NCBI GenBank assembly: GCA_903883645.1
Contig: CAISBR010000014.1
Coordinates: forward strand, 1-64,000
Reading direction: 5' to 3'
DNA: 64,000 nt
Source: an uncultured Myxococcales bacterium
GTDB taxonomy: Bacteria; Myxococcota_A; UBA9042
Positions 1 through 64,000 of the stretch are shown here, piece after piece. The notes beneath the pieces were generated by a model. The model saw only the letters and a list, made by a program, of their open reading frames with translations. It had not been told where the DNA came from and made no database searches. Both the position numbers and the translations under genes were made by a program. Position 1 is the first letter of the stretch; each line of letters opens with the position of its first letter.

Positions 1-483
1 CGTGCCCCGCCGCCGCACCAGCAGCAGGGTCAAGACCCACGCTGGCAGGCCCAGCGACCGGGGCCGGGGCCAGAGCCAGGGCGCGCTGATCCGCGGCAGG
101 AATTGCGGCAGGATCCGCGCCAGGATCCACGCCAGGATCCACGGCAAGATCCTAGGCAAGAGCCGCGACGCGATCCCCGCAATGACCCGCGCAACGACTT
201 TCGGGGCGATCCGCGTCAAGATCCGCGGCGGGATTCGCGCGGCGACATGCGCCAAGACCCGCGCAACGATGCCCGCAACGATGCCCGCAACGACCCACGG
301 CAAAATACCGCGCCGCCGCGACCCCAGCAGCCGGCCCTGGCGCTTGGCACCAAAGTTGTGCTGACTGCTGGTCTTTTGGCCGGCAAAGAGGGGGCGGTCG
401 TCGCCACCAACGCCGGCAAGGTCAAGGTCAAGGTGGGCGTGCTCGAGTTTGAAGTGCCGCTCTTTCAGGTCAAGCCGCTGTAA
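1..483 (+). CDS. DPRQ-repeat protein with C-terminal KOW-like domain (5' partial)
   Basis: The reading frame is open from the first base, so the true start lies to the left of the window. After a Gln/Pro-rich stretch there are 18 tandem tetrapeptides of the form [D/E]-x-R-[Q/N/R/G] (about residues 30-101 of the visible part). About 60 residues of ordered sequence follow, ending in VPLFQVKPL. The tail contains a short beta-rich pattern (TKVVLTAGLLAGKEGAVV, then GKVKVKVGVLEFEVP) that resembles a KOW motif, a small barrel found in NusG and ribosomal proteins that binds RNA or protein. The repeat is strongly charged and probably disordered. Function is not known. An RNA-associated role is inferred only from the KOW-like end and the Arg-rich repeat. 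The gene converges on the minus-strand kinase gene, with the two stops 3 bp apart. Confidence 0.7.
   Translation, partial: RAPPPHQQQGQDPRWQAQRPGPGPEPGRADPRQELRQDPRQDPRQDPRQDPRQEPRRDPRNDPRNDFRGDPRQDPRRDSRGDMRQDPRNDARNDARNDPRQNTAPPRPQQPALALGTKVVLTAGLLAGKEGAVVATNAGKVKVKVGVLEFEVPLFQVKPL
88..303 (+). repeat. 18 x 12-bp tandem repeat coding for DPRQ-like tetrapeptides
   Basis: Degenerate 12-bp units (gatccgcgccag and variants) run in frame without interruption. They encode DPRQ, EPRR, DPRN, DARN, DSRG and similar units. The period is kept exactly while third bases and the fourth residue drift, which suggests an old expansion held in frame by selection on the protein. Confidence 0.9.
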
Positions 484-486
484 GCA

Positions 487-1872
487 CTACAGAATACCAG
501 TGCGAACCAGCGTAGCGATGATGCTCCACCCCAGGGCAAACACCAGCGCTACCAGCCCCACCCACAAGAACTGCTTGACCACCCGCGTCGACGGCCACCA
601 ATCAGGCGCCGGATACGTAAGCAGCATCGATACTTGCGACTCATTCGACCCCGTCGTTCCCAGCAGTTCCGCTTGGTGCGACGGCGGCATATGGGCGCGC
701 GGGTACATCATCGAGGCCTGGCGACCACCCGCAGGCACCTGCGATAGCGGGCGCTTGGGCTGCAAACGCGCGCGTTCAAGCGGACTTTGCACCACTACCG
801 ACAGCTGCGACGGCGCAAATTCTTCGCCGCGCATCTTGGCAATCGGCGGCGTAGCGATGGCGTTTTGCGGCAGACTACCCACAGGAGCCGAGGCAAGCAC
901 CGCGTCGACTTGGGCCGATAGCGACGCCTCGTTGTAGCCGGGGTGATGGAGGTCGAGCCAGGCCTGCAGCTCGTTCGCCAATTCGGTCATCGACGCAAAA
1001 CGCTTGCCGCGATCGCGCTCGAGCGCCTTGTGCACGATGGCCGACAGCTCGGGCGACAGCCCCTGCGCCAGGTTGTGGATGCGCGCGATCGGTTCTTCGC
1101 GCACCGCCCGCAGCACCGCAAACGGCGATCCAGAACCCAGCGCACGGAATAGCGGTTTGCCGGCAAGCAGCTCCCACAGGCACACACCCAGGCTAAAGAC
1201 GTCGGAGCGCGCATCGACCGGCTCGGCGCTCGCCTGCTCGGGGCTCATGTAGGCGTACTTACCCTTGATAATGCCCGCCATGGTCTGCTGGATGCGCGCC
1301 GCTACCTTGGCCACGCCAAAATCGATGATCTTTACTTCGCCATGCCGCGAGATCAGCACGTTCTGCGGGCTCACGTCGCGGTGAACGACCCCTAGATGCT
1401 GGCCACTTTCATCACATAGTTCATGAGCATACGCGAGTCCGCGGGCAATACCCAGGCAGGTAAAGGCCACCAGGGCCGGCTCGAGGCGCACGCCGCGGTT
1501 CTCGCATGAGGTCGCCAGCGTGCCCAAGTCGACGCCGTCGACGTACTCCATGATGAAAAAATAGGTGCCGTCGTGCGCACCCAGCTCAAAGGTCTCGGCG
1601 ACGTTCTCGTGGTGGAACTGCATCGCCAGCCGCGCCTCTTTGACGAGCATGTCAACAGCGCTTTGATCTTCAGATAGTTGCGCGTGCATGCGCTTGAGTG
1701 CCACGAGCCGGTTCTCGCCGCGTGTCGAGGGCACTTTGGCCAGAAACACTTCGGCCATGCCGCCGCGTCCTAGGCGCCGCAGCAGCTCGTAGGGCCCAAA
1801 AGGTTGAGGGAATTCGTTGCGCACGCCCAGAGTCCACGGCGGTCCGCACGGCCCGCAGCGGTACCGTACCAT
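487..1872 (-). CDS. Hanks-type Ser/Thr protein kinase, C-terminal membrane anchor
   Basis: This 461-residue protein carries a complete kinase domain at about residues 26-300. The glycine loop is GRGGMAEV (35-42), the catalytic lysine is in VALK (K60), the catalytic loop is HRDVSPQN (D166), and the Mg-binding motif is DFG (D184). An SPE motif replaces APE. HRDVSPQN is the form common in myxobacterial kinases. A linker follows, and one hydrophobic segment lies near the C-terminus (FLWVGLVALVFALGWSII), so the kinase faces the cytoplasm and almost nothing is outside. I chose the ATG at 1872. A GTG at 1824 just before the domain is possible, and a longer frame upstream would run through the divergent neighbour. 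The start is 72 bp from that of the divergent PH-like membrane protein, so the two genes share a short promoter region. Confidence 0.92.
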   Translation of the reverse strand: MVRYRCGPCGPPWTLGVRNEFPQPFGPYELLRRLGRGGMAEVFLAKVPSTRGENRLVALKRMHAQLSEDQSAVDMLVKEARLAMQFHHENVAETFELGAHDGTYFFIMEYVDGVDLGTLATSCENRGVRLEPALVAFTCLGIARGLAYAHELCDESGQHLGVVHRDVSPQNVLISRHGEVKIIDFGVAKVAARIQQTMAGIIKGKYAYMSPEQASAEPVDARSDVFSLGVCLWELLAGKPLFRALGSGSPFAVLRAVREEPIARIHNLAQGLSPELSAIVHKALERDRGKRFASMTELANELQAWLDLHHPGYNEASLSAQVDAVLASAPVGSLPQNAIATPPIAKMRGEEFAPSQLSVVVQSPLERARLQPKRPLSQVPAGGRQASMMYPRAHMPPSHQAELLGTTGSNESQVSMLLTYPAPDWWPSTRVVKQFLWVGLVALVFALGWSIIATLVRTGIL

Positions 1873-1944
1873 CGCACCCGCCCGGGCGCTAGAAGTCGCG
1901 GCCGCTTCGTGCGACAATTCAGCGTTCGCCTGGAGGGTCTGAGT

Positions 1945-2433
1945 ATGGTGTGGGTCATCGCTGCTGTAGTCGCGCTGGTGGTGTTGGTGGTGGCTGTGGT
2001 GATGATGCGCAAGCCGGCTGCCGCGCTGGCTATTCAAAAAGCCGAGCCGGCAAGCCAACCTGAACAGCCTGTTGGTCTCGCCGCCACCTACGACCGGGTC
2101 AGCTGCACCTTGTCGGGCGCGGTGCACGGCGCGATGCCACCATTTGGCAAACTGACCCTAGCCGAGGGCGCGCTCTGCTTCGACGCCTCATCGCGGGTGG
2201 TCACCAAGACCGGCGCGCTGGCCGACGACGGCTCCGCGACGGTGCAGTCGCTAGGTTCCGTAGAGATGGGGCAATTTCACTTTGAATGGCCGCTCAGTGC
2301 GATCACCGGCACGGAGTTCAAAAGCCATACTGTAACGATTCATTGCGACGGCCAAGCCTACCAGATCGAGGGTTTGGGCGGCCATGGCGCCGCGCTCAAA
2401 GACTGGCTGACGGCGCACGGCATCTTTCGCTAG
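1945..2433 (+). CDS. Membrane-anchored protein with PH-like domain
   Basis: The product has 162 residues. It starts with a strong membrane anchor (VWVIAAVVALVVLVVAVVMM), followed by a short linker and about 110 residues rich in beta strands and ending in a predicted helix (GHGAALKDWLTAHGIF). That pattern of seven short strands plus a terminal helix is like bacterial PH or GRAM domains, but I see no diagnostic motif, so the domain call is tentative. The ATG at 1945 is preceded by TGGAGGG at a suitable distance. The gene is divergent from the Ser/Thr kinase, and a functional link to it is only suggested by the shared promoter region. Confidence 0.72.
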   Translation: MVWVIAAVVALVVLVVAVVMMRKPAAALAIQKAEPASQPEQPVGLAATYDRVSCTLSGAVHGAMPPFGKLTLAEGALCFDASSRVVTKTGALADDGSATVQSLGSVEMGQFHFEWPLSAITGTEFKSHTVTIHCDGQAYQIEGLGGHGAALKDWLTAHGIFR

Positions 2434-2463
2434 CCGCACTAGGGGCGCAAAGCCCATCGATTT

Positions 2464-3453
2464 TCACAAGAATCGCGCTGCACCTTGCGCGCCGCCCGAG
2501 TTTTGCGCCGCGTCGAACTGGTACGGCGGGTCGAGCAGCGCATTGATGTGGGCCATCACGACCGCAGTCGCTGCGGCAAAGGCGGCGCCATGCTCCTCAG
2601 CAGCGTGGCGCGTCAGGGGCTTGAAGGGCTCGCGCACGGCATGGGGCGCCAGCTCAGGGCCCGTACACTCGAGCGGCTGCCCCACGCGATACACGATGCG
2701 ACCGCCCTTGGCGAAAGGCGAATTGCCCGGATAGACCTGGTCGGAGCCGTTGCAGCCGATCGGCACAATGGCCGCGCCCAGATGCGACGCCATTTGCACC
2801 AAGCCCGTATGGCCGCGGCTGAGGCGCACCGATCGCGTACCCTGCGGAAATACGAGCACATTAAGGCCGAGTTCGCAGATCGCCTCGCGATTCAGGCGGA
2901 TCACTTGGTCGATGAGCGGCTCAAAACGCGCTTCGAAGTCGCGCCGAAACGCCGCCAGGCTGCCGCCCCGCTCGCCGATAAAGCGCTGAATTTCGGAAGT
3001 TTGCCCAAGCAGTTGCGACTCTTCAAGGTCGCCCAGCCCATCGACCACGTTGCGCAAGAAGCGGTACTCGTCGTCGCTCGTCTTGCGGCCGAACTCCTTG
3101 CGAAAGTCGCCCACCAACAGATAACCACGCGATGGCACAGGGATATTGTTGGTCGAGTCCATGAACCGCGCCATCCACGGACGGTCGTAGTACTTGCCCT
3201 TGACCCACGTGGCGGTATACGGCCAGCCAGCGCGATGCAGCGCGTACTGGAACGGCCAGTAGTTGTAGCGGTCGGTGTGGTTCATGGCCAAGAACACCTG
3301 ACGATCCTTGGGTATCCCCTCGAGGTTCTCGATCACGATGTCCGTCTTTCGGGGCAGCGCGTAGTCCCAACGCAGGGCAAGCTCGGCCATTGCGAGCTGG
3401 CCAAAGGGTTTGCGATGCAGACGCAGTTTGGCGATTTGTGCGAGTTCGATCAT
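2464..3453 (-). CDS. PlsC-like lysophospholipid acyltransferase with altered catalytic motifs
   Basis: The 329-residue product has the layout of the glycerol-phosphate acyltransferase family: a motif I region (AMNHTDRYNYWPFQ), a motif II region (NNIPVPSRGY), motif III (FPQGTRS) and motif IV (IVPIGCNGSDQ). The family transfers an acyl chain from acyl-CoA or acyl-ACP to a lysophospholipid at the inner membrane. Two key acids are changed: the HX4D aspartate aligns with Asn, and the usual Glu of (E)GTRS is Gln. It could be a divergent subfamily with another acceptor or another catalytic acid, such as the Asp in NHTD. There is no clear membrane segment. The gene is single and divergent from the TPR gene. 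Confidence 0.82.
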   Translation of the reverse strand: MIELAQIAKLRLHRKPFGQLAMAELALRWDYALPRKTDIVIENLEGIPKDRQVFLAMNHTDRYNYWPFQYALHRAGWPYTATWVKGKYYDRPWMARFMDSTNNIPVPSRGYLLVGDFRKEFGRKTSDDEYRFLRNVVDGLGDLEESQLLGQTSEIQRFIGERGGSLAAFRRDFEARFEPLIDQVIRLNREAICELGLNVLVFPQGTRSVRLSRGHTGLVQMASHLGAAIVPIGCNGSDQVYPGNSPFAKGGRIVYRVGQPLECTGPELAPHAVREPFKPLTRHAAEEHGAAFAAATAVVMAHINALLDPPYQFDAAQNSGGAQGAARFL

Positions 3454-3558
3454 GATGGTGCAAGGTTAGGCCATCTGCGCTCGCCGGGCAACCCGCCGCA
3501 ACGCAACCCCGGTAGACGGGTGCGCAATCCATGCTAAAGTCCGCGCGAGGAGGATACG

Positions 3559-5808
3559 TTGGTCGATCGGGGCACACAGCCGGCGCTGGATCTTGTGAGG
3601 CAGCTGCGCGCCGAGGGGCGCCACGCTGATGCGGCTGCGCTACTTGAGGCCACGCTTGGCCAGCCCGAGTTGCAGCAACCCGACGATCCGAGCCTGGCGA
3701 GCGAGGTGGCATGGCTGGGGCTAGAGCAGGCTCAACTCCTTATTGACCAAGGGAATTTGACTCATTGCGCCCAGACAGCCCGGCGGGCGCTGGCGCTGCA
3801 CGAGTATGCAGGCGATGCGGCAGGTGCGGCCGCGGCCTATCTAGTGCTTGCGGATGTGGCCTGGTTGAGCGGTGCAGGTGCGCAGGCGACGTCGCTGTGG
3901 GCACAGGCTAGAGCGAAAGCAGATCAAGGACATGCGCCCCTATTGGCCGCCCGCGCCCTGCTCGCCCTAGCCCTGCGCGAGTGGCAGCAAGGCGAGGCCG
4001 GGGTGGCCGAGCAACTTGTGGCGGCGGCGGAGGAACGCACCTCGGCCGAGCTTGAGCCGACCCCGGACGTGGATGCACAGGTATTGACGCTGCGGGCCGC
4101 GAGCGCGGTGGTGCGGGCGGCGCGGGCGGTAGCGCATCGTCGCAATGCCGAAGCGCAGCTGCTGCTGGCAGTTGCCACCCAAGCCGCGCGGCAAGTCGGC
4201 GAGCTTTCGCTGTATATGGAGTGTCTGCGCGTCGATGCGCGGCTCGCCCGCCACAGTGGCGACCCCCACGGTGCGGTACAGAGTCTGCGGCGGGCCCGCG
4301 ATGTGGCCGTGCTGGCAGGCATGGATCTGGCGCGGGTGGCACTCGAGGCCGAACTCGGCCTAGCACTGATCGACGACGAAGATTGGCAAGGCGCGACGGC
4401 AATTGTCGAAGCGCCACTCAGTGATGCGGCCCTTGCGGTGCCGGCAGTGCGGGCCCTGCGGCTCGACCTAACCGCCGCGCTGGCCCTGCACGGCGGGCGC
4501 AGTCGCGAGGCGGCGCTGTTGTGGCAAGAGGCCAGCTTGGCCCATGGCGACGACCACGCCGGCACGTGCCGCTCGCTGGTGGGGCTGGCAGAAGCCCACT
4601 GGCGCCATGGCGACGCCGAGGCTGCGCGCGCCGCACTGGCAAAAGCTCAGGAGCTGGCCGACAGCGCGGGCCGGGCCGACTTGCGCATCGCCCCCCGCCT
4701 CGCCGAGCTGAACATGGCGGCTGCGAGCGCCCAAGACACGACCGAGCTGGCCAAGGGCGCAGTCGAGTTAGCGGCACAAGTCGGCAGTACAGCGCAACAA
4801 TTGGCTGCTCTCGACCAGTTGGCGGCCAGCCATCTCGCGCGCGGTCATGCGGCCCAAGCGCGGCCGGTAGCGCGCCAACAAGTAGCTCTTGCCCAGGCAC
4901 AGCCGCTGCTGCGTTGGCAGGCACGGGCGCTGGCACGACTCGCGCAAACCTTGGTGCTAGATGGCGATGCTGGCCAAGGCTTGCGAGTCGCTGAGCAGGC
5001 GCTGCGGGCTGCACAGCAAGCCGGCGATGCGCAAGGTCGCGTGCGGGCACTGCTCGCCTCGGCCACCGCGCTGCAGGCGCTAGGGCGCATCGACGAAGCC
5101 CAGCTCAGCCTTTCGCACGCGCAGGGCCATGCCGAGGGGGGCCACCTGCCCGACTTGGCGCTGGATGCCCAGCTCGAGCAGGCGCAGCTTCTCGCAACCC
5201 ATCGCAATGTGGCCGTGGCCGAGCCAATGCTGGCCCACCTGCTGAGCCAAAGCCTAGCGCAGCAGCGCGGTACCGCAGCCTATGCGGCGGCCCTGACCCT
5301 GGCATGGTGCGCAAGGCAGCGCGGCGACTTGCAGGCAGCTGGCGCGGCGCTAGCGCACCTGTCGCGGTTGCCGGTAAGGCCATCGGCCAACTTGACGCTG
5401 GCGGTAGCGCTTGAGCAGGCCCGCATTGATCTGGCCCGCGGCCGCCTCGACTTGGCGCGACAGCTAGGGCATAATCATGAATTTACAAATGTTTCTTCGG
5501 CTCTACGGGGCGAGGCGCGGCTGCTAACCGCCGAAGCCTACGCCCGCAGCGGCGAGTGGAAGACCGCAGCAACCCTTGCCGATCAGGCTCTCGCCGACCT
5601 CCGCCAAGCCCGCAGCGGTCGCAGTCTGGGCGCTGGCCTCTACCTCGCCGGGCAAATCGCGGCAGCGCGCGGTCACGGCGAACAGGCCGGTGCACTGCTT
5701 GGCGAAGCACTACTCGTTACAGCACAATTGGGGCTGCCCGAACAAGCGACGATTCGCGCCACCATCGAGCGCCTCCGCAACCAACAGGGCGAACACACGA
5801 CTGCATGA
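3559..5808 (+). CDS. Large TPR-like alpha-solenoid protein
   Basis: This 749-residue Ala/Leu-rich protein is built almost entirely of helical pairs with the TPR signature pattern (A at position 8, A/G at 20, hydrophobic spacing), for example around GRHADAAALLEATLG and GDAQGRVRALLASATALQALGRIDEAQ. No enzymatic domain, signal peptide or membrane segment is visible, so it is probably a cytoplasmic scaffold or sensor. The start is TTG, supported by an AGGAGG box 5-6 bases upstream (3548-3553). The stop overlaps the start of the sigma54 activator (ATGA), which implies co-translation and a working partnership, perhaps with the TPR protein gating the activator. Related TPR solenoids occur in bacterial transcription regulators of the MalT and STAND types, but no NTPase is present here. 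Confidence 0.85.
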   Translation: MVDRGTQPALDLVRQLRAEGRHADAAALLEATLGQPELQQPDDPSLASEVAWLGLEQAQLLIDQGNLTHCAQTARRALALHEYAGDAAGAAAAYLVLADVAWLSGAGAQATSLWAQARAKADQGHAPLLAARALLALALREWQQGEAGVAEQLVAAAEERTSAELEPTPDVDAQVLTLRAASAVVRAARAVAHRRNAEAQLLLAVATQAARQVGELSLYMECLRVDARLARHSGDPHGAVQSLRRARDVAVLAGMDLARVALEAELGLALIDDEDWQGATAIVEAPLSDAALAVPAVRALRLDLTAALALHGGRSREAALLWQEASLAHGDDHAGTCRSLVGLAEAHWRHGDAEAARAALAKAQELADSAGRADLRIAPRLAELNMAAASAQDTTELAKGAVELAAQVGSTAQQLAALDQLAASHLARGHAAQARPVARQQVALAQAQPLLRWQARALARLAQTLVLDGDAGQGLRVAEQALRAAQQAGDAQGRVRALLASATALQALGRIDEAQLSLSHAQGHAEGGHLPDLALDAQLEQAQLLATHRNVAVAEPMLAHLLSQSLAQQRGTAAYAAALTLAWCARQRGDLQAAGAALAHLSRLPVRPSANLTLAVALEQARIDLARGRLDLARQLGHNHEFTNVSSALRGEARLLTAEAYARSGEWKTAATLADQALADLRQARSGRSLGAGLYLAGQIAAARGHGEQAGALLGEALLVTAQLGLPEQATIRATIERLRNQQGEHTTA

Positions 5809-7418
5809 CTTACCGGACCCAACCACGGCACTACCTGCTCAGCACATCTCCGGACGCCACCCGCGACTCCGGTGCCGAATCCTATGAGGGCGGCGCGGTC
5901 GCCCTGGCAGGCGGAGTTCGCCACGGCCTGGGCGCGACCGTAGTGGCCCATCCCGACGCGGCGATGATCGGCGCATTTGGGGTACTGCCCGTCAGCCGCG
6001 GGCCGGTCGAGATATCGCGGCTGACGCCCTTGTTCATTCGCACGGATGGTGCGCTGCCCGTACCGCTCACCGATCCGCATGTCAGTCGGCGCCCGATACG
6101 GATCCTGGTCGACGACAACGGCCTTGTAATTGCGCAGCCCAACGAGCCCGTGTCGGCGCGCGTACAGGGTCGACCTCTCGAGGGACCCCGCCGCTTTGGG
6201 GCAGCTGAGGTAGACCGCGGCATCGTGTTGCGGCTGTCGCGGCATGTGGCCCTGTTCATCCACAACCACGGTTTTGTGCCCTGGTCGGACGGCCAGTTCG
6301 GCCTGGCTGGGCTATCGGCCGGAATGCACGAGCTGCGCGAGCAGGTCATCAAAGTTGCCCGCCACGACATGCCGGTCTTGATCCAGGGCGAGTCGGGCGT
6401 CGGCAAAGAGTTGGTCGCGCGGGCCCTTCACGACGCCTCGCCACGCGCCAATGGGCCGTATGTCATGATCAATATGGCAGCCATCCCCGCCTCGACCGCA
6501 GCGTCTGAGCTTTTCGGTCACGTGCGGGGGGCATTTACGGGGGCGGCGACGGAGCACGACGGTTTCTTTGCGCGCGCCAATGGTGGCACCCTGCTCCTCG
6601 ACGAGATCGGCGAACTTAGCCACGACGTCCAATCCATGCTGCTGCGTGTCCTCGAGACGGGCGAGCTTCAGCGCGTAGGCGATCGGCGACCGCTCGAAGT
6701 CTCGGTGCGGGTCATCGCGTCTACCGACCGCGACATCGACTCGCCCCAGCTGGCCGCGCGCCTGCGCACCCCGCTGCTGCACCGGCTCAGTGGCTATGTA
6801 CTGCGGGTGCCGCCGCTGCGTAACCGCAAAGAAGATATACCCGTTTTGGCTGCAGTTTTCTTGCAGGCCGAACAGCAGCGTCTGCCCGTGGCGCCAGCCG
6901 GCGACCGTTCGGGTACATCGCTGCCATGCGCGGTCGTCGAGCGCTTGCTGCTGTACAACTGGCCGGGCAATGTCCGCGAGTTGCGCAACGTCGTGCGGAG
7001 GCTGGCGATCGACGGCCTGGAGCGCAGCGACGTCGAGCTTAATGCCACCCTCGATCAGGTGTTGACAAGTAGCGCCGGCGGCGATACGCCTGCAGAACCA
7101 CTTGATACTAAGTACAACTTACCGCTACCAGTGCTCACGCCGCCGGCGCTGCGGCCTTCTGCGATCACCGATGACCAGTTGGTAGCCGCGCTGCAGAGCA
7201 ATCGCTGGCACATCTCGGCCACGGCGCGGCAGCTCGGCATAGCGCGTAGCTCGCTCAACGTGCTGATGGATCAGTGCGCTGTGATTCGGCGCGCCGTCGA
7301 AGTGCCCAGCGACGAGCTCGAACTGGCCCTGGCAGCGGTCGGTGGCGACATCGAACTGGCCGCCGAGGCCTTGCAGGTCTCGCCCCGCGGACTCAAGCTG
7401 CGCATGAGCGGCAAGTAG
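5805..7418 (+). CDS. Sigma54-dependent transcription activator with N-terminal FHA-like domain
   Basis: The protein has 537 residues. The N-terminal part (about 65-155) has an FHA-like pattern (DPHVSR, then SARVQGRPL, then LRLSRHVALFIH), but the His of the usual SxxH is absent. The AAA+ domain has Walker A GESGVGKE (185-192), the sigma54-contacting loop GAFTGA (232-237) and Walker B LLLDEIGE (D256, E257). The C-terminus has a Fis-like helix-turn-helix (SATARQLGIARSSLNVLMD) followed by a second helical segment resembling an HTH. Such proteins hydrolyse ATP to open promoters held by sigma54 RNA polymerase. There is no receiver domain, so the input is likely phosphothreonine or the TPR partner, whose stop codon overlaps this ATG. 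Target promoters were not found in the window. Confidence 0.93.
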   Translation: MTYRTQPRHYLLSTSPDATRDSGAESYEGGAVALAGGVRHGLGATVVAHPDAAMIGAFGVLPVSRGPVEISRLTPLFIRTDGALPVPLTDPHVSRRPIRILVDDNGLVIAQPNEPVSARVQGRPLEGPRRFGAAEVDRGIVLRLSRHVALFIHNHGFVPWSDGQFGLAGLSAGMHELREQVIKVARHDMPVLIQGESGVGKELVARALHDASPRANGPYVMINMAAIPASTAASELFGHVRGAFTGAATEHDGFFARANGGTLLLDEIGELSHDVQSMLLRVLETGELQRVGDRRPLEVSVRVIASTDRDIDSPQLAARLRTPLLHRLSGYVLRVPPLRNRKEDIPVLAAVFLQAEQQRLPVAPAGDRSGTSLPCAVVERLLLYNWPGNVRELRNVVRRLAIDGLERSDVELNATLDQVLTSSAGGDTPAEPLDTKYNLPLPVLTPPALRPSAITDDQLVAALQSNRWHISATARQLGIARSSLNVLMDQCAVIRRAVEVPSDELELALAAVGGDIELAAEALQVSPRGLKLRMSGK

Positions 7419-7571
7419 CCAGTCAGTTGCTTTCGTATCGCAAAGTTAGGGCCTGTCCTGAAATAAGTTGCACAGGTCTATATTGCTAGGTGGTTCGCAA
7501 GCTCGCGTCTATACAGCCGACTGGCCGCTCCGTCTCCACAGCCCCCAATCGCGTTATCCTAGGACACAGCC

Positions 7572-8315
7572 TTACTTGGCCTGCTTGATCTTGGTCATCG
7601 CCGCATTCAGCACATAGCCGCTTTTGCCGGCCGCCGATCCCGACAGCACATCCACCCGCGACCAACCCTTGCCCGTGTCGAGGTGCACCCACAGCATCAC
7701 CCCGTCGTCGAGCGTGGCGAGCGGCTTGCTGTCACCCTCGGCCGCCTGCCGCAGCTGGGTCGCGTTCTCGGCGATCATATGCGTGGCCCGCCCCAGACGC
7801 CTGGCCGATTCAAAGGCCTGCACCCGCTCGAGTACCATCGCCTTACGCCGCTCTTCCGCAACCTTCTTGGCTTGTTTGCTCGACTCGCCCAGCGCCGCGG
7901 TGCGCAGGTTCTCGATCGCCTTTTCCGCCGCCGCCGCGGCACTCTGATCGCCCGCCCCCGCAGCCCGCAGCTTGGCGATCGCCGCATCGGCATCTACCGC
8001 CAGGTCGCGAATGGGCGCCAACGCATCGTCTGTATCTTCGGTCGAGGGCGGCTTGTCGTCGCCTGCTTCATCCGTTGCACCCGCATGGTCCCCGGGATAA
8101 TCGCTCAGATGCTGCTCGACCCGCTTGCCTTCGCCCGGCTTTTCGCCCAGCGTCTTGGCCACACCCTCAGGCAGAAAGTGCATGACCGTCGCCGTGCCGC
8201 CCATCAGCAGCCACACGCCCACCGCGCCAGCCAAAAGCACACCTAGCACAAGCCCGACCAGGATCAGCCAACGCGGCAGGCCCGAACTGGATTCGCGCGG
8301 CGCAGGGGCAGCCAT
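7572..8315 (-). CDS. Membrane-anchored protein with C-terminal SH3-like domain
   Basis: The 247-residue product has a short cytoplasmic tail and one membrane helix (about 15-40, WLILVGLVLGVLLAGAVGVWLLM). A charged helical region follows (Lys/Glu/Ala-rich, about 100-185, possibly a coiled coil). The C-terminus is a small beta domain (LWVHLDTGKGWSRVDVL, then GYVLNA) that fits a bacterial SH3 domain, which usually binds peptidoglycan or proteins in the periplasm. It starts 2 bp after the stop of the Cys-rich lipoprotein gene and is probably the last gene of an operon with that gene and the upstream kinase. A periplasmic ligand-binding partner is a reasonable inference. Confidence 0.75.
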   Translation of the reverse strand: MAAPAPRESSSGLPRWLILVGLVLGVLLAGAVGVWLLMGGTATVMHFLPEGVAKTLGEKPGEGKRVEQHLSDYPGDHAGATDEAGDDKPPSTEDTDDALAPIRDLAVDADAAIAKLRAAGAGDQSAAAAAEKAIENLRTAALGESSKQAKKVAEERRKAMVLERVQAFESARRLGRATHMIAENATQLRQAAEGDSKPLATLDDGVMLWVHLDTGKGWSRVDVLSGSAAGKSGYVLNAAMTKIKQAK

Positions 8316-8317
8316 GA

Positions 8318-8752
8318 TTAGTTCGCTACAGAGGTGATAACAGCCTTAGGCACGCAGAACTTCTGAGCCGCCTTGCCATTTTCGGCGTCGGCATAGGTCC
8401 AGCAAGTGGCGGCGCCCGCGCAGTCCGAGTCGCGGAGGCAGCGGCTGGTGCAAAACGGCGACGTGCCAAAATACGACAAGCAAATCGACTGGTCGCACTG
8501 CGGATGCGCGGTAACCACGCACGTGCTGGTGTCGTGGCCCACATCGGTCGAGCCCGTGCAGATACCCTTTTTCAAGACTTCTTTGTCGAGTACGCAGACG
8601 TCGTAGGGCTTTTGGGTCTCGCAGCCCGCCAGCATTGCCAACGCCGCGCTGCCTACGGCGGCCACCGCAACAACCATCGCGAGTGCCGCGCCAATAGTGG
8701 CAACGAATCCAGCTGCTTTCTTGCCGTCTACCGCATTTCGCTTGTCGTTCAT
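8318..8752 (-). CDS. Small Cys-rich lipoprotein
   Basis: The 144-residue product has an N-terminal basic region, a long hydrophobic stretch and a lipobox (MLAGC, Cys about 44), so it should be lipid-anchored. The mature part holds about ten cysteines in the pattern seen in secreted disulfide-rich proteins of myxobacteria (CDQSICLSYFG, then CTSRCLRDSDCAGAATCW). The family is not known to me. The start ATG at 8752 was chosen because it places a standard signal peptide at the N-terminus. An upstream Met would add an Arg-rich stretch that overlaps the kinase gene in another frame. It lies 82 bp after the kinase gene and 2 bp before the SH3 protein gene. Confidence 0.78.
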   Translation of the reverse strand: MNDKRNAVDGKKAAGFVATIGAALAMVVAVAAVGSAALAMLAGCETQKPYDVCVLDKEVLKKGICTGSTDVGHDTSTCVVTAHPQCDQSICLSYFGTSPFCTSRCLRDSDCAGAATCWTYADAENGKAAQKFCVPKAVITSVAN

Positions 8753-8834
8753 CCGCTGCTCCACCGTACCCTGCCCCAAAGCATAAGTACCCTGCGGGTG
8801 CATCATAGACGCAGCGACGCACGGCGACAACCGC

Positions 8835-10694
8835 CTACTTCGTCTGCGACTTCTTGAACTCCTTGCCCAAGCCCTCGTTAAACGCCTTCTTGCGCGCCTC
8901 TTGGGCCTCGCGCTCCTGCTTCTTCTTGTCTTCGGCCTCGCGAAAGGCCTTGCCCAGGTCCGACACGGCATCTTTGGGCTTGGGCGGCGGCACCTTCTTC
9001 ATCTTCGGCTTGGTGATGATCGGCATGTCGGGCTCGTCGCTAACCCGTTGGGGCTTCGCCGGCGCCGTCGAGCCGATCGTAACCCCGGCGTCGGCCACGG
9101 CCACCGCAGCGTCGATGGGCTCAACATCCGCAGCCGCGACGACCACATCTGGCTCTGGCGCAGCAGCGGCCGCAGCAGCCACCACGTCGGGCACGTCGGG
9201 CACGGCGGGCGGCGCCGCCACTGCGGGCTCTGGCGCAGCGGGCACAGGCGCAGGCGCAGGTGCAGGTGCAGGTGCAGCAACAGGGGCCGTAACTGTAGGT
9301 GCAGCAGCCACTTGCTCTTCGGCCTTGCTCGCCAAGTATGCGCGACCCACGATCAGCAGCACACCGAGAAGCAGCACCCCGCCCGCAAGCCCCAAGAACA
9401 GCCCACCGCGCGAGCCACCCGCCGGTTGCGGAGCCGTTGGCAGCGGTTGCGGCCCCTGCGGACTCGGCGCGTTGGCCAAGGGCTGCCCCAGCGGCGCGAG
9501 CGTGGGCGTGCTGCCCTGCAAGCGCTGGCTATCGAGTTGGGCGCGGTCTTGTTCCAAGCGCCGCCGGTCCTCGTCAAGTCGCCGCCGCTCGGCCTGCATC
9601 TGCTCTTCCATGCGCTTTTGCCGCAGTTTTTCGGGGTCCATCTCCACTTCTTCACCGTACGCGGCCGTTAGACCGACAAAAGGGGGCAAAATATCGAGCG
9701 CCGCAGCCATCTCGTCGGCATCGCCAAAGCGCGCTTCGGGCAAAAAAGCCAGCGCGCGCCGCAAGAACGTCTCGGTCTGCGGGTCAAAGTCGCCCGGCTG
9801 GGCATCGCTCAGCACATCAAAACCCGGCGAGGCCTTGTGCTGCACAATCGCGTCCGCAGTTCCCGAAAACGGCCGCCGGCCCGTCAGCAGCTCATACACC
9901 AGCACGCCCACAGCATAGAGGTCGGCCCAGGGGCCAATCTGCTGTTTCCAAAGCTGTTCTGGCGCCATATACGCCGGCGTGCCCATCGCCTGGGTAGTCT
10001 CGGTGCCATCTTCGACGAACTTGGCCAGACCAAAGTCGAGCACCTTGACATGGTACGGATCGCCATCGACGGCACATACCATAATGTTTTCAGGCTTAAT
10101 ATCGCGGTGAACGATGCGCCGGGGCGGAGCGTGCGCCGTACCCAAAGCCGACAGAATCTGTCGCAGCACATGCCACGTCACGTCGCGCTCGACGGCATGC
10201 CCCTCTAACTTATGCTGCTCGATCAAGCGCTTGAGCGTCATAGCCCCGGCCACATACTCCATCACCAGGTACGGCCCGTCTTCCCACTCGCCCACGTGCA
10301 GCAGGCCCACGATGTTGGGGTGGTCCAACGCGGCCAGTGCTTCGGCTTCGAGACGAAATTTCTTGAGCACTGACGCGGCCTTCTCGCCATCGTCTTCGCG
10401 GCGCGCCACGAGCTTGAGCGCACCCCGCTGCCCCGCAGCGTCCTCTACCAAGTACACCACGCCAAACGCGCCCGCACCGAGCACACCCGTCGCCAACCAA
10501 CCGTCGATGCGCCGACCGATCAGCGGGTCTAGGCCGCGTCGCGTGCCGGGCACCTGCGCCAATTTCGCTTCAGCAATATAGTGATAGCCCTTCTTGAGGC
10601 AAATAGCCTGCACACAAGGCGCACCAACGGCGCCCCGCCCTTCGCACAACGGGCAAAGGCCGGGGTCGTATGCGTCGTGCGGGCCGTCGCTCAT
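8835..10694 (-). CDS. Transmembrane Ser/Thr protein kinase with N-terminal Cys motif and Ala/Pro-rich tail
   Basis: The 619-residue protein opens with a possible zinc-binding segment (CPLCEGRG, then C27 and C32), like the CxxCxGxG of DnaJ. The kinase domain spans about residues 63-340: glycine loop GAGAFGVV, lysine in ALKL (K94), HRDIKPEN (D188), DFG (D210). A charged coiled coil follows (about 380-415). One membrane helix (LFLGLAGGVLLLGVLLIV) precedes a long Ala/Pro/Val-rich region and a Lys-rich end. The kinase is thus cytoplasmic with an external low-complexity tail. The ATG at 10694 was preferred to an in-frame upstream start that adds a Gly/Arg stretch. It heads a probable operon with the Cys-rich lipoprotein and the SH3 protein. 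Confidence 0.93.
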   Translation of the reverse strand: MSDGPHDAYDPGLCPLCEGRGAVGAPCVQAICLKKGYHYIAEAKLAQVPGTRRGLDPLIGRRIDGWLATGVLGAGAFGVVYLVEDAAGQRGALKLVARREDDGEKAASVLKKFRLEAEALAALDHPNIVGLLHVGEWEDGPYLVMEYVAGAMTLKRLIEQHKLEGHAVERDVTWHVLRQILSALGTAHAPPRRIVHRDIKPENIMVCAVDGDPYHVKVLDFGLAKFVEDGTETTQAMGTPAYMAPEQLWKQQIGPWADLYAVGVLVYELLTGRRPFSGTADAIVQHKASPGFDVLSDAQPGDFDPQTETFLRRALAFLPEARFGDADEMAAALDILPPFVGLTAAYGEEVEMDPEKLRQKRMEEQMQAERRRLDEDRRRLEQDRAQLDSQRLQGSTPTLAPLGQPLANAPSPQGPQPLPTAPQPAGGSRGGLFLGLAGGVLLLGVLLIVGRAYLASKAEEQVAAAPTVTAPVAAPAPAPAPAPVPAAPEPAVAAPPAVPDVPDVVAAAAAAAPEPDVVVAAADVEPIDAAVAVADAGVTIGSTAPAKPQRVSDEPDMPIITKPKMKKVPPPKPKDAVSDLGKAFREAEDKKKQEREAQEARKKAFNEGLGKEFKKSQTK

Positions 10695-10757
10695 CGCGCC
10701 ACCACCAGAGGGTTGAGCGCGCCATGCTAGCGCACCCAAGCCCTGCGGGGCAATTCG

Positions 10758-11225
10758 CTACAGCCCAGGACTTTTCAGTAGTTTAGAAGGGCGCGGCTCA
10801 AAACTATCCGGCGTAAAGGCGCGCGGCAGCAGATCGCGCAGCGGAGTGAGCCACAGAGCGCCACCCTCGCTCGCCAACACGACTTCGAGATCAAGTCCGA
10901 ATTCGCATAGGTTTTGACGACATAGACCACACGGAGCGGCAGGTTGCTCCGCGTCAGTCACGATCGCGATCGCCCGGAATTTGAGTTCTCCGGCAGTCAC
11001 AGCAGCACACACGGCACTGCGCTCGGCACAACAGCCCACGGGGTAGCTGGCGTTTTCGACGTTGACGCCCAGGGTTACAAGGCCACTCTGAGTAAGCAGA
11101 GCCGCGCCCACGCGAAAACCTGAGTACGGCGCGTAGGCCCGCTCGCGCACCGCCGCCGCTGCCTCGACCAGCTCGAGTAGCTCAGGCCGATCGGCCAATA
11201 CTTCTCGCCAGTGCGGGGCGCTCAC
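10758..11225 (-). CDS. cdd: Cytidine deaminase
   Basis: The 155-residue product matches the small tetrameric deaminase. It has the catalytic motif CAERSAV with the proton-shuttling Glu, and the second zinc motif PCGLCRQ. The upstream YAPYSGFRVGAAL segment is also typical. The enzyme converts cytidine and deoxycytidine to uridine and deoxyuridine in pyrimidine salvage. The start is GTG at 11225, overlapping the stop of the purine nucleoside phosphorylase gene (GTGA), so the pair is translationally coupled. The C-terminal 20 residues after DSFEPRP are unlike the core and probably floppy. Confidence 0.95.
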   Translation of the reverse strand: MSAPHWREVLADRPELLELVEAAAAVRERAYAPYSGFRVGAALLTQSGLVTLGVNVENASYPVGCCAERSAVCAAVTAGELKFRAIAIVTDAEQPAAPCGLCRQNLCEFGLDLEVVLASEGGALWLTPLRDLLPRAFTPDSFEPRPSKLLKSPGL

Positions 11226-12079
11226 TTGGCCCTCGCGTGCACGGGCAGCTCGGGCAGCGCACCCACGACGGATGCCACCAGCCGCGTCATGCGATCGGTC
11301 GCTTCGCGCGCCACTTCGGCCACATGCGAGTGATCGAGCACGCCCTCGCCCAGCCCCGCGCCCAAGTTGGTCACGCAGCTGATACCCAGCACGCGCACGC
11401 CCATGTGCCGCGCCGCGATCACCTCGCCCACGGTCGACATGCCCACCGCGTGGCCGCCCAGCAGGCCCAGCATGCGCACCTCGGCCGGCGTTTCGTAGCT
11501 AGGGCCCGTCAGGCCCACATACACGCCTTGATGCAGTGGAATTGCGTGCTTATCGGCCATCTCGAGCGCCAGCGCGCGCAGCGCGGGGTCGTAGGCCGCG
11601 GTCATGTCGGGGAAACGGGGTCCAAACTCCGCAGTGTTCGGCCCGATCAACGGGTTGCTCCCCGTCAGGTTGATGTGATCGCTAATCAGCATCAGGTCGG
11701 CTGGCCGCATCGTGGGCGTCAGCGAGCCGGCCGCGTTGGTGACAACCAGCGTATCGATCCCCAGCCAGGCCAGCAGTCGCACCGCCAGCACCGTCTGCGT
11801 AAACGAGTGGCCCTCGTAATAGTGCACGCGCCCCGACAGCGCCACCACGCGCTTGCCCTGCCAGGTGCCCACCACCAGCTCGCCGGCATGGCCCGGAACC
11901 GTAGAGGCAGCCATATGCGGCAAGTCTGCATACGAAATCCGTTTTGCGTTCTCAATCTGGCCGGCGACCGCACCAAGGCCGCTGCCCAAGACCAAGCCGA
12001 TCGGGGCCTCTACGGGGCCGATGCTGCGTTCTACGGTCGCGCGCAATTCGCGCAGCGCGGCGACCTGATGGGTGGGCAT
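11222..12079 (-). CDS. Purine nucleoside phosphorylase, trimeric type
   Basis: The 285-residue product has the hallmarks of the PNP/MTAP family: a GSGLG phosphate-binding loop near residue 33, the GHAGELV segment, GRVHYYEGH, VTNAAGSL, and GPSYETPAEVR in the base-binding region. It should cleave purine (deoxy)nucleosides with phosphate to a base and (deoxy)ribose-1-phosphate. The asparagine in CVTNLGAG fits a 6-oxopurine enzyme. Length is normal for trimeric PNP. Gene order PNP-cdd makes a nucleoside salvage operon. It is divergent from the MBL-fold lipoprotein gene. Confidence 0.94.
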   Translation of the reverse strand: MPTHQVAALRELRATVERSIGPVEAPIGLVLGSGLGAVAGQIENAKRISYADLPHMAASTVPGHAGELVVGTWQGKRVVALSGRVHYYEGHSFTQTVLAVRLLAWLGIDTLVVTNAAGSLTPTMRPADLMLISDHINLTGSNPLIGPNTAEFGPRFPDMTAAYDPALRALALEMADKHAIPLHQGVYVGLTGPSYETPAEVRMLGLLGGHAVGMSTVGEVIAARHMGVRVLGISCVTNLGAGLGEGVLDHSHVAEVAREATDRMTRLVASVVGALPELPVHARAK

Positions 12080-12245
12080 GGGCGGGCTTCCTTGGCGGCA
12101 GTAGCCGCGTCGCGCAGTATCATGCCATTGTCGCTGCCCTTGTCGAGTTCTGCCTGCCGCAGCGCGGGTTCTATGCCAATTGCGATTGCCAGCGCGCCCG
12201 CCAGCCCCTAGGCTGCAGACTGGGCCTCAGCCCACCGAGTTGGCC

Positions 12246-13406
12246 ATGCACAGCCGTCATTCGACACCAAGCACCTTGCTCCTCATGATCTTTGCCTTGC
12301 TAGTCATGGTGTTTCTAGGCAGCTGCTCGGGCGCGATGAACGCGCGCACGGCATCGCCCCGAGTCACCAGCAGCGTCAAGAGGGTCAACGCCGAGCTCGC
12401 CGGCCAGCCCAACGATGTGTGGCGCGCCCATTTTATCGATGTGGGACAAGGCCTTGCCGTGCTACAGGAATTCCCCTGCGGCGCCATGTTGATCGATACC
12501 GGCGGCGAAGACGATCAGCGCTTCAACTCCGACAGCGCCTTGCTGGCCTACCTCGACGGGTTCTTTGCCCGCCGCACCGACTTGCACGGCACGCTTGACC
12601 TCGTAGTGCTGACCCACCCGCACATCGACCACACGCGCGGCACCGAAGCCGTGCTCGATCGCTACCAAGTGCATAATTTGGTTGATAATGGTCAGACTTA
12701 CGGCTCCGGCGCACCCGGCCAGCAGTCGCTCGAAGCGTTTGCCGGCAGCCACCCCAGCGTGCATTACCGCGCCGTAGCCCTTTCCGACATTGCCAGCGCC
12801 ACCGGTCTCACCGACGCGATCATCGATCCGTTCCGCTGCCAACCCGTCGACCCGACCATCACCGCCCTGTGGGGCCGCCTCGACAACGACCCGGGTTGGC
12901 CGGGCATGCGCTTTGGCAAGACCCCGTTTCAAAACAACAACAACCATAGCGTGGTGCTGCGGGTAGCTTTTGGCAAAGCCTCGGGTCTCTTTACCGGCGA
13001 CCTCGAAGAGCCCGCAATTAAAGACCTTTTAACTCGAAGCCGCGCTGCAGGCCTGCTCGACGTCGACTTGTACCAAGTGGGCCACCACGGCTCGATCAAC
13101 GGCACCCTACCCGAATTGGCCGAGGCCATGAGCCCCGAGATCGCTGTATTTTCAATGGGTCCAGCCTCGTGGCAGCTGACATGGTCGGCGTGGAAATATG
13201 GTCACCCGCGCCAAGAGATCGTGCAGATGCTGGCCGACGTCATGGTGCGCAAGCGCAAGCCGATCGACGTGCAAGTGGGCATAAAGAGCGAGGTCTTTAC
13301 CACGGCACACATCGAGTCGGCACTGTACGCCACGGGTTGGGACGGCACGGTTGTGGTGCAGGCCAACGCCGATGGTCGCCTGCAAGTGGTGACCTCGGGT
13401 CGCTAG
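12246..13406 (+). CDS. MBL-fold metallohydrolase lipoprotein (ComEC C-terminal-like)
   Basis: The 386-residue product starts with a lipoprotein signal (LVMVFLGSCSG), so it is predicted to act outside the cytoplasm. The metal-binding motif THPHIDH is the HxHxDH of the metallo-beta-lactamase fold. HFIDVGQGLAVL and the later FTGDLEE and VGHHGS motifs are the set found in the hydrolase domain of ComEC/Rec2 and related proteins. These are thought to be nucleases or phosphodiesterases. A stand-alone lipidated copy may degrade extracellular DNA or a nucleotide. The ATG at 12246 gives a normal signal peptide. An upstream in-frame ATG at 12180 adds a Pro/Arg stretch and is less likely. Confidence 0.88.
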   Translation: MHSRHSTPSTLLLMIFALLVMVFLGSCSGAMNARTASPRVTSSVKRVNAELAGQPNDVWRAHFIDVGQGLAVLQEFPCGAMLIDTGGEDDQRFNSDSALLAYLDGFFARRTDLHGTLDLVVLTHPHIDHTRGTEAVLDRYQVHNLVDNGQTYGSGAPGQQSLEAFAGSHPSVHYRAVALSDIASATGLTDAIIDPFRCQPVDPTITALWGRLDNDPGWPGMRFGKTPFQNNNNHSVVLRVAFGKASGLFTGDLEEPAIKDLLTRSRAAGLLDVDLYQVGHHGSINGTLPELAEAMSPEIAVFSMGPASWQLTWSAWKYGHPRQEIVQMLADVMVRKRKPIDVQVGIKSEVFTTAHIESALYATGWDGTVVVQANADGRLQVVTSGR

Positions 13407-13421
13407 CACCAGCAATTACCC

Positions 13422-14111
13422 TTAACTTGTAGGCGGTTTCGGCCCGCGCACCACTACGGCGGCCGAGCGTACCAACTTGCCCTGCAGCGTGTAGCCACGG
13501 TGCACTTGGCGCAAGACCATGCCCTGGGCGACCCCGTCGGCATAGTGCTGGGCAATCATCTGGTGCAGGTTCGGGTCAAAAGGCTGCCCCACTGCCTCGA
13601 GCGGCTCGATCTGCATCCTCGCAAGTGCGCGCCTCCACTCACCTTCGAGCATCTCGACCGCCTCGCGGTTCTGCGGAGACAGCGCCTCGTCGGCGAGCAT
13701 AAAGGTGGTGAGCGACTCGAGGTGGTCGAGCGCGGGCAGCAGACTTTCGAGCAGTTTGCGCGTGGCCTGCAGCGGCAGGTCCGTCTCGGTGCGCTGCAGC
13801 ATGCGCCGAAGGGTGGCCGTCTGGCCGGTAAGCTGGGCATTTTCCGCCTGCGCCCGCGCCAGGCCTTGCTGGGCAACGGTTAGCTCCGCGCGCAAATCCT
13901 CAACTTCATTTCGCAGTTGCGCCTGCTCGGCGACAACGGCCTCGTTGTTTGGCGCGAGTCCCGCATCGAGCGCAGGCACAATGTCACTGTCGCGGCGCAG
14001 CCCTTCAACCGCGGCAAGCGCATCGCTCAGCGCCGAGTCCCAATCGGTCAGCGTGTCTGTCGCCCGAAATTTTGCTGACTTTACAGGATCTTGCTGCCCT
14101 TCGTCCGCCAT
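13422..14111 (-). CDS. grpE: GrpE nucleotide exchange factor
   Basis: The product (229 residues from the ATG at 14111) has a long N-terminal coiled coil (about 60-125) and the GrpE C-terminal beta domain. The signature is recognisable in PFDPNLHQMI and GMVLRQVHRGYTLQGKLVRSAAVVV. GrpE releases ADP from DnaK in the Hsp70 cycle. The N-terminal 60 residues are longer than usual and low in conservation. No dnaK or dnaJ is adjacent. An alternative GTG start at 14156 is possible but has no better ribosome binding site. The neighbouring gene on the left converges on it. Confidence 0.93.
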   Translation of the reverse strand: MADEGQQDPVKSAKFRATDTLTDWDSALSDALAAVEGLRRDSDIVPALDAGLAPNNEAVVAEQAQLRNEVEDLRAELTVAQQGLARAQAENAQLTGQTATLRRMLQRTETDLPLQATRKLLESLLPALDHLESLTTFMLADEALSPQNREAVEMLEGEWRRALARMQIEPLEAVGQPFDPNLHQMIAQHYADGVAQGMVLRQVHRGYTLQGKLVRSAAVVVRGPKPPTS

Positions 14112-14165
14112 ATTGCCTGGTCCTATGGGCTCGTCGCCATTGAAAAGAGTGGCCACAGGATAGCC

Positions 14166-16049
14166 TCACTCGCCATTCCACACAACGTCGAAAAGTTCAA
14201 CATTGCTCTGCAACGTGCCGTCCTGCTTTAGCTTTAGCCGGGCAGCGGCGATCACCCAGGCCTTGGTACCCAGCCCCACGATTGTCGGCGAAAACCCTGC
14301 AATATCTTTATCTTGCAACAGATCGCGGGCACCCAAAGTACCGAGCTTGGGCAGGTGTTGCAGCAGCAAGTCCGCGCGGCGCGTATCTTGGTGAGCAACG
14401 AGCAAACCACCGCTCGCGTGCCGCACTACCGCAATATCGGCGCCCAGGCGGTGCAGGCCATCGGGTCGCGCACCATTGTCGAGCACTTCGCTATGCACAC
14501 CGCTCGGCCCCTGCCGCACCAGCAGCAGCTTAGAGCCGTTGCCCCCTTGGCACACCGCCCACAGCTCGCCGTCGCCACCCTCGACGATCTGCACAAAACG
14601 CCCAAGATCACCTTCACTTTCAGGAACTTGCGCGGCACTTACCACAGCCTTGCTCCAAGCGCCGCCGTCGTAGCGATAGAGCGCCAAGTCCCGCGTGGTC
14701 GAGCTGTAGGCCGCCAGCGCCAGCTGCCCGGACGCCAGGGTCCGCAGCGCAAGCGACGCCCCGCGCCCTTGCGGCTCGATGTCGAGCGGCGCCGGCCCCA
14801 CCGCCTTGGGCAGACACACGCCCGCCGCACACACCTGATCCAGAATGCACGAAGAACAGTTTTTTTGTGGTGTTACGCACTGGGTCGCGCCCAGCTTGGC
14901 GACACATTGCTGCCCTGTCGGACACGGACCGCCACACGGCGCCAGCGGCGCTGCGACCACCTGGCTATCGACCTCCGCCACCTGCCACTGGCTCGGTTCG
15001 GTGGGGTGCAACTGCTTAGACTGCCACATGATTACCCGCGCCGCGGTCGGCGGACTGGCCAGCGGCGCCGCGGGCACAAAAGCTGCCACCACCGGCTTGC
15101 CGTCCGCCGCAAGCGTCAGCGCCACCGACTCGCCAATACCTGTAAACATAGCTAAATTGTGTCGAATTACACTTCCATCGGCAGCCCACTCGGCGTAGAT
15201 CAGCGCCTCGTGCGTGGCATCGCGGGCCACCAGCGCCACCGCCCCTTGGGGCAACGCCACGGCGGCCAAGCGCCGCCCCACATCGGGCCCCGGCTCCGCC
15301 ACGCCCTGCCGCGGACCCAGCGGATCGCCCACCACCTCCGCATTGTCGGGCAATCCAAGCAACCAGCGAGTCGAAGAAGCCGCATGGGGTGGCGCGGCGG
15401 CGTAACGCGTGGCCACCACATCGCCATAGCGCCGGTCGTAGGCAAGATGCGCCAGGCCGCTGCCGCTGCCGACCAGCACGCCAGGCCAGCCGATCTCACC
15501 AGCCGGCAGGGGTGGCAAGTCTTTGCACGCCAAGCTTATTGCCAAGCTGGCGCAGCCTTCGGGCATCCGCGCGACTTCGTTGTCGACCACCGCCAGCTTG
15601 CCGCTCGGACAACTGGCCGCCGCGGCCGGTACGCAACGGTCGAGACGCACGGCGCACGCCTTGCCGCTCGGGCAGACCCCGCCGCACGGCGTGTGGTTCT
15701 GGCAGAGGCCCCATAGGCAGGTGCGCCCACTGCCGCAGTCGCTGTCGCCCTGGCACGGCTTGGGCACGCATACGCCACTTTGGCATACGGTACCGGGGTC
15801 TAGGCACGAAGCGCTGGCCGAGCACCCCTGCCGCGGCCGACAGCGGCCCTCGTCGCAGCGCTCGCCCAAGCAGCAGCCGTCGTCGCCCTGGCACGGCAGG
15901 TCGGCAAGGCACGTTTTGCCTGCGGTGCAATGGAAGCCCGACGGACACTGCGACGTGGCGGCACACGCCAGCGGACCAGGGGGCGGCGGGTCACTGCACG
16001 CAAACAGACCTATGAATACAGATACTAGCCAACAGCGTGCGGTCGTCAT
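14166..16049 (-). CDS. Cys-rich lipoprotein with repetitive Cys module and propeller-like region
   Basis: The 627-residue product has a lipobox (IGLFAC) and then about 120 residues carrying some 30 cysteines in the pattern CxxxxxCPSGxxCxxGxC, seen in secreted myxobacterial proteins. The rest (about 150-627) is a mainly beta, Ala/Gly-rich region with repeated motifs such as LALAAYSSTTRDLALYRYDG, which suggests a propeller or another repeat fold. A second small Cys cluster lies near the middle (PCGGPCPTGQQC). No enzyme motif is visible. The ATG overlaps the stop of the next upstream gene (ATGA), so the two lipoproteins are made together and may form one surface complex. Confidence 0.75.
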   Translation of the reverse strand: MTTARCWLVSVFIGLFACSDPPPPGPLACAATSQCPSGFHCTAGKTCLADLPCQGDDGCCLGERCDEGRCRPRQGCSASASCLDPGTVCQSGVCVPKPCQGDSDCGSGRTCLWGLCQNHTPCGGVCPSGKACAVRLDRCVPAAAASCPSGKLAVVDNEVARMPEGCASLAISLACKDLPPLPAGEIGWPGVLVGSGSGLAHLAYDRRYGDVVATRYAAAPPHAASSTRWLLGLPDNAEVVGDPLGPRQGVAEPGPDVGRRLAAVALPQGAVALVARDATHEALIYAEWAADGSVIRHNLAMFTGIGESVALTLAADGKPVVAAFVPAAPLASPPTAARVIMWQSKQLHPTEPSQWQVAEVDSQVVAAPLAPCGGPCPTGQQCVAKLGATQCVTPQKNCSSCILDQVCAAGVCLPKAVGPAPLDIEPQGRGASLALRTLASGQLALAAYSSTTRDLALYRYDGGAWSKAVVSAAQVPESEGDLGRFVQIVEGGDGELWAVCQGGNGSKLLLVRQGPSGVHSEVLDNGARPDGLHRLGADIAVVRHASGGLLVAHQDTRRADLLLQHLPKLGTLGARDLLQDKDIAGFSPTIVGLGTKAWVIAAARLKLKQDGTLQSNVELFDVVWNGE

Positions 16050-17917
16050 GGCGCCCCCGCCAGCTCGCCCAGGGCAATCCCCAACAGCAGCCAATCGCTT
16101 TGCGCGCCGCCACTTTGCACGCCCACCAGCTCTGCCGAAAGCGGCAGCTTGACGAGCGCGGCCACCGCCTGCTGCACATCTACATCAAATTGAAGGGGTT
16201 GCGCGAGAAGCAGCGACACCGCCAGCTTAGCCACCGCCGGCGCCAGCGCCTGCCAGTTGGCGTACGGCGCGATCGGGTCGCCCACCACCGCAATCTTGGG
16301 CACCCCCACCGAGCGAACCGCCAACACCAGCTTGCCGCCCACAACCTGCAGCGCGACGGCTACTTGCAGATCCATCACCAACTCTACCGCGGTGAGCCAA
16401 CGCCCATCGACCCGCGCCTCGACCCGCGCCGTCAAGTCGCGAATCCCAAGCGAAAGCACAGTCGCGGTGGGCTCTTGCGCCATATGCACCAGCGGCGCAT
16501 CTTCGGGCCGGGCCGAGGGGGCGATCTGCACCCGCACCGACGCGCCCGCACTCGCCAAGCGCCGCACTCCCGGCATGGCCACATCCAGCGCACCCAAACC
16601 CAGCAAAAGCTTGCCCGCCGTCGTCGCATACAGTTGCTCGCTGTCCGCAGCGGCGCAGATCAAGCCCGAGCGCAGCGTCGCCCACACCGCCTCTTCTACA
16701 GCCCGCGTCGAGAGCAAAAGCGCCACATCCACCGCCCGCGGCGCACTCGTACCATCGGCCAGCCACTGCGTCATCTGCTGCGGCAGATCGGGCGGCGGCC
16801 CCTCGGGCAATTTGCCAAACGTTAGCGCCGCATCGGGCCCCGGCTCGACCACGCACGGATGCGCCACAGCAAACACACTGGCATCCATTCGGCCCCGCAG
16901 CGCTGCGTCTTTGACGTCGAAGGCCTGCGGCGACGGTCGCACCCGCACCCGCAGCGGCCCCACCGGCTCGCCCAGCAGGTCGCCCAGCAGCGGCGCCGCC
17001 TGCCCCAACAGCGCCCGCACATCCACCGGCACCTCAACATCGAGCGGCTTGCCGTTCAGCGCCTGACTTAGCACCTGTTGCACCAGCAAATTCCCCACCA
17101 TTTCTAGCAGGTTACTCATCAGCGGCCCGAGCAGATCTTTAATGCCCGCCATCGCGTCGCTACCCAGCTTGCCCGTCGCGCACAGCTCGCACTCTAGGCA
17201 CGGGTCCTCGAGCAGCAGCTGATCGGTACACTCGTCGAGCGCGCAGTCTTTGCTCAGCGTAAAGCCGATATCGTCGAGCACGGGCTGCTGCACCTGCGTC
17301 GTCACCGCTAGCTTGCCCGCCGCATCGACCCCCAACACCACGTCGAGCTGAGCCGATAACGTCGCGATATGCGCAGTAGTTTGGCCTACATCCACCCCAT
17401 CGTGCAGGTGGCAGGCCACGTCGCTTTCCATGCCCAAGAAGCTCGCCGCGCCAAATACGACCCCTTGCACCACGCCAATACGCGCATGATCAAAGGCGAT
17501 TCGAATCCGCGCCGGGCTCGATCCCTCGACCAGCTCAATCTTTAGCGACGCCATGTCGAGCGTCAGGATCAGGTCGCGCGCGCCCGCCTTGCCCTTAAAC
17601 AGCCCCAAACCACCGGCAAATTGCAGCGGTTGCGGCCCCAGCAGCTTGGCCACTTCGATTTGCGCCACGCCGCCCGGCCCCGTGCCAAACAGCGCCTTGA
17701 GCAGTGCCACCATATGGCCGGCAATCTCATCAAAACCATGTTGAGTAATACGAACTTGCGCGGCCTTGGGCAGCAGCAACTCACTGGGCGACTGCGGCGG
17801 CGGCAGCGGCCCCGCACACGTCGTGCAACTCTGCCCGCCACAAGCGATCAGCAGCCCCGGCAGCAGCCACGCGAGCAGGCGACGCCAGGGCGGCAGCAGT
17901 CCGGTGGGCAGCCCCAT
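16046..17917 (-). CDS. Large lipoprotein of unknown function
   Basis: The 623-residue product has a lipoprotein signal (LAWLLPGLLIACGG). The mature protein is dominated by alternating strands and helices, with amphipathic stretches such as VDVRALLGQAAPLLGDLLG and repeated mentions of conserved LxxALxxA segments. A few Cys pairs sit near residues 230-260 (DCALDECTDQ, then CLECELCATG). I do not recognise the family. The general look recalls lipid-binding tubular domains, but this is a guess. A GTG at 17920 directly precedes the chosen ATG. It is the first gene of a coupled pair with the Cys-rich lipoprotein and starts 13 bp after the GGDEF gene stop, so all three may share a transcript. Confidence 0.72.
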   Translation of the reverse strand: MGLPTGLLPPWRRLLAWLLPGLLIACGGQSCTTCAGPLPPPQSPSELLLPKAAQVRITQHGFDEIAGHMVALLKALFGTGPGGVAQIEVAKLLGPQPLQFAGGLGLFKGKAGARDLILTLDMASLKIELVEGSSPARIRIAFDHARIGVVQGVVFGAASFLGMESDVACHLHDGVDVGQTTAHIATLSAQLDVVLGVDAAGKLAVTTQVQQPVLDDIGFTLSKDCALDECTDQLLLEDPCLECELCATGKLGSDAMAGIKDLLGPLMSNLLEMVGNLLVQQVLSQALNGKPLDVEVPVDVRALLGQAAPLLGDLLGEPVGPLRVRVRPSPQAFDVKDAALRGRMDASVFAVAHPCVVEPGPDAALTFGKLPEGPPPDLPQQMTQWLADGTSAPRAVDVALLLSTRAVEEAVWATLRSGLICAAADSEQLYATTAGKLLLGLGALDVAMPGVRRLASAGASVRVQIAPSARPEDAPLVHMAQEPTATVLSLGIRDLTARVEARVDGRWLTAVELVMDLQVAVALQVVGGKLVLAVRSVGVPKIAVVGDPIAPYANWQALAPAVAKLAVSLLLAQPLQFDVDVQQAVAALVKLPLSAELVGVQSGGAQSDWLLLGIALGELAGAP

Positions 17918-17929
17918 CACCGAGGCGCG

Positions 17930-18835
17930 CTAACCGACCACGCGGTTACGGCCTTCGTTCTTGGCCTTGTAAAGATTCTCGTCGGCGGCAGCCAGCAGGT
18001 CTTCGACCCGGGTCATCGGCTCGGCCACCGTACCCACGCCCAGCGAACAGGTCATCTTCAGCGAGGTGCCCTCAAAGGCGTAGGTGTGCTCCTCGACCAG
18101 GGTGCGCAAGGCTTCGGCAAAGGCAATCGCCTTTTCGTGATTCATCTCGGGCACAACGATGCAGAACTCTTCGCCACCATACCGCGCAAACAGCTCTTCG
18201 CGGCGAATACGCGAGCTGACCAGCTTGGCGAACTCGCGCAGCACAAAGTCGCCCATCAGGTGGCCATAGGTGTCGTTCACTTTCTTGAAGAAGTCGAGAT
18301 CCAGCATGATCACCGACAGATCGCGCTGGTAGCGCTTGGCCCGGGCAAATTCCTTGTCTAAGAAGTCGAGCAGCGCCCGCTTGTTGGCCACCTGCGTCAG
18401 GCTATCTTCGATGGTAAGCCGATAGATCTCTTCGTGAAATGCCGCTTCAATATTGTCGCCGGCCAAGAACTTGAAGATCGAGTCGCCCACATGCACATAG
18501 TCGCCCGTCGCAAGCATCGCGGAGCCGTGCACTTGCGCCTGGTTGCGATAGGTGCCGTTGGTCGACATGTTGTCGACAAGCCGGTAGCCCTGCTCGGTCG
18601 GCTCAATGCGGGCGTGATACCGCGAAACGCTGTCGCTTTTCAGCGCGATGGTACTCTCGGGATCGCGGCCAATCGTAACCACCGAATCGGTGACCTCGAT
18701 CCGACGACCGATCTCGGGACCGCGGACCATCACCAAAAACGCGTCGCGCGACTGCCCTATGCCGGCAAGGTCGCGCACCGAGGTGATGCGGGTCTGGGCA
18801 TCCAAATGACTAGCGGTGGTGCGCATTTGCGACAT
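17930..18835 (-). CDS. Diguanylate cyclase with N-terminal FHA domain
   Basis: The 301-residue product joins an FHA domain (about 34-125; TIGRDPES, then SVSRYHARI, then STNGTYRN, all the usual phosphothreonine-binding positions) to a GGDEF domain (about 140-301; GGEEF at 220-224, MLDLDFFKKVND, SLGVG). It should make cyclic di-GMP from two GTP. The inhibitory-site RxxD upstream of GGEEF reads RREE, so product inhibition may be weak. The same domain order is known in DgcB of Bdellovibrio, needed for prey invasion. The FHA domain makes this a probable target of the Ser/Thr kinases in the window. It is the most upstream gene before the two lipoproteins. Confidence 0.94.
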   Translation of the reverse strand: MSQMRTTASHLDAQTRITSVRDLAGIGQSRDAFLVMVRGPEIGRRIEVTDSVVTIGRDPESTIALKSDSVSRYHARIEPTEQGYRLVDNMSTNGTYRNQAQVHGSAMLATGDYVHVGDSIFKFLAGDNIEAAFHEEIYRLTIEDSLTQVANKRALLDFLDKEFARAKRYQRDLSVIMLDLDFFKKVNDTYGHLMGDFVLREFAKLVSSRIRREELFARYGGEEFCIVVPEMNHEKAIAFAEALRTLVEEHTYAFEGTSLKMTCSLGVGTVAEPMTRVEDLLAAADENLYKAKNEGRNRVVG

Positions 18836-18886
18836 TCTACGTCTCGCTCGGCCAGCGTGCGGGGGTAAGGCAAACCAGAATAGACA

Positions 18887-19999
18887 TTACCAGCGGCTGC
18901 CGCCCGAAGCAACGCCATTCGCCGTGGCCGAGTGCAGCCCATCGTCGCGCTCGCGAAGCCATTGCACCAGCGCATCGACGTACTCGGCCACCCGCGGACA
19001 GGTAACGCCACTTCCGGCCAAAGCCAGGCGCGTTTGTGTCGCATCAAAGCGCACTTCGCAATCGAACCACTCTAAAAAACTGCGCTCGTGCCGCACCTGG
19101 CCGCTCACCGCCGGGATCTTGCGCAGCATCGACTGCAGCCGCCCCTGCCACGACAGCAATGGCCGCGGCCGCCCAGCCGCATCGGCCACCGCGTCAAAAA
19201 ACGACCGCGCCGTCATGGGTTGCTCATCGACCAGGTGGAACGTGCCCCCCTCGGTCTGCGGCAGCCGCGCCAAGTGCACCGCCGCCTGCACCGCGTAATC
19301 CACGGGCGCGATGTGCAGCGGGTGCGTCCCCGAAATGGGCAGCACAATCGCATGTTCCGAATGGGTAATCTGCGACGCCAGCGCGTACACACCCTCGAGC
19401 CGACCCGCCTCGCCGGTGCGCGAATCGCCCACCAGAATCGGCACCCGCACCACCGTAATCGGCAGCTTGGCCATCGCCGCGCGCGCCAGCTGTTCGGCCT
19501 CCGCCTTGGTCCGCTCGTAGGGATTGCGAAAGGCTTGGCCGACGACCAGCTCGTGCTCGTGCACCGACCCCGTGCGATTGCCCGCGACAAACACCGTCGA
19601 CCACACACACAGCCGGCGCAATTTCTTCATACCCAAGGCCAGTTCCAAGGTCTCGCGCAGGCCCTCTACGTTCACCTGGCGCATCCGCGGCGCCTCGATC
19701 CCAAGGTAGTGAATGGCGGCCAAGTGGTGCACTTCTTCGACTTCGGCGTGCAGCCGCCGCACATCGGCACCCGACAGCCCCAGGTCGAGCGCCAGGATAT
19801 CACCTTCTAGAACCTCGGCCTTGCCCGGCCCCATTTGCGTCAATTCCGTCGCTAGTTCGCGAGCTTGCAGGGCAAACTTCTCGCGCGCCAGTACCAGCAC
19901 GTGGTCACCGGTGCCGGTCAACTCGCGCGCCAGACGGCGGGCCGCGTCGAGCGGAAACCCCGTGACCAGCACCGTCCGCGCGCTCGGGCTCTGGGTCAT
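18887..19999 (-). CDS. Extended SDR / fatty acyl reductase-like NAD(P)-binding protein
   Basis: The 370-residue product has a Rossmann N-terminus (VLVTGFPLDAARRLAREL, where the usual TGxxGxxG glycines are partly lost), a conserved HLAAIHYLG, the catalytic STVFVAG, and YERTKAEAE giving Tyr and Lys of the SDR triad. The middle resembles the NAD-binding domain of fatty acyl-CoA reductases (male sterility family), and LVDEQPMTARSFFDAV fits substrate recruitment. The substrate is not known. The gene has ATG ATG at its start. The second (19999) sits 5 bases after AGGAGG and is preferred. It follows coaE with only 9 bp between stop and start, so the two are probably cotranscribed. Confidence 0.85.
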   Translation of the reverse strand: MTQSPSARTVLVTGFPLDAARRLARELTGTGDHVLVLAREKFALQARELATELTQMGPGKAEVLEGDILALDLGLSGADVRRLHAEVEEVHHLAAIHYLGIEAPRMRQVNVEGLRETLELALGMKKLRRLCVWSTVFVAGNRTGSVHEHELVVGQAFRNPYERTKAEAEQLARAAMAKLPITVVRVPILVGDSRTGEAGRLEGVYALASQITHSEHAIVLPISGTHPLHIAPVDYAVQAAVHLARLPQTEGGTFHLVDEQPMTARSFFDAVADAAGRPRPLLSWQGRLQSMLRKIPAVSGQVRHERSFLEWFDCEVRFDATQTRLALAGSGVTCPRVAEYVDALVQWLRERDDGLHSATANGVASGGSRW

Positions 20000-20008
20000 C
20001 ATGACCTC

Positions 20009-20644
20009 CTAACTAACTGACCTTAGACTGTTTTGCGCCACAAGCAGCTGCGGCCACCACTGCTCCAGCGTCTGCTCAAGTTCCGCTAGCCCGCCATCGT
20101 TGTCAATCGCCCACGTGGCCCGCCCGCGCCGCTCAGCCGAGGTCTGCTGCGCATCCAGCCGTTGCTGGGCCGCCGCCGGACTCAGATGATCGCGCAGCGC
20201 CAGCCGAGCCACTTGGGTCGCCGGTTGCGCCTCGATCGTCAGCGTGGCGTGGCACAGCGTCTGCAGCCCCATGTCGAATAGCAGCGCGGCGTCGAGCAGC
20301 ACCAGCGGCGTGCCATTGTGCCGCTCGAGCTCCACCGCCCGCTGCAGCGCCTCGCGAATAAGCGGGTGCACGATCACTTCCAAGCGCCTGCGCATTACCG
20401 GATCGGCAAACACAATGACACCCAACGCTTTGCGGTCCAATTGCCCGTCTGCCTGCGCCAAGTGCTCGCCAAATTTCGCAAGAATCGCCGCGAGACCGGC
20501 CGTACCGGGTTCGACCACCGCGCGCGCTACCTGATCGGCATCGAGATGTACGGCACCGCGCTGGCGCAGCCACGCTGCCACGGTCGACTTGCCGCAAGCG
20601 ATACCGCCCGTAAGCCCCAAAATGTACGTAGAATTCGCCGTCAT
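20009..20644 (-). CDS. coaE: Dephospho-CoA kinase
   Basis: The 211-residue product has the P-loop GLTGGIACGKST, the DADQVAR nucleotide segment, and the conserved HPLIRE and LLFDMGL motifs. The last step of CoA synthesis, phosphorylation of the 3'-hydroxyl of dephospho-CoA, is its expected reaction. Length is typical. The reductase-like SDR gene follows closely, and the AgmX-like gene ends 18 bp before it, so the three may lie on one transcript. Confidence 0.95.
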   Translation of the reverse strand: MTANSTYILGLTGGIACGKSTVAAWLRQRGAVHLDADQVARAVVEPGTAGLAAILAKFGEHLAQADGQLDRKALGVIVFADPVMRRRLEVIVHPLIREALQRAVELERHNGTPLVLLDAALLFDMGLQTLCHATLTIEAQPATQVARLALRDHLSPAAAQQRLDAQQTSAERRGRATWAIDNDGGLAELEQTLEQWWPQLLVAQNSLRSVS

Positions 20645-20662
20645 CCGCCGCAGCCGGACCGG

Positions 20663-22465
20663 CTAGCCGCCCTTGCTGAACACGTAGCTTTGGCTAAAGG
20701 TCTGCGGCGAAGCGAGCATCGGCAGGCCGCGAATCGCCGTGAACTTATTGCGAATGCAGTCGCCGAACTTGCCCGAGGCGCCCGAGATGCTCACATCGGT
20801 CACGGTGCCCTCAGTGCCGACCGTAAAGGTGACCTTAACCTTGCCGCCTTCGTCGGGGCTGTCGCGCAGGGCCTCTTCGTAGCAGCGCTGTACGGCCGAG
20901 TTCTTGCGGGCCACAACCTTGCTGACCTCGCCCTTGCTCTCCGCCGGCCCTTCTGTACCGCCAAAGCCCATCTTAATGTCGATTTTTACTTCTTCTTTCT
21001 TCTTGCCTTCATCTTTGACTGCGTCGGCCTTGCGGTCGCCGAAGCCGCCCTTCGAGCCCGCATCGACCTTGCGCACCGTGCCGCCCCCCGCATTGCTGCC
21101 GCCGAGCTTGACGCCGCCCATACCGCCGGGACCGTCGCCTTCTTCGTTGCCGCCATCGCCGGTTTTGCCAAAGTTGGCCGCCACGACTTCGCCGCTCGAG
21201 CCATCGTCGCCCGCGGCATAGAACTTGCTGCCCTGGGGCTTGAACGCGCCGGCAACCGTCTTTTGCTCAACCTGAGCGCGGGCTTGCCGCTTGAGCTCTT
21301 CGGGGTCGACTTGCTTACCAGCGGCCTGTGGCTTCTCCACCTTGGCTTCTTGCTTGGCCTGCTTCTTCTCGACCTCTTTCTTGACCTCTTTTTCCTGCTC
21401 TTGCTTGGCCTTGTCCGACATCACATCGGCCACCGGCTTCTTCTCTTCTTCCTTCTTGTCCTCTTTTTCTTCGATCTGCACTTCGTAGATTTGCTGATCT
21501 TGCTGCTCTTCGTTCTGCACGTTCTTCACGAAGCGCTCGTGGTGCTCGTAGTAAAGCCGCGACTGAACCACCAGCGAAATCAGCAGGATGGCCGAAATGG
21601 CAAACGACAGCGTCCAGGTCGAGTCGTGAACCAGCGGGCCAAACACCTGCGAAACCAGGCTCTTGCGTGGCATGGCCGGCACAGTCACCGACTGCTTCAC
21701 CACCTGCAACAGCAGCGTATACGGGCCCAGCGAGGCGCGCGCACGGGCCTTCAGCGGCAAGGTGAATTCAATAAAATCGCCGCTTTGCGCGACCACTTTC
21801 TTGGCCGTGGCTTCCGCTAGATCCATCGGCGTATCGCCGATCGCCAAGCGCAGCTGGCAGTCTTTCGGCAGGCGAACGTGGAAGTCCGTCGCTCCTTTTT
21901 TGCCCAAGAATGTCGCCGGGTTACCCTTGTAGTCACCCTCAGGCAGCACCATCGTCGACTTGACGTTCGAGCTAATGATGATCGGCGAGCCAGCGTGGAA
22001 CACCTGATCGCTCAGCAGGCGATCTTCGTGCACCAAGCCGACGCGCAGCACGGTCTCTTCGCGCGTCAGGGTCGGCACCGAGTCGCCGCGGACGAACTGG
22101 AACATCAAGATGATGTCGCCCATCGACAGCGAACCACCGGTAAACGCTTCGATCGGCACACATTTGGTGCCCTTGATCGTAGTCACCTGCGACTTGACGG
22201 CCTCCATGCCGCCGGCCGGTCCGCCACGCAGGTTGATGCCATGCGACGGGTCCTGCGGCAGCACGACGAAGTACTGGCCACCTTGCAGCACCGCTACCGG
22301 AACTTGCGCAGGAAAGTCAGGGTAATCTGCTGGCGGAATCTGGATGGTGCAGTCGGGCCGGGCGCCAATCGACACGTCGATGCGGCGGTCCAAGACGCGC
22401 TCGGCAACCACCTGCCCCCGGTAGACCACGCCGATTCTGAGTACGCGGCTGGTATCGAGACCCAT
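20663..22465 (-). CDS. FHA-like / transmembrane / AgmX-PglI C-terminal domain protein (copy 1)
   Basis: The 600-residue product has two similar N-terminal modules (about 8-128 and 138-258). Each begins VLRxGxVxxxxxxxxxV and holds an FHA-like pattern (SIGARPDCTIQIPP). One membrane helix (about 284-301) is followed by an Lys/Glu-rich charged segment and a Gly-rich linker. The C-terminal 80 residues (RKNSAVQRCYEEALRDSP, then GKVKVTFTVGTEGTVTDVS) are the AgmX/PglI domain, a TonB-like fold in the periplasm. Such a layout suits a protein that reads a cytoplasmic phospho-signal and transmits force or contact across the membrane. AGGAG sits 7 bases before the ATG at 22465. A paralogue is 470 bp upstream. 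Confidence 0.88.
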   Translation of the reverse strand: MGLDTSRVLRIGVVYRGQVVAERVLDRRIDVSIGARPDCTIQIPPADYPDFPAQVPVAVLQGGQYFVVLPQDPSHGINLRGGPAGGMEAVKSQVTTIKGTKCVPIEAFTGGSLSMGDIILMFQFVRGDSVPTLTREETVLRVGLVHEDRLLSDQVFHAGSPIIISSNVKSTMVLPEGDYKGNPATFLGKKGATDFHVRLPKDCQLRLAIGDTPMDLAEATAKKVVAQSGDFIEFTLPLKARARASLGPYTLLLQVVKQSVTVPAMPRKSLVSQVFGPLVHDSTWTLSFAISAILLISLVVQSRLYYEHHERFVKNVQNEEQQDQQIYEVQIEEKEDKKEEEKKPVADVMSDKAKQEQEKEVKKEVEKKQAKQEAKVEKPQAAGKQVDPEELKRQARAQVEQKTVAGAFKPQGSKFYAAGDDGSSGEVVAANFGKTGDGGNEEGDGPGGMGGVKLGGSNAGGGTVRKVDAGSKGGFGDRKADAVKDEGKKKEEVKIDIKMGFGGTEGPAESKGEVSKVVARKNSAVQRCYEEALRDSPDEGGKVKVTFTVGTEGTVTDVSISGASGKFGDCIRNKFTAIRGLPMLASPQTFSQSYVFSKGG

Positions 22466-22934
22466 TCGCTCGCTCCTGGGGTGCCTTGCCCGCGGCTTCC
22501 CCGCTTGCCGCGGCCAGGCAGGCCCTGCGCTTCTACGCGTCACACCATCGCACCGCGGTTAGACGTCGTGACGGGCGTCTGGCGGCTGCTGCTACCCGAC
22601 CACTGGGTCGAGCGCTCAGCATCAATTCTGTTGCGGCCCACTCGCTTAGGACACTCGGTGCCGTGGCGAGACCCGCAGGTCAGGGATCGTGCTCGGCCCA
22701 CGCCGATGCAATACGCGATAGTAGTGGCCGCGTAGGCGCGCTGTCAAACCATCCGAGAGCCGCATCGGCACCATTGCCACGGGCTCCGCGACACCGCCGG
22801 GAGGCGCCGTGTGGCACTTGCGGGTCACCAAGTCAGACGCGGCAGGATTTGGACTGGTCTAGTCGCCATGGGCGGCGGCAGCGCTCGACATATTTGCACA
22901 TGCGCGTGCTTGAACGGCTGCGGCTGCGGGGGGC
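22466..22934 (-). other. 469-bp gap between the two AgmX-like genes
   Basis: No gene with coding character is visible. The gap separates two genes on the same strand and holds the promoter of copy 1 (22718-22747). About 245 bases of leader lie between the expected start of transcription and the ATG at 22465. I see no clear terminator after the stop of copy 2 at 22935. Two in-frame open stretches exist but lack ribosome binding sites or conserved residues. Confidence 0.6.
22718..22747 (-). promoter_or_regulatory. Sigma70-like promoter for AgmX copy 1
   Basis: On the minus strand there is a perfect TTGACA (-35, plus-strand 22742-22747), an 18-base spacer and TACTAT (-10, plus-strand 22718-22723). 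Transcription would start near 22711 and give a long leader. The two AgmX paralogues share the same -35, which implies separate expression of each. Confidence 0.6.
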
Positions 22935-24719
22935 CTAGCCCTTGCTAAAGACGTAGCTCTGGCTAAAGGTCTGCGGCGACGCAAGGTCTGGAAGGCCGCG
23001 AATCGAACTGAATTTCGCCTTAATGCAGTCGGCGAATTTGCCCGAGGCGCCCGAAACGCTGACGTCGGTCACGGTGCCTTCGGTGCCGACCGTAAAGGTG
23101 ACCTTGACCTTGCCACCCTCGCCGGGGTTGTCGCGCAAGGCCTCTTCGTAGCAGCGTTGGACCGCCGAATTCTTGCGGGCGATCATCTTCTTGATTTCGT
23201 CTTTGCCTTCGCCACTGCCTTCCATCGAGCCGGGGCTGAAGTTGATGTTCACTTTCTCTTCAGGGGCCTTCTTGGCGCCCGATTCGACGACTTTTTGGTC
23301 GCGGTTGCCGATGAGGCCTTTGCCGTCGCCCGTGCCGCCGACCCGCTGCACGCCGGCGCCGGCGGCCTTGCCGGTGGCGATCTTGATGCCAGGCGAGCCG
23401 TCTTTGCCGTCGCCCCCGTCGCCGCCAGTATCGCCAAAGGTCCGCGCCACCACGTCGCCCGTCTCGCCCGCGCCGGCTTCTTGATAGAATTTGCTACCTT
23501 TCGACCCCTCAAACGCGCCGGCGACGGTGTTCTTCTTGACCGAGTCGTCGGCTTCGGCGCGGCGAATGCGGGTAGAGTCTTCGGGATCGGCGGCAGCAGG
23601 ACCGCTATTCTTCTTGGCGTCTGCGCTCTTGTCGGCCTTCGCAGGCACCTTTTCTTGCTTGCTCGGCACCATCGCCGGCGCCGTGGGCTCGGGTTCCTTG
23701 GTGTCTTCGGCCTTTTCTGGCTCTTTGGGCTTGTCGGGCTCCTTTTGCTCAACCACCACTTCGATCGGCATGCGCGCTTCGTCGACCTCGGCGGCGCGGG
23801 CCTTGTCGAGAAAACGCCCCGTGTGCGTCTGGTAGTAGTGTGCCTGCGCGGCAATACCGCCAAAGCAAAGCAGCGAGACCGTAAACGACACCCACCACGC
23901 CGGATCGCCCAGTACCCCACGAATCAGCGCTTGCCCAAAGGTCTTTCTCTGCAGCACTGGCACCGTCACCGTCTGCTTGACCACCTGGAACAGCACGGTG
24001 TGCGAGCCCATCACGGCGCGGCCACGGGTACCCAAGGCAAAGTGGCACAGCGTCGACTCGCCCTCGACACGCGCTTTGCCCCGCGCTTGCAGGTCTTTTA
24101 GCTCAAGGGGCTGCTCGTCGATGGCGACGCGAATCTTCATGGCGCTCGGCGCGCGCATCGTAACCGAGCCGTCCGTGTGATTCTGGAACACCAAGGGCGG
24201 CCCCTGGTAGTCCTCGGGCGGCAGCACGATCGAGCAGGCGCGGGCGTTGCCGATCGATACCTCTTTGGTGTTGGGGTAGATGCGGTCGTCGATCAGCCGT
24301 TCGTCGAACACGAGGCCCAAGCGCAAGACCGTGCGATCGCGCGTCTCCGTCGGATGGCTGTCGCCGCGCACGAACTGAAACATCACGGTCACATCGCCCT
24401 GGGTGATCGACCCACCGGCGGCGGACTCAATGGGCAAGCCTTGGCGACCCTTGATCGTGGCTGCACCGCCGGCAGCGGCCCCGCGCAGACTGACACGCGC
24501 AAGTGGATCGCTGGGCACTACCAAGTAATGCTGGCCGTGATCGAAGACCATGAAATCAATAAATTCAGGGAACTCCGGATGATCCTTGGGCGAAACCTGC
24601 ACCGTGGCACCGGCGCGACGGCCAATCGAGATGTCGATCTTGCGTTCGATCACCTCTTCGTGAATCACGCTGCCGCGGTACACGATACCTAGCCGGATGT
24701 TGCGATTGGAGTTGCTCAT
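22935..24719 (-). CDS. FHA-like / transmembrane / AgmX-PglI C-terminal domain protein (copy 2)
   Basis: The 594-residue product is a paralogue of the protein encoded at 20663-22465 with the same order: two FHA-like modules, a membrane helix (WWVSFTVSLLCFGGIAAQ), a Pro/Lys/Glu-rich linker, a Gly/Lys-rich spacer and the AgmX/PglI domain. The last 80 residues are nearly identical between the copies, while the linkers differ in length and composition. Conservation at the C-terminus suggests a common partner in the periplasm, probably an ExbB/ExbD motor or an outer-membrane protein. AGAGGAAA precedes the ATG at 24719. Confidence 0.88.
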   Translation of the reverse strand: MSNSNRNIRLGIVYRGSVIHEEVIERKIDISIGRRAGATVQVSPKDHPEFPEFIDFMVFDHGQHYLVVPSDPLARVSLRGAAAGGAATIKGRQGLPIESAAGGSITQGDVTVMFQFVRGDSHPTETRDRTVLRLGLVFDERLIDDRIYPNTKEVSIGNARACSIVLPPEDYQGPPLVFQNHTDGSVTMRAPSAMKIRVAIDEQPLELKDLQARGKARVEGESTLCHFALGTRGRAVMGSHTVLFQVVKQTVTVPVLQRKTFGQALIRGVLGDPAWWVSFTVSLLCFGGIAAQAHYYQTHTGRFLDKARAAEVDEARMPIEVVVEQKEPDKPKEPEKAEDTKEPEPTAPAMVPSKQEKVPAKADKSADAKKNSGPAAADPEDSTRIRRAEADDSVKKNTVAGAFEGSKGSKFYQEAGAGETGDVVARTFGDTGGDGGDGKDGSPGIKIATGKAAGAGVQRVGGTGDGKGLIGNRDQKVVESGAKKAPEEKVNINFSPGSMEGSGEGKDEIKKMIARKNSAVQRCYEEALRDNPGEGGKVKVTFTVGTEGTVTDVSVSGASGKFADCIKAKFSSIRGLPDLASPQTFSQSYVFSKG

Positions 24720-25034
24720 CGATTTCCTCTTTCGAATTCGCCAGCACGCGCACGTTCTGCGGCCATGGCCGCCCCACCACCACGCTTGCCGGCGGCGGCG
24801 ACTGGGAAAAACCGCACTCGCCCATGGCGCAACCGCGCGCTGCGGCGGACAGCTTCGCCCCTTTGCCGCCACAAGGGGTAGTTGGCCCAAGACCCGTAAG
24901 GCATAAACTATTGCAGTTGCAGCACTACTGTCAACCGCGACCCTTGGCCAACCCGCAAACGCATCGGCATCGGCTTGTGCCAACCGACAAGGCTGCTACA
25001 CTCGACCGGCCGCTGGGCGCGGCAAGGGGCAGGC
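24720..25034. other. 315-bp divergent intergenic region
   Basis: This region holds the promoter of AgmX copy 2 (24906-24934, minus strand) and presumably that of the plus-strand lipoprotein gene that starts at 25035. I see no further gene. A purine-rich stretch near 24725 supplies the ribosome binding site of copy 2. Confidence 0.6.
24906..24934 (-). promoter_or_regulatory. Sigma70-like promoter for AgmX copy 2
   Basis: TTGACA (plus-strand 24929-24934) is followed after 17 bases by ATAGTT, or after 18 by TAGTTT (24905-24910). Expected start of transcription is close to 24899, giving a leader of about 180 bases. The -35 is the same as that of copy 1. Confidence 0.5.
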
Positions 25035-26759
25035 ATGGCAAACCGCAAACCCGCAGTTGGACTGCACAGTCTCCGCACCTGGCTTACACCGCTCGCGTGT
25101 GCGGTGGGGTTGGTGACCGGTAGCGCGGGCTGCAGCAGCGACGATGGCGCGACCGCCAGCGGCCCGAGCATCGACCGCGCCACCCAAGACCCCCTCGCCA
25201 TTGGCTGCGACGCCGCGAGCGCCGGCTGTTGGGACGCGGAACTAGCCAAACTACCTGATCTGCAAACGATGGTTGGCACGATCGCCAAGCCCGTACAGGC
25301 CGCCGGCGCCCTGACCGACAAGGCCGGCAACCGGCTAATTTGGGCCGAATTGGCCGCAACCGCCGACGCGCCGCGCACCGAAGTGAGCGTCGCCTTTGCC
25401 CGCTGCAGCGCGAAAAATCTGTGCAAGGTGGGCCGCGCCGACTACACCGCCAGCGGCGCCACCTTTGTCGATGCCAGCGGCGCGCCCTTTGGCGACGTGA
25501 CGATTGGCCGCCCCATCCTGCGCAAGAAGCTGAAAGCACACGCTCCGGATAAGGACCCGACGCTGCTGGCGCCGCTTGAGACCTCGGCGAAGCCCGACGC
25601 TGAGCTGGCGTGGGCCACTTGGTCGGGCATGCAATTCAAGAAGCGCCGGTGCGTGGTGCTCAATGCCTACGGCCCCGAAGTGGGCCTCAGCGCGGCGCCC
25701 ATCGCCCAGGCGTGCAGCACCAGCGGCCGCTTCGACAGCACTGAAGTCATCGACTATGCGCGGGTTTCAGACATGGCGGCGATCCTGCCCACGCTGACGC
25801 CACTCGATGCCCTGTTCTGGGTCGGCGCGGGGGTATACGAGGAGCGCACCGAGGGCGAGCGGCGGCACGGCATGACCTTGTCGCGCGGCGTGTTTGGCGA
25901 CCAGCTGGTCTACGGCAAGGGCTCGCCCGACCTGATCAAGGGGCTACCACTCGGCGGGCCGGGCCTGGTTGTACTGGCCGGCGCAGATACCATGGCCGCC
26001 AATAGCTGGACAGATATCAACACCTTGGCCAATGTACTGCACGATGTGCCGGCGCGGGCAATGGTGGGCTTTACGGCCAAGACGGGCGGAACGGCGCTCG
26101 TTGCGGCGGCGGGTCAACTAGGCAAGTCGCTGTTTGGCGGCGCGGCCTTGTCGACGGCCTTGGCGGGAGCGGGTGCCCCCGTGGTGTCGGATCTCGCCCC
26201 GGATACCCTAAGCAAGTGGAAATGGGCGGCGCCAAATGCGTCGTTCTGGGGCGGCAAGAATCCCACGAAGGCGGCAATCAAGATGTACGTGCGCCTTGAA
26301 CCACCGATCTGCACCCACGTGGCCGATGCCTGTACCCGGAGCACCTTTAACGCCGCGTACAAAACGGATCAGGTGCCCGCTACCGAAATGAATGGCGGCA
26401 ACTCGACGTATATCTGCGATCTGCAGTTCGACGGCCCATTCTTTAGCTGCGACGTCGACAACCCCGACGCGGGGCAGAAATTCATGATCCGCGGCCTGAT
26501 GCGCGGCCACGCCGAAGGGGATCGCTTCTGGGTATTGGCACTCGGCACCGGCCTGACACTGTATAAAGACCTGTTGGTCTTGGGCGAAGGCGTGCTCGGC
26601 AAGTCGGACCATGGCGGTGGGTCATCGTCGGTGCAGTTCAGCGGCGACGCCGTAGTGGGCACGTGGACTGACCCCGATGGGCGCTGCTGCACCACCAAGG
26701 GCGCCGCTGCGCTGACCAATTACAACAGCGAGCCCAGCCTGCTGCAGACCTGGCCGTAA
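25035..26759 (+). CDS. Large lipoprotein of unknown function
   Basis: The 574-residue product has a signal peptide and lipobox (VTGSAGC, Cys33), so it is predicted to be lipid-anchored. The mature part mixes alpha and beta structure, with three regions rich in Gly/Ala (for example LPLGGPGLVVLAGADTMAA). Cysteines are spread in pairs near the C-terminus (CTHVADAC, then CDLQFDGPFFSC, then GRCC). No known domain is recognised. The ATG at 25035 gives a standard signal peptide; an upstream start at 24975 would add 20 residues without one. It runs divergently from AgmX copy 2 and 43 bp before ribH. Confidence 0.72.
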   Translation: MANRKPAVGLHSLRTWLTPLACAVGLVTGSAGCSSDDGATASGPSIDRATQDPLAIGCDAASAGCWDAELAKLPDLQTMVGTIAKPVQAAGALTDKAGNRLIWAELAATADAPRTEVSVAFARCSAKNLCKVGRADYTASGATFVDASGAPFGDVTIGRPILRKKLKAHAPDKDPTLLAPLETSAKPDAELAWATWSGMQFKKRRCVVLNAYGPEVGLSAAPIAQACSTSGRFDSTEVIDYARVSDMAAILPTLTPLDALFWVGAGVYEERTEGERRHGMTLSRGVFGDQLVYGKGSPDLIKGLPLGGPGLVVLAGADTMAANSWTDINTLANVLHDVPARAMVGFTAKTGGTALVAAAGQLGKSLFGGAALSTALAGAGAPVVSDLAPDTLSKWKWAAPNASFWGGKNPTKAAIKMYVRLEPPICTHVADACTRSTFNAAYKTDQVPATEMNGGNSTYICDLQFDGPFFSCDVDNPDAGQKFMIRGLMRGHAEGDRFWVLALGTGLTLYKDLLVLGEGVLGKSDHGGGSSSVQFSGDAVVGTWTDPDGRCCTTKGAAALTNYNSEPSLLQTWP

Positions 26760-26802
26760 TCGCGGCAGTTTCAGAACCTTCATTGCCAAGGGAGCGGCGC
26801 AC

Positions 26803-27267
26803 ATGGGCCACGGAATCGACTACGCGACGCTGCCGAAGGGCCAGGGCCTGCGCATTGGCGTGGTGGCGGCGCGCTGGAATGGGTTTGTGGTCGAGCCCAT
26901 GTTCGAGCAAGCGCTCGTGACCCTGCAGCAGTGCGGCGCCACGCCTGTGGTGGTCCGCGTTCCGGGGGCGTTTGAACTGCCCGTGGCTGCCAAGCGCTTG
27001 GCGCACGCGGTCGATGCGGTGATTGCCATGGGCGCGGTGATCCGCGGCGATACTCCGCATTTCGACTTTGTGGCAGGCGAAGCGGCGCGCGGGCTGCAAG
27101 AGGTGGCCGTGGCCACTGGACTCCCCGTGATCTTTGGCGTTCTGACCACCAATACCCAAGAGCAGGCCGAAGAGCGGGCTGACCCACTGCGCGCCAACAA
27201 GGGCCGCGAATTTGCTTTGTCGGCGATCGAAACCGTGCTGGCGCTGCAGGATCACCCGCGCACTTGA
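26803..27267 (+). CDS. ribH: 6,7-dimethyl-8-ribityllumazine synthase
   Basis: The 154-residue product has the family's ARWNGFVVEPMFEQAL start, VPGAFELP, GAVIRGDTPHFDFV (with the catalytic His), and PVIFGVLTTNTQEQAEERA. It makes lumazine from the 5-amino-ribitylaminouracil and 3,4-dihydroxybutanone phosphate, the step before riboflavin. Length is typical. A GGGAG box lies before the ATG. It precedes nusB by 33 bp, a common order in many proteobacteria, and the two are probably one operon. Confidence 0.96.
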   Translation: MGHGIDYATLPKGQGLRIGVVAARWNGFVVEPMFEQALVTLQQCGATPVVVRVPGAFELPVAAKRLAHAVDAVIAMGAVIRGDTPHFDFVAGEAARGLQEVAVATGLPVIFGVLTTNTQEQAEERADPLRANKGREFALSAIETVLALQDHPRT

Positions 27268-27300
27268 CCCTACCCTGAACCGAATACCAAGAGGAATACC

Positions 27301-27798
27301 ATGTATAGCAGGCGCCGGGCGCGCGAGTCCGCATTGCAAATCCTTTACGGCCTAGATTGGGTCGTGCGCGACACCGATGTGGCGATCGAGGACTACTGGG
27401 CCAAGTTCGCTGGCGAAAAGCCCGACGGCTACGACGATGTACGCAAGCACTGCGAAGAGCTGGTGCGCGGCGTGCTCGACGAAAAGAACAAGCTAGACGA
27501 GCGGTTGCAAGCCACCTCGCACCACTGGAAGATGGACCGGATGAGCGCGGTTGACCGCAACATTCTGCGGCTGGCGGCCTTTGAGTTGCTGTACCAGGGG
27601 GATGCTGTGCCGCGCAAGGTCGCTATCAACGAAGCCGTTGAGATCGCCAAGAAATTCGGCAACGAAGACTCGAGCGCCTTTGTCAACGGCATCTTGGACC
27701 GAATTGCCCAAGAGCGCGGCACGACGCCGGCCGACGAAGCTGCCCAACGCGAAGCCCGCGTGCGCGCCGAGCGCCGTGCCCCAAAGGCCGAATCGTAG
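27301..27798 (+). CDS. nusB: Transcription antitermination factor NusB
   Basis: The 165-residue product has the NusB core: [17 protein letters not shown] at the start, MDRMSAVDRNILRLAAFELL in the middle, and KVAINEAVEIAKKFGNEDSSAFVNGILD. It binds boxA RNA with S10 to prevent early stop of rRNA transcription. The C-terminal 25 residues are Ala/Arg-rich and extra. GAGG precedes the ATG at 27301. Next to it, 7 bp downstream, begins the M17-type N-terminal domain protein. Confidence 0.96.
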   Translation: MYSRRRARESALQILYGLDWVVRDTDVAIEDYWAKFAGEKPDGYDDVRKHCEELVRGVLDEKNKLDERLQATSHHWKMDRMSAVDRNILRLAAFELLYQGDAVPRKVAINEAVEIAKKFGNEDSSAFVNGILDRIAQERGTTPADEAAQREARVRAERRAPKAES

Positions 27799-27805
27799 GA
27801 CGATC

Positions 27806-28369
27806 ATGCACTTTAGGCTGGTGACACCGCTGCTCGAAAATCTCGATGAGATCGAGGGCGTTTGCCTTGTGCTGACCAGTTTTTCGGATGATCGCCCCCT
27901 GCGCGGCTTGACCGGCCTAGTGGACTGGCGGCTGAACGGCCAGTTGTCGCGGCTGGTGCTTAGCGAATTCATCGACGCGCACTACCAAGAGTCGATGCTC
28001 GCGCCCATCGAGGGCCGCCTGCCGTTCCAGCGCATCTTGCTGATCGGTATGGGCAAGCGCAGCGATTTTAACGCCGAGCGGTTTGAAGAAGTGTGCCGCT
28101 TCTGCTTTAAGACTCTGGTGAATCTGGGGATTTTGCGCTTCGCCATGACCTTGCCGGGTCGCGTGGGCCTAGATGTGGGCTTGCGGCAGGCACTGGCCGG
28201 CTGGCGACGGGCGCTGCTTGAGTCGTTCGACGCCGATCAGCTCGAAGCGCTCGAGTTGGTGGTCCTAGAAGCGCCCGATGTGCAACGCGAGCTGGCCGAG
28301 CCGATGCGGACCCTGCAGCGCGAGATCAGCGACCTCGCCAAGCAGGCCAAGGCCACGCCGACTCTTTAA
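27806..28369 (+). CDS. Stand-alone M17 aminopeptidase N-terminal-like domain
   Basis: The 187-residue product resembles only the N-terminal (macro-like) domain of leucyl aminopeptidase: LVLTSFSDDRPLRGLTGLVDWRLNGQLSRL, then LLIGMGKRSDFNAERFEEVCR. The catalytic metallo domain, with its Zn ligands, is absent and the frame ends cleanly with a stop. It is therefore not expected to be a peptidase. It may bind a small nucleotide or peptide ligand, or a partner in translation, as its gene follows nusB by 7 bp. The ATG has no strong ribosome binding site (GGACGATC), so expression may depend on coupling. Confidence 0.8.
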   Translation: MHFRLVTPLLENLDEIEGVCLVLTSFSDDRPLRGLTGLVDWRLNGQLSRLVLSEFIDAHYQESMLAPIEGRLPFQRILLIGMGKRSDFNAERFEEVCRFCFKTLVNLGILRFAMTLPGRVGLDVGLRQALAGWRRALLESFDADQLEALELVVLEAPDVQRELAEPMRTLQREISDLAKQAKATPTL

Positions 28370-28382
28370 CATATCGATCTTG

Positions 28383-30365
28383 CTAGTCTTGATCCGCTGC
28401 AACGCCGCCGGCGCCTGTGCCACCACCGGCTGGTGTCGCGGTGCCTAGCGCGGCCGTAGGTCGCATCATGCCGGCCAAGCGGATAGCCACTTCGCTGCCA
28501 GCGACCATGCGCCGCTGCACCAGCCATTGTGCCCAAAATTGCAATGGGTTCGCCCGCGCACCGCGGCCCACAGCGGGGGCAAAACTGACGATCTTGCCGA
28601 TCCACTCGGAGGCGTTGTCGCGCCACGGCGACGGCAGCGCCAGGGCTTGCACCAGGGCCGGCAGCTGGCTGCGGTCGAGCCCCGCCACCACAATACCGCG
28701 CCGCAAAAGCCCTTGAAGCGCGAGCTCTTCGCGACCTGTTCCGGCTGGCAGACCAGCCAAGAAAACCCGCCATAGCTGCTTTTCGCGCACAGGATCAAGC
28801 GGTTGCGTGGTGTCGAAGTCGGCGAGCTGCGGCGCCACCACCGCCAGAAGGTCGACACTGTCGTGATTGGTCAGCCGGCTGAGCGCCAAACGGGCGGTAT
28901 CGCGCACCGCTGGGTCCGCATCGTCGAGCAGCTCGACCAGCGCCGGCGCAACATCGAGCGTCGCAGACGTGGCGAGCAGCGCCGCGGCCAACTGCCGCAC
29001 CGTGACCGTCGGCACATCGACCGGACCAGCGAGGGGCTGCAACTGCCTAGGATCACGGGTTAAGCCCGCTAGGCTATCGGTCTCACCCAAGCTTGCCAAG
29101 CCATGCATGGCGGCAATGGCCACGCGCGGATCGTCTTCGTGGGCAAGCCCAGCGCGCACCCGCGCCACCGCCTCGTTGCCACCCCACCCGAGCGTCGCGC
29201 GCACGGCCTGCAGCCGCACCTGCGGATCGCGGTCGCGCACCTCGTCTAGGATGGCGCCATAGCTCTCGCTATCGCGGTACTCGGCCAGCAGGTACACCGC
29301 CGCCGCGCGATCACTGGCCTGTTCCGAGTGCAACGCCTTGCGCAAGCTAGGAAACCGCTCGCGCACCTGCACCGCATGACCCCATGCCGCCTGGGGCGCC
29401 CGCGAGGCATTGACACAGCCCTCGCTAAAGTCGCCGCGGTCGCAACCGATGCGCAAGTGCAGGTGATCATTGTGCGCTAGCGTCTTCTTGGGCTGATGCA
29501 GCAGGGCATTGGCGCGGGCCAGCAGCTTCTTGTCGGCCTTCTTCTTGACGGCCACGGCGAGCATCTTTTGCTTGAGCCATTCTGCAACAAACAAGTGCTG
29601 CAGTTCTGGACCTTTACACTCGAGCAGAGCGGCCACCAGGCTCCAGTTGGCCTCGGGATCAAAGGTCAGCGACTCGGGCGCATCGCTCGCTTTGCCGCGC
29701 GCATCGAAGTGGTAGAGGCGGTCGGTCAGCGCCAGTTTATTCTTAGAATCGCGCACATAGAAGGCAAGATCGGCATCGCGGCCATTGTGGTGCGACACCG
29801 ACCACGGCAGCGGCCCGCCACCCGGGCGCGACAAGTTCCCCAACTGCAGGATCGCACCCTTGTGCTCTTTGGCCACGCGCTCGGCGGCGCACAGCAGCAA
29901 ATCGCGCATATCGTCTGTAGTATAGCGGGTTTGGCGCGGCACCACTTTGTCGAGCACGCGGTGGTATTCGCCCTGAACCGGCACTTCGGCGGCGTCGACC
30001 AAGTAGCCCGCCGTGACCGTGCCGACCGACATCGACCCCTGCGCATCGCTCGCCAGGCGCGGGTGGTAGCGGGATTGCAGCGGCATAACGTACGCGTCGA
30101 TGGCGTCGCTGACCGGGCGGCGCCCCAGCTTGCCAATCGGCTCGCTAACCCGAACTTCGCCATCAAGTTCAAGGGCTTGAGTAGACACCGTTGCCTGGGG
30201 GTCGGCGTCGCGCACAGCGGCACGTTGCTCAGCCGGCGCACTGTTGCTGGTCTCGGGTACTTGGGGCGCCAGCAACGCACAGCCCGCCATCGCCAGCGCC
30301 AGCGCCAAGCTGGGAGCCCGGCTTAAACCGTGTTGATTCACAGGCTTTGCATCGGTCCGCAGCAT
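28383..30365 (-). CDS. MepA-like murein endopeptidase with C-terminal HEAT repeats
   Basis: The 660-residue product has a lipoprotein signal (LALALAMAGC). The middle (about 110-320) carries the penicillin-insensitive murein endopeptidase features: SHHNGRDADL (first metal ligands) and NDHLHLRI (His-x-His). Such enzymes cut the D-Ala-mDAP cross-link. From about 330 on there are Ala/Leu-rich helical pairs with HEAT-like spacing (VRLQAVRATLGWGGNEAVARVRAGL, VRDTARLALSRLTNH), which usually act as protein-binding scaffolds. The fusion is unusual. An upstream ATG at 30413 is possible. The start at 30365 gives the better signal peptide. Confidence 0.82.
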   Translation of the reverse strand: MLRTDAKPVNQHGLSRAPSLALALAMAGCALLAPQVPETSNSAPAEQRAAVRDADPQATVSTQALELDGEVRVSEPIGKLGRRPVSDAIDAYVMPLQSRYHPRLASDAQGSMSVGTVTAGYLVDAAEVPVQGEYHRVLDKVVPRQTRYTTDDMRDLLLCAAERVAKEHKGAILQLGNLSRPGGGPLPWSVSHHNGRDADLAFYVRDSKNKLALTDRLYHFDARGKASDAPESLTFDPEANWSLVAALLECKGPELQHLFVAEWLKQKMLAVAVKKKADKKLLARANALLHQPKKTLAHNDHLHLRIGCDRGDFSEGCVNASRAPQAAWGHAVQVRERFPSLRKALHSEQASDRAAAVYLLAEYRDSESYGAILDEVRDRDPQVRLQAVRATLGWGGNEAVARVRAGLAHEDDPRVAIAAMHGLASLGETDSLAGLTRDPRQLQPLAGPVDVPTVTVRQLAAALLATSATLDVAPALVELLDDADPAVRDTARLALSRLTNHDSVDLLAVVAPQLADFDTTQPLDPVREKQLWRVFLAGLPAGTGREELALQGLLRRGIVVAGLDRSQLPALVQALALPSPWRDNASEWIGKIVSFAPAVGRGARANPLQFWAQWLVQRRMVAGSEVAIRLAGMMRPTAALGTATPAGGGTGAGGVAADQD

Positions 30366-30461
30366 CGTCGGCTTACCTGATCCGCCCGCCTGGGCGACCG
30401 CTCCAGACACCATACCAGTTCCGCGAGGCGCGTCGAATCCACGCACCGTTTTGCACAAACC

Positions 30462-31151
30462 TTAGGTCGCCGCGCGCCGCACAAAGGCCTGCCGCACAAA
30501 GTTGCCCATGTAACCACCCGCCGACCCGACCGAGAAAATCATCGATGCGGCCAGGAGTGCTAGGCCCACGCGGTGGAATTCGACGCTGCCCCGCAGCAGC
30601 AGAAAATCGACATCGGTCGCAAAGTGCAGCAACAGGCCGATGAGCCCGACCATTTGCAGCGCGGTCTTCCACTTGCCCCATCGGTCCGACGGCAGCTCGA
30701 AGCCTTCTTCGGCCGCGATCGCCCGCAAGCCGGTAATCGCGATCTCGCGCGATAGCAGCAGCACCACCAGCCACACCGGCACCCGCTCCAAGTGCACCAG
30801 CTCGATCAAACACGCCAGCACCAGCAGCTTGTCGGCCAGAGGGTCAAGGAACCGCCCAAAAGCACTCTGCATATTCAGGTTGCGCGCCAGCCAGCCGTCC
30901 AAAAAATCGGTGATCGACGCCAGCGCGAACAGACTGGTCGCGATGAACACGGCCCGCCGCGCCGCCCATTCACCGCCCAGGGCCACGTCGCTGAGCTCCA
31001 TCTGCCACATCACCGCGGGGATAATCGCCACGCGACCCATGGTCAAGATATTGGGAATATTAAAGATCTCGCCTTGTAGCGGGCCCGGCGCTTTGCGCGG
31101 CTTCTTCTTCTTGCGGTTGCGCATGGGCAGCATCGGCTTGGGCAGTTGCAT
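30462..31151 (-). CDS. pgsA: CDP-diacylglycerol-glycerol-3-phosphate 3-phosphatidyltransferase
   Basis: The 229-residue product has the CDP-alcohol phosphotransferase signature ITDFLDGWLARNLNMQSAFG followed by RFLDPLADKLL, with the four metal-binding Asp in place. Several membrane helices follow. It should make phosphatidylglycerol phosphate, the first committed step to phosphatidylglycerol. The N-terminus is Lys/Arg-rich (RNRKKKKPRK) and longer than in most homologues. The ATG at 31151 was preferred; upstream in-frame codons continue through a region with no conserved sequence. It is divergent from the DsbD-like gene. Confidence 0.92.
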   Translation of the reverse strand: MQLPKPMLPMRNRKKKKPRKAPGPLQGEIFNIPNILTMGRVAIIPAVMWQMELSDVALGGEWAARRAVFIATSLFALASITDFLDGWLARNLNMQSAFGRFLDPLADKLLVLACLIELVHLERVPVWLVVLLLSREIAITGLRAIAAEEGFELPSDRWGKWKTALQMVGLIGLLLHFATDVDFLLLRGSVEFHRVGLALLAASMIFSVGSAGGYMGNFVRQAFVRRAAT

Positions 31152-31344
31152 GGGGTCCTCGGGCCCGATGATGGCACCAGCCGGCGGCGCTGGGAATCCC
31201 TGGCGGCGTTCTGGGTTCCAACTGAAGGGGGCCAGCGGATCTGGCGACCGCAGCGACGTGCTGCTATGGTTGCCGAATTGCCGCGACCGCATGGCCGCCG
31301 GCGCCACGCTAGCCCAATGCATCAGGATGGTAGCAGTCAACATT

Positions 31345-32643
31345 ATGGATTTACTACTTAATATCCTGCTCGGCTTTGTCGGCGGCCTCATCTTGAACGT
31401 CATGCCGTGCGTACTGCCCGTGCTGACCATGAAGGTTTTTCACCTGGTTGAGCACTCGAGCGCGGGCGACGGTTCGACGGATCGCACCCGCCGCTTGCAC
31501 GGTTTGGCGTATACCGGCGGAATTCTCATCGCGTTTTTGGCACTGGCGGCGGCGGTGATCGCGCTCAAGGCCTCGGGCGATCGCGTGGGCTGGGGCATGC
31601 AGTTCCAGAACCCGCGCTTTGTGGCCGGCATGGTCACTTTGGTTTTCGTGTTTGGCCTCAATGCATTAGGGGTCTTCGAGTGGACACTGTCGCTCTCGGG
31701 GCGCCCCGGTCATCAAGGCTACGGCGCCAGCTTGGTCAACGGCCTGTTCGCCGCGATCATGTCGACCCCCTGCTCGGCACCGTTCTTGGGCACGGCTGCG
31801 GCCTATGCGCTCGGCGTCGGCACCCCGTGGTACAGCACGCTGGCGATGTTCACCTCGATTGGCATCGGCTTGGCCAGCCCTTTCCTGCTCGTCAGTTTTG
31901 TGCCGGCCGTCGGACGCTTGCTGCCCCGACCGGGCCCCTGGATGGAAACCTTCAAGATGCTCATGGGGTTTTCGCTCGTCGGTGCCGCGGTGTGGCTGAT
32001 GCGGGCCTTCTTTGCCCAAGTCGCGCGCGATGCCGCGGCCGACTTCTTGATTTTCTTGCTGATGGTGTCGATTGCGTTGTGGGGCATCCACCATTTTGGC
32101 GGCGTGCTGTATTCGACCGTGCGGCGCTACGCGGTGCGGGCCGTGGCCATGGCGCTCATGCTCGCAAGTGGGCACTATTTCTTGCATTTTGAGCCCGCTG
32201 CAGCCGAGGCAGCCAGCAGCGACTGTGCGCCCACCGATACCGTGTGCCGCAATCACATCGTCTGGAGCCCCTTCGACACCGCCCGCGTCACCCGCGAACA
32301 CAAGGCTGGACGCGCTGTTTTTATGGACTTTACCGCCGAGTGGTGCGCCAACTGCAAGACCAACGAAAAGGTCTTTATCGAGACGGACTCGGTGCGCAAG
32401 GCCCTGGTCAGCAGCGGCGTATTGCCCATGAAGGCTGATATGACCAATGAAAACGACGAGATGCAGGGATGGCTCGACAAGCTGGGCCGCTCGGGCATTC
32501 CGGCCTACGTCATCTATCTGCCCGATGGCAGCCGCGATCTGCTGCCCGAGGCGATCACCTCGGAGATGCTGGTGCAGCACTTGACGGACGCGGCCAAGAA
32601 GTTCCCGCCCAAGGCCCCGGCAGCCCAGACCGCCGCCAATTAG
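31345..32643 (+). CDS. DsbD-like thiol:disulfide reductant transporter fused to thioredoxin
   Basis: The 432-residue product has the DsbD membrane core, with the Cys of NVMPCVLPV near the start and the second Cys of MSTPCSAPF, in two groups of three helices. A periplasmic thioredoxin domain follows with the motif EWCANCK. It should pass electrons from cytoplasmic thioredoxin to the periplasm. The N-terminal DsbD-alpha domain is absent, as in shorter ScsB/CcdA-like forms, with the thioredoxin at the C-terminus. The start at 31345 matches the family; an ATG at 31327 gives six more residues. Both lack a good ribosome binding site. Confidence 0.92.
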   Translation: MDLLLNILLGFVGGLILNVMPCVLPVLTMKVFHLVEHSSAGDGSTDRTRRLHGLAYTGGILIAFLALAAAVIALKASGDRVGWGMQFQNPRFVAGMVTLVFVFGLNALGVFEWTLSLSGRPGHQGYGASLVNGLFAAIMSTPCSAPFLGTAAAYALGVGTPWYSTLAMFTSIGIGLASPFLLVSFVPAVGRLLPRPGPWMETFKMLMGFSLVGAAVWLMRAFFAQVARDAAADFLIFLLMVSIALWGIHHFGGVLYSTVRRYAVRAVAMALMLASGHYFLHFEPAAAEAASSDCAPTDTVCRNHIVWSPFDTARVTREHKAGRAVFMDFTAEWCANCKTNEKVFIETDSVRKALVSSGVLPMKADMTNENDEMQGWLDKLGRSGIPAYVIYLPDGSRDLLPEAITSEMLVQHLTDAAKKFPPKAPAAQTAAN

Positions 32644-32645
32644 GC

Positions 32646-32674
32646 TTGCGATCCCGCGGCTGCCACCCTAAACT
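32646..32674 (+). promoter_or_regulatory. Sigma70-like promoter for rpmE
   Basis: TTGCGA (32646-32651), a 17-base spacer and TAAACT (32669-32674) lie just after the DsbD stop. Start of transcription would be near 32681, about 80 bases ahead of rpmE. The -10 is close to consensus and the spacer is ideal, so the call is reasonable. Confidence 0.45.
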
Positions 32675-32761
32675 ATTGGGCCTCGCGTACGGCAACGTCT
32701 GCCCCGCGCGCCCCCTCACCGCCGGCTGCTCCAACTGCGGAGTCGCCCAACCGGAGCGAAA

Positions 32762-32971
32762 ATGAAGAAAGAAGGCCACCCCAAGTACGTCGAAGCCACA
32801 ATCCACTGCGGTTGCGGCAACACCTTCGTTACCCGCTCGACCGCGGGCAGCATGCACATCGACATCTGCTCGAACTGCCACCCGTTCTTCACGGGCAAGC
32901 AGCGCATGATCGACACCGCGGGCCGCGTCGACCGCTTCAATCGTCGCTTCGCCAAGGCGGCTGGCAAGTAA
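32762..32971 (+). CDS. rpmE: Ribosomal protein L31 (zinc-binding type)
   Basis: The 69-residue product is bL31: [20 protein letters not shown] near the start and [16 protein letters not shown] later. The Cys pattern CGC plus CSNC marks the C+ form that binds zinc in the 50S subunit. GGAGCG sits 5 bases ahead of the ATG. It is monocistronic, with a promoter in front and an intrinsic terminator at 33004-33046 behind it. Confidence 0.97.
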
Positions 32972-33003
32972 GTCTTTACTTACTGCGAGCTTACGCATGT
33001 ACC

Positions 33004-33046
33004 GACGAGGCGCTGGCTGCACGGCCCGCCTCGTCGCTGCATTTTT
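33004..33046. terminator. Intrinsic terminator shared by two converging genes
   Basis: GACGAGGCG (33004-33012) pairs with CGCCTCGTC (33027-33035), a perfect 9-bp stem with a 14-base loop, followed by gctgcattttt. It ends the rpmE transcript. It also lies 4 bp past the stop of the convergent minus-strand gene, so it could act in both directions. Confidence 0.8.
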
Positions 33047-33049
33047 GGC

Positions 33050-33571
33050 TTAGTTCTTCGGCAACTTCGCAAACTTCTGCCCGTCGCGCGCCTGCTGCCA
33101 CGCCGCGGCAAAGGCGATACTCTGCGCCAGGTCGCCGCCATGGCGGGTCACACCGGCCAGTTGCCCCCACGCTAGCACCTGTTCGGGCTGGCGCGCGCGC
33201 AGGCAGTTGCCCACGATTGTGATTAATTCCTGCTCGGTTGCCCCCTGTTGCGTCGCCGCCGCGGGCAGACACACCGGCAGGGGCTGCGGCGCATCCAGCC
33301 AGCTCTCGGTCAGCGCCACCCCCAGCATGGCCTGCGGCTCAAGACTGACGATCGCGGCACTGCGACCAAATTGCCGCTGAGCCTCGCGCCAAAAATCGGC
33401 ACGCATCGCCGGCGTCGCAGCATCGGCTTGGGCCAATTGTTCAAAGGCTGCGGTCATTTGCCGATCACGCTGCCGATGACCGCGGGCGAACTGCAGCCCA
33501 ACCACCAGCAGCGACAGCAGCACGATCACGGTCGCGCCGACGCGCCGCTGAGTGCGCAGGGCATCGACCAT
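33050..33571 (-). CDS. Small membrane-anchored protein of unknown function
   Basis: The 173-residue product has one N-terminal hydrophobic helix (GATVIVLLSLLVVGLQFA) and then an Ala/Gln-rich, mostly helical domain outside. No family is recognised. The ATG at 33571 overlaps the stop of speE (TGATG), so it is translated by reinitiation after spermidine synthase. A role linked to polyamine metabolism is not evident from the sequence. Confidence 0.72.
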   Translation of the reverse strand: MVDALRTQRRVGATVIVLLSLLVVGLQFARGHRQRDRQMTAAFEQLAQADAATPAMRADFWREAQRQFGRSAAIVSLEPQAMLGVALTESWLDAPQPLPVCLPAAATQQGATEQELITIVGNCLRARQPEQVLAWGQLAGVTRHGGDLAQSIAFAAAWQQARDGQKFAKLPKN

Positions 33572-34509
33572 CAAAAGCCTTTAAGGACCGGGTCTTCAGA
33601 TAGGCTCGTCAGCGGATGCGCTGGCTGGCGGTCCAAGGCGCGGCGCACATAGGTCGGCAGAGCAAAGACTCCGCGGTAGAACTCGCCGTTGCCATAACGC
33701 AATTCGGGCTCAAGCCGCTGGATGCGCGGGCTAGACGGGTCTTGCGCCGCCGCGACATCGATGCCCTGACTGGCCGCAGTATAGGCCCACACGCCGCCCG
33801 GATAGGCGGTAACCTGGCCCAAGTACATGCGAGTATTGGCAAAAATTTCGCTAAGGGTGTGGTACACGCCGGCCACCCGATCGAGGTAGAACGTCGGCGA
33901 GTCCGATTGCGGCACCAAGATGCCGTTTTGACCCAGCAACGTGGCGCAGTGGCGATAGAATCTCTCGGTAAAGAGCTCGACCGCCGCATCGACCGGGTCC
34001 GTCGAGTCGATCAAGATCACGTCGAACTGATCGCCCGCCGCCGCGTGCTCTTCGACATAGGCCAGACCGTCGCCCACGATCACTTCGGCGCGCGGATCGT
34101 CGAGAGCCGACGCAACCTGCGGAAAATACTCGCGACCCACGCGAATTACTTCGCCATCGATGTCGACCATCACACACTTCTCGACTTCGGGATGGCGCAA
34201 GACTTCGCGCAGCGTGCCACCGTCGCCGCCGCCAATAATCAGCACTTTCTTGGGGTTGGGATGGGCGAGCAGCGCCGGATGGGAAAGCATCTCGTGGTAG
34301 CCCGACTCGTCGCGATCGGTCACGTTGGTCACGCCTCCCAGCGCGAGCACCGTGCCCCAATCTTCGGCCTCAAAGACATCGACCGTCTGAAAGGGCGTCT
34401 CGAAGATCTCGTAGACCTTGGTGACCGTAAAGGTCAGGTGGGTCGACTCGGTCCACGGGTCGAGGTAGCGGAGCTTACCGTTGATTTCGACAAAACTTTC
34501 CTTGGGCAT
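33571..34509 (-). CDS. speE: Spermidine synthase
   Basis: The 312-residue product has the polyamine synthase motifs: LALGGVTNVTDRDESGYHEML, IIGGGDGGTLREVLRH (binding of decarboxylated S-adenosylmethionine), then DVILIDSTDPVDAAVELFT with the catalytic Asp. It transfers an aminopropyl group to putrescine. The last 60 residues (ASQGIDVAAAQDPSS and beyond) fit the known C-terminus. The ATG at 34509 follows a tandem duplicated CTAAGTAAGG, giving AAGGACCATC as the ribosome binding site. Confidence 0.94.
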   Translation of the reverse strand: MPKESFVEINGKLRYLDPWTESTHLTFTVTKVYEIFETPFQTVDVFEAEDWGTVLALGGVTNVTDRDESGYHEMLSHPALLAHPNPKKVLIIGGGDGGTLREVLRHPEVEKCVMVDIDGEVIRVGREYFPQVASALDDPRAEVIVGDGLAYVEEHAAAGDQFDVILIDSTDPVDAAVELFTERFYRHCATLLGQNGILVPQSDSPTFYLDRVAGVYHTLSEIFANTRMYLGQVTAYPGGVWAYTAASQGIDVAAAQDPSSPRIQRLEPELRYGNGEFYRGVFALPTYVRRALDRQPAHPLTSLSEDPVLKGF

Positions 34510-34515
34510 GATGGT

Positions 34516-34535
34516 CCTTACTTAGCCTTACTTAG
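34516..34535 (-). repeat. Tandem 10-bp duplication around the speE ribosome binding site
   Basis: The 10-base unit CTAAGTAAGG (minus strand) occurs twice without a gap directly upstream of the speE ATG. Each copy contains AAGG, so the duplication doubles the Shine-Dalgarno-like core; only the nearer copy has workable spacing. Confidence 0.7.
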
Positions 34536-34692
34536 GGTGCTTGGCCGCTGGGCCCACACCAGGGGGCGCGGGCGAAGGGACCGATAGTGTAGATCACTGC
34601 ACCGCAAAGGGAACTGGCCAGCCCCTTTCAGCGTGGCGACAGGGATGCTACCTTGCCGCCCGCGACGCACCGCCCGTCGCAGGAGCGCTGCC

Positions 34693-35712
34693 ATGCCGAG
34701 CATGAACATCATCCAAGCCATTAACGATGCTCTGTTTTGCGCGATGCGCCGCGACGACAAAGTGGTGGTCTTGGGCGAAGACGTCGGCAAGTTCGGCGGG
34801 GTTTTCCGCGCCACCGTGGGTCTGCAAGAAGAGTTTGGCGACGATCGCGTGATCGACACGCCCCTGGCCGAAGCCGGCATTATTGGCACCGCGATCGGCA
34901 TGGCGATGTATGGCCTAAAACCCGTGGCCGAGATTCAGTTTTCTGATTTCATTTTCCCGGCTTACGACCAGATCGTCAACGAATTGGCCAAGGCGCGCTA
35001 CCGCTCTGCGGGCGAATTTCCGGCGTCGATGGTGATTCGCACCCCGTTTGGCGGCGGCATTCGCGGTGGCCACTACCACTCGCAGTCGCCCGAAGCGGTG
35101 TTTTGCCACCAGGCGGGTCTTGTCGTGGTGGCGCCGTCCAATCCCTATGATGCCAAAGGGCTTTTGCTCTCTGCAATCGAGCGCGACGACCCCGTGATGG
35201 TCTTTGAGCCCAAGCGCATCTACCGCGGCCCCGACCACGGCACCAACTGGTCCGCCCAAAAAGGCGGCGAAGTTCCTGAAGGTTGGTACACGGTACCGAT
35301 CGGCAAGGCCGCCATCGCCCGCGAGCTGACGGGGCGCGGCACGCCGGTAACCCTCATTACCTACGGCGCGATGGTCTATACGTGCCTCAAAGCCGCAGAA
35401 TTGGTGGTAAATGAAGGCGTCGACGTCGAACTGATCGACCTGCGCAGCCTGGTGCCTCTGGATCTCGACGCGATTGTGGCGAGTGGCCGCAAGACCGGCC
35501 GGATCGTCGTCGCCAACGAAGCCCCGCGAACTTGCGGCTTTGCGGGCGAGATCGTGGCGCAAGTGGCCGAGCACTGCTTCGATTGGCTGCAGGCACCGGT
35601 GCAGCGCGTCACCGGCTGGGACACACCGTTCCCGTACACGCTCGAAGCAGCCTACCTGCCCGATGCGGCGCGCGTGGCCGAGGCGCTGCGCAAAACTGCA
35701 CGATTTAACTAG
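34693..35712 (+). CDS. 2-oxoacid dehydrogenase E1 component, beta subunit
   Basis: The 339-residue product matches the beta subunit of pyruvate or branched-chain 2-oxoacid dehydrogenases: VVVLGEDVGKFGGVFRAT, DTPLAEAGIIGTAIGMAMYG, GGGIRGGHYHSQSPE (with the conserved His) and LIDLRSLVPLD. It forms the thiamine diphosphate active site together with the alpha subunit. AGGAGCGCTGCC precedes the ATG at 34693. The E2 gene follows 33 bp later, but no alpha gene is on either side, so alpha must be elsewhere. Details such as VGLQEEFGDDRVIDTP are more like the branched-chain type, but I cannot be sure. Confidence 0.94.
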   Translation: MPSMNIIQAINDALFCAMRRDDKVVVLGEDVGKFGGVFRATVGLQEEFGDDRVIDTPLAEAGIIGTAIGMAMYGLKPVAEIQFSDFIFPAYDQIVNELAKARYRSAGEFPASMVIRTPFGGGIRGGHYHSQSPEAVFCHQAGLVVVAPSNPYDAKGLLLSAIERDDPVMVFEPKRIYRGPDHGTNWSAQKGGEVPEGWYTVPIGKAAIARELTGRGTPVTLITYGAMVYTCLKAAELVVNEGVDVELIDLRSLVPLDLDAIVASGRKTGRIVVANEAPRTCGFAGEIVAQVAEHCFDWLQAPVQRVTGWDTPFPYTLEAAYLPDAARVAEALRKTARFN

Positions 35713-35745
35713 ATTTTCTGCAAGCACAGCAAGCAAGAGGTAACC

Positions 35746-37005
35746 ATGGCGTTCGAGTTCAAGCTGCCCGACATCGGCGAAGGTGTGGTCGAGGGCGAAC
35801 TGACCAAGTGGCTGGTGCAAGACGGTCAGGATGTGGCCGAAGATACGCCGCTTTTCGAAGTGCTGACCGACAAGGTCTCGGCGGTGATCCCGTCGCCGCG
35901 GCCGGGCAAGATCGCCAAGCGCCATTTTGCCGAGGGCGACATGGTTCCGGTGGGCGCCGTGGTAGTCACGATTCAAGAGGCAGGAGGCGCGGTCGCTGCC
36001 CCTGTAGCCGCCGAGGCCGCCCCAGTGATCGCTGTGGCAATGGCGGCGCCTGTGGCAGCCCCAGTGGTGGCCGCGGCGGCGAACCGCGATCCGGGCGAGC
36101 GGGTGCGCGCGGCGCCGGCAACCCGCAAGCTGGCGCGCGAGCTGGGTGTCGATCTGTTCGAAGTGCCGGCGTCGGGCGACGAAGGCCGCGTTACACAAGC
36201 GGATGTGCAGGCGTGGGCCGCGCGGGTCGCCGCTGCGCCAAGCAAGTCCACTGCGCCAGCCGCAGCCGCGATTGCCCGCCCAGCGCCGGTAGCGCTGCCG
36301 CCCGGACAAGACGAAACCCGCGAGAAACTAAAAGGTCTTCGCAAACGCATCTACCAGCGCATGCGCCAGGCCAAAGACAATGCGGCACATTTTACGTACG
36401 TCGACGAGGTCGATTTTACGGCCGTAAACGCGCTGCGCGCCTCGCTCGAGCCGTTTGGCATCAAAGCCACCTTCTTGCCGTTTGTGATCAAGGCGGTTTG
36501 CCTAGCGCTAAAGAAGCCGCAATTCGCGTACTTGAATGCCGCCGTAGACGACGCCGCGGGCGAGATCGTGGTCAAGCACCGCTACCACATTGGCGTGGCG
36601 GCGGCGACCGAAGCGGGCCTAGTGGTGCCGGTGATCAAGGATGCAGATCGCCTGCCACTCAAGGGATTGATCAATGAAGTCAAGCGCTTGGGCGAAGGTG
36701 CGCGCACCTCGACTCTGCCCGGCGACGACATGGCCGGCTCGACCTTTACCATCACCAGCCTGGGCAAGATCGGTGGCATGTTCGCGACACCTATCGTCAA
36801 TTACCCCGAAGTAGCGATCCTGGGCCTACACAAGGTCGAGAAGCGGCCCGTGGTGGTCGACGACCAAATCGTGATTCGCGAGCGCATGTACATGTCGTGC
36901 TCGTTCGATCACCGGCTGATCGACGGCCATGTGGGCGCGGCGTTTGTGCAGGCAGTCAAGGATTACCTTGAAAATCCAGCGCTTCTGATTGCCGAGCTGG
37001 TCTAG
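35746..37005 (+). CDS. 2-oxoacid dehydrogenase E2 (dihydrolipoyl acyltransferase)
   Basis: The 419-residue product has one lipoyl domain (residues 1-75; VLTDKVSAVIPSP with the lipoyl Lys), a flexible Ala/Val-rich linker, the E1/E3 binding domain (RVRAAPATRKLARELGVDL) and the catalytic domain ending in SCSFDHRLIDGHVGA with the HxxxDG motif. It moves the acyl group to CoA in the complex that also contains E1 and E3. The TDKVSA lipoyl pattern is typical of branched-chain complexes. It is cotranscribed with the E1 beta gene. Confidence 0.95.
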   Translation: MAFEFKLPDIGEGVVEGELTKWLVQDGQDVAEDTPLFEVLTDKVSAVIPSPRPGKIAKRHFAEGDMVPVGAVVVTIQEAGGAVAAPVAAEAAPVIAVAMAAPVAAPVVAAAANRDPGERVRAAPATRKLARELGVDLFEVPASGDEGRVTQADVQAWAARVAAAPSKSTAPAAAAIARPAPVALPPGQDETREKLKGLRKRIYQRMRQAKDNAAHFTYVDEVDFTAVNALRASLEPFGIKATFLPFVIKAVCLALKKPQFAYLNAAVDDAAGEIVVKHRYHIGVAAATEAGLVVPVIKDADRLPLKGLINEVKRLGEGARTSTLPGDDMAGSTFTITSLGKIGGMFATPIVNYPEVAILGLHKVEKRPVVVDDQIVIRERMYMSCSFDHRLIDGHVGAAFVQAVKDYLENPALLIAELV

Positions 37006-38634
37006 CTAGACCCCTGGCTTCTTCTTGAACAGCCGGTACGGGCCCTGCTCGGTGACGAGCTCGACCTTGTTGCGGTCGCGGCCGAAGGGCTCGCCGTTGC
37101 CGCGAATCAAGAAGTAATCAAAGTAGTTGCCATACTCGGCCCAGGTAAAGCGCTCGGGCGTCCACTCAAAGCGCGCCGGAAAGGTCGGCGGCCCGCCCAC
37201 ATCGGGATACAGGACCGGCGACTGCGGAAAATTGGCGAAGCTAAAACTGGCCATGCCGCCGCGATCGACCACGTAGTACTGGCCCAAGTGCAGCAGTGGC
37301 GCTTGGTTCAGCACATTGCTTCCAGCGCCATAGACAAGCGAAATTAGACACTTACCAGGCTCCGCTTGCGCCACTACCTGGCGAATCGGCCCGGCCTCGT
37401 CGCTGAACTCTTTGGCCTTTTGCACATGTAAACGAATACTTGCGGCACACAGCAGCAGCGCCGGCACGCCAAACAGCACATAGCGCCCCCAGCGGCCAAA
37501 CGCCCAGCGCTGCAGCGGCAGAGCCACCAGCGCCAGCATCGCCAGCACAGGTACAAAGCGGTACGAAATTGGCCAGATCCACTTGTACGACACCGGGCTG
37601 AGCAGATACACCGCCAGCGTCGTCACCAGCATCGACGCGGGGATTTTGCTGCGCTGCCAAGGACTTTCGTCCTCTTTGCCGCGACGAGCCAGCAGCGCCG
37701 CCACCGCCAGCACGCCGAGCCAGCACACCGCTAGGATCTCGTCGCTGTCGCCGCGGTAGGCATCGAGCCACCAGGTCCACAGATTCTGCAGGCGCTCGCC
37801 AAACGGCTCGAAATTGACCTGCGCCGAGGTCACATTGCGGCCACCATGTCCCTGCTTCCACTCCGCTTCGCCGGCCAAAATGAGCGAGCGCGACGTCCAC
37901 ACCGCCATCGCCAGCAGTGCGGGCAGCAGGTGCAAGGCGGGCTTCAGCCAGTGCCGCGGATGCCAGCCCCGCGCGCCCAAAAGCACGGTAATGCCGGCCA
38001 AAAGCCCATACAACAAGAAGGGTTGCGCGTGACTATAAAAGAGCAGCACGGCCAAGATCGCCATACCGATCAGCCGCGACCAGCTGGCCTCGTCTAGGCT
38101 CCGCCGCAGCAGGGCCAGCGCCCAAAACATCAGCGGCAGCGCGGTGATATAGTTAGCAAACCCCATGAAAAAAAAGACATTATAGACAAGCGGAACCGCC
38201 AGAAGCGCCAAGATCGGGTCGCGCCGGTGCGCCCGCAGCAGCGCCACCAGCGACAGCGGCAGGCCCACGGCGTACAGCGAGAGCACCACGCGGTTCGCCG
38301 TCTCGAGAGACATCACATAACTCAGCAGATCAACACTGAGATACCACGACAGGTACTGCGTCCGCGAAAAATCGATCACGTGGTACTTGTACACCGCATA
38401 GAAGGGGTCGTGGTAACTATGCAGAATGCGGACGGTCGCGAGGTGCTGCGGCAGGTCCATCATCGGCAGCAGGGGCGACACCCACAGCGGCGCCACGCAC
38501 GCGGCGATCACCGTCAGCAGCAGGAGCGCCGTCACCCGATCCCCCGCCAGCCAATCCCGCAGCGTCGGTCGCAAAAAGGCGGGCTGATCAGGCGTTTCGT
38601 TCCCGCTCTGCCCGAATTGGTTCGCCGTCGCCAT
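37006..38634 (-). CDS. Polytopic glycosyltransferase-like membrane protein
   Basis: The 542-residue product has about ten membrane helices (for example ALLLLTVIAACVAPLW, FANYITALPLMFWALALL, ILAVLLFYSHAQPFLLYGL) and an outside loop near the N-terminus with the acidic MMDLPQHLAT. The layout of an Asp in the first loop with many helices and a soluble C-terminal part (about 430-542) is that of GT-C glycosyltransferases such as ArnT or PMT. No family-specific motif is certain, so the function is inferred. GAGGA sits ahead of the ATG at 38634. It is divergent from the methyltransferase gene. Confidence 0.82.
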   Translation of the reverse strand: MATANQFGQSGNETPDQPAFLRPTLRDWLAGDRVTALLLLTVIAACVAPLWVSPLLPMMDLPQHLATVRILHSYHDPFYAVYKYHVIDFSRTQYLSWYLSVDLLSYVMSLETANRVVLSLYAVGLPLSLVALLRAHRRDPILALLAVPLVYNVFFFMGFANYITALPLMFWALALLRRSLDEASWSRLIGMAILAVLLFYSHAQPFLLYGLLAGITVLLGARGWHPRHWLKPALHLLPALLAMAVWTSRSLILAGEAEWKQGHGGRNVTSAQVNFEPFGERLQNLWTWWLDAYRGDSDEILAVCWLGVLAVAALLARRGKEDESPWQRSKIPASMLVTTLAVYLLSPVSYKWIWPISYRFVPVLAMLALVALPLQRWAFGRWGRYVLFGVPALLLCAASIRLHVQKAKEFSDEAGPIRQVVAQAEPGKCLISLVYGAGSNVLNQAPLLHLGQYYVVDRGGMASFSFANFPQSPVLYPDVGGPPTFPARFEWTPERFTWAEYGNYFDYFLIRGNGEPFGRDRNKVELVTEQGPYRLFKKKPGV

Positions 38635-38778
38635 CCTGGTCCTCAACTGCCCGCTGCGCCGCGCGTTGTAACGCAGGGCCACCGCCCCTCGCAACCTTGG
38701 CATCACCGCGACTTGCATCCGCTCAAGAATCCGCGGATCGTACTGGGCCTGCCGCCCACCGCGCGGCCTGGAGCGAGC

Positions 38779-39528
38779 ATGGATCTGCGCGAAACTGGCG
38801 AGCAACCGCGGCACCCGTGGGAGTTGGCGCGGCTTGAGTTCTTCGTTGCGGCGCTGCGCCGGCACGGGCTGCTGGGGCGGCCAGTGTCGCTGCTGGATGT
38901 GGGCTCGGGCGACGCGTGGTTTTCGAGTCAGGTTGCGGGGTTGCTACCCGCCGGCTCGCACATCAGCTGCCTGGACGCGGGTTACGACGAGGCCACGCTG
39001 CAGCGGCTGCAAGAGCAGGTTCCGCCCATGCTTTCGCTGCATCGCGAGCCGCCGCCGGGCCAGTTCGACGCGGTGGTCCTGCTCGATGTCTTGGAACATG
39101 TCGCCGACGATCGCGGCTTCTTGCAGTCGATCGTGGCCAGCTCGCTGCGGCCCGGCGGGCTGGCGGTGATCTCGGTACCAGCTTGGCAGGCGCTCTTTAC
39201 CCAGCACGACACGTTCTTGCACCACCACCGCCGCTACAGTCCGGCGCTGGCCCGCCAGGTGACCAAGGCTGCGGGGCTGCAACTGCTCGAGTCGGGTGGA
39301 CTTTTTCATAGCCTGCTGCTGCCGCGCGCCCTGGGCAAGCTGCGCGAGGCGGCCCTGGGAGCAGCCGAGGATACGACGCCATCGATCGCCTGGAACCACG
39401 GTCCGCTGCTTACGAAAGCGGTGCTGGGTGCGCTGCAAGTCGACGGGGCGGTGTCGCAGTTGCTGGCGCGCACGGGGCTGAGCGTGCCCGGGCTGTCGTG
39501 GTGGGCGGTCGGCCAAAAACTAGTTTGA
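38779..39528 (+). CDS. Class I SAM-dependent methyltransferase
   Basis: The 249-residue product has the SAM-binding signature LLDVGSGDAWFS and the post-II motif DAVVLLDVLEHVADD (as in the Methyltransf_11/23 group). The later PAWQALFTQHDTFLHHHRRYSP pattern is common in methyltransferases that act next to glycan or polyprenol genes. The substrate is unknown. TGGAGCGAGC precedes the ATG at 38779. The gene is divergent from the GT-C-like membrane protein gene, and a joint role in envelope glycan modification is possible. Confidence 0.9.
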   Translation: MDLRETGEQPRHPWELARLEFFVAALRRHGLLGRPVSLLDVGSGDAWFSSQVAGLLPAGSHISCLDAGYDEATLQRLQEQVPPMLSLHREPPPGQFDAVVLLDVLEHVADDRGFLQSIVASSLRPGGLAVISVPAWQALFTQHDTFLHHHRRYSPALARQVTKAAGLQLLESGGLFHSLLLPRALGKLREAALGAAEDTTPSIAWNHGPLLTKAVLGALQVDGAVSQLLARTGLSVPGLSWWAVGQKLV

Positions 39529-40650
39529 TCAAGCGAGCTTGAGCCCGTCGTTGCCGATGGGGCGGTAGGCGTCGGCGCCAAAGCGCTCGGTATTGCCGCG
39601 GTATAGGCCTGGGCAGATGCCGCGATGGCCACACTCTTGACACGCCGGCAGATGAAACCAGTGCTCAACATGCGAAAACGGGAGTCGACTCCCAGAGTTT
39701 ACTTCGATCGAGTAGTCGTCGAGGTAGTAGTCGACATTGCGGTCGACCAACTGCGGCGCCAGGCACGCGGCTAGGTTGCGGTGCCCCACAGCGATCCCAA
39801 GCGAATCACCCAGTTGCACGAGCTCGGCCACCCGTTGCGCCGCCGGCACAGGGTCGACGAGCAGCTGCTCGGCATGGCGCAAAGCATCGCCAAGTGGCTT
39901 GATCAACGCGAGAATCACCGGAGGTGGCTCCACGTTCTCCGCCTGCGCCAACTTGGCAACCCCACGCAGCAAGTCGGGTAGGGTCGCGAGATTCAGCGCC
40001 GTGACCGCCGTATACAGGTAACAGTTCAGGTCGCCGCTTCGCAGAATCGCTTGTAACGCCTGCACTTGCTTGGCCAACTTGCCCGTAGAGCGCGATAGCA
40101 GGTCGTAGGTATGCGGGTCGAGCGTGTCGATCGAGAGATGCACAGTCGCCACGCCGCGCGCCCGCAGCTCGCCCAGCACGCCGGGCTCCCCCAAACGCAG
40201 GCCATTGGTCATCAGCACGTGGTTGCTCAGCCCCTGCTCCGCCAACAGATCAAGCACTTCGTTTAGTTGTGGATAGATCGTGGGTTCGCCACCGATCAGG
40301 ATCGCTTTGTCGCAACGCTGACCCTGGGCCCCCGCGGCCACGATCGACGCGACTTCGGCCAAGGGCAAAAAGCCCTGCGCATCTTCGTGCGGCGGCACCG
40401 CGCAGTATAAACACGCAGAATTACAAGGCCGCCCCAGATCGACGTAAAAAGCCGGCGTCAGCCACTCTGCCACCTGCTGCAGCTTGGGATGCGGCGCCGC
40501 CAAGGCCACATCGCGGCGGCGACCGTGCACATCGACCACGGGCCGCGGCACAAAGCGACGCTGCGAAAAAGGAACGTCTTGTCGCGGCCTTGGCTGGTGT
40601 AGCGGCGGCGGCTCTGGCATTTGCGTGGCGGCGCGATCAGACTGCGGCAT
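39529..40650 (-). CDS. Radical SAM protein with C-terminal Cys cluster
   Basis: The 373-residue product has CNSACLYC as its CxxxCxxC motif for the radical SAM iron-sulfur cluster, then a GGEPTIYP motif, ATVHLSIDTLDPHTYD and a partial barrel. The C-terminus carries a further Cys group (LPACQECGHRGICPGLY) like the SPASM or Twitch extension that holds an extra cluster. Such enzymes often mature peptides. No precursor peptide gene is recognised next to it. The ATG at 40650 has GGGGGA 5 bases before it. A longer upstream frame would overlap the divergent SDR gene. The two genes share a 66-bp promoter space. Confidence 0.88.
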   Translation of the reverse strand: MPQSDRAATQMPEPPPLHQPRPRQDVPFSQRRFVPRPVVDVHGRRRDVALAAPHPKLQQVAEWLTPAFYVDLGRPCNSACLYCAVPPHEDAQGFLPLAEVASIVAAGAQGQRCDKAILIGGEPTIYPQLNEVLDLLAEQGLSNHVLMTNGLRLGEPGVLGELRARGVATVHLSIDTLDPHTYDLLSRSTGKLAKQVQALQAILRSGDLNCYLYTAVTALNLATLPDLLRGVAKLAQAENVEPPPVILALIKPLGDALRHAEQLLVDPVPAAQRVAELVQLGDSLGIAVGHRNLAACLAPQLVDRNVDYYLDDYSIEVNSGSRLPFSHVEHWFHLPACQECGHRGICPGLYRGNTERFGADAYRPIGNDGLKLA

Positions 40651-40716
40651 ACGGTCCCCCAAGGCGCAGCCTAGCGGATCGGCAGCGGCGCCGACCAGTC
40701 GCACCCGCAGGTGGCT

Positions 40717-41598
40717 ATGCAACAGACAGGACCTCAAGCACAAAATTGGCTGGTGCTGGGCGCAACCGGCAAGTTGGGGCAGCCCCTTGTCGGCGAGCTG
40801 GCCCACCGGCATGGCTCGCAAAGCGTAGTGGGCGCAGCCCGACATCCACCTAAAATCACTGGCCTTCTTGGCCATTTTCTTGAAGTCGATGCCGAGGATG
40901 GACTGCGCCTGGCCGAGCTGCTGCCGCGCTGCCACGCCGTGCTGCATCTCTGCGCCCACGATCGCCCGCGAGCCCAAGCTCTGATCGCCGCTGCGGCGCA
41001 AGTCGGACACTGGCCCACGCTGGTCGTTGCCTCGTCGATCGCGGAGCGGCGGCCCCAGGACTGGCTGCTGAGCGAAGACCAGGTCACTTCGCCCCCACAG
41101 GATGGTTTTGGTCTCACGCTGCGCGAGGCCAACGATCAACTGCTCGCCGGCTGGCAAGGTCCGCTGCATATTGCGCTGCTGCCCCAGTTGTTTGCGGCGG
41201 GCGATCCGCGCGACCGGCTGGCGATGTGGCTGGCCGAGGCCGACCATGGCGCGCTGGGCTTGCCAGGCACAGGGCAGCAACACCCTGCACTGATTGATGT
41301 TTTGGATGCGAGCCGCCTACTTGCCGACCTCGCAGAGCTGCCGCGTGGGGTGGGCCGCGTCGTGCTCGGCCATCCGCAACCCCAAACCGCTATGGCGATT
41401 GCCCAGGCCGCGCTGGCGGGTTCGGGCCAGTCGCAGGTGCCAATTGCGCTTGGGGGGGCTGGCCGCGCTCTGAGTGGCGGCGACGAGCGCCTAAACCTAG
41501 GCAAGCAACAGCGCCTGTGGCCCGACTACCCGTGGCAGCCCCTGCTGCAGCAAGTGCGCACGGCCGCGGCAACCTGGCAGGTCGCTCGCAACCAGTAG
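40717..41598 (+). CDS. SDR-like NAD(P)-binding protein
   Basis: The 293-residue product starts with a Rossmann motif (LVLGATGKLGQPLVGELA) and has VVASSIAERRPQDW in the middle. The SDR catalytic Tyr-x-x-x-Lys pair is not clear, so it may bind a dinucleotide without classic SDR catalysis, or belong to an atypical epimerase or reductase group. The ATG at 40717 sits 4 bases after AGGTGG. It is divergent from the radical SAM gene. Confidence 0.78.
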   Translation: MQQTGPQAQNWLVLGATGKLGQPLVGELAHRHGSQSVVGAARHPPKITGLLGHFLEVDAEDGLRLAELLPRCHAVLHLCAHDRPRAQALIAAAAQVGHWPTLVVASSIAERRPQDWLLSEDQVTSPPQDGFGLTLREANDQLLAGWQGPLHIALLPQLFAAGDPRDRLAMWLAEADHGALGLPGTGQQHPALIDVLDASRLLADLAELPRGVGRVVLGHPQPQTAMAIAQAALAGSGQSQVPIALGGAGRALSGGDERLNLGKQQRLWPDYPWQPLLQQVRTAAATWQVARNQ

Positions 41599-41604
41599 TT
41601 CTGG

Positions 41605-43584
41605 CTAGGCAATCGCCAAAAGAACCTGCTCAATCGCCCGGGCTTGATCGCGCAACAAGGCCGCCTGCTCAAAATCGAGCGCCTGCGCCGCCGTTTTCAT
41701 GGCCCGTTTGGCGTCGAGCAAGTCCTTCTCGAGCTGGCGCACATCGCGATGGCCTGCACTTTCAGCAACGCGCGTCGCCACTTCGGCCGCAGTCGCCGCT
41801 GCCCCCGCCACCGCCTTGATGATCGTCCGCGGCGTGATCCCATACTCAAGGTTGTGCGCGATCTGCTTGGTGCGACGCCGGTCCGTCTCGTCGAGCGCCA
41901 GGTTGATCGAGTTGGTCATCACATCGGCATACAAGATCACCCGGCCGTTTACGTTGCGCGCCGCCCGACCGATGGTCTGGATGAGCGAGCGCCGTGATCG
42001 CAAGAAGCCCTCTTTGTCGGCATCGAGCACAGCCACCAGCGAAACCTCTGGAATATCCAATCCTTCGCGAAGCAAGTTGATCCCGACTAGCACGTCGTAT
42101 TCGCCCGCGCGCAGCGAGCGGATAAGCTCAATCCGCTCCAGAGTCTCGACGTCGCTGTGCAGGTAACGGACTGCAATACCCAATTCATCAAGATATTCGG
42201 TCAGATGTTCGGCCATGCGCTTGGTCAAGGTGGTGATCAGCACGCGCTCGCGCAGTTCGACGCGCTTTCTTATCTCTCCAACGATATCGTCAACTTGAGT
42301 CCCAACTGGTCGAACTTCGACCTCGGGGTCGACGAGGCCCGTCGGCCGCACCACTTGCTCGACAAAGGCGCCCTGCGTTTGCTCAAGTTCCCAGTCGCCC
42401 GGCGTCGCCGACACGTACAGCATCTGCCCAGCCTTACTCATGAATTCGTCGAAACGCAGCGGCCGATTGTCGAGCGCCGACGGCAAGCGAAAGCCGTGAT
42501 CGACCAAATTCTCTTTGCGCGACCGGTCACCCCGAAACATCGCACCGATTTGGCCGACCATGAGGTGCGACTCATCGAGGATCGTTATGAAATCCTTTGG
42601 GAAATAATCTACCAGCGTCGGTGGCGGCTCGCCCGGAGGCCGCCCAGCCAAGTGGCGCGCATAATTTTCGACGCCGTTGCAGGTACCGCGTGTCTGCAAG
42701 TTCTCGAGATCAAACATCGTTCGTTGTTCAAGCCGCTGGGCCTCAAGCAGCTTGCCGTCCGCCTTCAGCTCAACCAGCCGCGTATCGAGCTCGGCGGCGA
42801 TGCGCTCGCGGGCCAAGGTCAGATTTTCTTCGGGCGTGGCGTAGTGTGAATTCGGATAGACCGCCACATGGGTGATCGTGTCGATCGGCGTGCCGCGCAG
42901 GGGGTCAACCCACCGCAACTCTTCAATTTCATCGCCCCACATGCTGATACGGAGCAAGCGATCGTCGTAGTACGCCGGCTGCACTTCGACCACGTCGCCG
43001 CGCACGCGAAAGTGCCCGCGCGCCATTTCGAGATCGTTGCGCGAATACTGAATATCTACGAGTTTACGCAGCAATTCGTCGCGACGGATCTTCTGCCCCA
43101 CCGCGAGCTGCAGCCGCATCGCCAAGTACGTCTCAGAGGAGCCAATGCCATAGATGCATGACACGGAACTAACGATAATTACGTCTTTTCTCTCGAGCAG
43201 CGAGAAGGTCGCCGCGTGGCGCATGCGGTCGATCTCGTCGTTGATCAGCGAGTCTTTTTCGATGTACGTGTCGCTCGAAGCGATGTACGCCTCGGGCTGG
43301 TAGTAGTCGTAATAACTAACGAAATACTCGACCGCGTTGTCGGGAAACAGGCCCTTGAGCTCGGCGTGCAACTGCGCCGCCAAAATCTTGTTGGGGGCCA
43401 TTACCAGCGCCGGCCGCTGCACCGCCGCAATCACGTTCGCCACCGTGAAGGTTTTACCCGAACCAGTAACGCCGAGCAGCACTTGCGCCGGCTCACCCTC
43501 GCGCAACCCCTGCACGAGCTGGGCAATGGCCTGGGGTTGATCACCCGCCGCAGCGAACGGCGACACCATACGAAACAGCGGCAA
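41605..43584 (-). CDS. uvrB: Excinuclease ABC subunit B
   Basis: The 659-residue product is Uvr[15 protein letters not shown] near the start, the ATP-binding [10 protein letters not shown], the beta-hairpin [22 protein letters not shown], the DESH-like [22 protein letters not shown], and a C-terminal UvrC-binding UVR helix ([21 protein letters not shown]). It checks damage and is loaded by UvrA. I chose the TTG at 43584 because GAGG lies 6 bases ahead and the FRMVSPF that follows matches the usual start of the family; an ATG at 43569 would cut this and has no ribosome binding site. Confidence 0.96.
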
Positions 43585-43929
43585 ATTGACCTCGAATGCG
43601 ACCGGCAGCGTAGAAATCGGCCGAATGGCATTGTGCGCACGCCCAAAGAGGGTTGCAAGTTTCGCGTAATTTTAGGTACTTAGAGGCATAGGGAAAAAAC
43701 GGTTGACAGCCTGTCCCACTGCAATATGCTTTTGCAGACTTGCGGGGGCTACTTCCGAGCGCGTCGGTGCCGCACGGTAGATGCCCCAGAGGAGACAGGC
43801 AGCGGAGAGCGGTTCGTGAACCTGGTCTGCGGGAAACTGCAGAATCAGGCCAAGCTAGGGACACGGCCCCGGATGATCCGGGACGATGACCAGCGCAAAC
43901 CTCCGTAGTGCCCGGAACAGGAGAGAAAG
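43585..43929. other. 345-bp divergent region between uvrB and a small lipoprotein gene
   Basis: It holds a good promoter for the plus-strand lipoprotein (43703-43730) and the start site of uvrB (TTG, minus strand). The leader of about 195 bases on the plus strand is long, GC-rich and has no open frame with a ribosome binding site. I see no clear LexA-type box for uvrB. Confidence 0.6.
43703..43730 (+). promoter_or_regulatory. Sigma70-like promoter for the Ala/Pro-rich lipoprotein
   Basis: TTGACA (43703-43708), a 16-base spacer and TATGCT (43725-43730). The -35 is perfect. Start of transcription near 43737 gives a leader of about 190 bases before the ATG at 43930. Confidence 0.65.
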
Positions 43930-44280
43930 ATGCGTCTGAATCGTCTGATGGTTGCCGTGTTGGCTCTGGGTTTGTCGGCTGGCCTCATGGGCTGCGACAA
44001 GAAGCCCGCTGAACCCCCGAAGACCGAGGGTGCTGCTACCGAGAAGAAGGAAGAAGCCCCCAAGGTTGAAGAGAAGAAGGAAGAAGCCAAGCCGGCCGAA
44101 GCCCCCAAGGCTCCTGAGGCCCCCAAGGCTCCTGAGGCTGCTCCCGTTGCGGCCCCCGGCGCGGCTCCGGCCGCTCCCGCCCCCGGCGCGGCCCCCGCGG
44201 CCGCTGCTCCGGCCCCGGCCGCTGCGGCTCCCGCCGCTGCCGCTCCCGAAGCCCCCAAGCCGGCTGAGCCCGCCAAGTAA
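43930..44280 (+). CDS. Ala/Pro/Lys/Glu-rich lipoprotein
   Basis: The 116-residue product has a lipobox (GLMGC). The mature part is entirely low-complexity: a Lys/Glu-rich stretch (EKKEEAPKVEEKKEEAK), repeated PEAPKA units and an Ala/Pro tail. It should be an extended, flexible lipid-anchored chain, as in other envelope spacer proteins. GAGAG sits close to the ATG. A strong promoter ahead and a near-perfect terminator behind suggest high and separate expression. No enzyme role is expected. Confidence 0.85.
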   Translation: MRLNRLMVAVLALGLSAGLMGCDKKPAEPPKTEGAATEKKEEAPKVEEKKEEAKPAEAPKAPEAPKAPEAAPVAAPGAAPAAPAPGAAPAAAAPAPAAAAPAAAAPEAPKPAEPAK

Positions 44281-44342
44281 CTGAACTTGCTCAGGTAGCA
44301 CTGGCCTCGGCCAAGGCTGCCCGCAAAGCAGTTGAAGCACAT

Positions 44343-44387
44343 GAAGGGAGATGGGTCCGCAAGGGTTCATCTCCCTTCGGTGTTTTT
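44343..44387 (+). terminator. Intrinsic terminator after the Ala/Pro-rich lipoprotein
   Basis: GAAGGGAGATG (44343-44353) pairs perfectly with CATCTCCCTTC (44368-44378), an 11-bp stem with a 14-base loop, followed by ggtgttttt. It is one of the strongest hairpins in the window and closes a single-gene unit. Confidence 0.9.
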
Positions 44388-44493
44388 GCGCAATTCGCGG
44401 CCGCGTTCGCGTTGAATTCTGGGCAGCCACGCCCTACCCTAGCGACGCCGCGGGTGGCCTAGACAGCGCCGCCGACGCAGCGAGGCTAAGCGG

Positions 44494-44982
44494 ATGACTT
44501 TCGCCCACTACCAGCTCCGACTTGCTGCCGCGCTCGTGCTCGCGAACCCGTGGCTGTGGGGCTGCGGCAAAGCCGAATCGCCGGCGACCGGGTCGACGAG
44601 CGGCGAGTCGCTGCAGATCGATGACCCCAAGCTGCTGCCGGCGGCGCGTGGCCTCGACAAGGTGGCAGGCGACCTGGCGAGCTTGGTGCAACGGGCCGAA
44701 GCGGCTCAGAGCACCCCCCTAGAGCTCGTAGCGATTCGCCGGGAATACCAGGCGACGCTCGCTCAAGCACGCAGTCAACTTGCTGAATTAGAACGACAAA
44801 CTAACCCGGCGGACCGCCGTACGCTAAACGCCTATTACCTGCAGGTGGTGGCGCCCCAGCTTAGTCGGCTGCAGCCCCTGCTGTTTCCGGCGCTGCTGGT
44901 CGAACTGCCGCGGGGCGCCACCCCAGCGGAAGCCGCCACGCCGACCACCGCCACAGCAGCCATCACTCCGACGGACAAATGA
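44494..44982 (+). CDS. Small lipoprotein
   Basis: The 162-residue product has a signal peptide and lipobox (NPWLWGC). The mature region is a predicted helical bundle (DPKLLPAARGLDKVAGDLASLVQRAEAA and LAQARSQLAELERQT) ending in an Ala/Thr-rich tail. The family is unknown. It overlaps the frame of the next lipoprotein gene (the ATGA at 44979), and the two form a pair whose products probably act together in the envelope. Confidence 0.8.
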   Translation: MTFAHYQLRLAAALVLANPWLWGCGKAESPATGSTSGESLQIDDPKLLPAARGLDKVAGDLASLVQRAEAAQSTPLELVAIRREYQATLAQARSQLAELERQTNPADRRTLNAYYLQVVAPQLSRLQPLLFPALLVELPRGATPAEAATPTTATAAITPTDK

Positions 44983-44993
44983 CGAGGAAACGC

Positions 44994-45437
44994 ATGAATC
45001 GACAGCTGATCCTAGCCGCCGCGCTCGCCTTGCAGACCTTGGCGTGTGCGCCACAGCCGCCCCCCGAGCCGGGCGAGTCAGCCAACTTGGCCAAGGCCAA
45101 AGCCCTGGTCGAGGCCAGCGCCAAGGATTTTGAAGCGGCGGCTACCGATCTGCCGGCTGCGGGGGCAAACCCGGATCAAGCACGGGCCGTGGGAGTGCGA
45201 CTTCGCAAGCAATTTGAGGCCCGCCGCAGCGAAGGCGAAGCGCTGCAGAAGCTGCTGAGCGACGACGAGAAGCGCAAGTTGCAAGAATTTGGCCTCAAGC
45301 GCCTCGTGCCCGCGGTGAGCAAGCTAGAAGAGAAACTGGGGACCGCCCATGCCGCCGGCCAGCCCGCAGTAGCGCCCGCGCAACCGGCGACTGCGACTGC
45401 CGCGCCCGCTGCCGCGACGCCCGCCGCAGCACATTGA
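44994..45437 (+). CDS. Small lipoprotein with Ala/Pro tail
   Basis: The 147-residue product has a short signal peptide (LILAAALALQTLACA; lipobox TLAC), a predicted helical middle rich in Ala, Lys and Glu, and an Ala/Pro/Thr tail. The ATG at 44994 has GAGGAAACGC at a good distance; an overlapping ATG at 44979 is five residues longer. It belongs with the preceding lipoprotein. No family is recognised. Confidence 0.8.
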   Translation: MNRQLILAAALALQTLACAPQPPPEPGESANLAKAKALVEASAKDFEAAATDLPAAGANPDQARAVGVRLRKQFEARRSEGEALQKLLSDDEKRKLQEFGLKRLVPAVSKLEEKLGTAHAAGQPAVAPAQPATATAAPAAATPAAAH

Positions 45438-45505
45438 CCGGCCGGCGAGCGCCGTGCTATCGAATCGACCCACGCCGCGGCTAGGGCCGCCCGCAGAGGA
45501 ACAGC

Positions 45506-46213
45506 ATGAACAAGGTCTTTGCCAACGCCGACGCCGCACTGTTCGATTTTGCCGACGGGGTCAGCATGATGGCGTCGGGTTTTGGCCTCAGCGGCAATCC
45601 CGAGAACCTGATCACGGCGATCAATAGCAAGGGGTACAAAGACTTAACCGTAATCTCGAACAATTGCGGCACTACCGATCGCGGTCTGGGCGTGCTGCTC
45701 AAGGCACGGCAAGTCAAGAAGATGATCGGCAGCTATGTGGGCGAGAACAAAGAGCTTGAGCGGCAGTTCTTGGCGGGCGAGCTCGACCTCGAGCTGTGCC
45801 CACAGGGGACACTGGCCGAGCGAATTCGCGCGGGTGGCGCCGGCATTCCAGCGTTCTACACACCCACGGGCTATGGCACGCAAGTAGCTGACGGTAAAGA
45901 GACACGCCTGTTTGGCGACCGGTACTTTGTGCTCGAGACTGCCCTGCGGGCCGACTTCGCTTTCATCAAGGCCTGGAAGGGCGATCGCTGGGGCAACCTG
46001 GTATTCCGCAAGACGGCGCGCAATTTTGGGCCGGCGATGGCCACGGCGGCCAAAGTGGTGATCGCTGAGGTCGAAGAGCTGGTCGAAGTGGGACAGCTCG
46101 ATCCTGACCAGATTCACACACCGTCGATCTATGTGCACCGCATCTTTCAGGGCACCAACTACGTCAAACCCATTGAGCAGCGCACGGTTCGGCCGCGGGG
46201 CACGGTTGGCTAG
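45506..46213 (+). CDS. 3-oxoacid CoA-transferase, subunit A, without subunit B
   Basis: The 235-residue product has the A-subunit pattern: SGFGLSGNPENLI near the start, TVISNNCGTTDRGLGVL, and the typical GIPAFYTPTGYGTQVADGKETRLF. The active-site glutamate that forms the CoA thioester lies in the B subunit, and no B gene is seen. The next gene, overlapping by 8 bp, is an amidohydrolase lipoprotein. The B subunit may be elsewhere in the genome, or this protein has another role. AGAGG precedes the ATG. Confidence 0.92.
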   Translation: MNKVFANADAALFDFADGVSMMASGFGLSGNPENLITAINSKGYKDLTVISNNCGTTDRGLGVLLKARQVKKMIGSYVGENKELERQFLAGELDLELCPQGTLAERIRAGGAGIPAFYTPTGYGTQVADGKETRLFGDRYFVLETALRADFAFIKAWKGDRWGNLVFRKTARNFGPAMATAAKVVIAEVEELVEVGQLDPDQIHTPSIYVHRIFQGTNYVKPIEQRTVRPRGTVG

Positions 46214-47489
46214 CCTCTGGCGCGCGGCCCTCTTTGGGCTCACGGTGTTCGCGATCATGGCGAGCTGCCGCCGCGAACCTGTAGCCGCGCCCGTGGTGGT
46301 GCAGCCGTACAAGCGCCCGCCGATCATCGACTTTCATAGCCACCTCAGCTTGGATGGCCTCGACCGCATCCGCACGATCATGGCCGACTCGGGTATCGAG
46401 CGGATGATCAACCTGTCGGGGGGCTCGGGGCGGCGCGGACCGGAGCAATGGCAGGCGGCGCAAGAGCTCTCGCGGTTGCTCGGCGGCAAAATCAGCAACT
46501 TCGCCATTCCCAACTGGCGAGGACTGGGCGAGACGGGCTGGGGCGATCGCGAGGCCGCGGCGTTGGAAATGGCAGTCAAAGACTATGGTTTTCAGGGTTT
46601 AAAGATCCCAAAGGGCCTTGGTCTAGGCTATGCCGACGAGCGCGATCAGCTAGTAGCGCCCGACGATCCGCGCCTGAATCTGCTGTGGGACAAGGCTGGC
46701 GAGCTAGGGATTCCGGTGTCGATCCATGTAGCCGATCCGCGGGCGTTTTGGTGGCCGCTGAGCGAAAAGAACGAGCGGTGGGACGAACTGGGTGTGCACC
46801 CGTACTGGGCGTATGGCCCCATCCATCCTCAGCTTTTGGCCACTTTTGCGCCGCAAGTGCAAGAGATGGTGATGCAGCGGCCCACGGTGGCGAGTTGGGC
46901 GACCCTGCTGCAGCAGAGCGAGAATCTGTTCCGCCATCACCCCAAGACCACCTTTGTGGCCGTGCATTTTGGCAACTGTGGCGAGGACTTGAACTACGTG
47001 AGCGGCGTGCTCGAGCGCAACCCCAATGTGTACATCGACATGGCGGCGCGGGTGGGCGAGTTTGGCCGCCATCCGCCCGACAAAGTGCGCGCCTTCTTTG
47101 TAAGGTGGCAAGATCGCATCGTGTTTGGTACCGATATCGGGATTGGGTCCGACGGGCTGATGCTCGGCAGCAATGGCGCCGAAGAGCCGACGATGAAAGA
47201 TGTTAAACCCTTCTATGACGCGCACTTCCGTTATCTCGAGACCGAGCAGAAGGCCATCGCGCACCCGTCGCCCATTCAGGGGCGCTGGACGGTCGATGCC
47301 GCGGGGCTGCCCGGCGAAGTGCTCGACAAGCTGTATCGCAAGAACGCGGAAAAGCTGCTAAATCGTCAGTTGTTGCTGGCTGAGGCGGCGGGGCGTAAGC
47401 CGGCTTCGCTGACCGTGCCTCTGCCCCTGGCCGACGATCGCTTGCCGGCATGGGCGCTGTCAGGAGCTGCGACGCCCATCACTAACTAG
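46206..47489 (+). CDS. Amidohydrolase-family lipoprotein
   Basis: The 427-residue product has a lipoprotein signal (LFGLTVFAIMASC). The mature protein holds IIDFHSHLSLD as the HxH metal pair, VSIHVADP, FVAVHFGNCGEDL and VFGTDIGIGSDG (metal Asp), the set of the Amidohydro_2 family. Those enzymes hydrolyse or decarboxylate small cyclic substrates, here outside the cytoplasm, which is unusual. The start is TTG at 46206, overlapping the previous stop by 8 bp; no upstream in-frame start gives a signal peptide as good. Confidence 0.84.
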   Translation: MASLWRAALFGLTVFAIMASCRREPVAAPVVVQPYKRPPIIDFHSHLSLDGLDRIRTIMADSGIERMINLSGGSGRRGPEQWQAAQELSRLLGGKISNFAIPNWRGLGETGWGDREAAALEMAVKDYGFQGLKIPKGLGLGYADERDQLVAPDDPRLNLLWDKAGELGIPVSIHVADPRAFWWPLSEKNERWDELGVHPYWAYGPIHPQLLATFAPQVQEMVMQRPTVASWATLLQQSENLFRHHPKTTFVAVHFGNCGEDLNYVSGVLERNPNVYIDMAARVGEFGRHPPDKVRAFFVRWQDRIVFGTDIGIGSDGLMLGSNGAEEPTMKDVKPFYDAHFRYLETEQKAIAHPSPIQGRWTVDAAGLPGEVLDKLYRKNAEKLLNRQLLLAEAAGRKPASLTVPLPLADDRLPAWALSGAATPITN

Positions 47490-48452
47490 TTAGTGCTGCT
47501 GAGACAAAGGCTTACGTTGCGCAGGGCCGAAACAGAGCGCGCCCATTCCCACACCAAACCACAGCGTCGCAAAACGAATAAGCAGGGTCGCCAGGGTCGC
47601 GCGCGGCACATCGAGCTGCAGGCCCAGGTCGGGCTGCAAAAGTAGCGCCACCATCACGGCTTCGGTCGAGCCCACGCCGCCCGGCAGCATCGACACCGCG
47701 CCAAACAGGGTGGCCATCGCGTACACCACAATCGCTGAGCCCAAGCCGGCTTGCGCCCCCAGCCCGTCAAGAAGCACGCGAAAGGCGATCGCCTCGAGCA
47801 GCCACGCCAGCGCCGCCAGCGCCACCCCGATCAGCAGCCGCTTGGGCTGGCAGAGCTGCAGCAAGATGGCATGTATCCGCCCGATAGTACTCTTGATTTG
47901 CTCGCCCTTGGGGAGTTTGTGTAGGGCCGGCCCCAACCTGACCAGAGTCGCTGGCACCAACCGCGGGTGCGCCACGGCCAGCAAGAAGGCCAGACACAAA
48001 GCCACAACTATCCAGAATAACTGACGATGAGCACCTGTCTCGGCGACACCCACCGCCGCGATCGCGAGCAGGCCGACCACATCCGTAAACCGCTCAGCGA
48101 CGACGGAGCTGGCCACATCGGTCACCGAAGCGCCGCGCCGCCGCTGCAGCAGCCAACCCTTGACCACCTCGCCCATCTTGCCCGGCGTCACCGTGAACAA
48201 GAAACCGGCGGTAAACACGAGCGCGGCCTCGCTCCAGCTGACGAGCACGCCCAAGGCGGACAGATAGTAGCGAAATCGCACGGTCCGCAAGGCGTAATTG
48301 CCCAGAACAAGTGCCGCCGCCGGCGCCAGACGCCACCACGGGTAGTCGCTCGCCGCCGCGCGCAGCTTGCCCACATCAGCAAAAAGGCTTGCCCCGAGGA
48401 GCACGGCCAGGGCCAGGGCCAGGGCGATGGCAACGGCCCGCAGTGGCTTCAT
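47490..48452 (-). CDS. Flippase-like membrane protein (LPG synthase TM domain)
   Basis: The 320-residue product has eight or so membrane helices with the family markers TVTPGKMGEVVKGWLL and SMLPGGVGSTEAVMVALL. This group (MprF transmembrane part, UPF0104, AglD) is tied to the movement of lipid-linked charged or glycan lipids. No soluble synthase domain is attached. The ATG overlaps the stop of the preceding lipoprotein gene (ATGA), so the two are coupled. Confidence 0.88.
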   Translation of the reverse strand: MKPLRAVAIALALALAVLLGASLFADVGKLRAAASDYPWWRLAPAAALVLGNYALRTVRFRYYLSALGVLVSWSEAALVFTAGFLFTVTPGKMGEVVKGWLLQRRRGASVTDVASSVVAERFTDVVGLLAIAAVGVAETGAHRQLFWIVVALCLAFLLAVAHPRLVPATLVRLGPALHKLPKGEQIKSTIGRIHAILLQLCQPKRLLIGVALAALAWLLEAIAFRVLLDGLGAQAGLGSAIVVYAMATLFGAVSMLPGGVGSTEAVMVALLLQPDLGLQLDVPRATLATLLIRFATLWFGVGMGALCFGPAQRKPLSQQH

Positions 48453-49159
48453 GCGCCAGTCGCTGTGGCAGCGGGGGCGGGGCCGGCATCGGTGGGTGTT
48501 GCGCCCGCGGGCGTGGCAACCGCAGGCAGGCTCACGAGAAGTTGCCGCACACGCTGCAGCTCAAACGCCAGGCGCCCGCGCGGCCAGTCGCCAGGGCCGT
48601 CAAAGGTGGGATGCTGTTCGACTAACACGGCGAGGTCGCGCGCCAGATCCGCAATAATGCCGCGCTCCAAGCTACCCGCCGCCAAGCGCTTGCCGTCGTC
48701 TTGCAGCAACACGTAGCGCAGAAAGGCCCGACAGAACACCGTCTCGGGGGCGTCTGGGCTGGCCGCCTGCAGAGCATCGACCAGCGCGCGAATCGCCTCG
48801 AACCGCTCGCTCAGATTGGCACCTCGCACGGTGCGGTATACCGCCAGCGCGACCACTCGCCGGGCCTTGGCGTCGGACTGCAGGCGGGCCTTAGGCAGCT
48901 CTTTCGCCGTCTGCACAAGCACTTGCAGGCCTTCAACTTCCGCGCCGGTCAATGAGTAGGCATCGATAAGGCGACCCATCGCCGCCTCGTCGGCCAAGTC
49001 GGTCGCCGCCAGCGCCAGTACCGGCGCGGACTGGGCCGCAGGCACCCATGCGGTTGCAGGTTCGGGTTGATGGCGACAGCCCGCTGCAAACCCGGTCAGC
49101 AGCACAGAGAAAGCGGCGAGACTTTGCAAGTTCTTGCGCCGAGTTGCATACAGGTGCAC
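48449..49159 (-). CDS. Lipoprotein of unknown function
   Basis: The 236-residue product has a signal peptide with basic start and lipobox (TGFAAGC). The mature part is Ala/Leu-rich and helical (ARRVVALAVYRTVRGANLSERFEAIRALV), with an Ala/Thr/Pro tail. The start is GTG at 49159, which gives the complete signal peptide. It is coupled to the flippase-like gene and may help it from the periplasmic side. The family is not recognised. Confidence 0.76.
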   Translation of the reverse strand: MHLYATRRKNLQSLAAFSVLLTGFAAGCRHQPEPATAWVPAAQSAPVLALAATDLADEAAMGRLIDAYSLTGAEVEGLQVLVQTAKELPKARLQSDAKARRVVALAVYRTVRGANLSERFEAIRALVDALQAASPDAPETVFCRAFLRYVLLQDDGKRLAAGSLERGIIADLARDLAVLVEQHPTFDGPGDWPRGRLAFELQRVRQLLVSLPAVATPAGATPTDAGPAPAATATGA

Positions 49160-49248
49160 AGCATCGATCCTGGCGGCGCCAATCGCCTAGCGCCCAAAGG
49201 ACGGCATGGTGCCAAAACCACGGGCGCTTGGCCACAGCCTCGCGGTGA

Positions 49249-49767
49249 TTAGGGCAGCGGCACAAGGCCTTGCGCGGTAGACATCGCGCGCGCCAAGTCA
49301 GCTGCAGTGCGCCCATGCGGGTCGAGCAGGTCGGGCGCCACCTCGGCCAGCGGCAAGACCACAAAGGGGCGCAAGTGCCAACGCGGATGCGGCAATTGCA
49401 GAGGCGCCGCGATCAACTCGACGCCGTCGACGGCGATCAAGTCGAGGTCGAGCGGTCGCGACCCGTGGAACCCTTCGCGCGGCCGGTCGCGGCCAAAGGC
49501 GCTCTCGATGGCGTGCAAGTCCGCGAGCCCCTGCTGCGGGTCGCGCGGGCTGTAGCCGACGCCCACGGCATTGACGAACAGGGGGCCACTCGCCTGCTCC
49601 GCCGGCGCGGTGTGATGTAGCGCGCTCAACTGCGGCGCATCCAAGTCCAGGGCAGCCACACAGGCCTGCCACGCCAGGTCGAGCGCCGCAGACGGGTCCG
49701 CAACGTTGCTGCCAAGCGCAATTATCCATCGCCGGGGCCGAGTCGCGTGGGGTTCGCTGACCGTCAT
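49249..49767 (-). CDS. folK: 2-amino-4-hydroxy-6-hydroxymethyldihydropteridine pyrophosphokinase
   Basis: The 172-residue product has the HPPK features: IIALGSNVADPSAALDLA near the start, FGRDRP and HGSRPLDLDLIAVDG (catalytic loop), LPHPRWHLRPFVVLPLAEVAPD. It transfers pyrophosphate from ATP to the pterin in folate synthesis. The start at 49767 was chosen; the longer frame upstream is not conserved. It lies alone between the lipoprotein gene and the divergent DsbA-like gene. Confidence 0.94.
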   Translation of the reverse strand: MTVSEPHATRPRRWIIALGSNVADPSAALDLAWQACVAALDLDAPQLSALHHTAPAEQASGPLFVNAVGVGYSPRDPQQGLADLHAIESAFGRDRPREGFHGSRPLDLDLIAVDGVELIAAPLQLPHPRWHLRPFVVLPLAEVAPDLLDPHGRTAADLARAMSTAQGLVPLP

Positions 49768-49908
49768 CGTGTGTCCTTGCCTGGGCCGCTGGGGCGCGTG
49801 CGATGCCTGCGACCGCTTGCCAGTTTTCGGCCTCGCCCGCATGCTACTGCGGCGCAGCCGCTGCGCCAAAGCACGGCCCGCCGATCTAACGTGTTGCGAG
49901 GAAATCTG

Positions 49909-50973
49909 ATGAAATTGCTCCGCTCCGCTGCGACGCTGGCCTTGGCCCTGCTGGCCCTGACATCGCCCGCCTGCAAGCACGCCGACTCGACCAAGACGGC
50001 CACGCCAAGTGCTGAAGTCGGCGCCGAAATTCCGCCCGCGGCGGAGGCCACTGCCGTGGTTGCGCCAGCAGCGGCCCAACCCGAACTGCCGGCCTCGGTC
50101 GAAGCCAAAGATCTCGACGCTGCCGAGCGCAAGGTGCTGATCGAAATCTTGACCGAGCAGTTCGACCCGTGCGGCAAGTCGCGCACGTTCATGGATGCCC
50201 TGCGTGCCGGCGACTGCGCCATCGCGCCCAAGTTGGCCACCAAGATCATCGAGGGGCTGCGCGCCGGCGAAGGCAAGAAGCAGATCTTGACCAGCTTGCT
50301 CAAGGAAATCGAGCGGGTCAATACCGTGGTGCAGCTCGACGTCAGCAAGGCGCCGCTACTCGGAGCTGCCGACGCCAAGGTGCAAGTGGTCGAGTTCAGC
50401 GACTTTGAGTGCCCGTTTTGCCGCCGCGCCGTTGACCCCATCGAAAAGATGCAGAAGCACTACGGCTTCGCTCTTTATTTCAAGTTCTTTCCGCTGCGCC
50501 ACTCGCACCCCAATGCCGAAGGCGCAGCGCGCGCCGCCTGGGCAGCCCACCAGCAGGGCAAGTTCTGGCCGATGCACGACACCTTGTTCGCCAATCAGCA
50601 CGCGCTCGACTACAACTCGGTGCTGAAGTACGCGGCCAAAGTAGGCGTGGATCTTAAGAAGTTCGAGGCGGATCTGCACAGCGACCCGGCCGGTGCAGGC
50701 GTAGCGGCCGACGAAAAGGCCGGCGATGCGGCGGGAGTCGATGGCACGCCAACGTTCTTTGTAAACGGCCACAAGGCGGAGACCATGGCCCAAGTCGAAG
50801 ATATGGTGCGCGAGGCGCTCAAGGCCGCTGGCCAGCCTGTGCCTGCTCCGCTAACCCGCGAAGACCTGGGCGAAGCTGCCGCCCCTGCTGCGGATGTCAG
50901 CGCGGCCGCAGCACCCGCCAAAGCCGCTGAACCCGCTGTGGCGGCGCCGCCCGCCGGAGCTCCCGCGAAATGA
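49909..50973 (+). CDS. DsbA-family thioredoxin-like lipoprotein
   Basis: The 354-residue product has a lipobox (LTSPAC), an Ala/Pro-rich spacer, a helical region (about 60-140), then a DsbA-like domain with the active site EFSDFECPFCRRA and the cis-Pro segment GVDGTPTFFVNG. It should introduce or rearrange disulfides in the periplasm, relevant to the many Cys-rich exported proteins in this window. An Ala/Pro tail ends the chain. GAGGA precedes the ATG at 49909. It overlaps gmk by the ATGA. Confidence 0.92.
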   Translation: MKLLRSAATLALALLALTSPACKHADSTKTATPSAEVGAEIPPAAEATAVVAPAAAQPELPASVEAKDLDAAERKVLIEILTEQFDPCGKSRTFMDALRAGDCAIAPKLATKIIEGLRAGEGKKQILTSLLKEIERVNTVVQLDVSKAPLLGAADAKVQVVEFSDFECPFCRRAVDPIEKMQKHYGFALYFKFFPLRHSHPNAEGAARAAWAAHQQGKFWPMHDTLFANQHALDYNSVLKYAAKVGVDLKKFEADLHSDPAGAGVAADEKAGDAAGVDGTPTFFVNGHKAETMAQVEDMVREALKAAGQPVPAPLTREDLGEAAAPAADVSAAAAPAKAAEPAVAAPPAGAPAK

Positions 50974-51632
50974 GCGGACGGCTTGTCGTTTTGGTCGGCC
51001 CGGCCGGCGCCGGCAAGACCACGCTGGCCCACCGCGTGATCGACTTGGCTCCCAGCCGCCGCGGTTTCTCGGTCAGCCACACCACCCGGCCCATCCGCGC
51101 CACCGAGCACGACGGCGTCGACTACTGGTTCGTAGACCGGCCACACTTCGAAAGTCTTCGCGATCACAACGGTTTTGCCGAGTGGGCCGAAGTGCACGGC
51201 AATTACTACGGCACCTCGCGGGCCGAGATCGAGCGCCTGACGAGCGCCGGTCGCGATGTGTTTTTTGATGTCGACATCGTGGGCGCTCACAACCTATGGC
51301 GACAATACCCCGAAAGTATTCGCCTTATTTTTGTACTGCCGCCCTCGTGGCAAGTGCTGGTGCAGCGCCTGATCAACCGTGGCACCGAGACCGACGCCAG
51401 TCTGCACCGGCGGTTGCGAACGGCACGCCGCGAGTTGCAAGCCCTGCTCGAGTCGCCAGCCCCGTGGACGGTGGTACACAACGATGACCTGCCCCGCGCG
51501 ACCGCTGACCTGGAGCGGGCGGTTTGCGAGCCGCTGCAACCCACGGCCATCGAACACCATCCGGGCCTGCGGGGGTTCTTGCGCGAAGCGATGTCCGATC
51601 CCCGCGCGGACGACGATCATTCAGGCCAGTAG
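50970..51632 (+). CDS. gmk: Guanylate kinase
   Basis: The 220-residue product has the P-loop VGPAGAGKTT, SVSHTTRPIRATEHDGVDYWF, and the GMP-binding HGNYYGTSRAEIE with FFDVDIVGA. It makes GDP from GMP and ATP. The C-terminus is about 20 residues longer than in E. coli. Its ATG overlaps the stop of the DsbA-like gene (ATGA), an unusual pairing of cytoplasmic and envelope genes. Confidence 0.95.
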   Translation: MSGRLVVLVGPAGAGKTTLAHRVIDLAPSRRGFSVSHTTRPIRATEHDGVDYWFVDRPHFESLRDHNGFAEWAEVHGNYYGTSRAEIERLTSAGRDVFFDVDIVGAHNLWRQYPESIRLIFVLPPSWQVLVQRLINRGTETDASLHRRLRTARRELQALLESPAPWTVVHNDDLPRATADLERAVCEPLQPTAIEHHPGLRGFLREAMSDPRADDDHSGQ

Positions 51633-51659
51633 CCGGATACCCAAGCGTTTTCGCAAAGT

Positions 51660-51689
51660 TTCGACCCCTTTTCACACAATCTTTATGTT
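51660..51689 (+). promoter_or_regulatory. Possible promoter of gltX
   Basis: TTCGAC (51660-51665), an 18-base spacer and TATGTT (51684-51689). An AT-richer patch in a GC-rich area lies between gmk and gltX. Start of transcription near 51696 would leave a leader of about 50 bases. The -35 is poor. Confidence 0.35.
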
Positions 51690-51747
51690 GGCTTGACCAC
51701 GCTGCACCGCGCGGGCACGCTAACGCGCTCGTTGCCAAGGACTCGCC

Positions 51748-53358
51748 ATGCCCATCGCCGTACCCAAGCACCCTGTTCGCGTTCGCATCGCCCCAAGCCC
51801 AACCGGCGATCCGCACGTGGGCACCGCCTATATTGGCTTGTTCAACGCCGCCTTCGCCCGCAGCCACGGCGGCCACTTCGTTCTGCGGATCGAAGACACC
51901 GACCAGAAGCGCTCGACCCGCCAAAGCGAAGACGCGATCTACCGCAGCCTGCGCTGGATCGGCCTGCAGTGGGACGAAGGCCCCGATGTCGGCGGCGCGT
52001 ACGGCCCGTATCGCCAGAGCGAACGCAGCGAAATCTACCGCAAACACTGCGACTTGCTGCTCAGCAACAACACCGCCTACCGCTGCTTTTGCACCGCTGA
52101 ACGCTTGGACCGAGTCCGCGCCGAGCAGCGCCAGCGCAAAGAGACCGCCCGCTACGACGGGTTTTGCCGAACGCTAAGCCGCGAGGACTCCGATCAGCGC
52201 GCCGACGCGGGTCAAGCGCACGTAATTCGCCTGCTAATGCCGCAACATGGCACCACTATAGTGCCCGATGCCCTGCGCGGCGGGGTTGAGATCGACAACA
52301 GCCAAATCGACGATCAGGTGCTGCTCAAGACCGACGGCCTGCCCACCTACCACCTCGCCAATGTGGTCGACGATCACCTGATGGAGATCACCCACGTGAT
52401 CCGCGCCGAGGAGTGGATCAACAGCACGCCCAAGCACTTGCACCTGTACGCGGCCTTTGGCTGGACGCCGCCGGTGTTCGTGCACATGCCGCTGCTGCGC
52501 AATGCTGACAAGTCCAAGATCAGCAAACGCAAGAATCCGACAAGTCTCGAATTCTACCAGCGCAGCGGCATCATGCCCGAGGCGATGCTCAACTTCTTGT
52601 CACTCATGGGTTATTCGCGCAAAGACGCCGCAGGCAACGACATCGAGCAGTTCTCGTTCGCCGATCTGGTGAGCGACCTGGATCTGACGCGCATTTCACT
52701 GGGCGGGCCGGTGTTCGATCTCGAAAAACTGAAGTGGCTCAATGGCATGTACCTGCGCGCCCTTAGCCCAGGCCAGGTCGCCGAGCGCACTTTCGCTTGG
52801 TACCAAGAAGACGGTCGCCACGCTACGGTGGGCCAGCTGGTGCAAGAGCGGGTGACGGATTTTGGCAGTTTTGCCCACCACGCCCTGCCCTTTTATGCCG
52901 GTGTGCCCGAGTACGGCCTGAACGCGCGCTATCTGCTCGTGGGCGCGGCCAGCAAGAAGAAGACGGCGGTCAAGCTCAATCGCCAGCAAAGTGCCACGCT
53001 TTTCGAAGATTTGATTGCCCGCTTCGAGGCTTTGACCGAGTGGTCGATTCCGCTAGTCGAGGCCTGTGTGCGCGATGTTTGCCACAGCTGCGGCGATCAG
53101 ACGGGCGCCAACCTGGGCGACGCCATGATGGCGATTCGGGTCGGCACGTGCGGTCGACCAGCCTCGCCGCCGCTTTTTGAGTCGATTACCGCGATTGGCC
53201 GGGCCGTGGTCCTGGTGCGACTGCGGCAAGTCTGTACCATGCTCGGAGATCCGCGCCTGCTGGCCGAGGCAATCGCCACCGCTAGCCAAGAACTCGAGGC
53301 CGCAAAGCAAGCATTGGCCCAAGCCGACGCTGCACCAACTGCGGCCCAATCCAAGTAA
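51748..53358 (+). CDS. gltX: Glutamyl-tRNA synthetase
   Basis: The 536-residue product has the class I signature [18 protein letters not shown] (HVGT in place of HIGH) and the KMSKS-like [45 protein letters not shown] is also typical. It charges tRNA(Glu), and perhaps tRNA(Gln). It is longer than most (470-500 residues), with an Ala/Gln-rich C-terminal extension. The ATG lies at 51748. Confidence 0.96.
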
Positions 53359-53372
53359 GTGAGGAGGTTCGG

Positions 53373-54500
53373 ATGAGTGCTGCTGCGGTAGATTCCGCCA
53401 TCGCCACCGCCCAGAGCTGGCTCGCGTCGGGCAAGGCGCCACCCCACCGCGCCGCCGAGGTTGCGCGCGCCTTGGCACTGCAAGGTCACCAGATCCCTTT
53501 AAATGCTGCAACTTTTCGCGATCTTGGCGCCGACATCGAGGCCGCCCTGCTGCACGATGCCAGCGAGCGCAACGACGTAGATCTGGCCGGCGGTCTGGCC
53601 GAATTCGCCACCGACAAGACGCTGGCCAAGCAGGCCAAAAAGCTGCTGTTCAAGCTGAAGCAAAAGGGTGTGCATGTTCCCGAGCGACCGCAGAATCGCG
53701 CCCCCGTCGACCTATCGGCCCGCCCAGCGCCGCTGCCGAGCCTAGCGAGCTCGATCGACGCCGCGGGTGGCCAGCTGCTGTTCTTGGGCGGCTGGCACCC
53801 TACCGACGGCCCGTGGTGCGTAATGGCGATGATCACCGACCGGGACGGGCTGCTCTCGGGCTACTACGTCGCAGGCACCTCGCGCACCCAACAAAAAGAG
53901 CTGATCGCCAAGTTGCGCCACCAAATCAATGGCTTTACTGTCGAGGTTCCCAGCGATTTCGTCGCCGGGCGCCTGCGCTGGGCCCTGGATCTGCGCGACA
54001 AGCACGACAAGATCTTCGAAGGCGATGTGGCCGAGGTGCGGCGCATTCTCGATGGGGTCGAGCCGCTTGAGGAAGTCGAATTCGCCTTGGACCCCGAAGA
54101 CGAAGCGCAGCTGGGTCAGCATCTCGAGGCGTCGGCCACCCTGTCAGCCGAAGGCTGCTTCCACGGCTGGTTCGATCCCGGCAAGCCTGAGCTCGACAAG
54201 CTGCAGTCCGCGATCGCCGACTTGGCCGGTAGCCACGCTGAGCGCTACGCCAAGGCCCTGCAACTCCGCACCGACGTTTGGGATCGCTGGCTAGGCCGGC
54301 AAGAGATTCCCCGCCTCGCCGGCCGCATGGAGCTCAACAGCTGGCTGCTGCATTGCGTGCAGAAGCCCACCGCTGCTCTGCAAGCCCTGGCCTGCGCTCG
54401 GGCACTGCGCACCGGCAGCCACTGGTCGACGGTCGCCGCGTTTAACCAGGTGGTCGAGAACTTAGCGCCACTCGGTACATGGCTGCCGCCGACAACCTAA
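53373..54500 (+). CDS. Conserved-looking protein of unknown function
   Basis: The 375-residue product has an N-terminal helical region (1-110; FATDKTLAKQAKKLLFKLKQKGVHVPE), a mixed middle (about 130-230; LLFLGGWHPTDGPWCVMAMITDRDGLLSGYYVAGT) and a helical C-terminus. There is no signal or membrane segment, so it is cytoplasmic. The Lys-rich LAKQAKKLLFKLKQKG segment may bind nucleic acid. A strong GAGGAGG ribosome binding site precedes the ATG. It sits 14 bp after gltX and 27 bp before the thiolase gene, so a translation or metabolism link is possible. I do not recognise a family. Confidence 0.8.
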   Translation: MSAAAVDSAIATAQSWLASGKAPPHRAAEVARALALQGHQIPLNAATFRDLGADIEAALLHDASERNDVDLAGGLAEFATDKTLAKQAKKLLFKLKQKGVHVPERPQNRAPVDLSARPAPLPSLASSIDAAGGQLLFLGGWHPTDGPWCVMAMITDRDGLLSGYYVAGTSRTQQKELIAKLRHQINGFTVEVPSDFVAGRLRWALDLRDKHDKIFEGDVAEVRRILDGVEPLEEVEFALDPEDEAQLGQHLEASATLSAEGCFHGWFDPGKPELDKLQSAIADLAGSHAERYAKALQLRTDVWDRWLGRQEIPRLAGRMELNSWLLHCVQKPTAALQALACARALRTGSHWSTVAAFNQVVENLAPLGTWLPPTT

Positions 54501-54527
54501 CTTCCGTTTCGAATTAAGGAGATTACT

Positions 54528-55733
54528 ATGCTCGGTCGAGCTGTGTTCGTGGTGGATGCTTGCCGTACACCGGTGGGCAAGTACGGCGGCAAGCTCGCCA
54601 CGGTCCGCGCCGATGATCTCGCAGCCCTGCCGATTGCGGCGCTCGTGTCGCGTAACCACATTGACCCGCAGGTAATCGACGAAGTTATCCTGGGTTGCGC
54701 CAACCAAGCTGGCGAAGACAACCGCAACGTCGCCCGCATGGCCGCGCTGCTGGCTGGGCTGCCCGACGCCGTCCCCGCCTACACGATCAACCGCCTGTGC
54801 GCCTCGGGGCTCGATGCGATCAACTCGGCAGCGCGCATGATCGCCCTGGGCGAGGCCGAGGTGGTGATCGCCGGTGGGGTCGAGTCGATGTCGCGTGCCC
54901 CCTGGTCGGTGGCCAAGCCGCACACGGAACCGCCGCGCGGCAACAACGTGATGTACGACACAGCCCTGGGCTGGCGCTATCCGAACCCCAAGCTCGAGGC
55001 GCGCTTCCCGCTCGAAGCCATGGGCGAAACAGCTGAAAATCTGGTGGATCGCTACCCCTCGATCACGCGCGCGGCCCAAGATGCCTTTGCCGTCGAGTCG
55101 CACCGTCGCGCCGTCGCTGCCCAGGCCGCAGGGCATCTGCAGCAAGAAATCATCGCCGTGGATGCGCCCGCAGGCAAAGGCACGGTGCGCGTCGACACCG
55201 ACGAACAGCCGCGCGCGGACTCTACGCTCGAAGCGCTAGGCAAGCTCCGCCCGGCGTTTCGCAAAGAGGGCTCGGTCACCGCCGGCAATTCCTCCTCACT
55301 CAACGATGGTTCTGCGGCCCTGCTGCTGTGTTCAGAAGCCGCGCTACTCGCCTACGGCTGGGCGCCCTTGGCCCGTGTCATCGCGACCGCCCAAGCGGGG
55401 GTCGATCCGCGCACCATGGGCATCGGCCCAGTGCCGGCGATCACCAAGCTGCTGCAGCGCGCTGGCTGGACGCTCGAACAGGTGGATGCTGTCGAATTAA
55501 ATGAGGCTTTTGCCGCCCAGAGTCTGGCCGTTCTGGCCGAACTCCCCTTCGATCCACAGCTCGTCAACATCGACGGCGGCGCCATTGCCATCGGCCATCC
55601 GCTGGGCTGCAGCGGCGCGCGCATCGCCGGCCACCTGGTGCACCTGCTACAGCGTACCCAGGGGCGGCGCGGCATTGCCTCGCTGTGTGTTGGGGTGGGT
55701 CAGGGTGTAGCAACGGCGTTCGAGCGCGTATAG
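54528..55733 (+). CDS. Thiolase (acetyl-CoA acetyltransferase family)
   Basis: The 401-residue product has all thiolase motifs: NRLCASGLDAI (nucleophile C91), IAGGVESMSRAPWS, NEAFAAQ, and the final GHPLGCSGARI with the second Cys and His. It should condense or cleave acyl-CoA. Overall it is closer to PcaF-like 3-oxoacyl-CoA thiolases than to AtoB, but the substrate cannot be fixed. AAGGAG precedes the ATG. Confidence 0.94.
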   Translation: MLGRAVFVVDACRTPVGKYGGKLATVRADDLAALPIAALVSRNHIDPQVIDEVILGCANQAGEDNRNVARMAALLAGLPDAVPAYTINRLCASGLDAINSAARMIALGEAEVVIAGGVESMSRAPWSVAKPHTEPPRGNNVMYDTALGWRYPNPKLEARFPLEAMGETAENLVDRYPSITRAAQDAFAVESHRRAVAAQAAGHLQQEIIAVDAPAGKGTVRVDTDEQPRADSTLEALGKLRPAFRKEGSVTAGNSSSLNDGSAALLLCSEAALLAYGWAPLARVIATAQAGVDPRTMGIGPVPAITKLLQRAGWTLEQVDAVELNEAFAAQSLAVLAELPFDPQLVNIDGGAIAIGHPLGCSGARIAGHLVHLLQRTQGRRGIASLCVGVGQGVATAFERV

Positions 55734-55748
55734 CGCCCACAGGCCGGC

Positions 55749-56438
55749 TCAGTTCGCTTCGACGAGCGCCGCCAAGAAGTCTTCAAACAGTTCCTTCAGA
55801 TCATCGATCTCGGCCTCGACCGTCAGTTCGCGCTCTAGGTTGCGCAGGTACACGACCAGCGTGCCCGCATCGCGCAACTCAAGCGGTCGCGACAGGAATT
55901 TGTCCTTGCCAGCCACGGTGGGCACCTCGGCAAATTCCGCAGTCAGCTTCAGCCCGTCTTTCGCCACCTCTTTGAGCACCACCAGAATCGCCGCCTTGGC
56001 CACCGCGCGATCAAAGCGCTTGGGGGGCAGCACCGACGGATCGACCTGCGCCGCACGGTTGTACAGTTCGTCGGCCCGCTCAAAGTGCCCCTGCCACTCG
56101 TGCCACGACGCCTCGGCGCGGGTCAGACGCGGGTCCTCGCTGTCGAGCGATCGCGCCACCTCGAGCTCGACGCCAGCTGCATCAAAGCGCCCAAGTTCAC
56201 TCAAAAGACCGGCGCGCAGCGTATACGCCTCCATCCAATCGGGGTCGCGCTTGAGGTATTCGGCCAGCGACTTCAGGGCGCCGTCGTAGTCGCGCGCCTC
56301 CATTTGCGCCTCGGCCAGCCAGCCCCAGCAGTCTGGATCGGCCGGAGCCTCTTTCACTAACGTGCGGCCAAAGGCCACGGCTTCGGTCGGGTCGGTGTCG
56401 ATGAGGCCTTCGATTTCTTCAATGTCGCTGCGGCGCAT
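55749..56438 (-). CDS. TPR protein with a zincin-like C-terminal region lacking HExxH
   Basis: The 229-residue product has three or so TPR units (about 10-130; DCWGWLAEAQMEARDYDGALKSL, WMEAYTLRAGLLSELGRFDAAG). The C-terminal part (about 140-229; LRDAGTLVVYLRNLEREL, then DDLKELFEDFLAALVE) resembles the start of the small zincin-like metallopeptidase family, where a similar xxLYxRNLER stretch comes before HExxH. The HExxH motif is absent, so it is probably not a peptidase. GAGGAG precedes the ATG at 56438. Confidence 0.76.
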   Translation of the reverse strand: MRRSDIEEIEGLIDTDPTEAVAFGRTLVKEAPADPDCWGWLAEAQMEARDYDGALKSLAEYLKRDPDWMEAYTLRAGLLSELGRFDAAGVELEVARSLDSEDPRLTRAEASWHEWQGHFERADELYNRAAQVDPSVLPPKRFDRAVAKAAILVVLKEVAKDGLKLTAEFAEVPTVAGKDKFLSRPLELRDAGTLVVYLRNLERELTVEAEIDDLKELFEDFLAALVEAN

Positions 56439-56982
56439 ACTGTCTCCTCGGTTTGCGGGGGCGCAAAGGTGACGCAAACCGCCCGCCGGCGTCAACTGCG
56501 CACAAGCTTGCGGCGCTGCGCCTCGGCAAAAAATTGCAGCGAGTTGTGCGCGGATGTCGGCTAGCTGCACCTTGCCCCTTGACCCTTGCGAAGTCGCGAT
56601 GCTAAATACCGGCTCGTTCGGCCCGTCGCGCTGGGCGCTTGGCAAGTCGCCAAGTCCTCGGTGCCGGTCGGCAGCCACATCCAGAGCGAAGACCTCGATA
56701 TCGTTTGCAAACCGCAAACAACATCGAAAGACACGCCGAGGGGCCGTCGGGCGCGGGGAGCGACAGTCGCAGGCAGGGGGAGTTCCCCAGCGCGCGGTTG
56801 ACGCGAGCGAATGGTGCAAAGTGTGCATTTTGCCGCCGAGGCGGGCGCACACGGAGCTGGGCAGCAGGCGATCGGCACCGCAAAAGCTCGCAAGAGCGGC
56901 ATCGGACCAATCGCCGCAGAGGCCCCGCGGCGGGGCAGACAAACCGGTCGTTCGGGCCGATTTCACAGGGAGCACGGAAGCG
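56439..56982. other. 544-bp intergenic region upstream of exbB
   Basis: No convincing gene lies here. A long open frame reaches into exbB, but its sequence is Arg/Ser-rich and unlike the family. The region carries two small hairpins with the same 6-5-6 form (56638-56654 and 56703-56719) and a weak promoter candidate (TTGACG near 56798). Confidence 0.6.
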
Positions 56983-57642
56983 ATGTTTCAGGCTATTTCC
57001 ACGGCGTTCGAGGAAGGTGGCATCGGTATGTACTTCATCCTGGTGCACTTGATCTTCATTCTCGCCATCATGTTTGAGCGCATTTTTGTGCTCTACATCC
57101 GGTCGAGTGTGAAGAAGGAGGAGTTCATCAAGCTCCTGCAAGTGCCGATCCTCAAGGGTGATCTCAACACGGTCCTCAAGGTCTGCTCGACCTACCCCTA
57201 CCCGCTGGCGCGCATCGTTCACGCCGGTGTTCTCAAAGTGAAGCGCTCGGACGAAGAAGTCCAAGCGGCGATGGACGAAGCGTATCTGCGCGAAATTCCG
57301 CAGATTGAAAAGCGCGTCGACTACCTCAACTTGCTCGGCAACACCGCCACCCTGGCCGGTTTGCTCGGCACGGTGTTCGGCTTGATCCACACCTTCGCGG
57401 CGATTGGTCGCCCGGAAGTGGACGCGTCGCAGCGTTCGACGATGCTCTCGAAGGGCATCTCGGAAGCAATGAACTGCACGGCGTTCGGTCTCGCGACCGG
57501 TATCGTCGGCGTTCTGGCGTACGCGGTCCTGGCCTCGAAGGCCAAGGAAATCAAAGCGGACATCGACGAAGGTACGGTTCGCGTGCTGAACCTGATCGTT
57601 GCCAATCGTAACAAGATGGGCGACATCAAGGACGCGGCTTAA
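56983..57642 (+). CDS. ExbB/TolQ/MotA-family proton channel protein
   Basis: The 219-residue product has three membrane helices (about 16-39, 118-142 and 160-182) with the family segment LLGNTATLAGLLGTVFGLIHTF and the polar SKGISEAMNCTAFGLATGI. The cytoplasmic loop between helix 1 and 2 is helical and charged. Together with ExbD it should turn proton flow into movement of a TonB-like protein. The ATG at 56983 has GGGAGC upstream. It is followed by two exbD genes, and the AgmX-like proteins of this window are candidate transducers. Confidence 0.92.
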   Translation: MFQAISTAFEEGGIGMYFILVHLIFILAIMFERIFVLYIRSSVKKEEFIKLLQVPILKGDLNTVLKVCSTYPYPLARIVHAGVLKVKRSDEEVQAAMDEAYLREIPQIEKRVDYLNLLGNTATLAGLLGTVFGLIHTFAAIGRPEVDASQRSTMLSKGISEAMNCTAFGLATGIVGVLAYAVLASKAKEIKADIDEGTVRVLNLIVANRNKMGDIKDAA

Positions 57643-57851
57643 GGCCGCAACTTGGCCCGCGCGGGCAGTTCCGGTGCGTCCGGAACCCGCTCCGCTGGCC
57701 GCTGCTAGGTCTCGCCTCGGCGACCGAAGCAGCAAGTGCCTGAGACGAAACACGCTTTCCTGTGATGAGCGCTGCCGCGCCGTCTTGCGGGCCCCGGACG
57801 ATCGCACGATCACCGGACCGCAGGGCGGCGCTGGCAGACGCCCAGTTGCCC

Positions 57852-57889
57852 GACAACGGCAGCATTGCCCGACAACGGCAGCATTGCCC
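57852..57889 (+). repeat. 19-bp direct repeat, two full copies plus a partial
   Basis: The unit gacaacggcagcattgccc occurs exactly twice in tandem and is followed by a diverged third part (gacgacggg). It lies in the exbB-exbD spacer. It could be a regulator binding site or a local duplication. Confidence 0.8.
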
Positions 57890-58018
57890 GACGACGGGAG
57901 CAACAGCAGAGCGCGCTCAGGTGATCACGAGGCCAGACGATCGGCGGCAACAAGTCGCCAACGGCCCGCCCCCACCGCGATCGCGATGCGGCGGCGTGTC
58001 GGCAACTAGTTAGGATAC

Positions 58019-58037
58019 CTCGCGGCTGCGAGTTTTT
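58019..58037 (+). terminator. Possible attenuator between exbB and exbD
   Basis: CTCGC (58019-58023), loop GGCT and GCGAG (58028-58032) form a 5-bp stem followed at once by TTTTT. It lies 25 bases before the exbD start and just before AGGAG. It might stop part of the transcripts that pass exbB. Confidence 0.5.
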
Positions 58038-58061
58038 GCGGCCACGCTACAGGAGTCACCA

Positions 58062-58661
58062 ATGGGTGGTGGTAGTTCCGGAAAAGGCGGCGTTGCTGAC
58101 GCAACTCTCAACGTCGTGCCGTTCATCGATCTGCTGGCTTGTACGGTTTGCTTCTTGCTGATCTCGGCGGTGTGGACCCAGATGTCGCGGATCGACGTCG
58201 ATCAGGCCCTGCCTAAGGCGTCGCCCCATCCGCCACCGACGCCGCCGAAGCCGGAAGCGAAGATCAACATCATGATCACGCAGACCGGCTACTTGGTGAA
58301 CTTGTGGAACGCGGACAAGATCGCGACTCCCAAGCCCGAGCTGGTCACGCCCAAGAAGCTGGCGATCAAGACCGAAGAACTCAAGATCCAGCGCAACAAC
58401 GGCTCGGTCGACAAGTTCAAGGTGTATGACCGCGATAAGCTGCGCGAAACCCTTGAGGGCTTCTTGCGCGACGCCAACCTGGACGACAAGACCAAGGTGA
58501 TGGTGGCCGCGGACGACAAGGTCCAGTACATCCATCTCATTATGACCCTCGACGTCATTTTGACGGCCTGCAAAGACAAAGAGAAGAAGCAGTGCCTAAA
58601 GAACCCGTCGGTCGGCGACCAGAACCTGCTGCGGCAGGAAGGTTTCGCGACGTTCGACTAA
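58062..58661 (+). CDS. ExbD/TolR-family protein 1
   Basis: The 199-residue product has a short cytoplasmic N-terminus, one membrane helix with the essential Asp (NVVPFIDLLACTVCFLL), a Pro-rich segment (PHPPPTPPKPE) and a periplasmic domain with mixed structure, larger than in E. coli ExbD (141 residues). A Cys in the helix is unusual. AGGAGTCACCA precedes the ATG. A second exbD follows 60 bp downstream. Confidence 0.92.
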   Translation: MGGGSSGKGGVADATLNVVPFIDLLACTVCFLLISAVWTQMSRIDVDQALPKASPHPPPTPPKPEAKINIMITQTGYLVNLWNADKIATPKPELVTPKKLAIKTEELKIQRNNGSVDKFKVYDRDKLRETLEGFLRDANLDDKTKVMVAADDKVQYIHLIMTLDVILTACKDKEKKQCLKNPSVGDQNLLRQEGFATFD

Positions 58662-58721
58662 GCACTCTTTACCCATCCGGCTGGCCTGGTCGGCAGCGAC
58701 CCGCACGCATCAGAGGTTTCT

Positions 58722-59321
58722 ATGTCCGTTCATCACCCAGGATCGCGAGCCGGCAGCGGCGTAGCGCTCAAGAGCATTCGCGAGACCATCGTGCACGGCG
58801 GTGGCAAGAACATCTTCGCCACGCTGAACGTGGTGCCGATGATCGACCTGTTTACCATGCTGGTTATCTTTCTGATCCAGCAGTTCAGCGCGTCGGGCGA
58901 GTTGATGCTCGTCAACCCCAACGTGGCGATGCCTAAGGCGTCGAGCATGAAGGAGCTTGAGCGCGCGCCGATCATCTCGCTGACCCGTTGGGACGGCCAG
59001 GATCAGCCGGGCGACATGCTGTTTGAGAACACGAAGATCATCTCGCAAAAAGAGATCAACGAAGTGAAGTATCCGAGCTGGGACATCAAGCCCCTGGCCG
59101 AGATCCTGAAGAAGTCGTGGGTCAATCAGCAAAAGGCCAATGGCCCGACGCCTGAGAAGACCAAGCAGATTCGCGACAACCGCAAGATCATCATCCAGGC
59201 GGACCGTACGGTGCCGTTTGCCGTGGTGAAGATGGTGATGGCGACCTGCGGCCGCAATGAATACCGCGAGCCGAACTTCGCGATCATGGTCGGCAACGAA
59301 GCGAGTGGATCTGCTCCATAG
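58722..59321 (+). CDS. ExbD/TolR-family protein 2
   Basis: The 199-residue product has the membrane helix NVVPMIDLFTMLVIFLI, with the Asp in the same place, and a periplasmic region (from about 60) unlike that of the first ExbD. Two different ExbD proteins next to one ExbB are typical for myxobacterial motor sets. AGAGG precedes the ATG. It is the last gene before a strong terminator. Confidence 0.92.
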   Translation: MSVHHPGSRAGSGVALKSIRETIVHGGGKNIFATLNVVPMIDLFTMLVIFLIQQFSASGELMLVNPNVAMPKASSMKELERAPIISLTRWDGQDQPGDMLFENTKIISQKEINEVKYPSWDIKPLAEILKKSWVNQQKANGPTPEKTKQIRDNRKIIIQADRTVPFAVVKMVMATCGRNEYREPNFAIMVGNEASGSAP

Positions 59322-59352
59322 GCTAGCCGACGACGTAGGGATGCAATGCAAT

Positions 59353-59411
59353 GACCTCGCAGGGTGAGTAGGGCGCGCAACGCCGACCGCCTGCGAGGTC
59401 GCGGCACTTTT
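59353..59411 (+). terminator. Intrinsic terminator after exbB-exbD-exbD
   Basis: GACCTCGCAGG (59353-59363) pairs perfectly with CCTGCGAGGTC (59390-59400). The loop is 26 bases and the T run is short (cactttt). The arm is strong enough to end the exb transcript. Confidence 0.7.
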
Positions 59412-59419
59412 GGAGCAAG

Positions 59420-60154
59420 TTGGCTAACATGATGGTTAATTGGCTGCCGGCGGCGCTAAGAACGTGCTTGATTTTGCTGGCGATCGTAGGCCTGAGCGGC
59501 GAGGCGCTGGCGCGGCCCCAGACCAAGGTGTTCTTGAACGGTGTGCCTGCGCCGGTTTTCTTTAACGACGGCGATAGCTTTACCGTGCTCGGTGGCCAGC
59601 ACGAAGGTATCCGGACGCGCCTAGCGGGCTACAACACCCTTGAAAGTTTTGGCGCAGTGCACCGTTGGGGTGATTGGAACGCCCACGAGCTGTACGTCGT
59701 GGCCAAGATGGCGACGATGAACGCGCGCCGCGGCGTGTGGCACTGCCATTCGGACATGAATCGCGATGGTTACGGGCGCACGCTGTGGACTTGCCCCGAC
59801 CTGGTGCTCGATCAACTGCGCAAGGGCTTGGCCCACGTGATGCTCGTGAGCGACGACGATGCACCAGCGGAGCACTTGGCGGCGATGCGCTCGGCTCAGG
59901 CCGAGAAACGCGGCATTTGGGCCAAGGGCATCCCAGAATTCGTGTTAACTTCGCTACATAGCAAAGACGAAGGCTACGAGGGCACCAACTACAACCGCTT
60001 GGTCTCGACGGCGAACGGCAAGTCGACCAAGTGGATCCACAACGACATTTACAAAGAGTGCCAAGAAGTTTGCCACACTACGGGAACTTGCATGGTCTAC
60101 GTGGCCATGAACCGGCGTTTTGGCGCCACCCGCGCCGAGTGCCTGATGCACTGA
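59420..60154 (+). CDS. Secreted SNase-like nuclease with a Cys-containing C-terminus
   Basis: The 244-residue product has a signal peptide (LILLAIVGLSGEALA) and a thermonuclease-like fold: FFNDGDSFTVLG, GIRTRLAGYNTLES, then DMNRDGYGRTLWTC. These match the DGDT, RLAGIDAPE and YGR signatures of the staphylococcal nuclease family. A C-terminal extension (about 190-244) holds Cys residues (KECQEVCHTTGTCMVY). It should degrade DNA or RNA outside the cell. The TTG start at 59420 has GGAG 4 bases before it; ATG 59429 is possible. Confidence 0.86.
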   Translation: MANMMVNWLPAALRTCLILLAIVGLSGEALARPQTKVFLNGVPAPVFFNDGDSFTVLGGQHEGIRTRLAGYNTLESFGAVHRWGDWNAHELYVVAKMATMNARRGVWHCHSDMNRDGYGRTLWTCPDLVLDQLRKGLAHVMLVSDDDAPAEHLAAMRSAQAEKRGIWAKGIPEFVLTSLHSKDEGYEGTNYNRLVSTANGKSTKWIHNDIYKECQEVCHTTGTCMVYVAMNRRFGATRAECLMH

Positions 60155-60238
60155 GCGCCCTTAGCGCTGAGCCCCGCCCTTTTATTGCACTGAGCCTTTT
60201 GAGCCAGCCGGCCGTCCCAGTCTTTCTAAGGAATCTCC

Positions 60239-61564
60239 ATGAAGTTCAATGACTTGCTCCGCGAGCCTGCCCGCCAACGCTGGCTTGCCGCGCTTGCGAT
60301 CACGGGCGCTGCGGCGTTGGTGCACGGCTGCTACGAGTCGACCGGCCACCCGCCCGGCGGCTACGAAGCGGGCACCACCGTTTGCCGCGACCATGTCGAC
60401 AACGATCAAGATGGCCTGACGGACTGCGACGACCCCGACTGTCGCTTTACCGCGGGCTTTTGTGGGCCGAACTATGTGGGACTGCCGCCTGTGCCGCAAG
60501 AGCCCGAAAGCACTGTAGAGCTCTGCCACGACCATTTTGACAATGATCGCAACGGCTACGGCGACTGCGGCGACCTGACCTGCCAGACGCTGATGCAGGC
60601 GTGCTGCTCGCGCGAGTTCACCGACACCAACTGCAGCGACGGGTTCGACAACGACCAAAACGGCAAGACCGATTGCGAAGACGGCGGCTGCCGCTACGGC
60701 CTGTTTGTCACAGTTTGCACCGAAGCGACCGACCCGCTGTGCAGCAATGGCAAAGACGACGACGGCGACGGCTTTATGGACTGCGACGACACGAATTGCG
60801 CCGCCACCACGCCCTGCAAGGTGGCCGTGGCAACGGGCGTGGTCGGGCCCGAGACGAGCTACACAGCGTGCAGCGACGGTTTTGACAACGACAGCAACAA
60901 GTACGTGGACTGCAACGATTTTGCCTGCAGCAAGTCGACCGAGGCGTGGACCGGGCACGATGGTAAGACCGTGGCCGACTACTGCGCCACGATCGGCGAA
61001 AAGACCTACGCGACCTGCAGCGACGGGGTCGACAACGACAAGAACAAGTTCATTGATTGCGGCGACTACTCGTGCAGCAAATCGACTGAGGCGTGGACCG
61101 GGCACGACGGCCTGACCGTGGCGGACTACTGCAAGACCGTCGCGGAGGCCACCCTGGCCAAGTGCAGCGACGGGGTCGACAACGACAAGAACAAGTTCGT
61201 GGATTGCAACGACTACTCGTGCAGCAAGTCGGTGGAGCCGTGGACCGGCCACGACGGGCTAACCGTGGCCGACTACTGCAAAACCGTTGAAGAAGCTAGC
61301 TTTGAGAAGTGCACCAACGGCAAGGACGACGACGGCGACGGCTACATCGACTGCGCCGACAACTCGTGCCGCCAAGCCACGGACACGGCCACCAAGCTGG
61401 CGTGCCAAGAAAGCGTAGGGGACTTGGGCATGTCGGCCGACGAGCGCTGCAGCGATGGCCAAGATAACGATAAGGACGGATTCAAAGACTGCGAAGACTG
61501 GGACTGCAGCTGGAATCCACTTGTGCATGTATGCGACGGCAAGCCCAAGGTGTGCGGCGAGTAG
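60239..61564 (+). CDS. Lipoprotein with nine 20-residue Cys/Asp modules
   Basis: The 441-residue product has a lipobox (ALVHGC, Cys31). Nine units of exactly 20 residues fit C-x-[DN]-x-x-D-[ND]-D-x-[DN]-x-x-x-D-C-x-D-x-x-C at residues 49, 96, 132, 168, 211, 260, 309, 358 and 404. Each resembles an EF-hand-like or MopE-type metal-binding motif with a disulfide. Units 5 to 7 lie in 49-residue repeats that are almost identical (211-357). Asp side chains suggest calcium binding outside the cell. The next gene encodes a barrel with three more such units. AAGGA precedes the ATG. Confidence 0.9.
   Translation: MKFNDLLREPARQRWLAALAITGAAALVHGCYESTGHPPGGYEAGTTVCRDHVDNDQDGLTDCDDPDCRFTAGFCGPNYVGLPPVPQEPESTVELCHDHFDNDRNGYGDCGDLTCQTLMQACCSREFTDTNCSDGFDNDQNGKTDCEDGGCRYGLFVTVCTEATDPLCSNGKDDDGDGFMDCDDTNCAATTPCKVAVATGVVGPETSYTACSDGFDNDSNKYVDCNDFACSKSTEAWTGHDGKTVADYCATIGEKTYATCSDGVDNDKNKFIDCGDYSCSKSTEAWTGHDGLTVADYCKTVAEATLAKCSDGVDNDKNKFVDCNDYSCSKSVEPWTGHDGLTVADYCKTVEEASFEKCTNGKDDDGDGYIDCADNSCRQATDTATKLACQESVGDLGMSADERCSDGQDNDKDGFKDCEDWDCSWNPLVHVCDGKPKVCGE
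60869..61309 (+). repeat. Three 147-bp in-frame tandem repeats
   Basis: Residues 211-259, 260-308 and 309-357 of the lipoprotein are copies with few changes (for example SKSTEAWTGHDGLTVADYC). The DNA is equally close, so the array is recent. It includes one Cys/Asp module and a linker in each unit. Confidence 0.92.
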
Positions 61565-61590
61565 CCCCAACCCGAACTGAGGATAAGATC

Positions 61591-63261
61591 ATGAAGGAAA
61601 ATGCAATGATGCAAATTGATTGTTCGGCAATGGGCCGCCGCAGCTGGTCGGCGATCGCACTGCGGGCCGCCCTGCTCTGCTCTGGACTTGGCGCAAGCGC
61701 GCTGGCGTGGGCTGAAGAACCGGCACCCACCGCGCCCGCGCCCGCACCCACCGCGCCCGCACCCACCGGCGAAGGCCGCAAAGAAACCAATTGCAGCGAC
61801 CGCAAAGACGACGACGGCGACGGCTTGGTCGACTGCGCGGACCACGACTGCGCCACCAGCCCCGACTGCAAAGTGGGCAGCGGCCCCGAAAACAGCAACG
61901 CCCGCTGCAGCGACTGGTTCGACAACGACGGCGACGGCTTTATCGACTGCGACGACCCCGACTGCGAGGGATCGGGCGTAACGGTCTGCAAGGGCTCGTG
62001 GAAAGACGCTGCGAATAGCAGCTCGAGCGCGGCAGCCAGCACCGTAGACGACATGCCCGAGTTGGGCGCCGGCCAAACGGTCGAGGACTTGATCGGCAAG
62101 GGCGGCGACAAAGACGGCGAGCGCAACGACGAAGTGTGCTCGGACGGCATCGACAACGACAACGACGGCCGGGTGGATTGCGCCGACTTCGGCTGCCGCT
62201 TTGACCCCGACGTCACCGTTTGCCGGGGCAATCCGGGCATTCGCTTCGGCGTGGTCGGCCGGGTCGAAGGTGGCATGGCGAAGACCGATACCGGCGAAAA
62301 CAAGACGCTGGTGAGCACGAACACGTACGACACGCGGTTCTCGACCCTGTCCGTGCGCGCATTTGGCCCCACGCCGCTGGTGCAGAACTCGTTCTTCTTG
62401 GTTTCGGCCCACTTGGACGGCACGCCGCGCGTCACGTTTGCCATGTTCCAGATGCCGATTGGCAATACCGGCCACTTCTTCTCGGTCAATAGCGGCGGCG
62501 CGTCGCTGTCGACGGCGCTGATCGTGTCGCCGAGCAAGCAGCTGCTGCTGGAGCCGGCGTACTACCTGACCAATGCGTTTGAGCAGCCCACCGGCGGTTC
62601 GGCCGAAGTCTGGGGCCCGCTGATGGCGCAGAATCGCCTGAGTTATCGCGTGTTTACCTCGGCCGGCGCCGGTGCCTATGGTGTGGTTGGCGCGCTGTCG
62701 TCGACGACGGGCACTGGGGTAACGAACAATTTCCCATTTAACCTGGGCGCGCAAGTTATCGGAAATATTGTTGGAACGCTGAGCCGCTGGGACTCGCCGT
62801 TCTTGTACGTGCCGGTGCCGACCGCCTTGGGCGTGACGTTTGGCGGCAAGTTCGAGCAGCGGCCGACGGAGCAGTACCCGGTGATGCACATGGGCAGCGT
62901 GTTCCGCCATAAGCGCTTGTATATCAAGGGCGAAGGTGCGTTCAAGCGCGTGCTGGACTACAACGCCAACGCCTTTATGTACAACGTAGAGGCAGGCGTG
63001 TTGCTGTGGCCCAAGTACTTGATGCTGGCTGCAGATTTTGGCAGTTTCGTCGCCACCGATTACGCGATGGGCAGTACGGCGCGCAAAGATGTGAACCGCC
63101 AGCGCGACGAGCAGCAGTTTCGCGTGGCGCTGCACGCCTACGTGTGGAAGAACGTGGGCATCGCCAGCTTGCTGTACCGCGACGATCAGCTACAGGGCAC
63201 GGTCAAGGACCCGCCGACGCACTTGCGCGAGCTGACGGCTAATCTGCAGTTCCGCTTCTAA
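61591..63261 (+). CDS. Outer-membrane barrel protein with three Cys/Asp modules
   Basis: The 556-residue product has a signal peptide with AxA cleavage (LAWA-EEP), an Ala/Pro/Thr linker, and three 20-residue Cys/Asp modules (68-87, 106-125, 183-202) as in the preceding lipoprotein. From about 215 on it has alternating strands with aromatic belts and ends in LQFRF, a C-terminal Phe signal for the outer-membrane assembly machine. It is probably a porin-like barrel with an exposed or periplasmic metal-binding tip. GAGGATAAGATC precedes the ATG at 61591. Confidence 0.9.
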   Translation: MKENAMMQIDCSAMGRRSWSAIALRAALLCSGLGASALAWAEEPAPTAPAPAPTAPAPTGEGRKETNCSDRKDDDGDGLVDCADHDCATSPDCKVGSGPENSNARCSDWFDNDGDGFIDCDDPDCEGSGVTVCKGSWKDAANSSSSAAASTVDDMPELGAGQTVEDLIGKGGDKDGERNDEVCSDGIDNDNDGRVDCADFGCRFDPDVTVCRGNPGIRFGVVGRVEGGMAKTDTGENKTLVSTNTYDTRFSTLSVRAFGPTPLVQNSFFLVSAHLDGTPRVTFAMFQMPIGNTGHFFSVNSGGASLSTALIVSPSKQLLLEPAYYLTNAFEQPTGGSAEVWGPLMAQNRLSYRVFTSAGAGAYGVVGALSSTTGTGVTNNFPFNLGAQVIGNIVGTLSRWDSPFLYVPVPTALGVTFGGKFEQRPTEQYPVMHMGSVFRHKRLYIKGEGAFKRVLDYNANAFMYNVEAGVLLWPKYLMLAADFGSFVATDYAMGSTARKDVNRQRDEQQFRVALHAYVWKNVGIASLLYRDDQLQGTVKDPPTHLRELTANLQFRF

Positions 63262-63288
63262 TTTTGCACAGATAAGCAACTTCGGCTG

Positions 63289-63328
63289 GGCGCGCTGCAA
63301 AAAAATCGCACGCGCCTTGTCGATTTTT
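63289..63328 (+). terminator. Possible terminator after the barrel gene
   Basis: GGCGCG (63289-63294) and CGCGCC (63311-63316) can pair around a loop that contains an A7 run, followed by ttgtcgattttt. The stem is only 6 bp and the loop is long, so the call is weak. Confidence 0.35.
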
Positions 63329-63405
63329 GGCCCAACCACCGCGGCAAAACGTGCGCTCAGATCGATCACCCTAATGCGCGCTGCAATGCGGCGACTGGGG
63401 TGGCG

Positions 63406-64000
63406 ATGGAGCGGACGGGGCAAGGACTGCGCGTGGGGGCGGGCGAGGGGCTGCGCGGGCGGCTGTGGGCGCCGGCGGGGCTGGTGGCGGTGGCGGGCAC
63501 GCTGCTGGGGCTCGAGGCCGCTCTAGCTCAGCATTTTGCATGGTTGGCGGTGGCGGCGGCAGTGGTGGCGCTGCTGCTGCCGGGGCCGCGGCGGGTGCGG
63601 CGGGTGGCGGGGTGGCTGCTGCTGCTGGCGGTGGCGCTGCTGCGGGCGAGCGGGTCGCAAGTGCCTTCGCCAACTCTAGATTTGCCGCAGCCGCGGAGTT
63701 GGGCGCCCCTGCACGAGCTCGAAGTGGCGAGCGAGCCGGAGTGGACGCCGACCGGTCACCGCTTCGACGCCAACTGGCTGTGGCGCTGCCCGCCGGCGAT
63801 TGAGACGGGGCCGTGCGAGGCCCGCTGGGGGCGGCTGCGGGTCGAAGTGCGCGGAAACAACGTGCGTATCGGCCGCGGGCAGCGCGTGCGACTGGCGGGG
63901 TTTGTGTCGCCGCCGCTGGCGTTTGCGAATCCGGGCAGTATCGACCTGGGGCCGAGCTGGCGCCAGCAGCAGCGCTGGGGCACTGTGCATGTGCCTGAAG
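63406..64000 (+). CDS. ComEC/Rec2-like competence protein, N-terminal part (3' partial)
   Basis: The frame is open to the last base, giving 198 residues. The start (ATG 63406) is followed by a basic region and two membrane helices (about 25-45 and 46-85; WLAVAAAVVALLLP, WLLLLAVALLRA). A beta-rich domain follows, with GRLRVEVRGNN, VRLAGFVSPPLAFANPGSIDLG and WRQQQRWG. This last pattern matches the N-terminal (DUF4131-like) domain of ComEC, where an xLxxPxPAxNPGGFD stretch is typical. ComEC forms the channel for DNA uptake. The rest of the gene lies to the right of the window, so the call rests on this domain only. Confidence 0.75.
   Translation, partial: MERTGQGLRVGAGEGLRGRLWAPAGLVAVAGTLLGLEAALAQHFAWLAVAAAVVALLLPGPRRVRRVAGWLLLLAVALLRASGSQVPSPTLDLPQPRSWAPLHELEVASEPEWTPTGHRFDANWLWRCPPAIETGPCEARWGRLRVEVRGNNVRIGRGQRVRLAGFVSPPLAFANPGSIDLGPSWRQQQRWGTVHVPE

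Follow-up and report, generated by a model that had tools for sequence, protein, structure and literature searches.

Paralogous GltG-like transducers with diverged cytoplasmic modules and homogenised periplasmic halves in an uncultured Myxococcales bacterium

Gene pair and its architecture

The window, which is the whole analysed stretch of 64,000 nucleotides of contig CAISBR010000014.1, encodes on its minus strand two GltG-like transducers, P0001 and P0002, which are paralogues (43% identity over 611 columns, E=2e-150). Each protein combines a pair of related modules in the cytoplasm with a single membrane helix, a charged linker and, at the C-terminus, a disulfide tail of the AgmX/PglI type, as listed below.

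20663-22465, minus strand: P0001, two-module GltG-like transducer, 600 aa (ORF, NF033768 match, family orthologues)
22076-22450, minus strand: P0001 module 1, predicted pseudo-FHA fold, residues 6-130 (AlphaFold model of residues 1-276; profile match to module 2)
21656-22066, minus strand: P0001 module 2, residues 134-270 (GltG juxtamembrane homology, AlphaFold, Foldseek)
21560-21622, minus strand: P0001 transmembrane helix, about residues 282-302, motif S-x3-Q
20951-21559, minus strand: P0001 charged periplasmic linker, about residues 303-505 (homogenised with the P0002 type within genomes)
20666-20950, minus strand: P0001 AgmX/PglI disulfide tail, residues 506-600 (NF033768, 49.5 bits; Cys528 and Cys570 invariant)
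22935-24719, minus strand: P0002, two-module GltG-like transducer, 594 aa (ORF, NF033768 match, paralogy to P0001)
24345-24710, minus strand: P0002 module 1, residues 4-125 (alignment to P0001)
23937-24344, minus strand: P0002 module 2, residues 126-261 (alignment)
23841-23903, minus strand: P0002 transmembrane helix, motif G-x3-Q
23220-23840, minus strand: P0002 charged periplasmic linker
22938-23219, minus strand: P0002 AgmX/PglI disulfide tail (NF033768, 53.9 bits; 82% identical to the P0001 tail)

An earlier note on this DNA had described this layout from the letters alone, and its description was borne out. The two N-terminal modules of each protein, which it had called similar, are homologous by profile-profile comparison (probability 98.3, E=2e-14); the single membrane helix corresponds to a hydrophobic stretch near residue 282 in P0001 and 273 in P0002; the linker that follows is rich in K, E and D in both proteins; and the C-terminal domains, rightly named AgmX/PglI and nearly identical in sequence, both exceed the NF033768 cut-off of 40 bits. 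The cysteine pair of the tail is invariant in 53/53 family members, while the C-termini of P0001 and P0002 score 22-24 bits, below the cut-off, with the TonB_C-like model TIGR01352.

Homogenised periplasmic halves and separate promoters

A query with both modules (E<=1e-25) detects the two-module form in each of the 22 family genomes (22/22) and in none of the 30 genomes from other families of the class (0/30). Nearly all family genomes encode both the P0001 and the P0002 type, mostly in tandem, and several contain a third copy. This confinement to the family, together with the homogenisation of the periplasmic halves within genomes, is what is new about the pair.

Within a genome, the modules of P0001 and P0002 are about 45% and 42% identical, the same as between genomes, and those of each type share 55-63% identity with their own orthologues. 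The tails, on the other hand, are 85% identical within a genome, versus 68% to the partner type elsewhere and 69% to their own orthologues. In a permutation test, within-genome homogenisation is significant for the helix, linker and tail (p<0.001) and not for the modules (p=0.5 and 0.4); likewise, the two types are cleanly apart in the module tree and mixed by lineage in the tail tree. The boundary of homogenisation thus lies near the membrane within one gene, and the pair exemplifies concerted evolution that halts there. A strongly homogenised periplasmic segment around TVAGAF..GSKFY (21206-21295; P0001 residues 391-420) is located between linker and tail.

In genome G013 (locus L102), all 42 of 42 fourfold-degenerate tail sites are identical between the two genes, which indicates that gene conversion took place recently and was limited to the periplasmic part. 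Recent conversion was rejected as the explanation everywhere, as fourfold sites are decisive only in G013: overall, 0.58 of them are identical within genomes versus 0.50 between genomes, and outside G013 the excess is mild at most, which leaves room for older conversion or for co-evolution with a shared partner. A tail common equally to all paralogues was also rejected as the main cause, since within a genome the tails of third copies reach about 57-60% identity, versus 85% for the pair.

The earlier note had further assigned to each gene its own TTGACA promoter, and this holds: the interval 20500-25200 contains just two sigma70-like matches, where 0.6 would be expected by chance, and each lies upstream of one of the genes. 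P0001 also leads a close-packed co-directional run, with gaps of 18, 6 and 51 bp to the three genes that follow, in an order kept in most family genomes (17930-20644 for the downstream part).

24907-24934, minus strand: P0002 promoter TTGACA-N16-AATAGT, or N17 with the -10 shifted by one base (sigma70-like match; conserved in orthologues)
22718-22747, minus strand: P0001 promoter TTGACA-N18-TACTAT (sigma70-like match; conserved in orthologues)
20009-20644, minus strand: coaE, downstream of P0001
18887-20002, minus strand: SDR/thioester-reductase-like gene, downstream of coaE
17930-18835, minus strand: FHA-GGDEF diguanylate cyclase with a canonical N-terminal FHA domain (Pfam PF00498 match at 18485-18679)

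TTGACA with a TAGCAT-like -10 precedes the P0001 orthologue in 18/19 cases. TTGACA also precedes P0002 orthologues (21/21), where the -10 is TA-rich and unlike that of the P0001 type; these sites were counted by direct inspection, as the sigma70 scan misses the relatives' sites because of the differing -10. By chance, TTGACA would occur per 400 bases in about 4% of cases, as estimated from the 12 copies counted on the two strands of the window. Further downstream, after the FHA-GGDEF gene, two large proteins with lipoprotein-like starts and no Pfam match are encoded in a conserved run on the minus strand (14166-17920).

Divergence inside the cell combined with a homogeneous periplasmic half most likely, and most economically, reflects two inputs and one output. 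P0001 and P0002 are accordingly regarded, with fair confidence, as GltG-type (TolA/TonB-like) force transducers, which would pass mechanical force from a proton motor of the inner membrane to the outer membrane and in which diverged cytoplasmic inputs, with a separate promoter for each, would feed one shared periplasmic output, although the homogenisation might also be neutral gene conversion involving no shared partner. A more specific version, put forward tentatively, is a mechanical switch in which the two transducers would be rivals for a single motor and a single outer-membrane partner, their separately expressed tandem non-phospho pseudo-FHA modules reading different partners, while recurrent gene conversion would keep only the periplasmic half identical. 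Alternatively, the pair could form one hetero-oligomeric transducer on one motor, the tails then being identical because they assemble symmetrically and not because the two proteins are used in alternation. The tandem arrangement across most of the family and the homogenised periplasmic halves are consistent with such a complex; it is nevertheless rather unlikely, as the promoters are separate, conserved and different in their -10 elements, and as the two types lie on separate contigs in G001 with tails still 91% identical.

Motor genes and the membrane helix

In the reading of two inputs and one output, the single helix would dock on an ExbB/ExbD-type proton motor, the charged linker would span the periplasm, and the disulfide-bonded tail, by analogy with TonB and GltG, may touch an outer-membrane or periplasmic partner. 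Contact with ExbB/ExbD had also been proposed in the earlier note. It finds indirect support in the operons of single-module relatives, whereas no ExbB/ExbD gene adjoins the pair and the candidate motor of the window lies 32 kb away.

56983-57642, plus strand: candidate motor ExbB (AglRQS-like layout; family orthologues)
58062-58661, plus strand: candidate motor ExbD (AglRQS-like layout)
58722-59321, plus strand: candidate motor second ExbD (AglRQS-like layout)

The ExbB-ExbD-ExbD set at 56983-59321 is the sole three-gene AglRQS-like layout found in the bacterium's own genome by two family searches. It belongs to a conserved family cluster (56983-63261, plus strand), which further encodes a 244-aa protein that matches no family, together with two acidic double-disulfide-repeat proteins; the last protein of the cluster has a C-terminus that is barrel-like and ends in F, as judged by eye. 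The idea that the pair and this motor are physically linked in a conserved way was rejected, as such linkage is seen within the genus only (the window, G002 and G003) and is absent in G001, G008, G009 and G010.

In the sister families, the single-module relatives of G023, G026 and G039 are the fourth gene in ExbB-ExbD-ExbD-transducer operons; in G046 the transducer lies beside ExbD-ExbD, and in G029 an ExbB is near the transducer. The ExbB of the window falls in another clade than the ExbBs beside these single-module transducers, which, like the distance of the motor, counts against the preferred reading, and no member of the latter clade was found among the own-genome ExbBs compared. In other families of the class, the orthologue of the window ExbB adjoins a GltG-like protein that has additional helices at its N-terminus. 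The bacterium itself encodes two GltG-like proteins of this kind (L012 and L014, contigs C99 and C211), with several N-terminal membrane helices ahead of the module.

The SHLS helix motif with the essential histidine of TonB and TolA is absent from P0001 and P0002. A glutamine, invariant in 52/53 family members, occupies the place of this histidine within the motif S/G/A-x3-Q, a replacement that counts against the preferred reading, while the invariance of a residue at this very place counts for it; S-x3-H occurs in some GltG relatives. The pair might accordingly be thought to be motor-free envelope tethers, i.e. proteins anchored in the inner membrane that hold on to the outer one by their tails and are not moved by protons, as motor genes are not adjacent and the ExbB clade of the single-module operons is missing from the set compared. 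This is improbable, since the single-module relatives sit in motor operons and the polar residue of the helix is invariant.

Cytoplasmic modules and relation to known systems

The AlphaFold model of P0001 residues 1-276 has a pLDDT of 88.8, and that of module 2 alone 94.5. In Foldseek searches of the PDB, the P0001 modules match mainly FHA domains and the IRF IAD, which share the same superfold; the FHA matches have probabilities of 0.99-1.00, modest E values of about 0.007-0.1 and TM scores (target) of up to 0.66, and FHA matches in a viral fold library are weak. These models support an FHA/SMAD-type fold for both modules, and the comparison with FHA folds suggested in the earlier note therefore had a positive outcome. 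The 'FHA-like core' named there stands as regards the predicted fold and not as regards family membership, as neither P0001 nor P0002 has a Pfam PF00498 match over the cut-off; a PDB sequence search yielded no solved homologue.

The NCBIfam model of GltG (NF033760) matches both proteins (60.6 and 70 bits, E 1e-16 to 1e-19) only at its positions 204-607 (P0001) and 204-623 (P0002), leaving its N-terminal FHA part unmatched; the equivalog cut-off of 650 is reached by neither protein nor in any of the 90 related genomes searched. GltG-like proteins in other genomes of the phylum comprise a canonical FHA domain, a linker and then a juxtamembrane module. In hhalign comparisons, module 2 matches the GltG juxtamembrane profile (97.9%, E=5e-13), module 1 does so more weakly (87%), and the matches of the modules to the GltG FHA profile are weaker still (79% and 35%). 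P0001 and P0002 thus have the juxtamembrane-type module twice and lack a canonical FHA domain, the tandem modules taking the place of the FHA domain plus juxtamembrane module of GltG.

The SxxH signature of phosphothreonine recognition is found in 19/23 GltG FHA domains of relatives versus 4/53 and 1/53 modules of the P0001/P0002 type. In alignments, these modules do not carry the set of recognition residues GR, SxxH and NG of FHA domains, GR being displaced to G-x-R in module 1. Phosphothreonine binding by the modules is therefore unlikely from their sequences, which runs counter to the reading of a phospho-signal put forward in the earlier note. A converter of phospho-signals to force, in which the modules would bind phosphothreonine and gate the motor, is the least probable of the alternatives, for although it would fit the FHA/SMAD-like fold, the FHA-GGDEF protein from the conserved gene run of P0001 and the canonical FHA domains of the relatives' GltG, the lost signature and the missing Pfam match speak against it. 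Under the preferred reading of two inputs and one output, the modules, FHA/SMAD-like in predicted fold but lacking the phosphothreonine signature, are probably scaffolds for unphosphorylated cytoplasmic partners, which may differ between the two module sets. To our knowledge, little has been established about what GltG-type transducers do with their cytoplasmic part, and a natural pair with diverged cytoplasmic but nearly identical outer portions singles this part out for testing.

The combination of FHA-type module, helix and TonB-like/AgmX domain, which the earlier note had brought forward, is present as regards the AgmX tail and the predicted FHA/SMAD fold, but is not new in outline. GltG (PglI) of M. 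xanthus was described in 2011 as a cytosolic FHA domain, a transmembrane helix and a TonB-like domain, and binds AglR (PMC3169522), while the AglRQS motor is common to GltG and NfsG (PMC3858216); the general idea of a cytoplasmic FHA-type and TonB-like fusion is thus already in the literature for GltG.

P0001 and P0002 share the disulfide tail with GltJ (AgmX), which has other N-terminal domains, and show no match to the GltJ N-terminus in a profile search. A 771-aa ORF of the same genome (G000, contig C237:42475-44739) combines GltJ N-terminal segments with a disulfide tail and may encode a GltJ-like protein. Like TonB and TolA, the pair has a single helix, a periplasmic linker and a TonB_C-like C-terminus, but differs from them in its large cytoplasmic part, in S/G/A-x3-Q replacing the SHLS histidine and in the disulfide tail. 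As with GltG and NfsG (PMC3858216), it is a paralogous transducer pair, separately expressed and possibly served by one motor; however, GltG and NfsG each come from a complete paralogous gene set, whereas here the transducer alone is doubled and its periplasmic halves are homogenised. The parts of a broadly GltG-like protein, namely a juxtamembrane module, a single helix, a linker and an AgmX/PglI tail, are all found in P0001 and P0002, apart from the canonical N-terminal FHA domain. Like GltG, they have a cytoplasmic FHA-type fold (by model), a juxtamembrane module, one helix, a charged linker and an AgmX/PglI TonB-like tail; unlike GltG, they contain two juxtamembrane-type modules in place of a canonical FHA domain and score far below the equivalog cut-off. 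They are thus a variation on GltG and do not make up a kind of their own.
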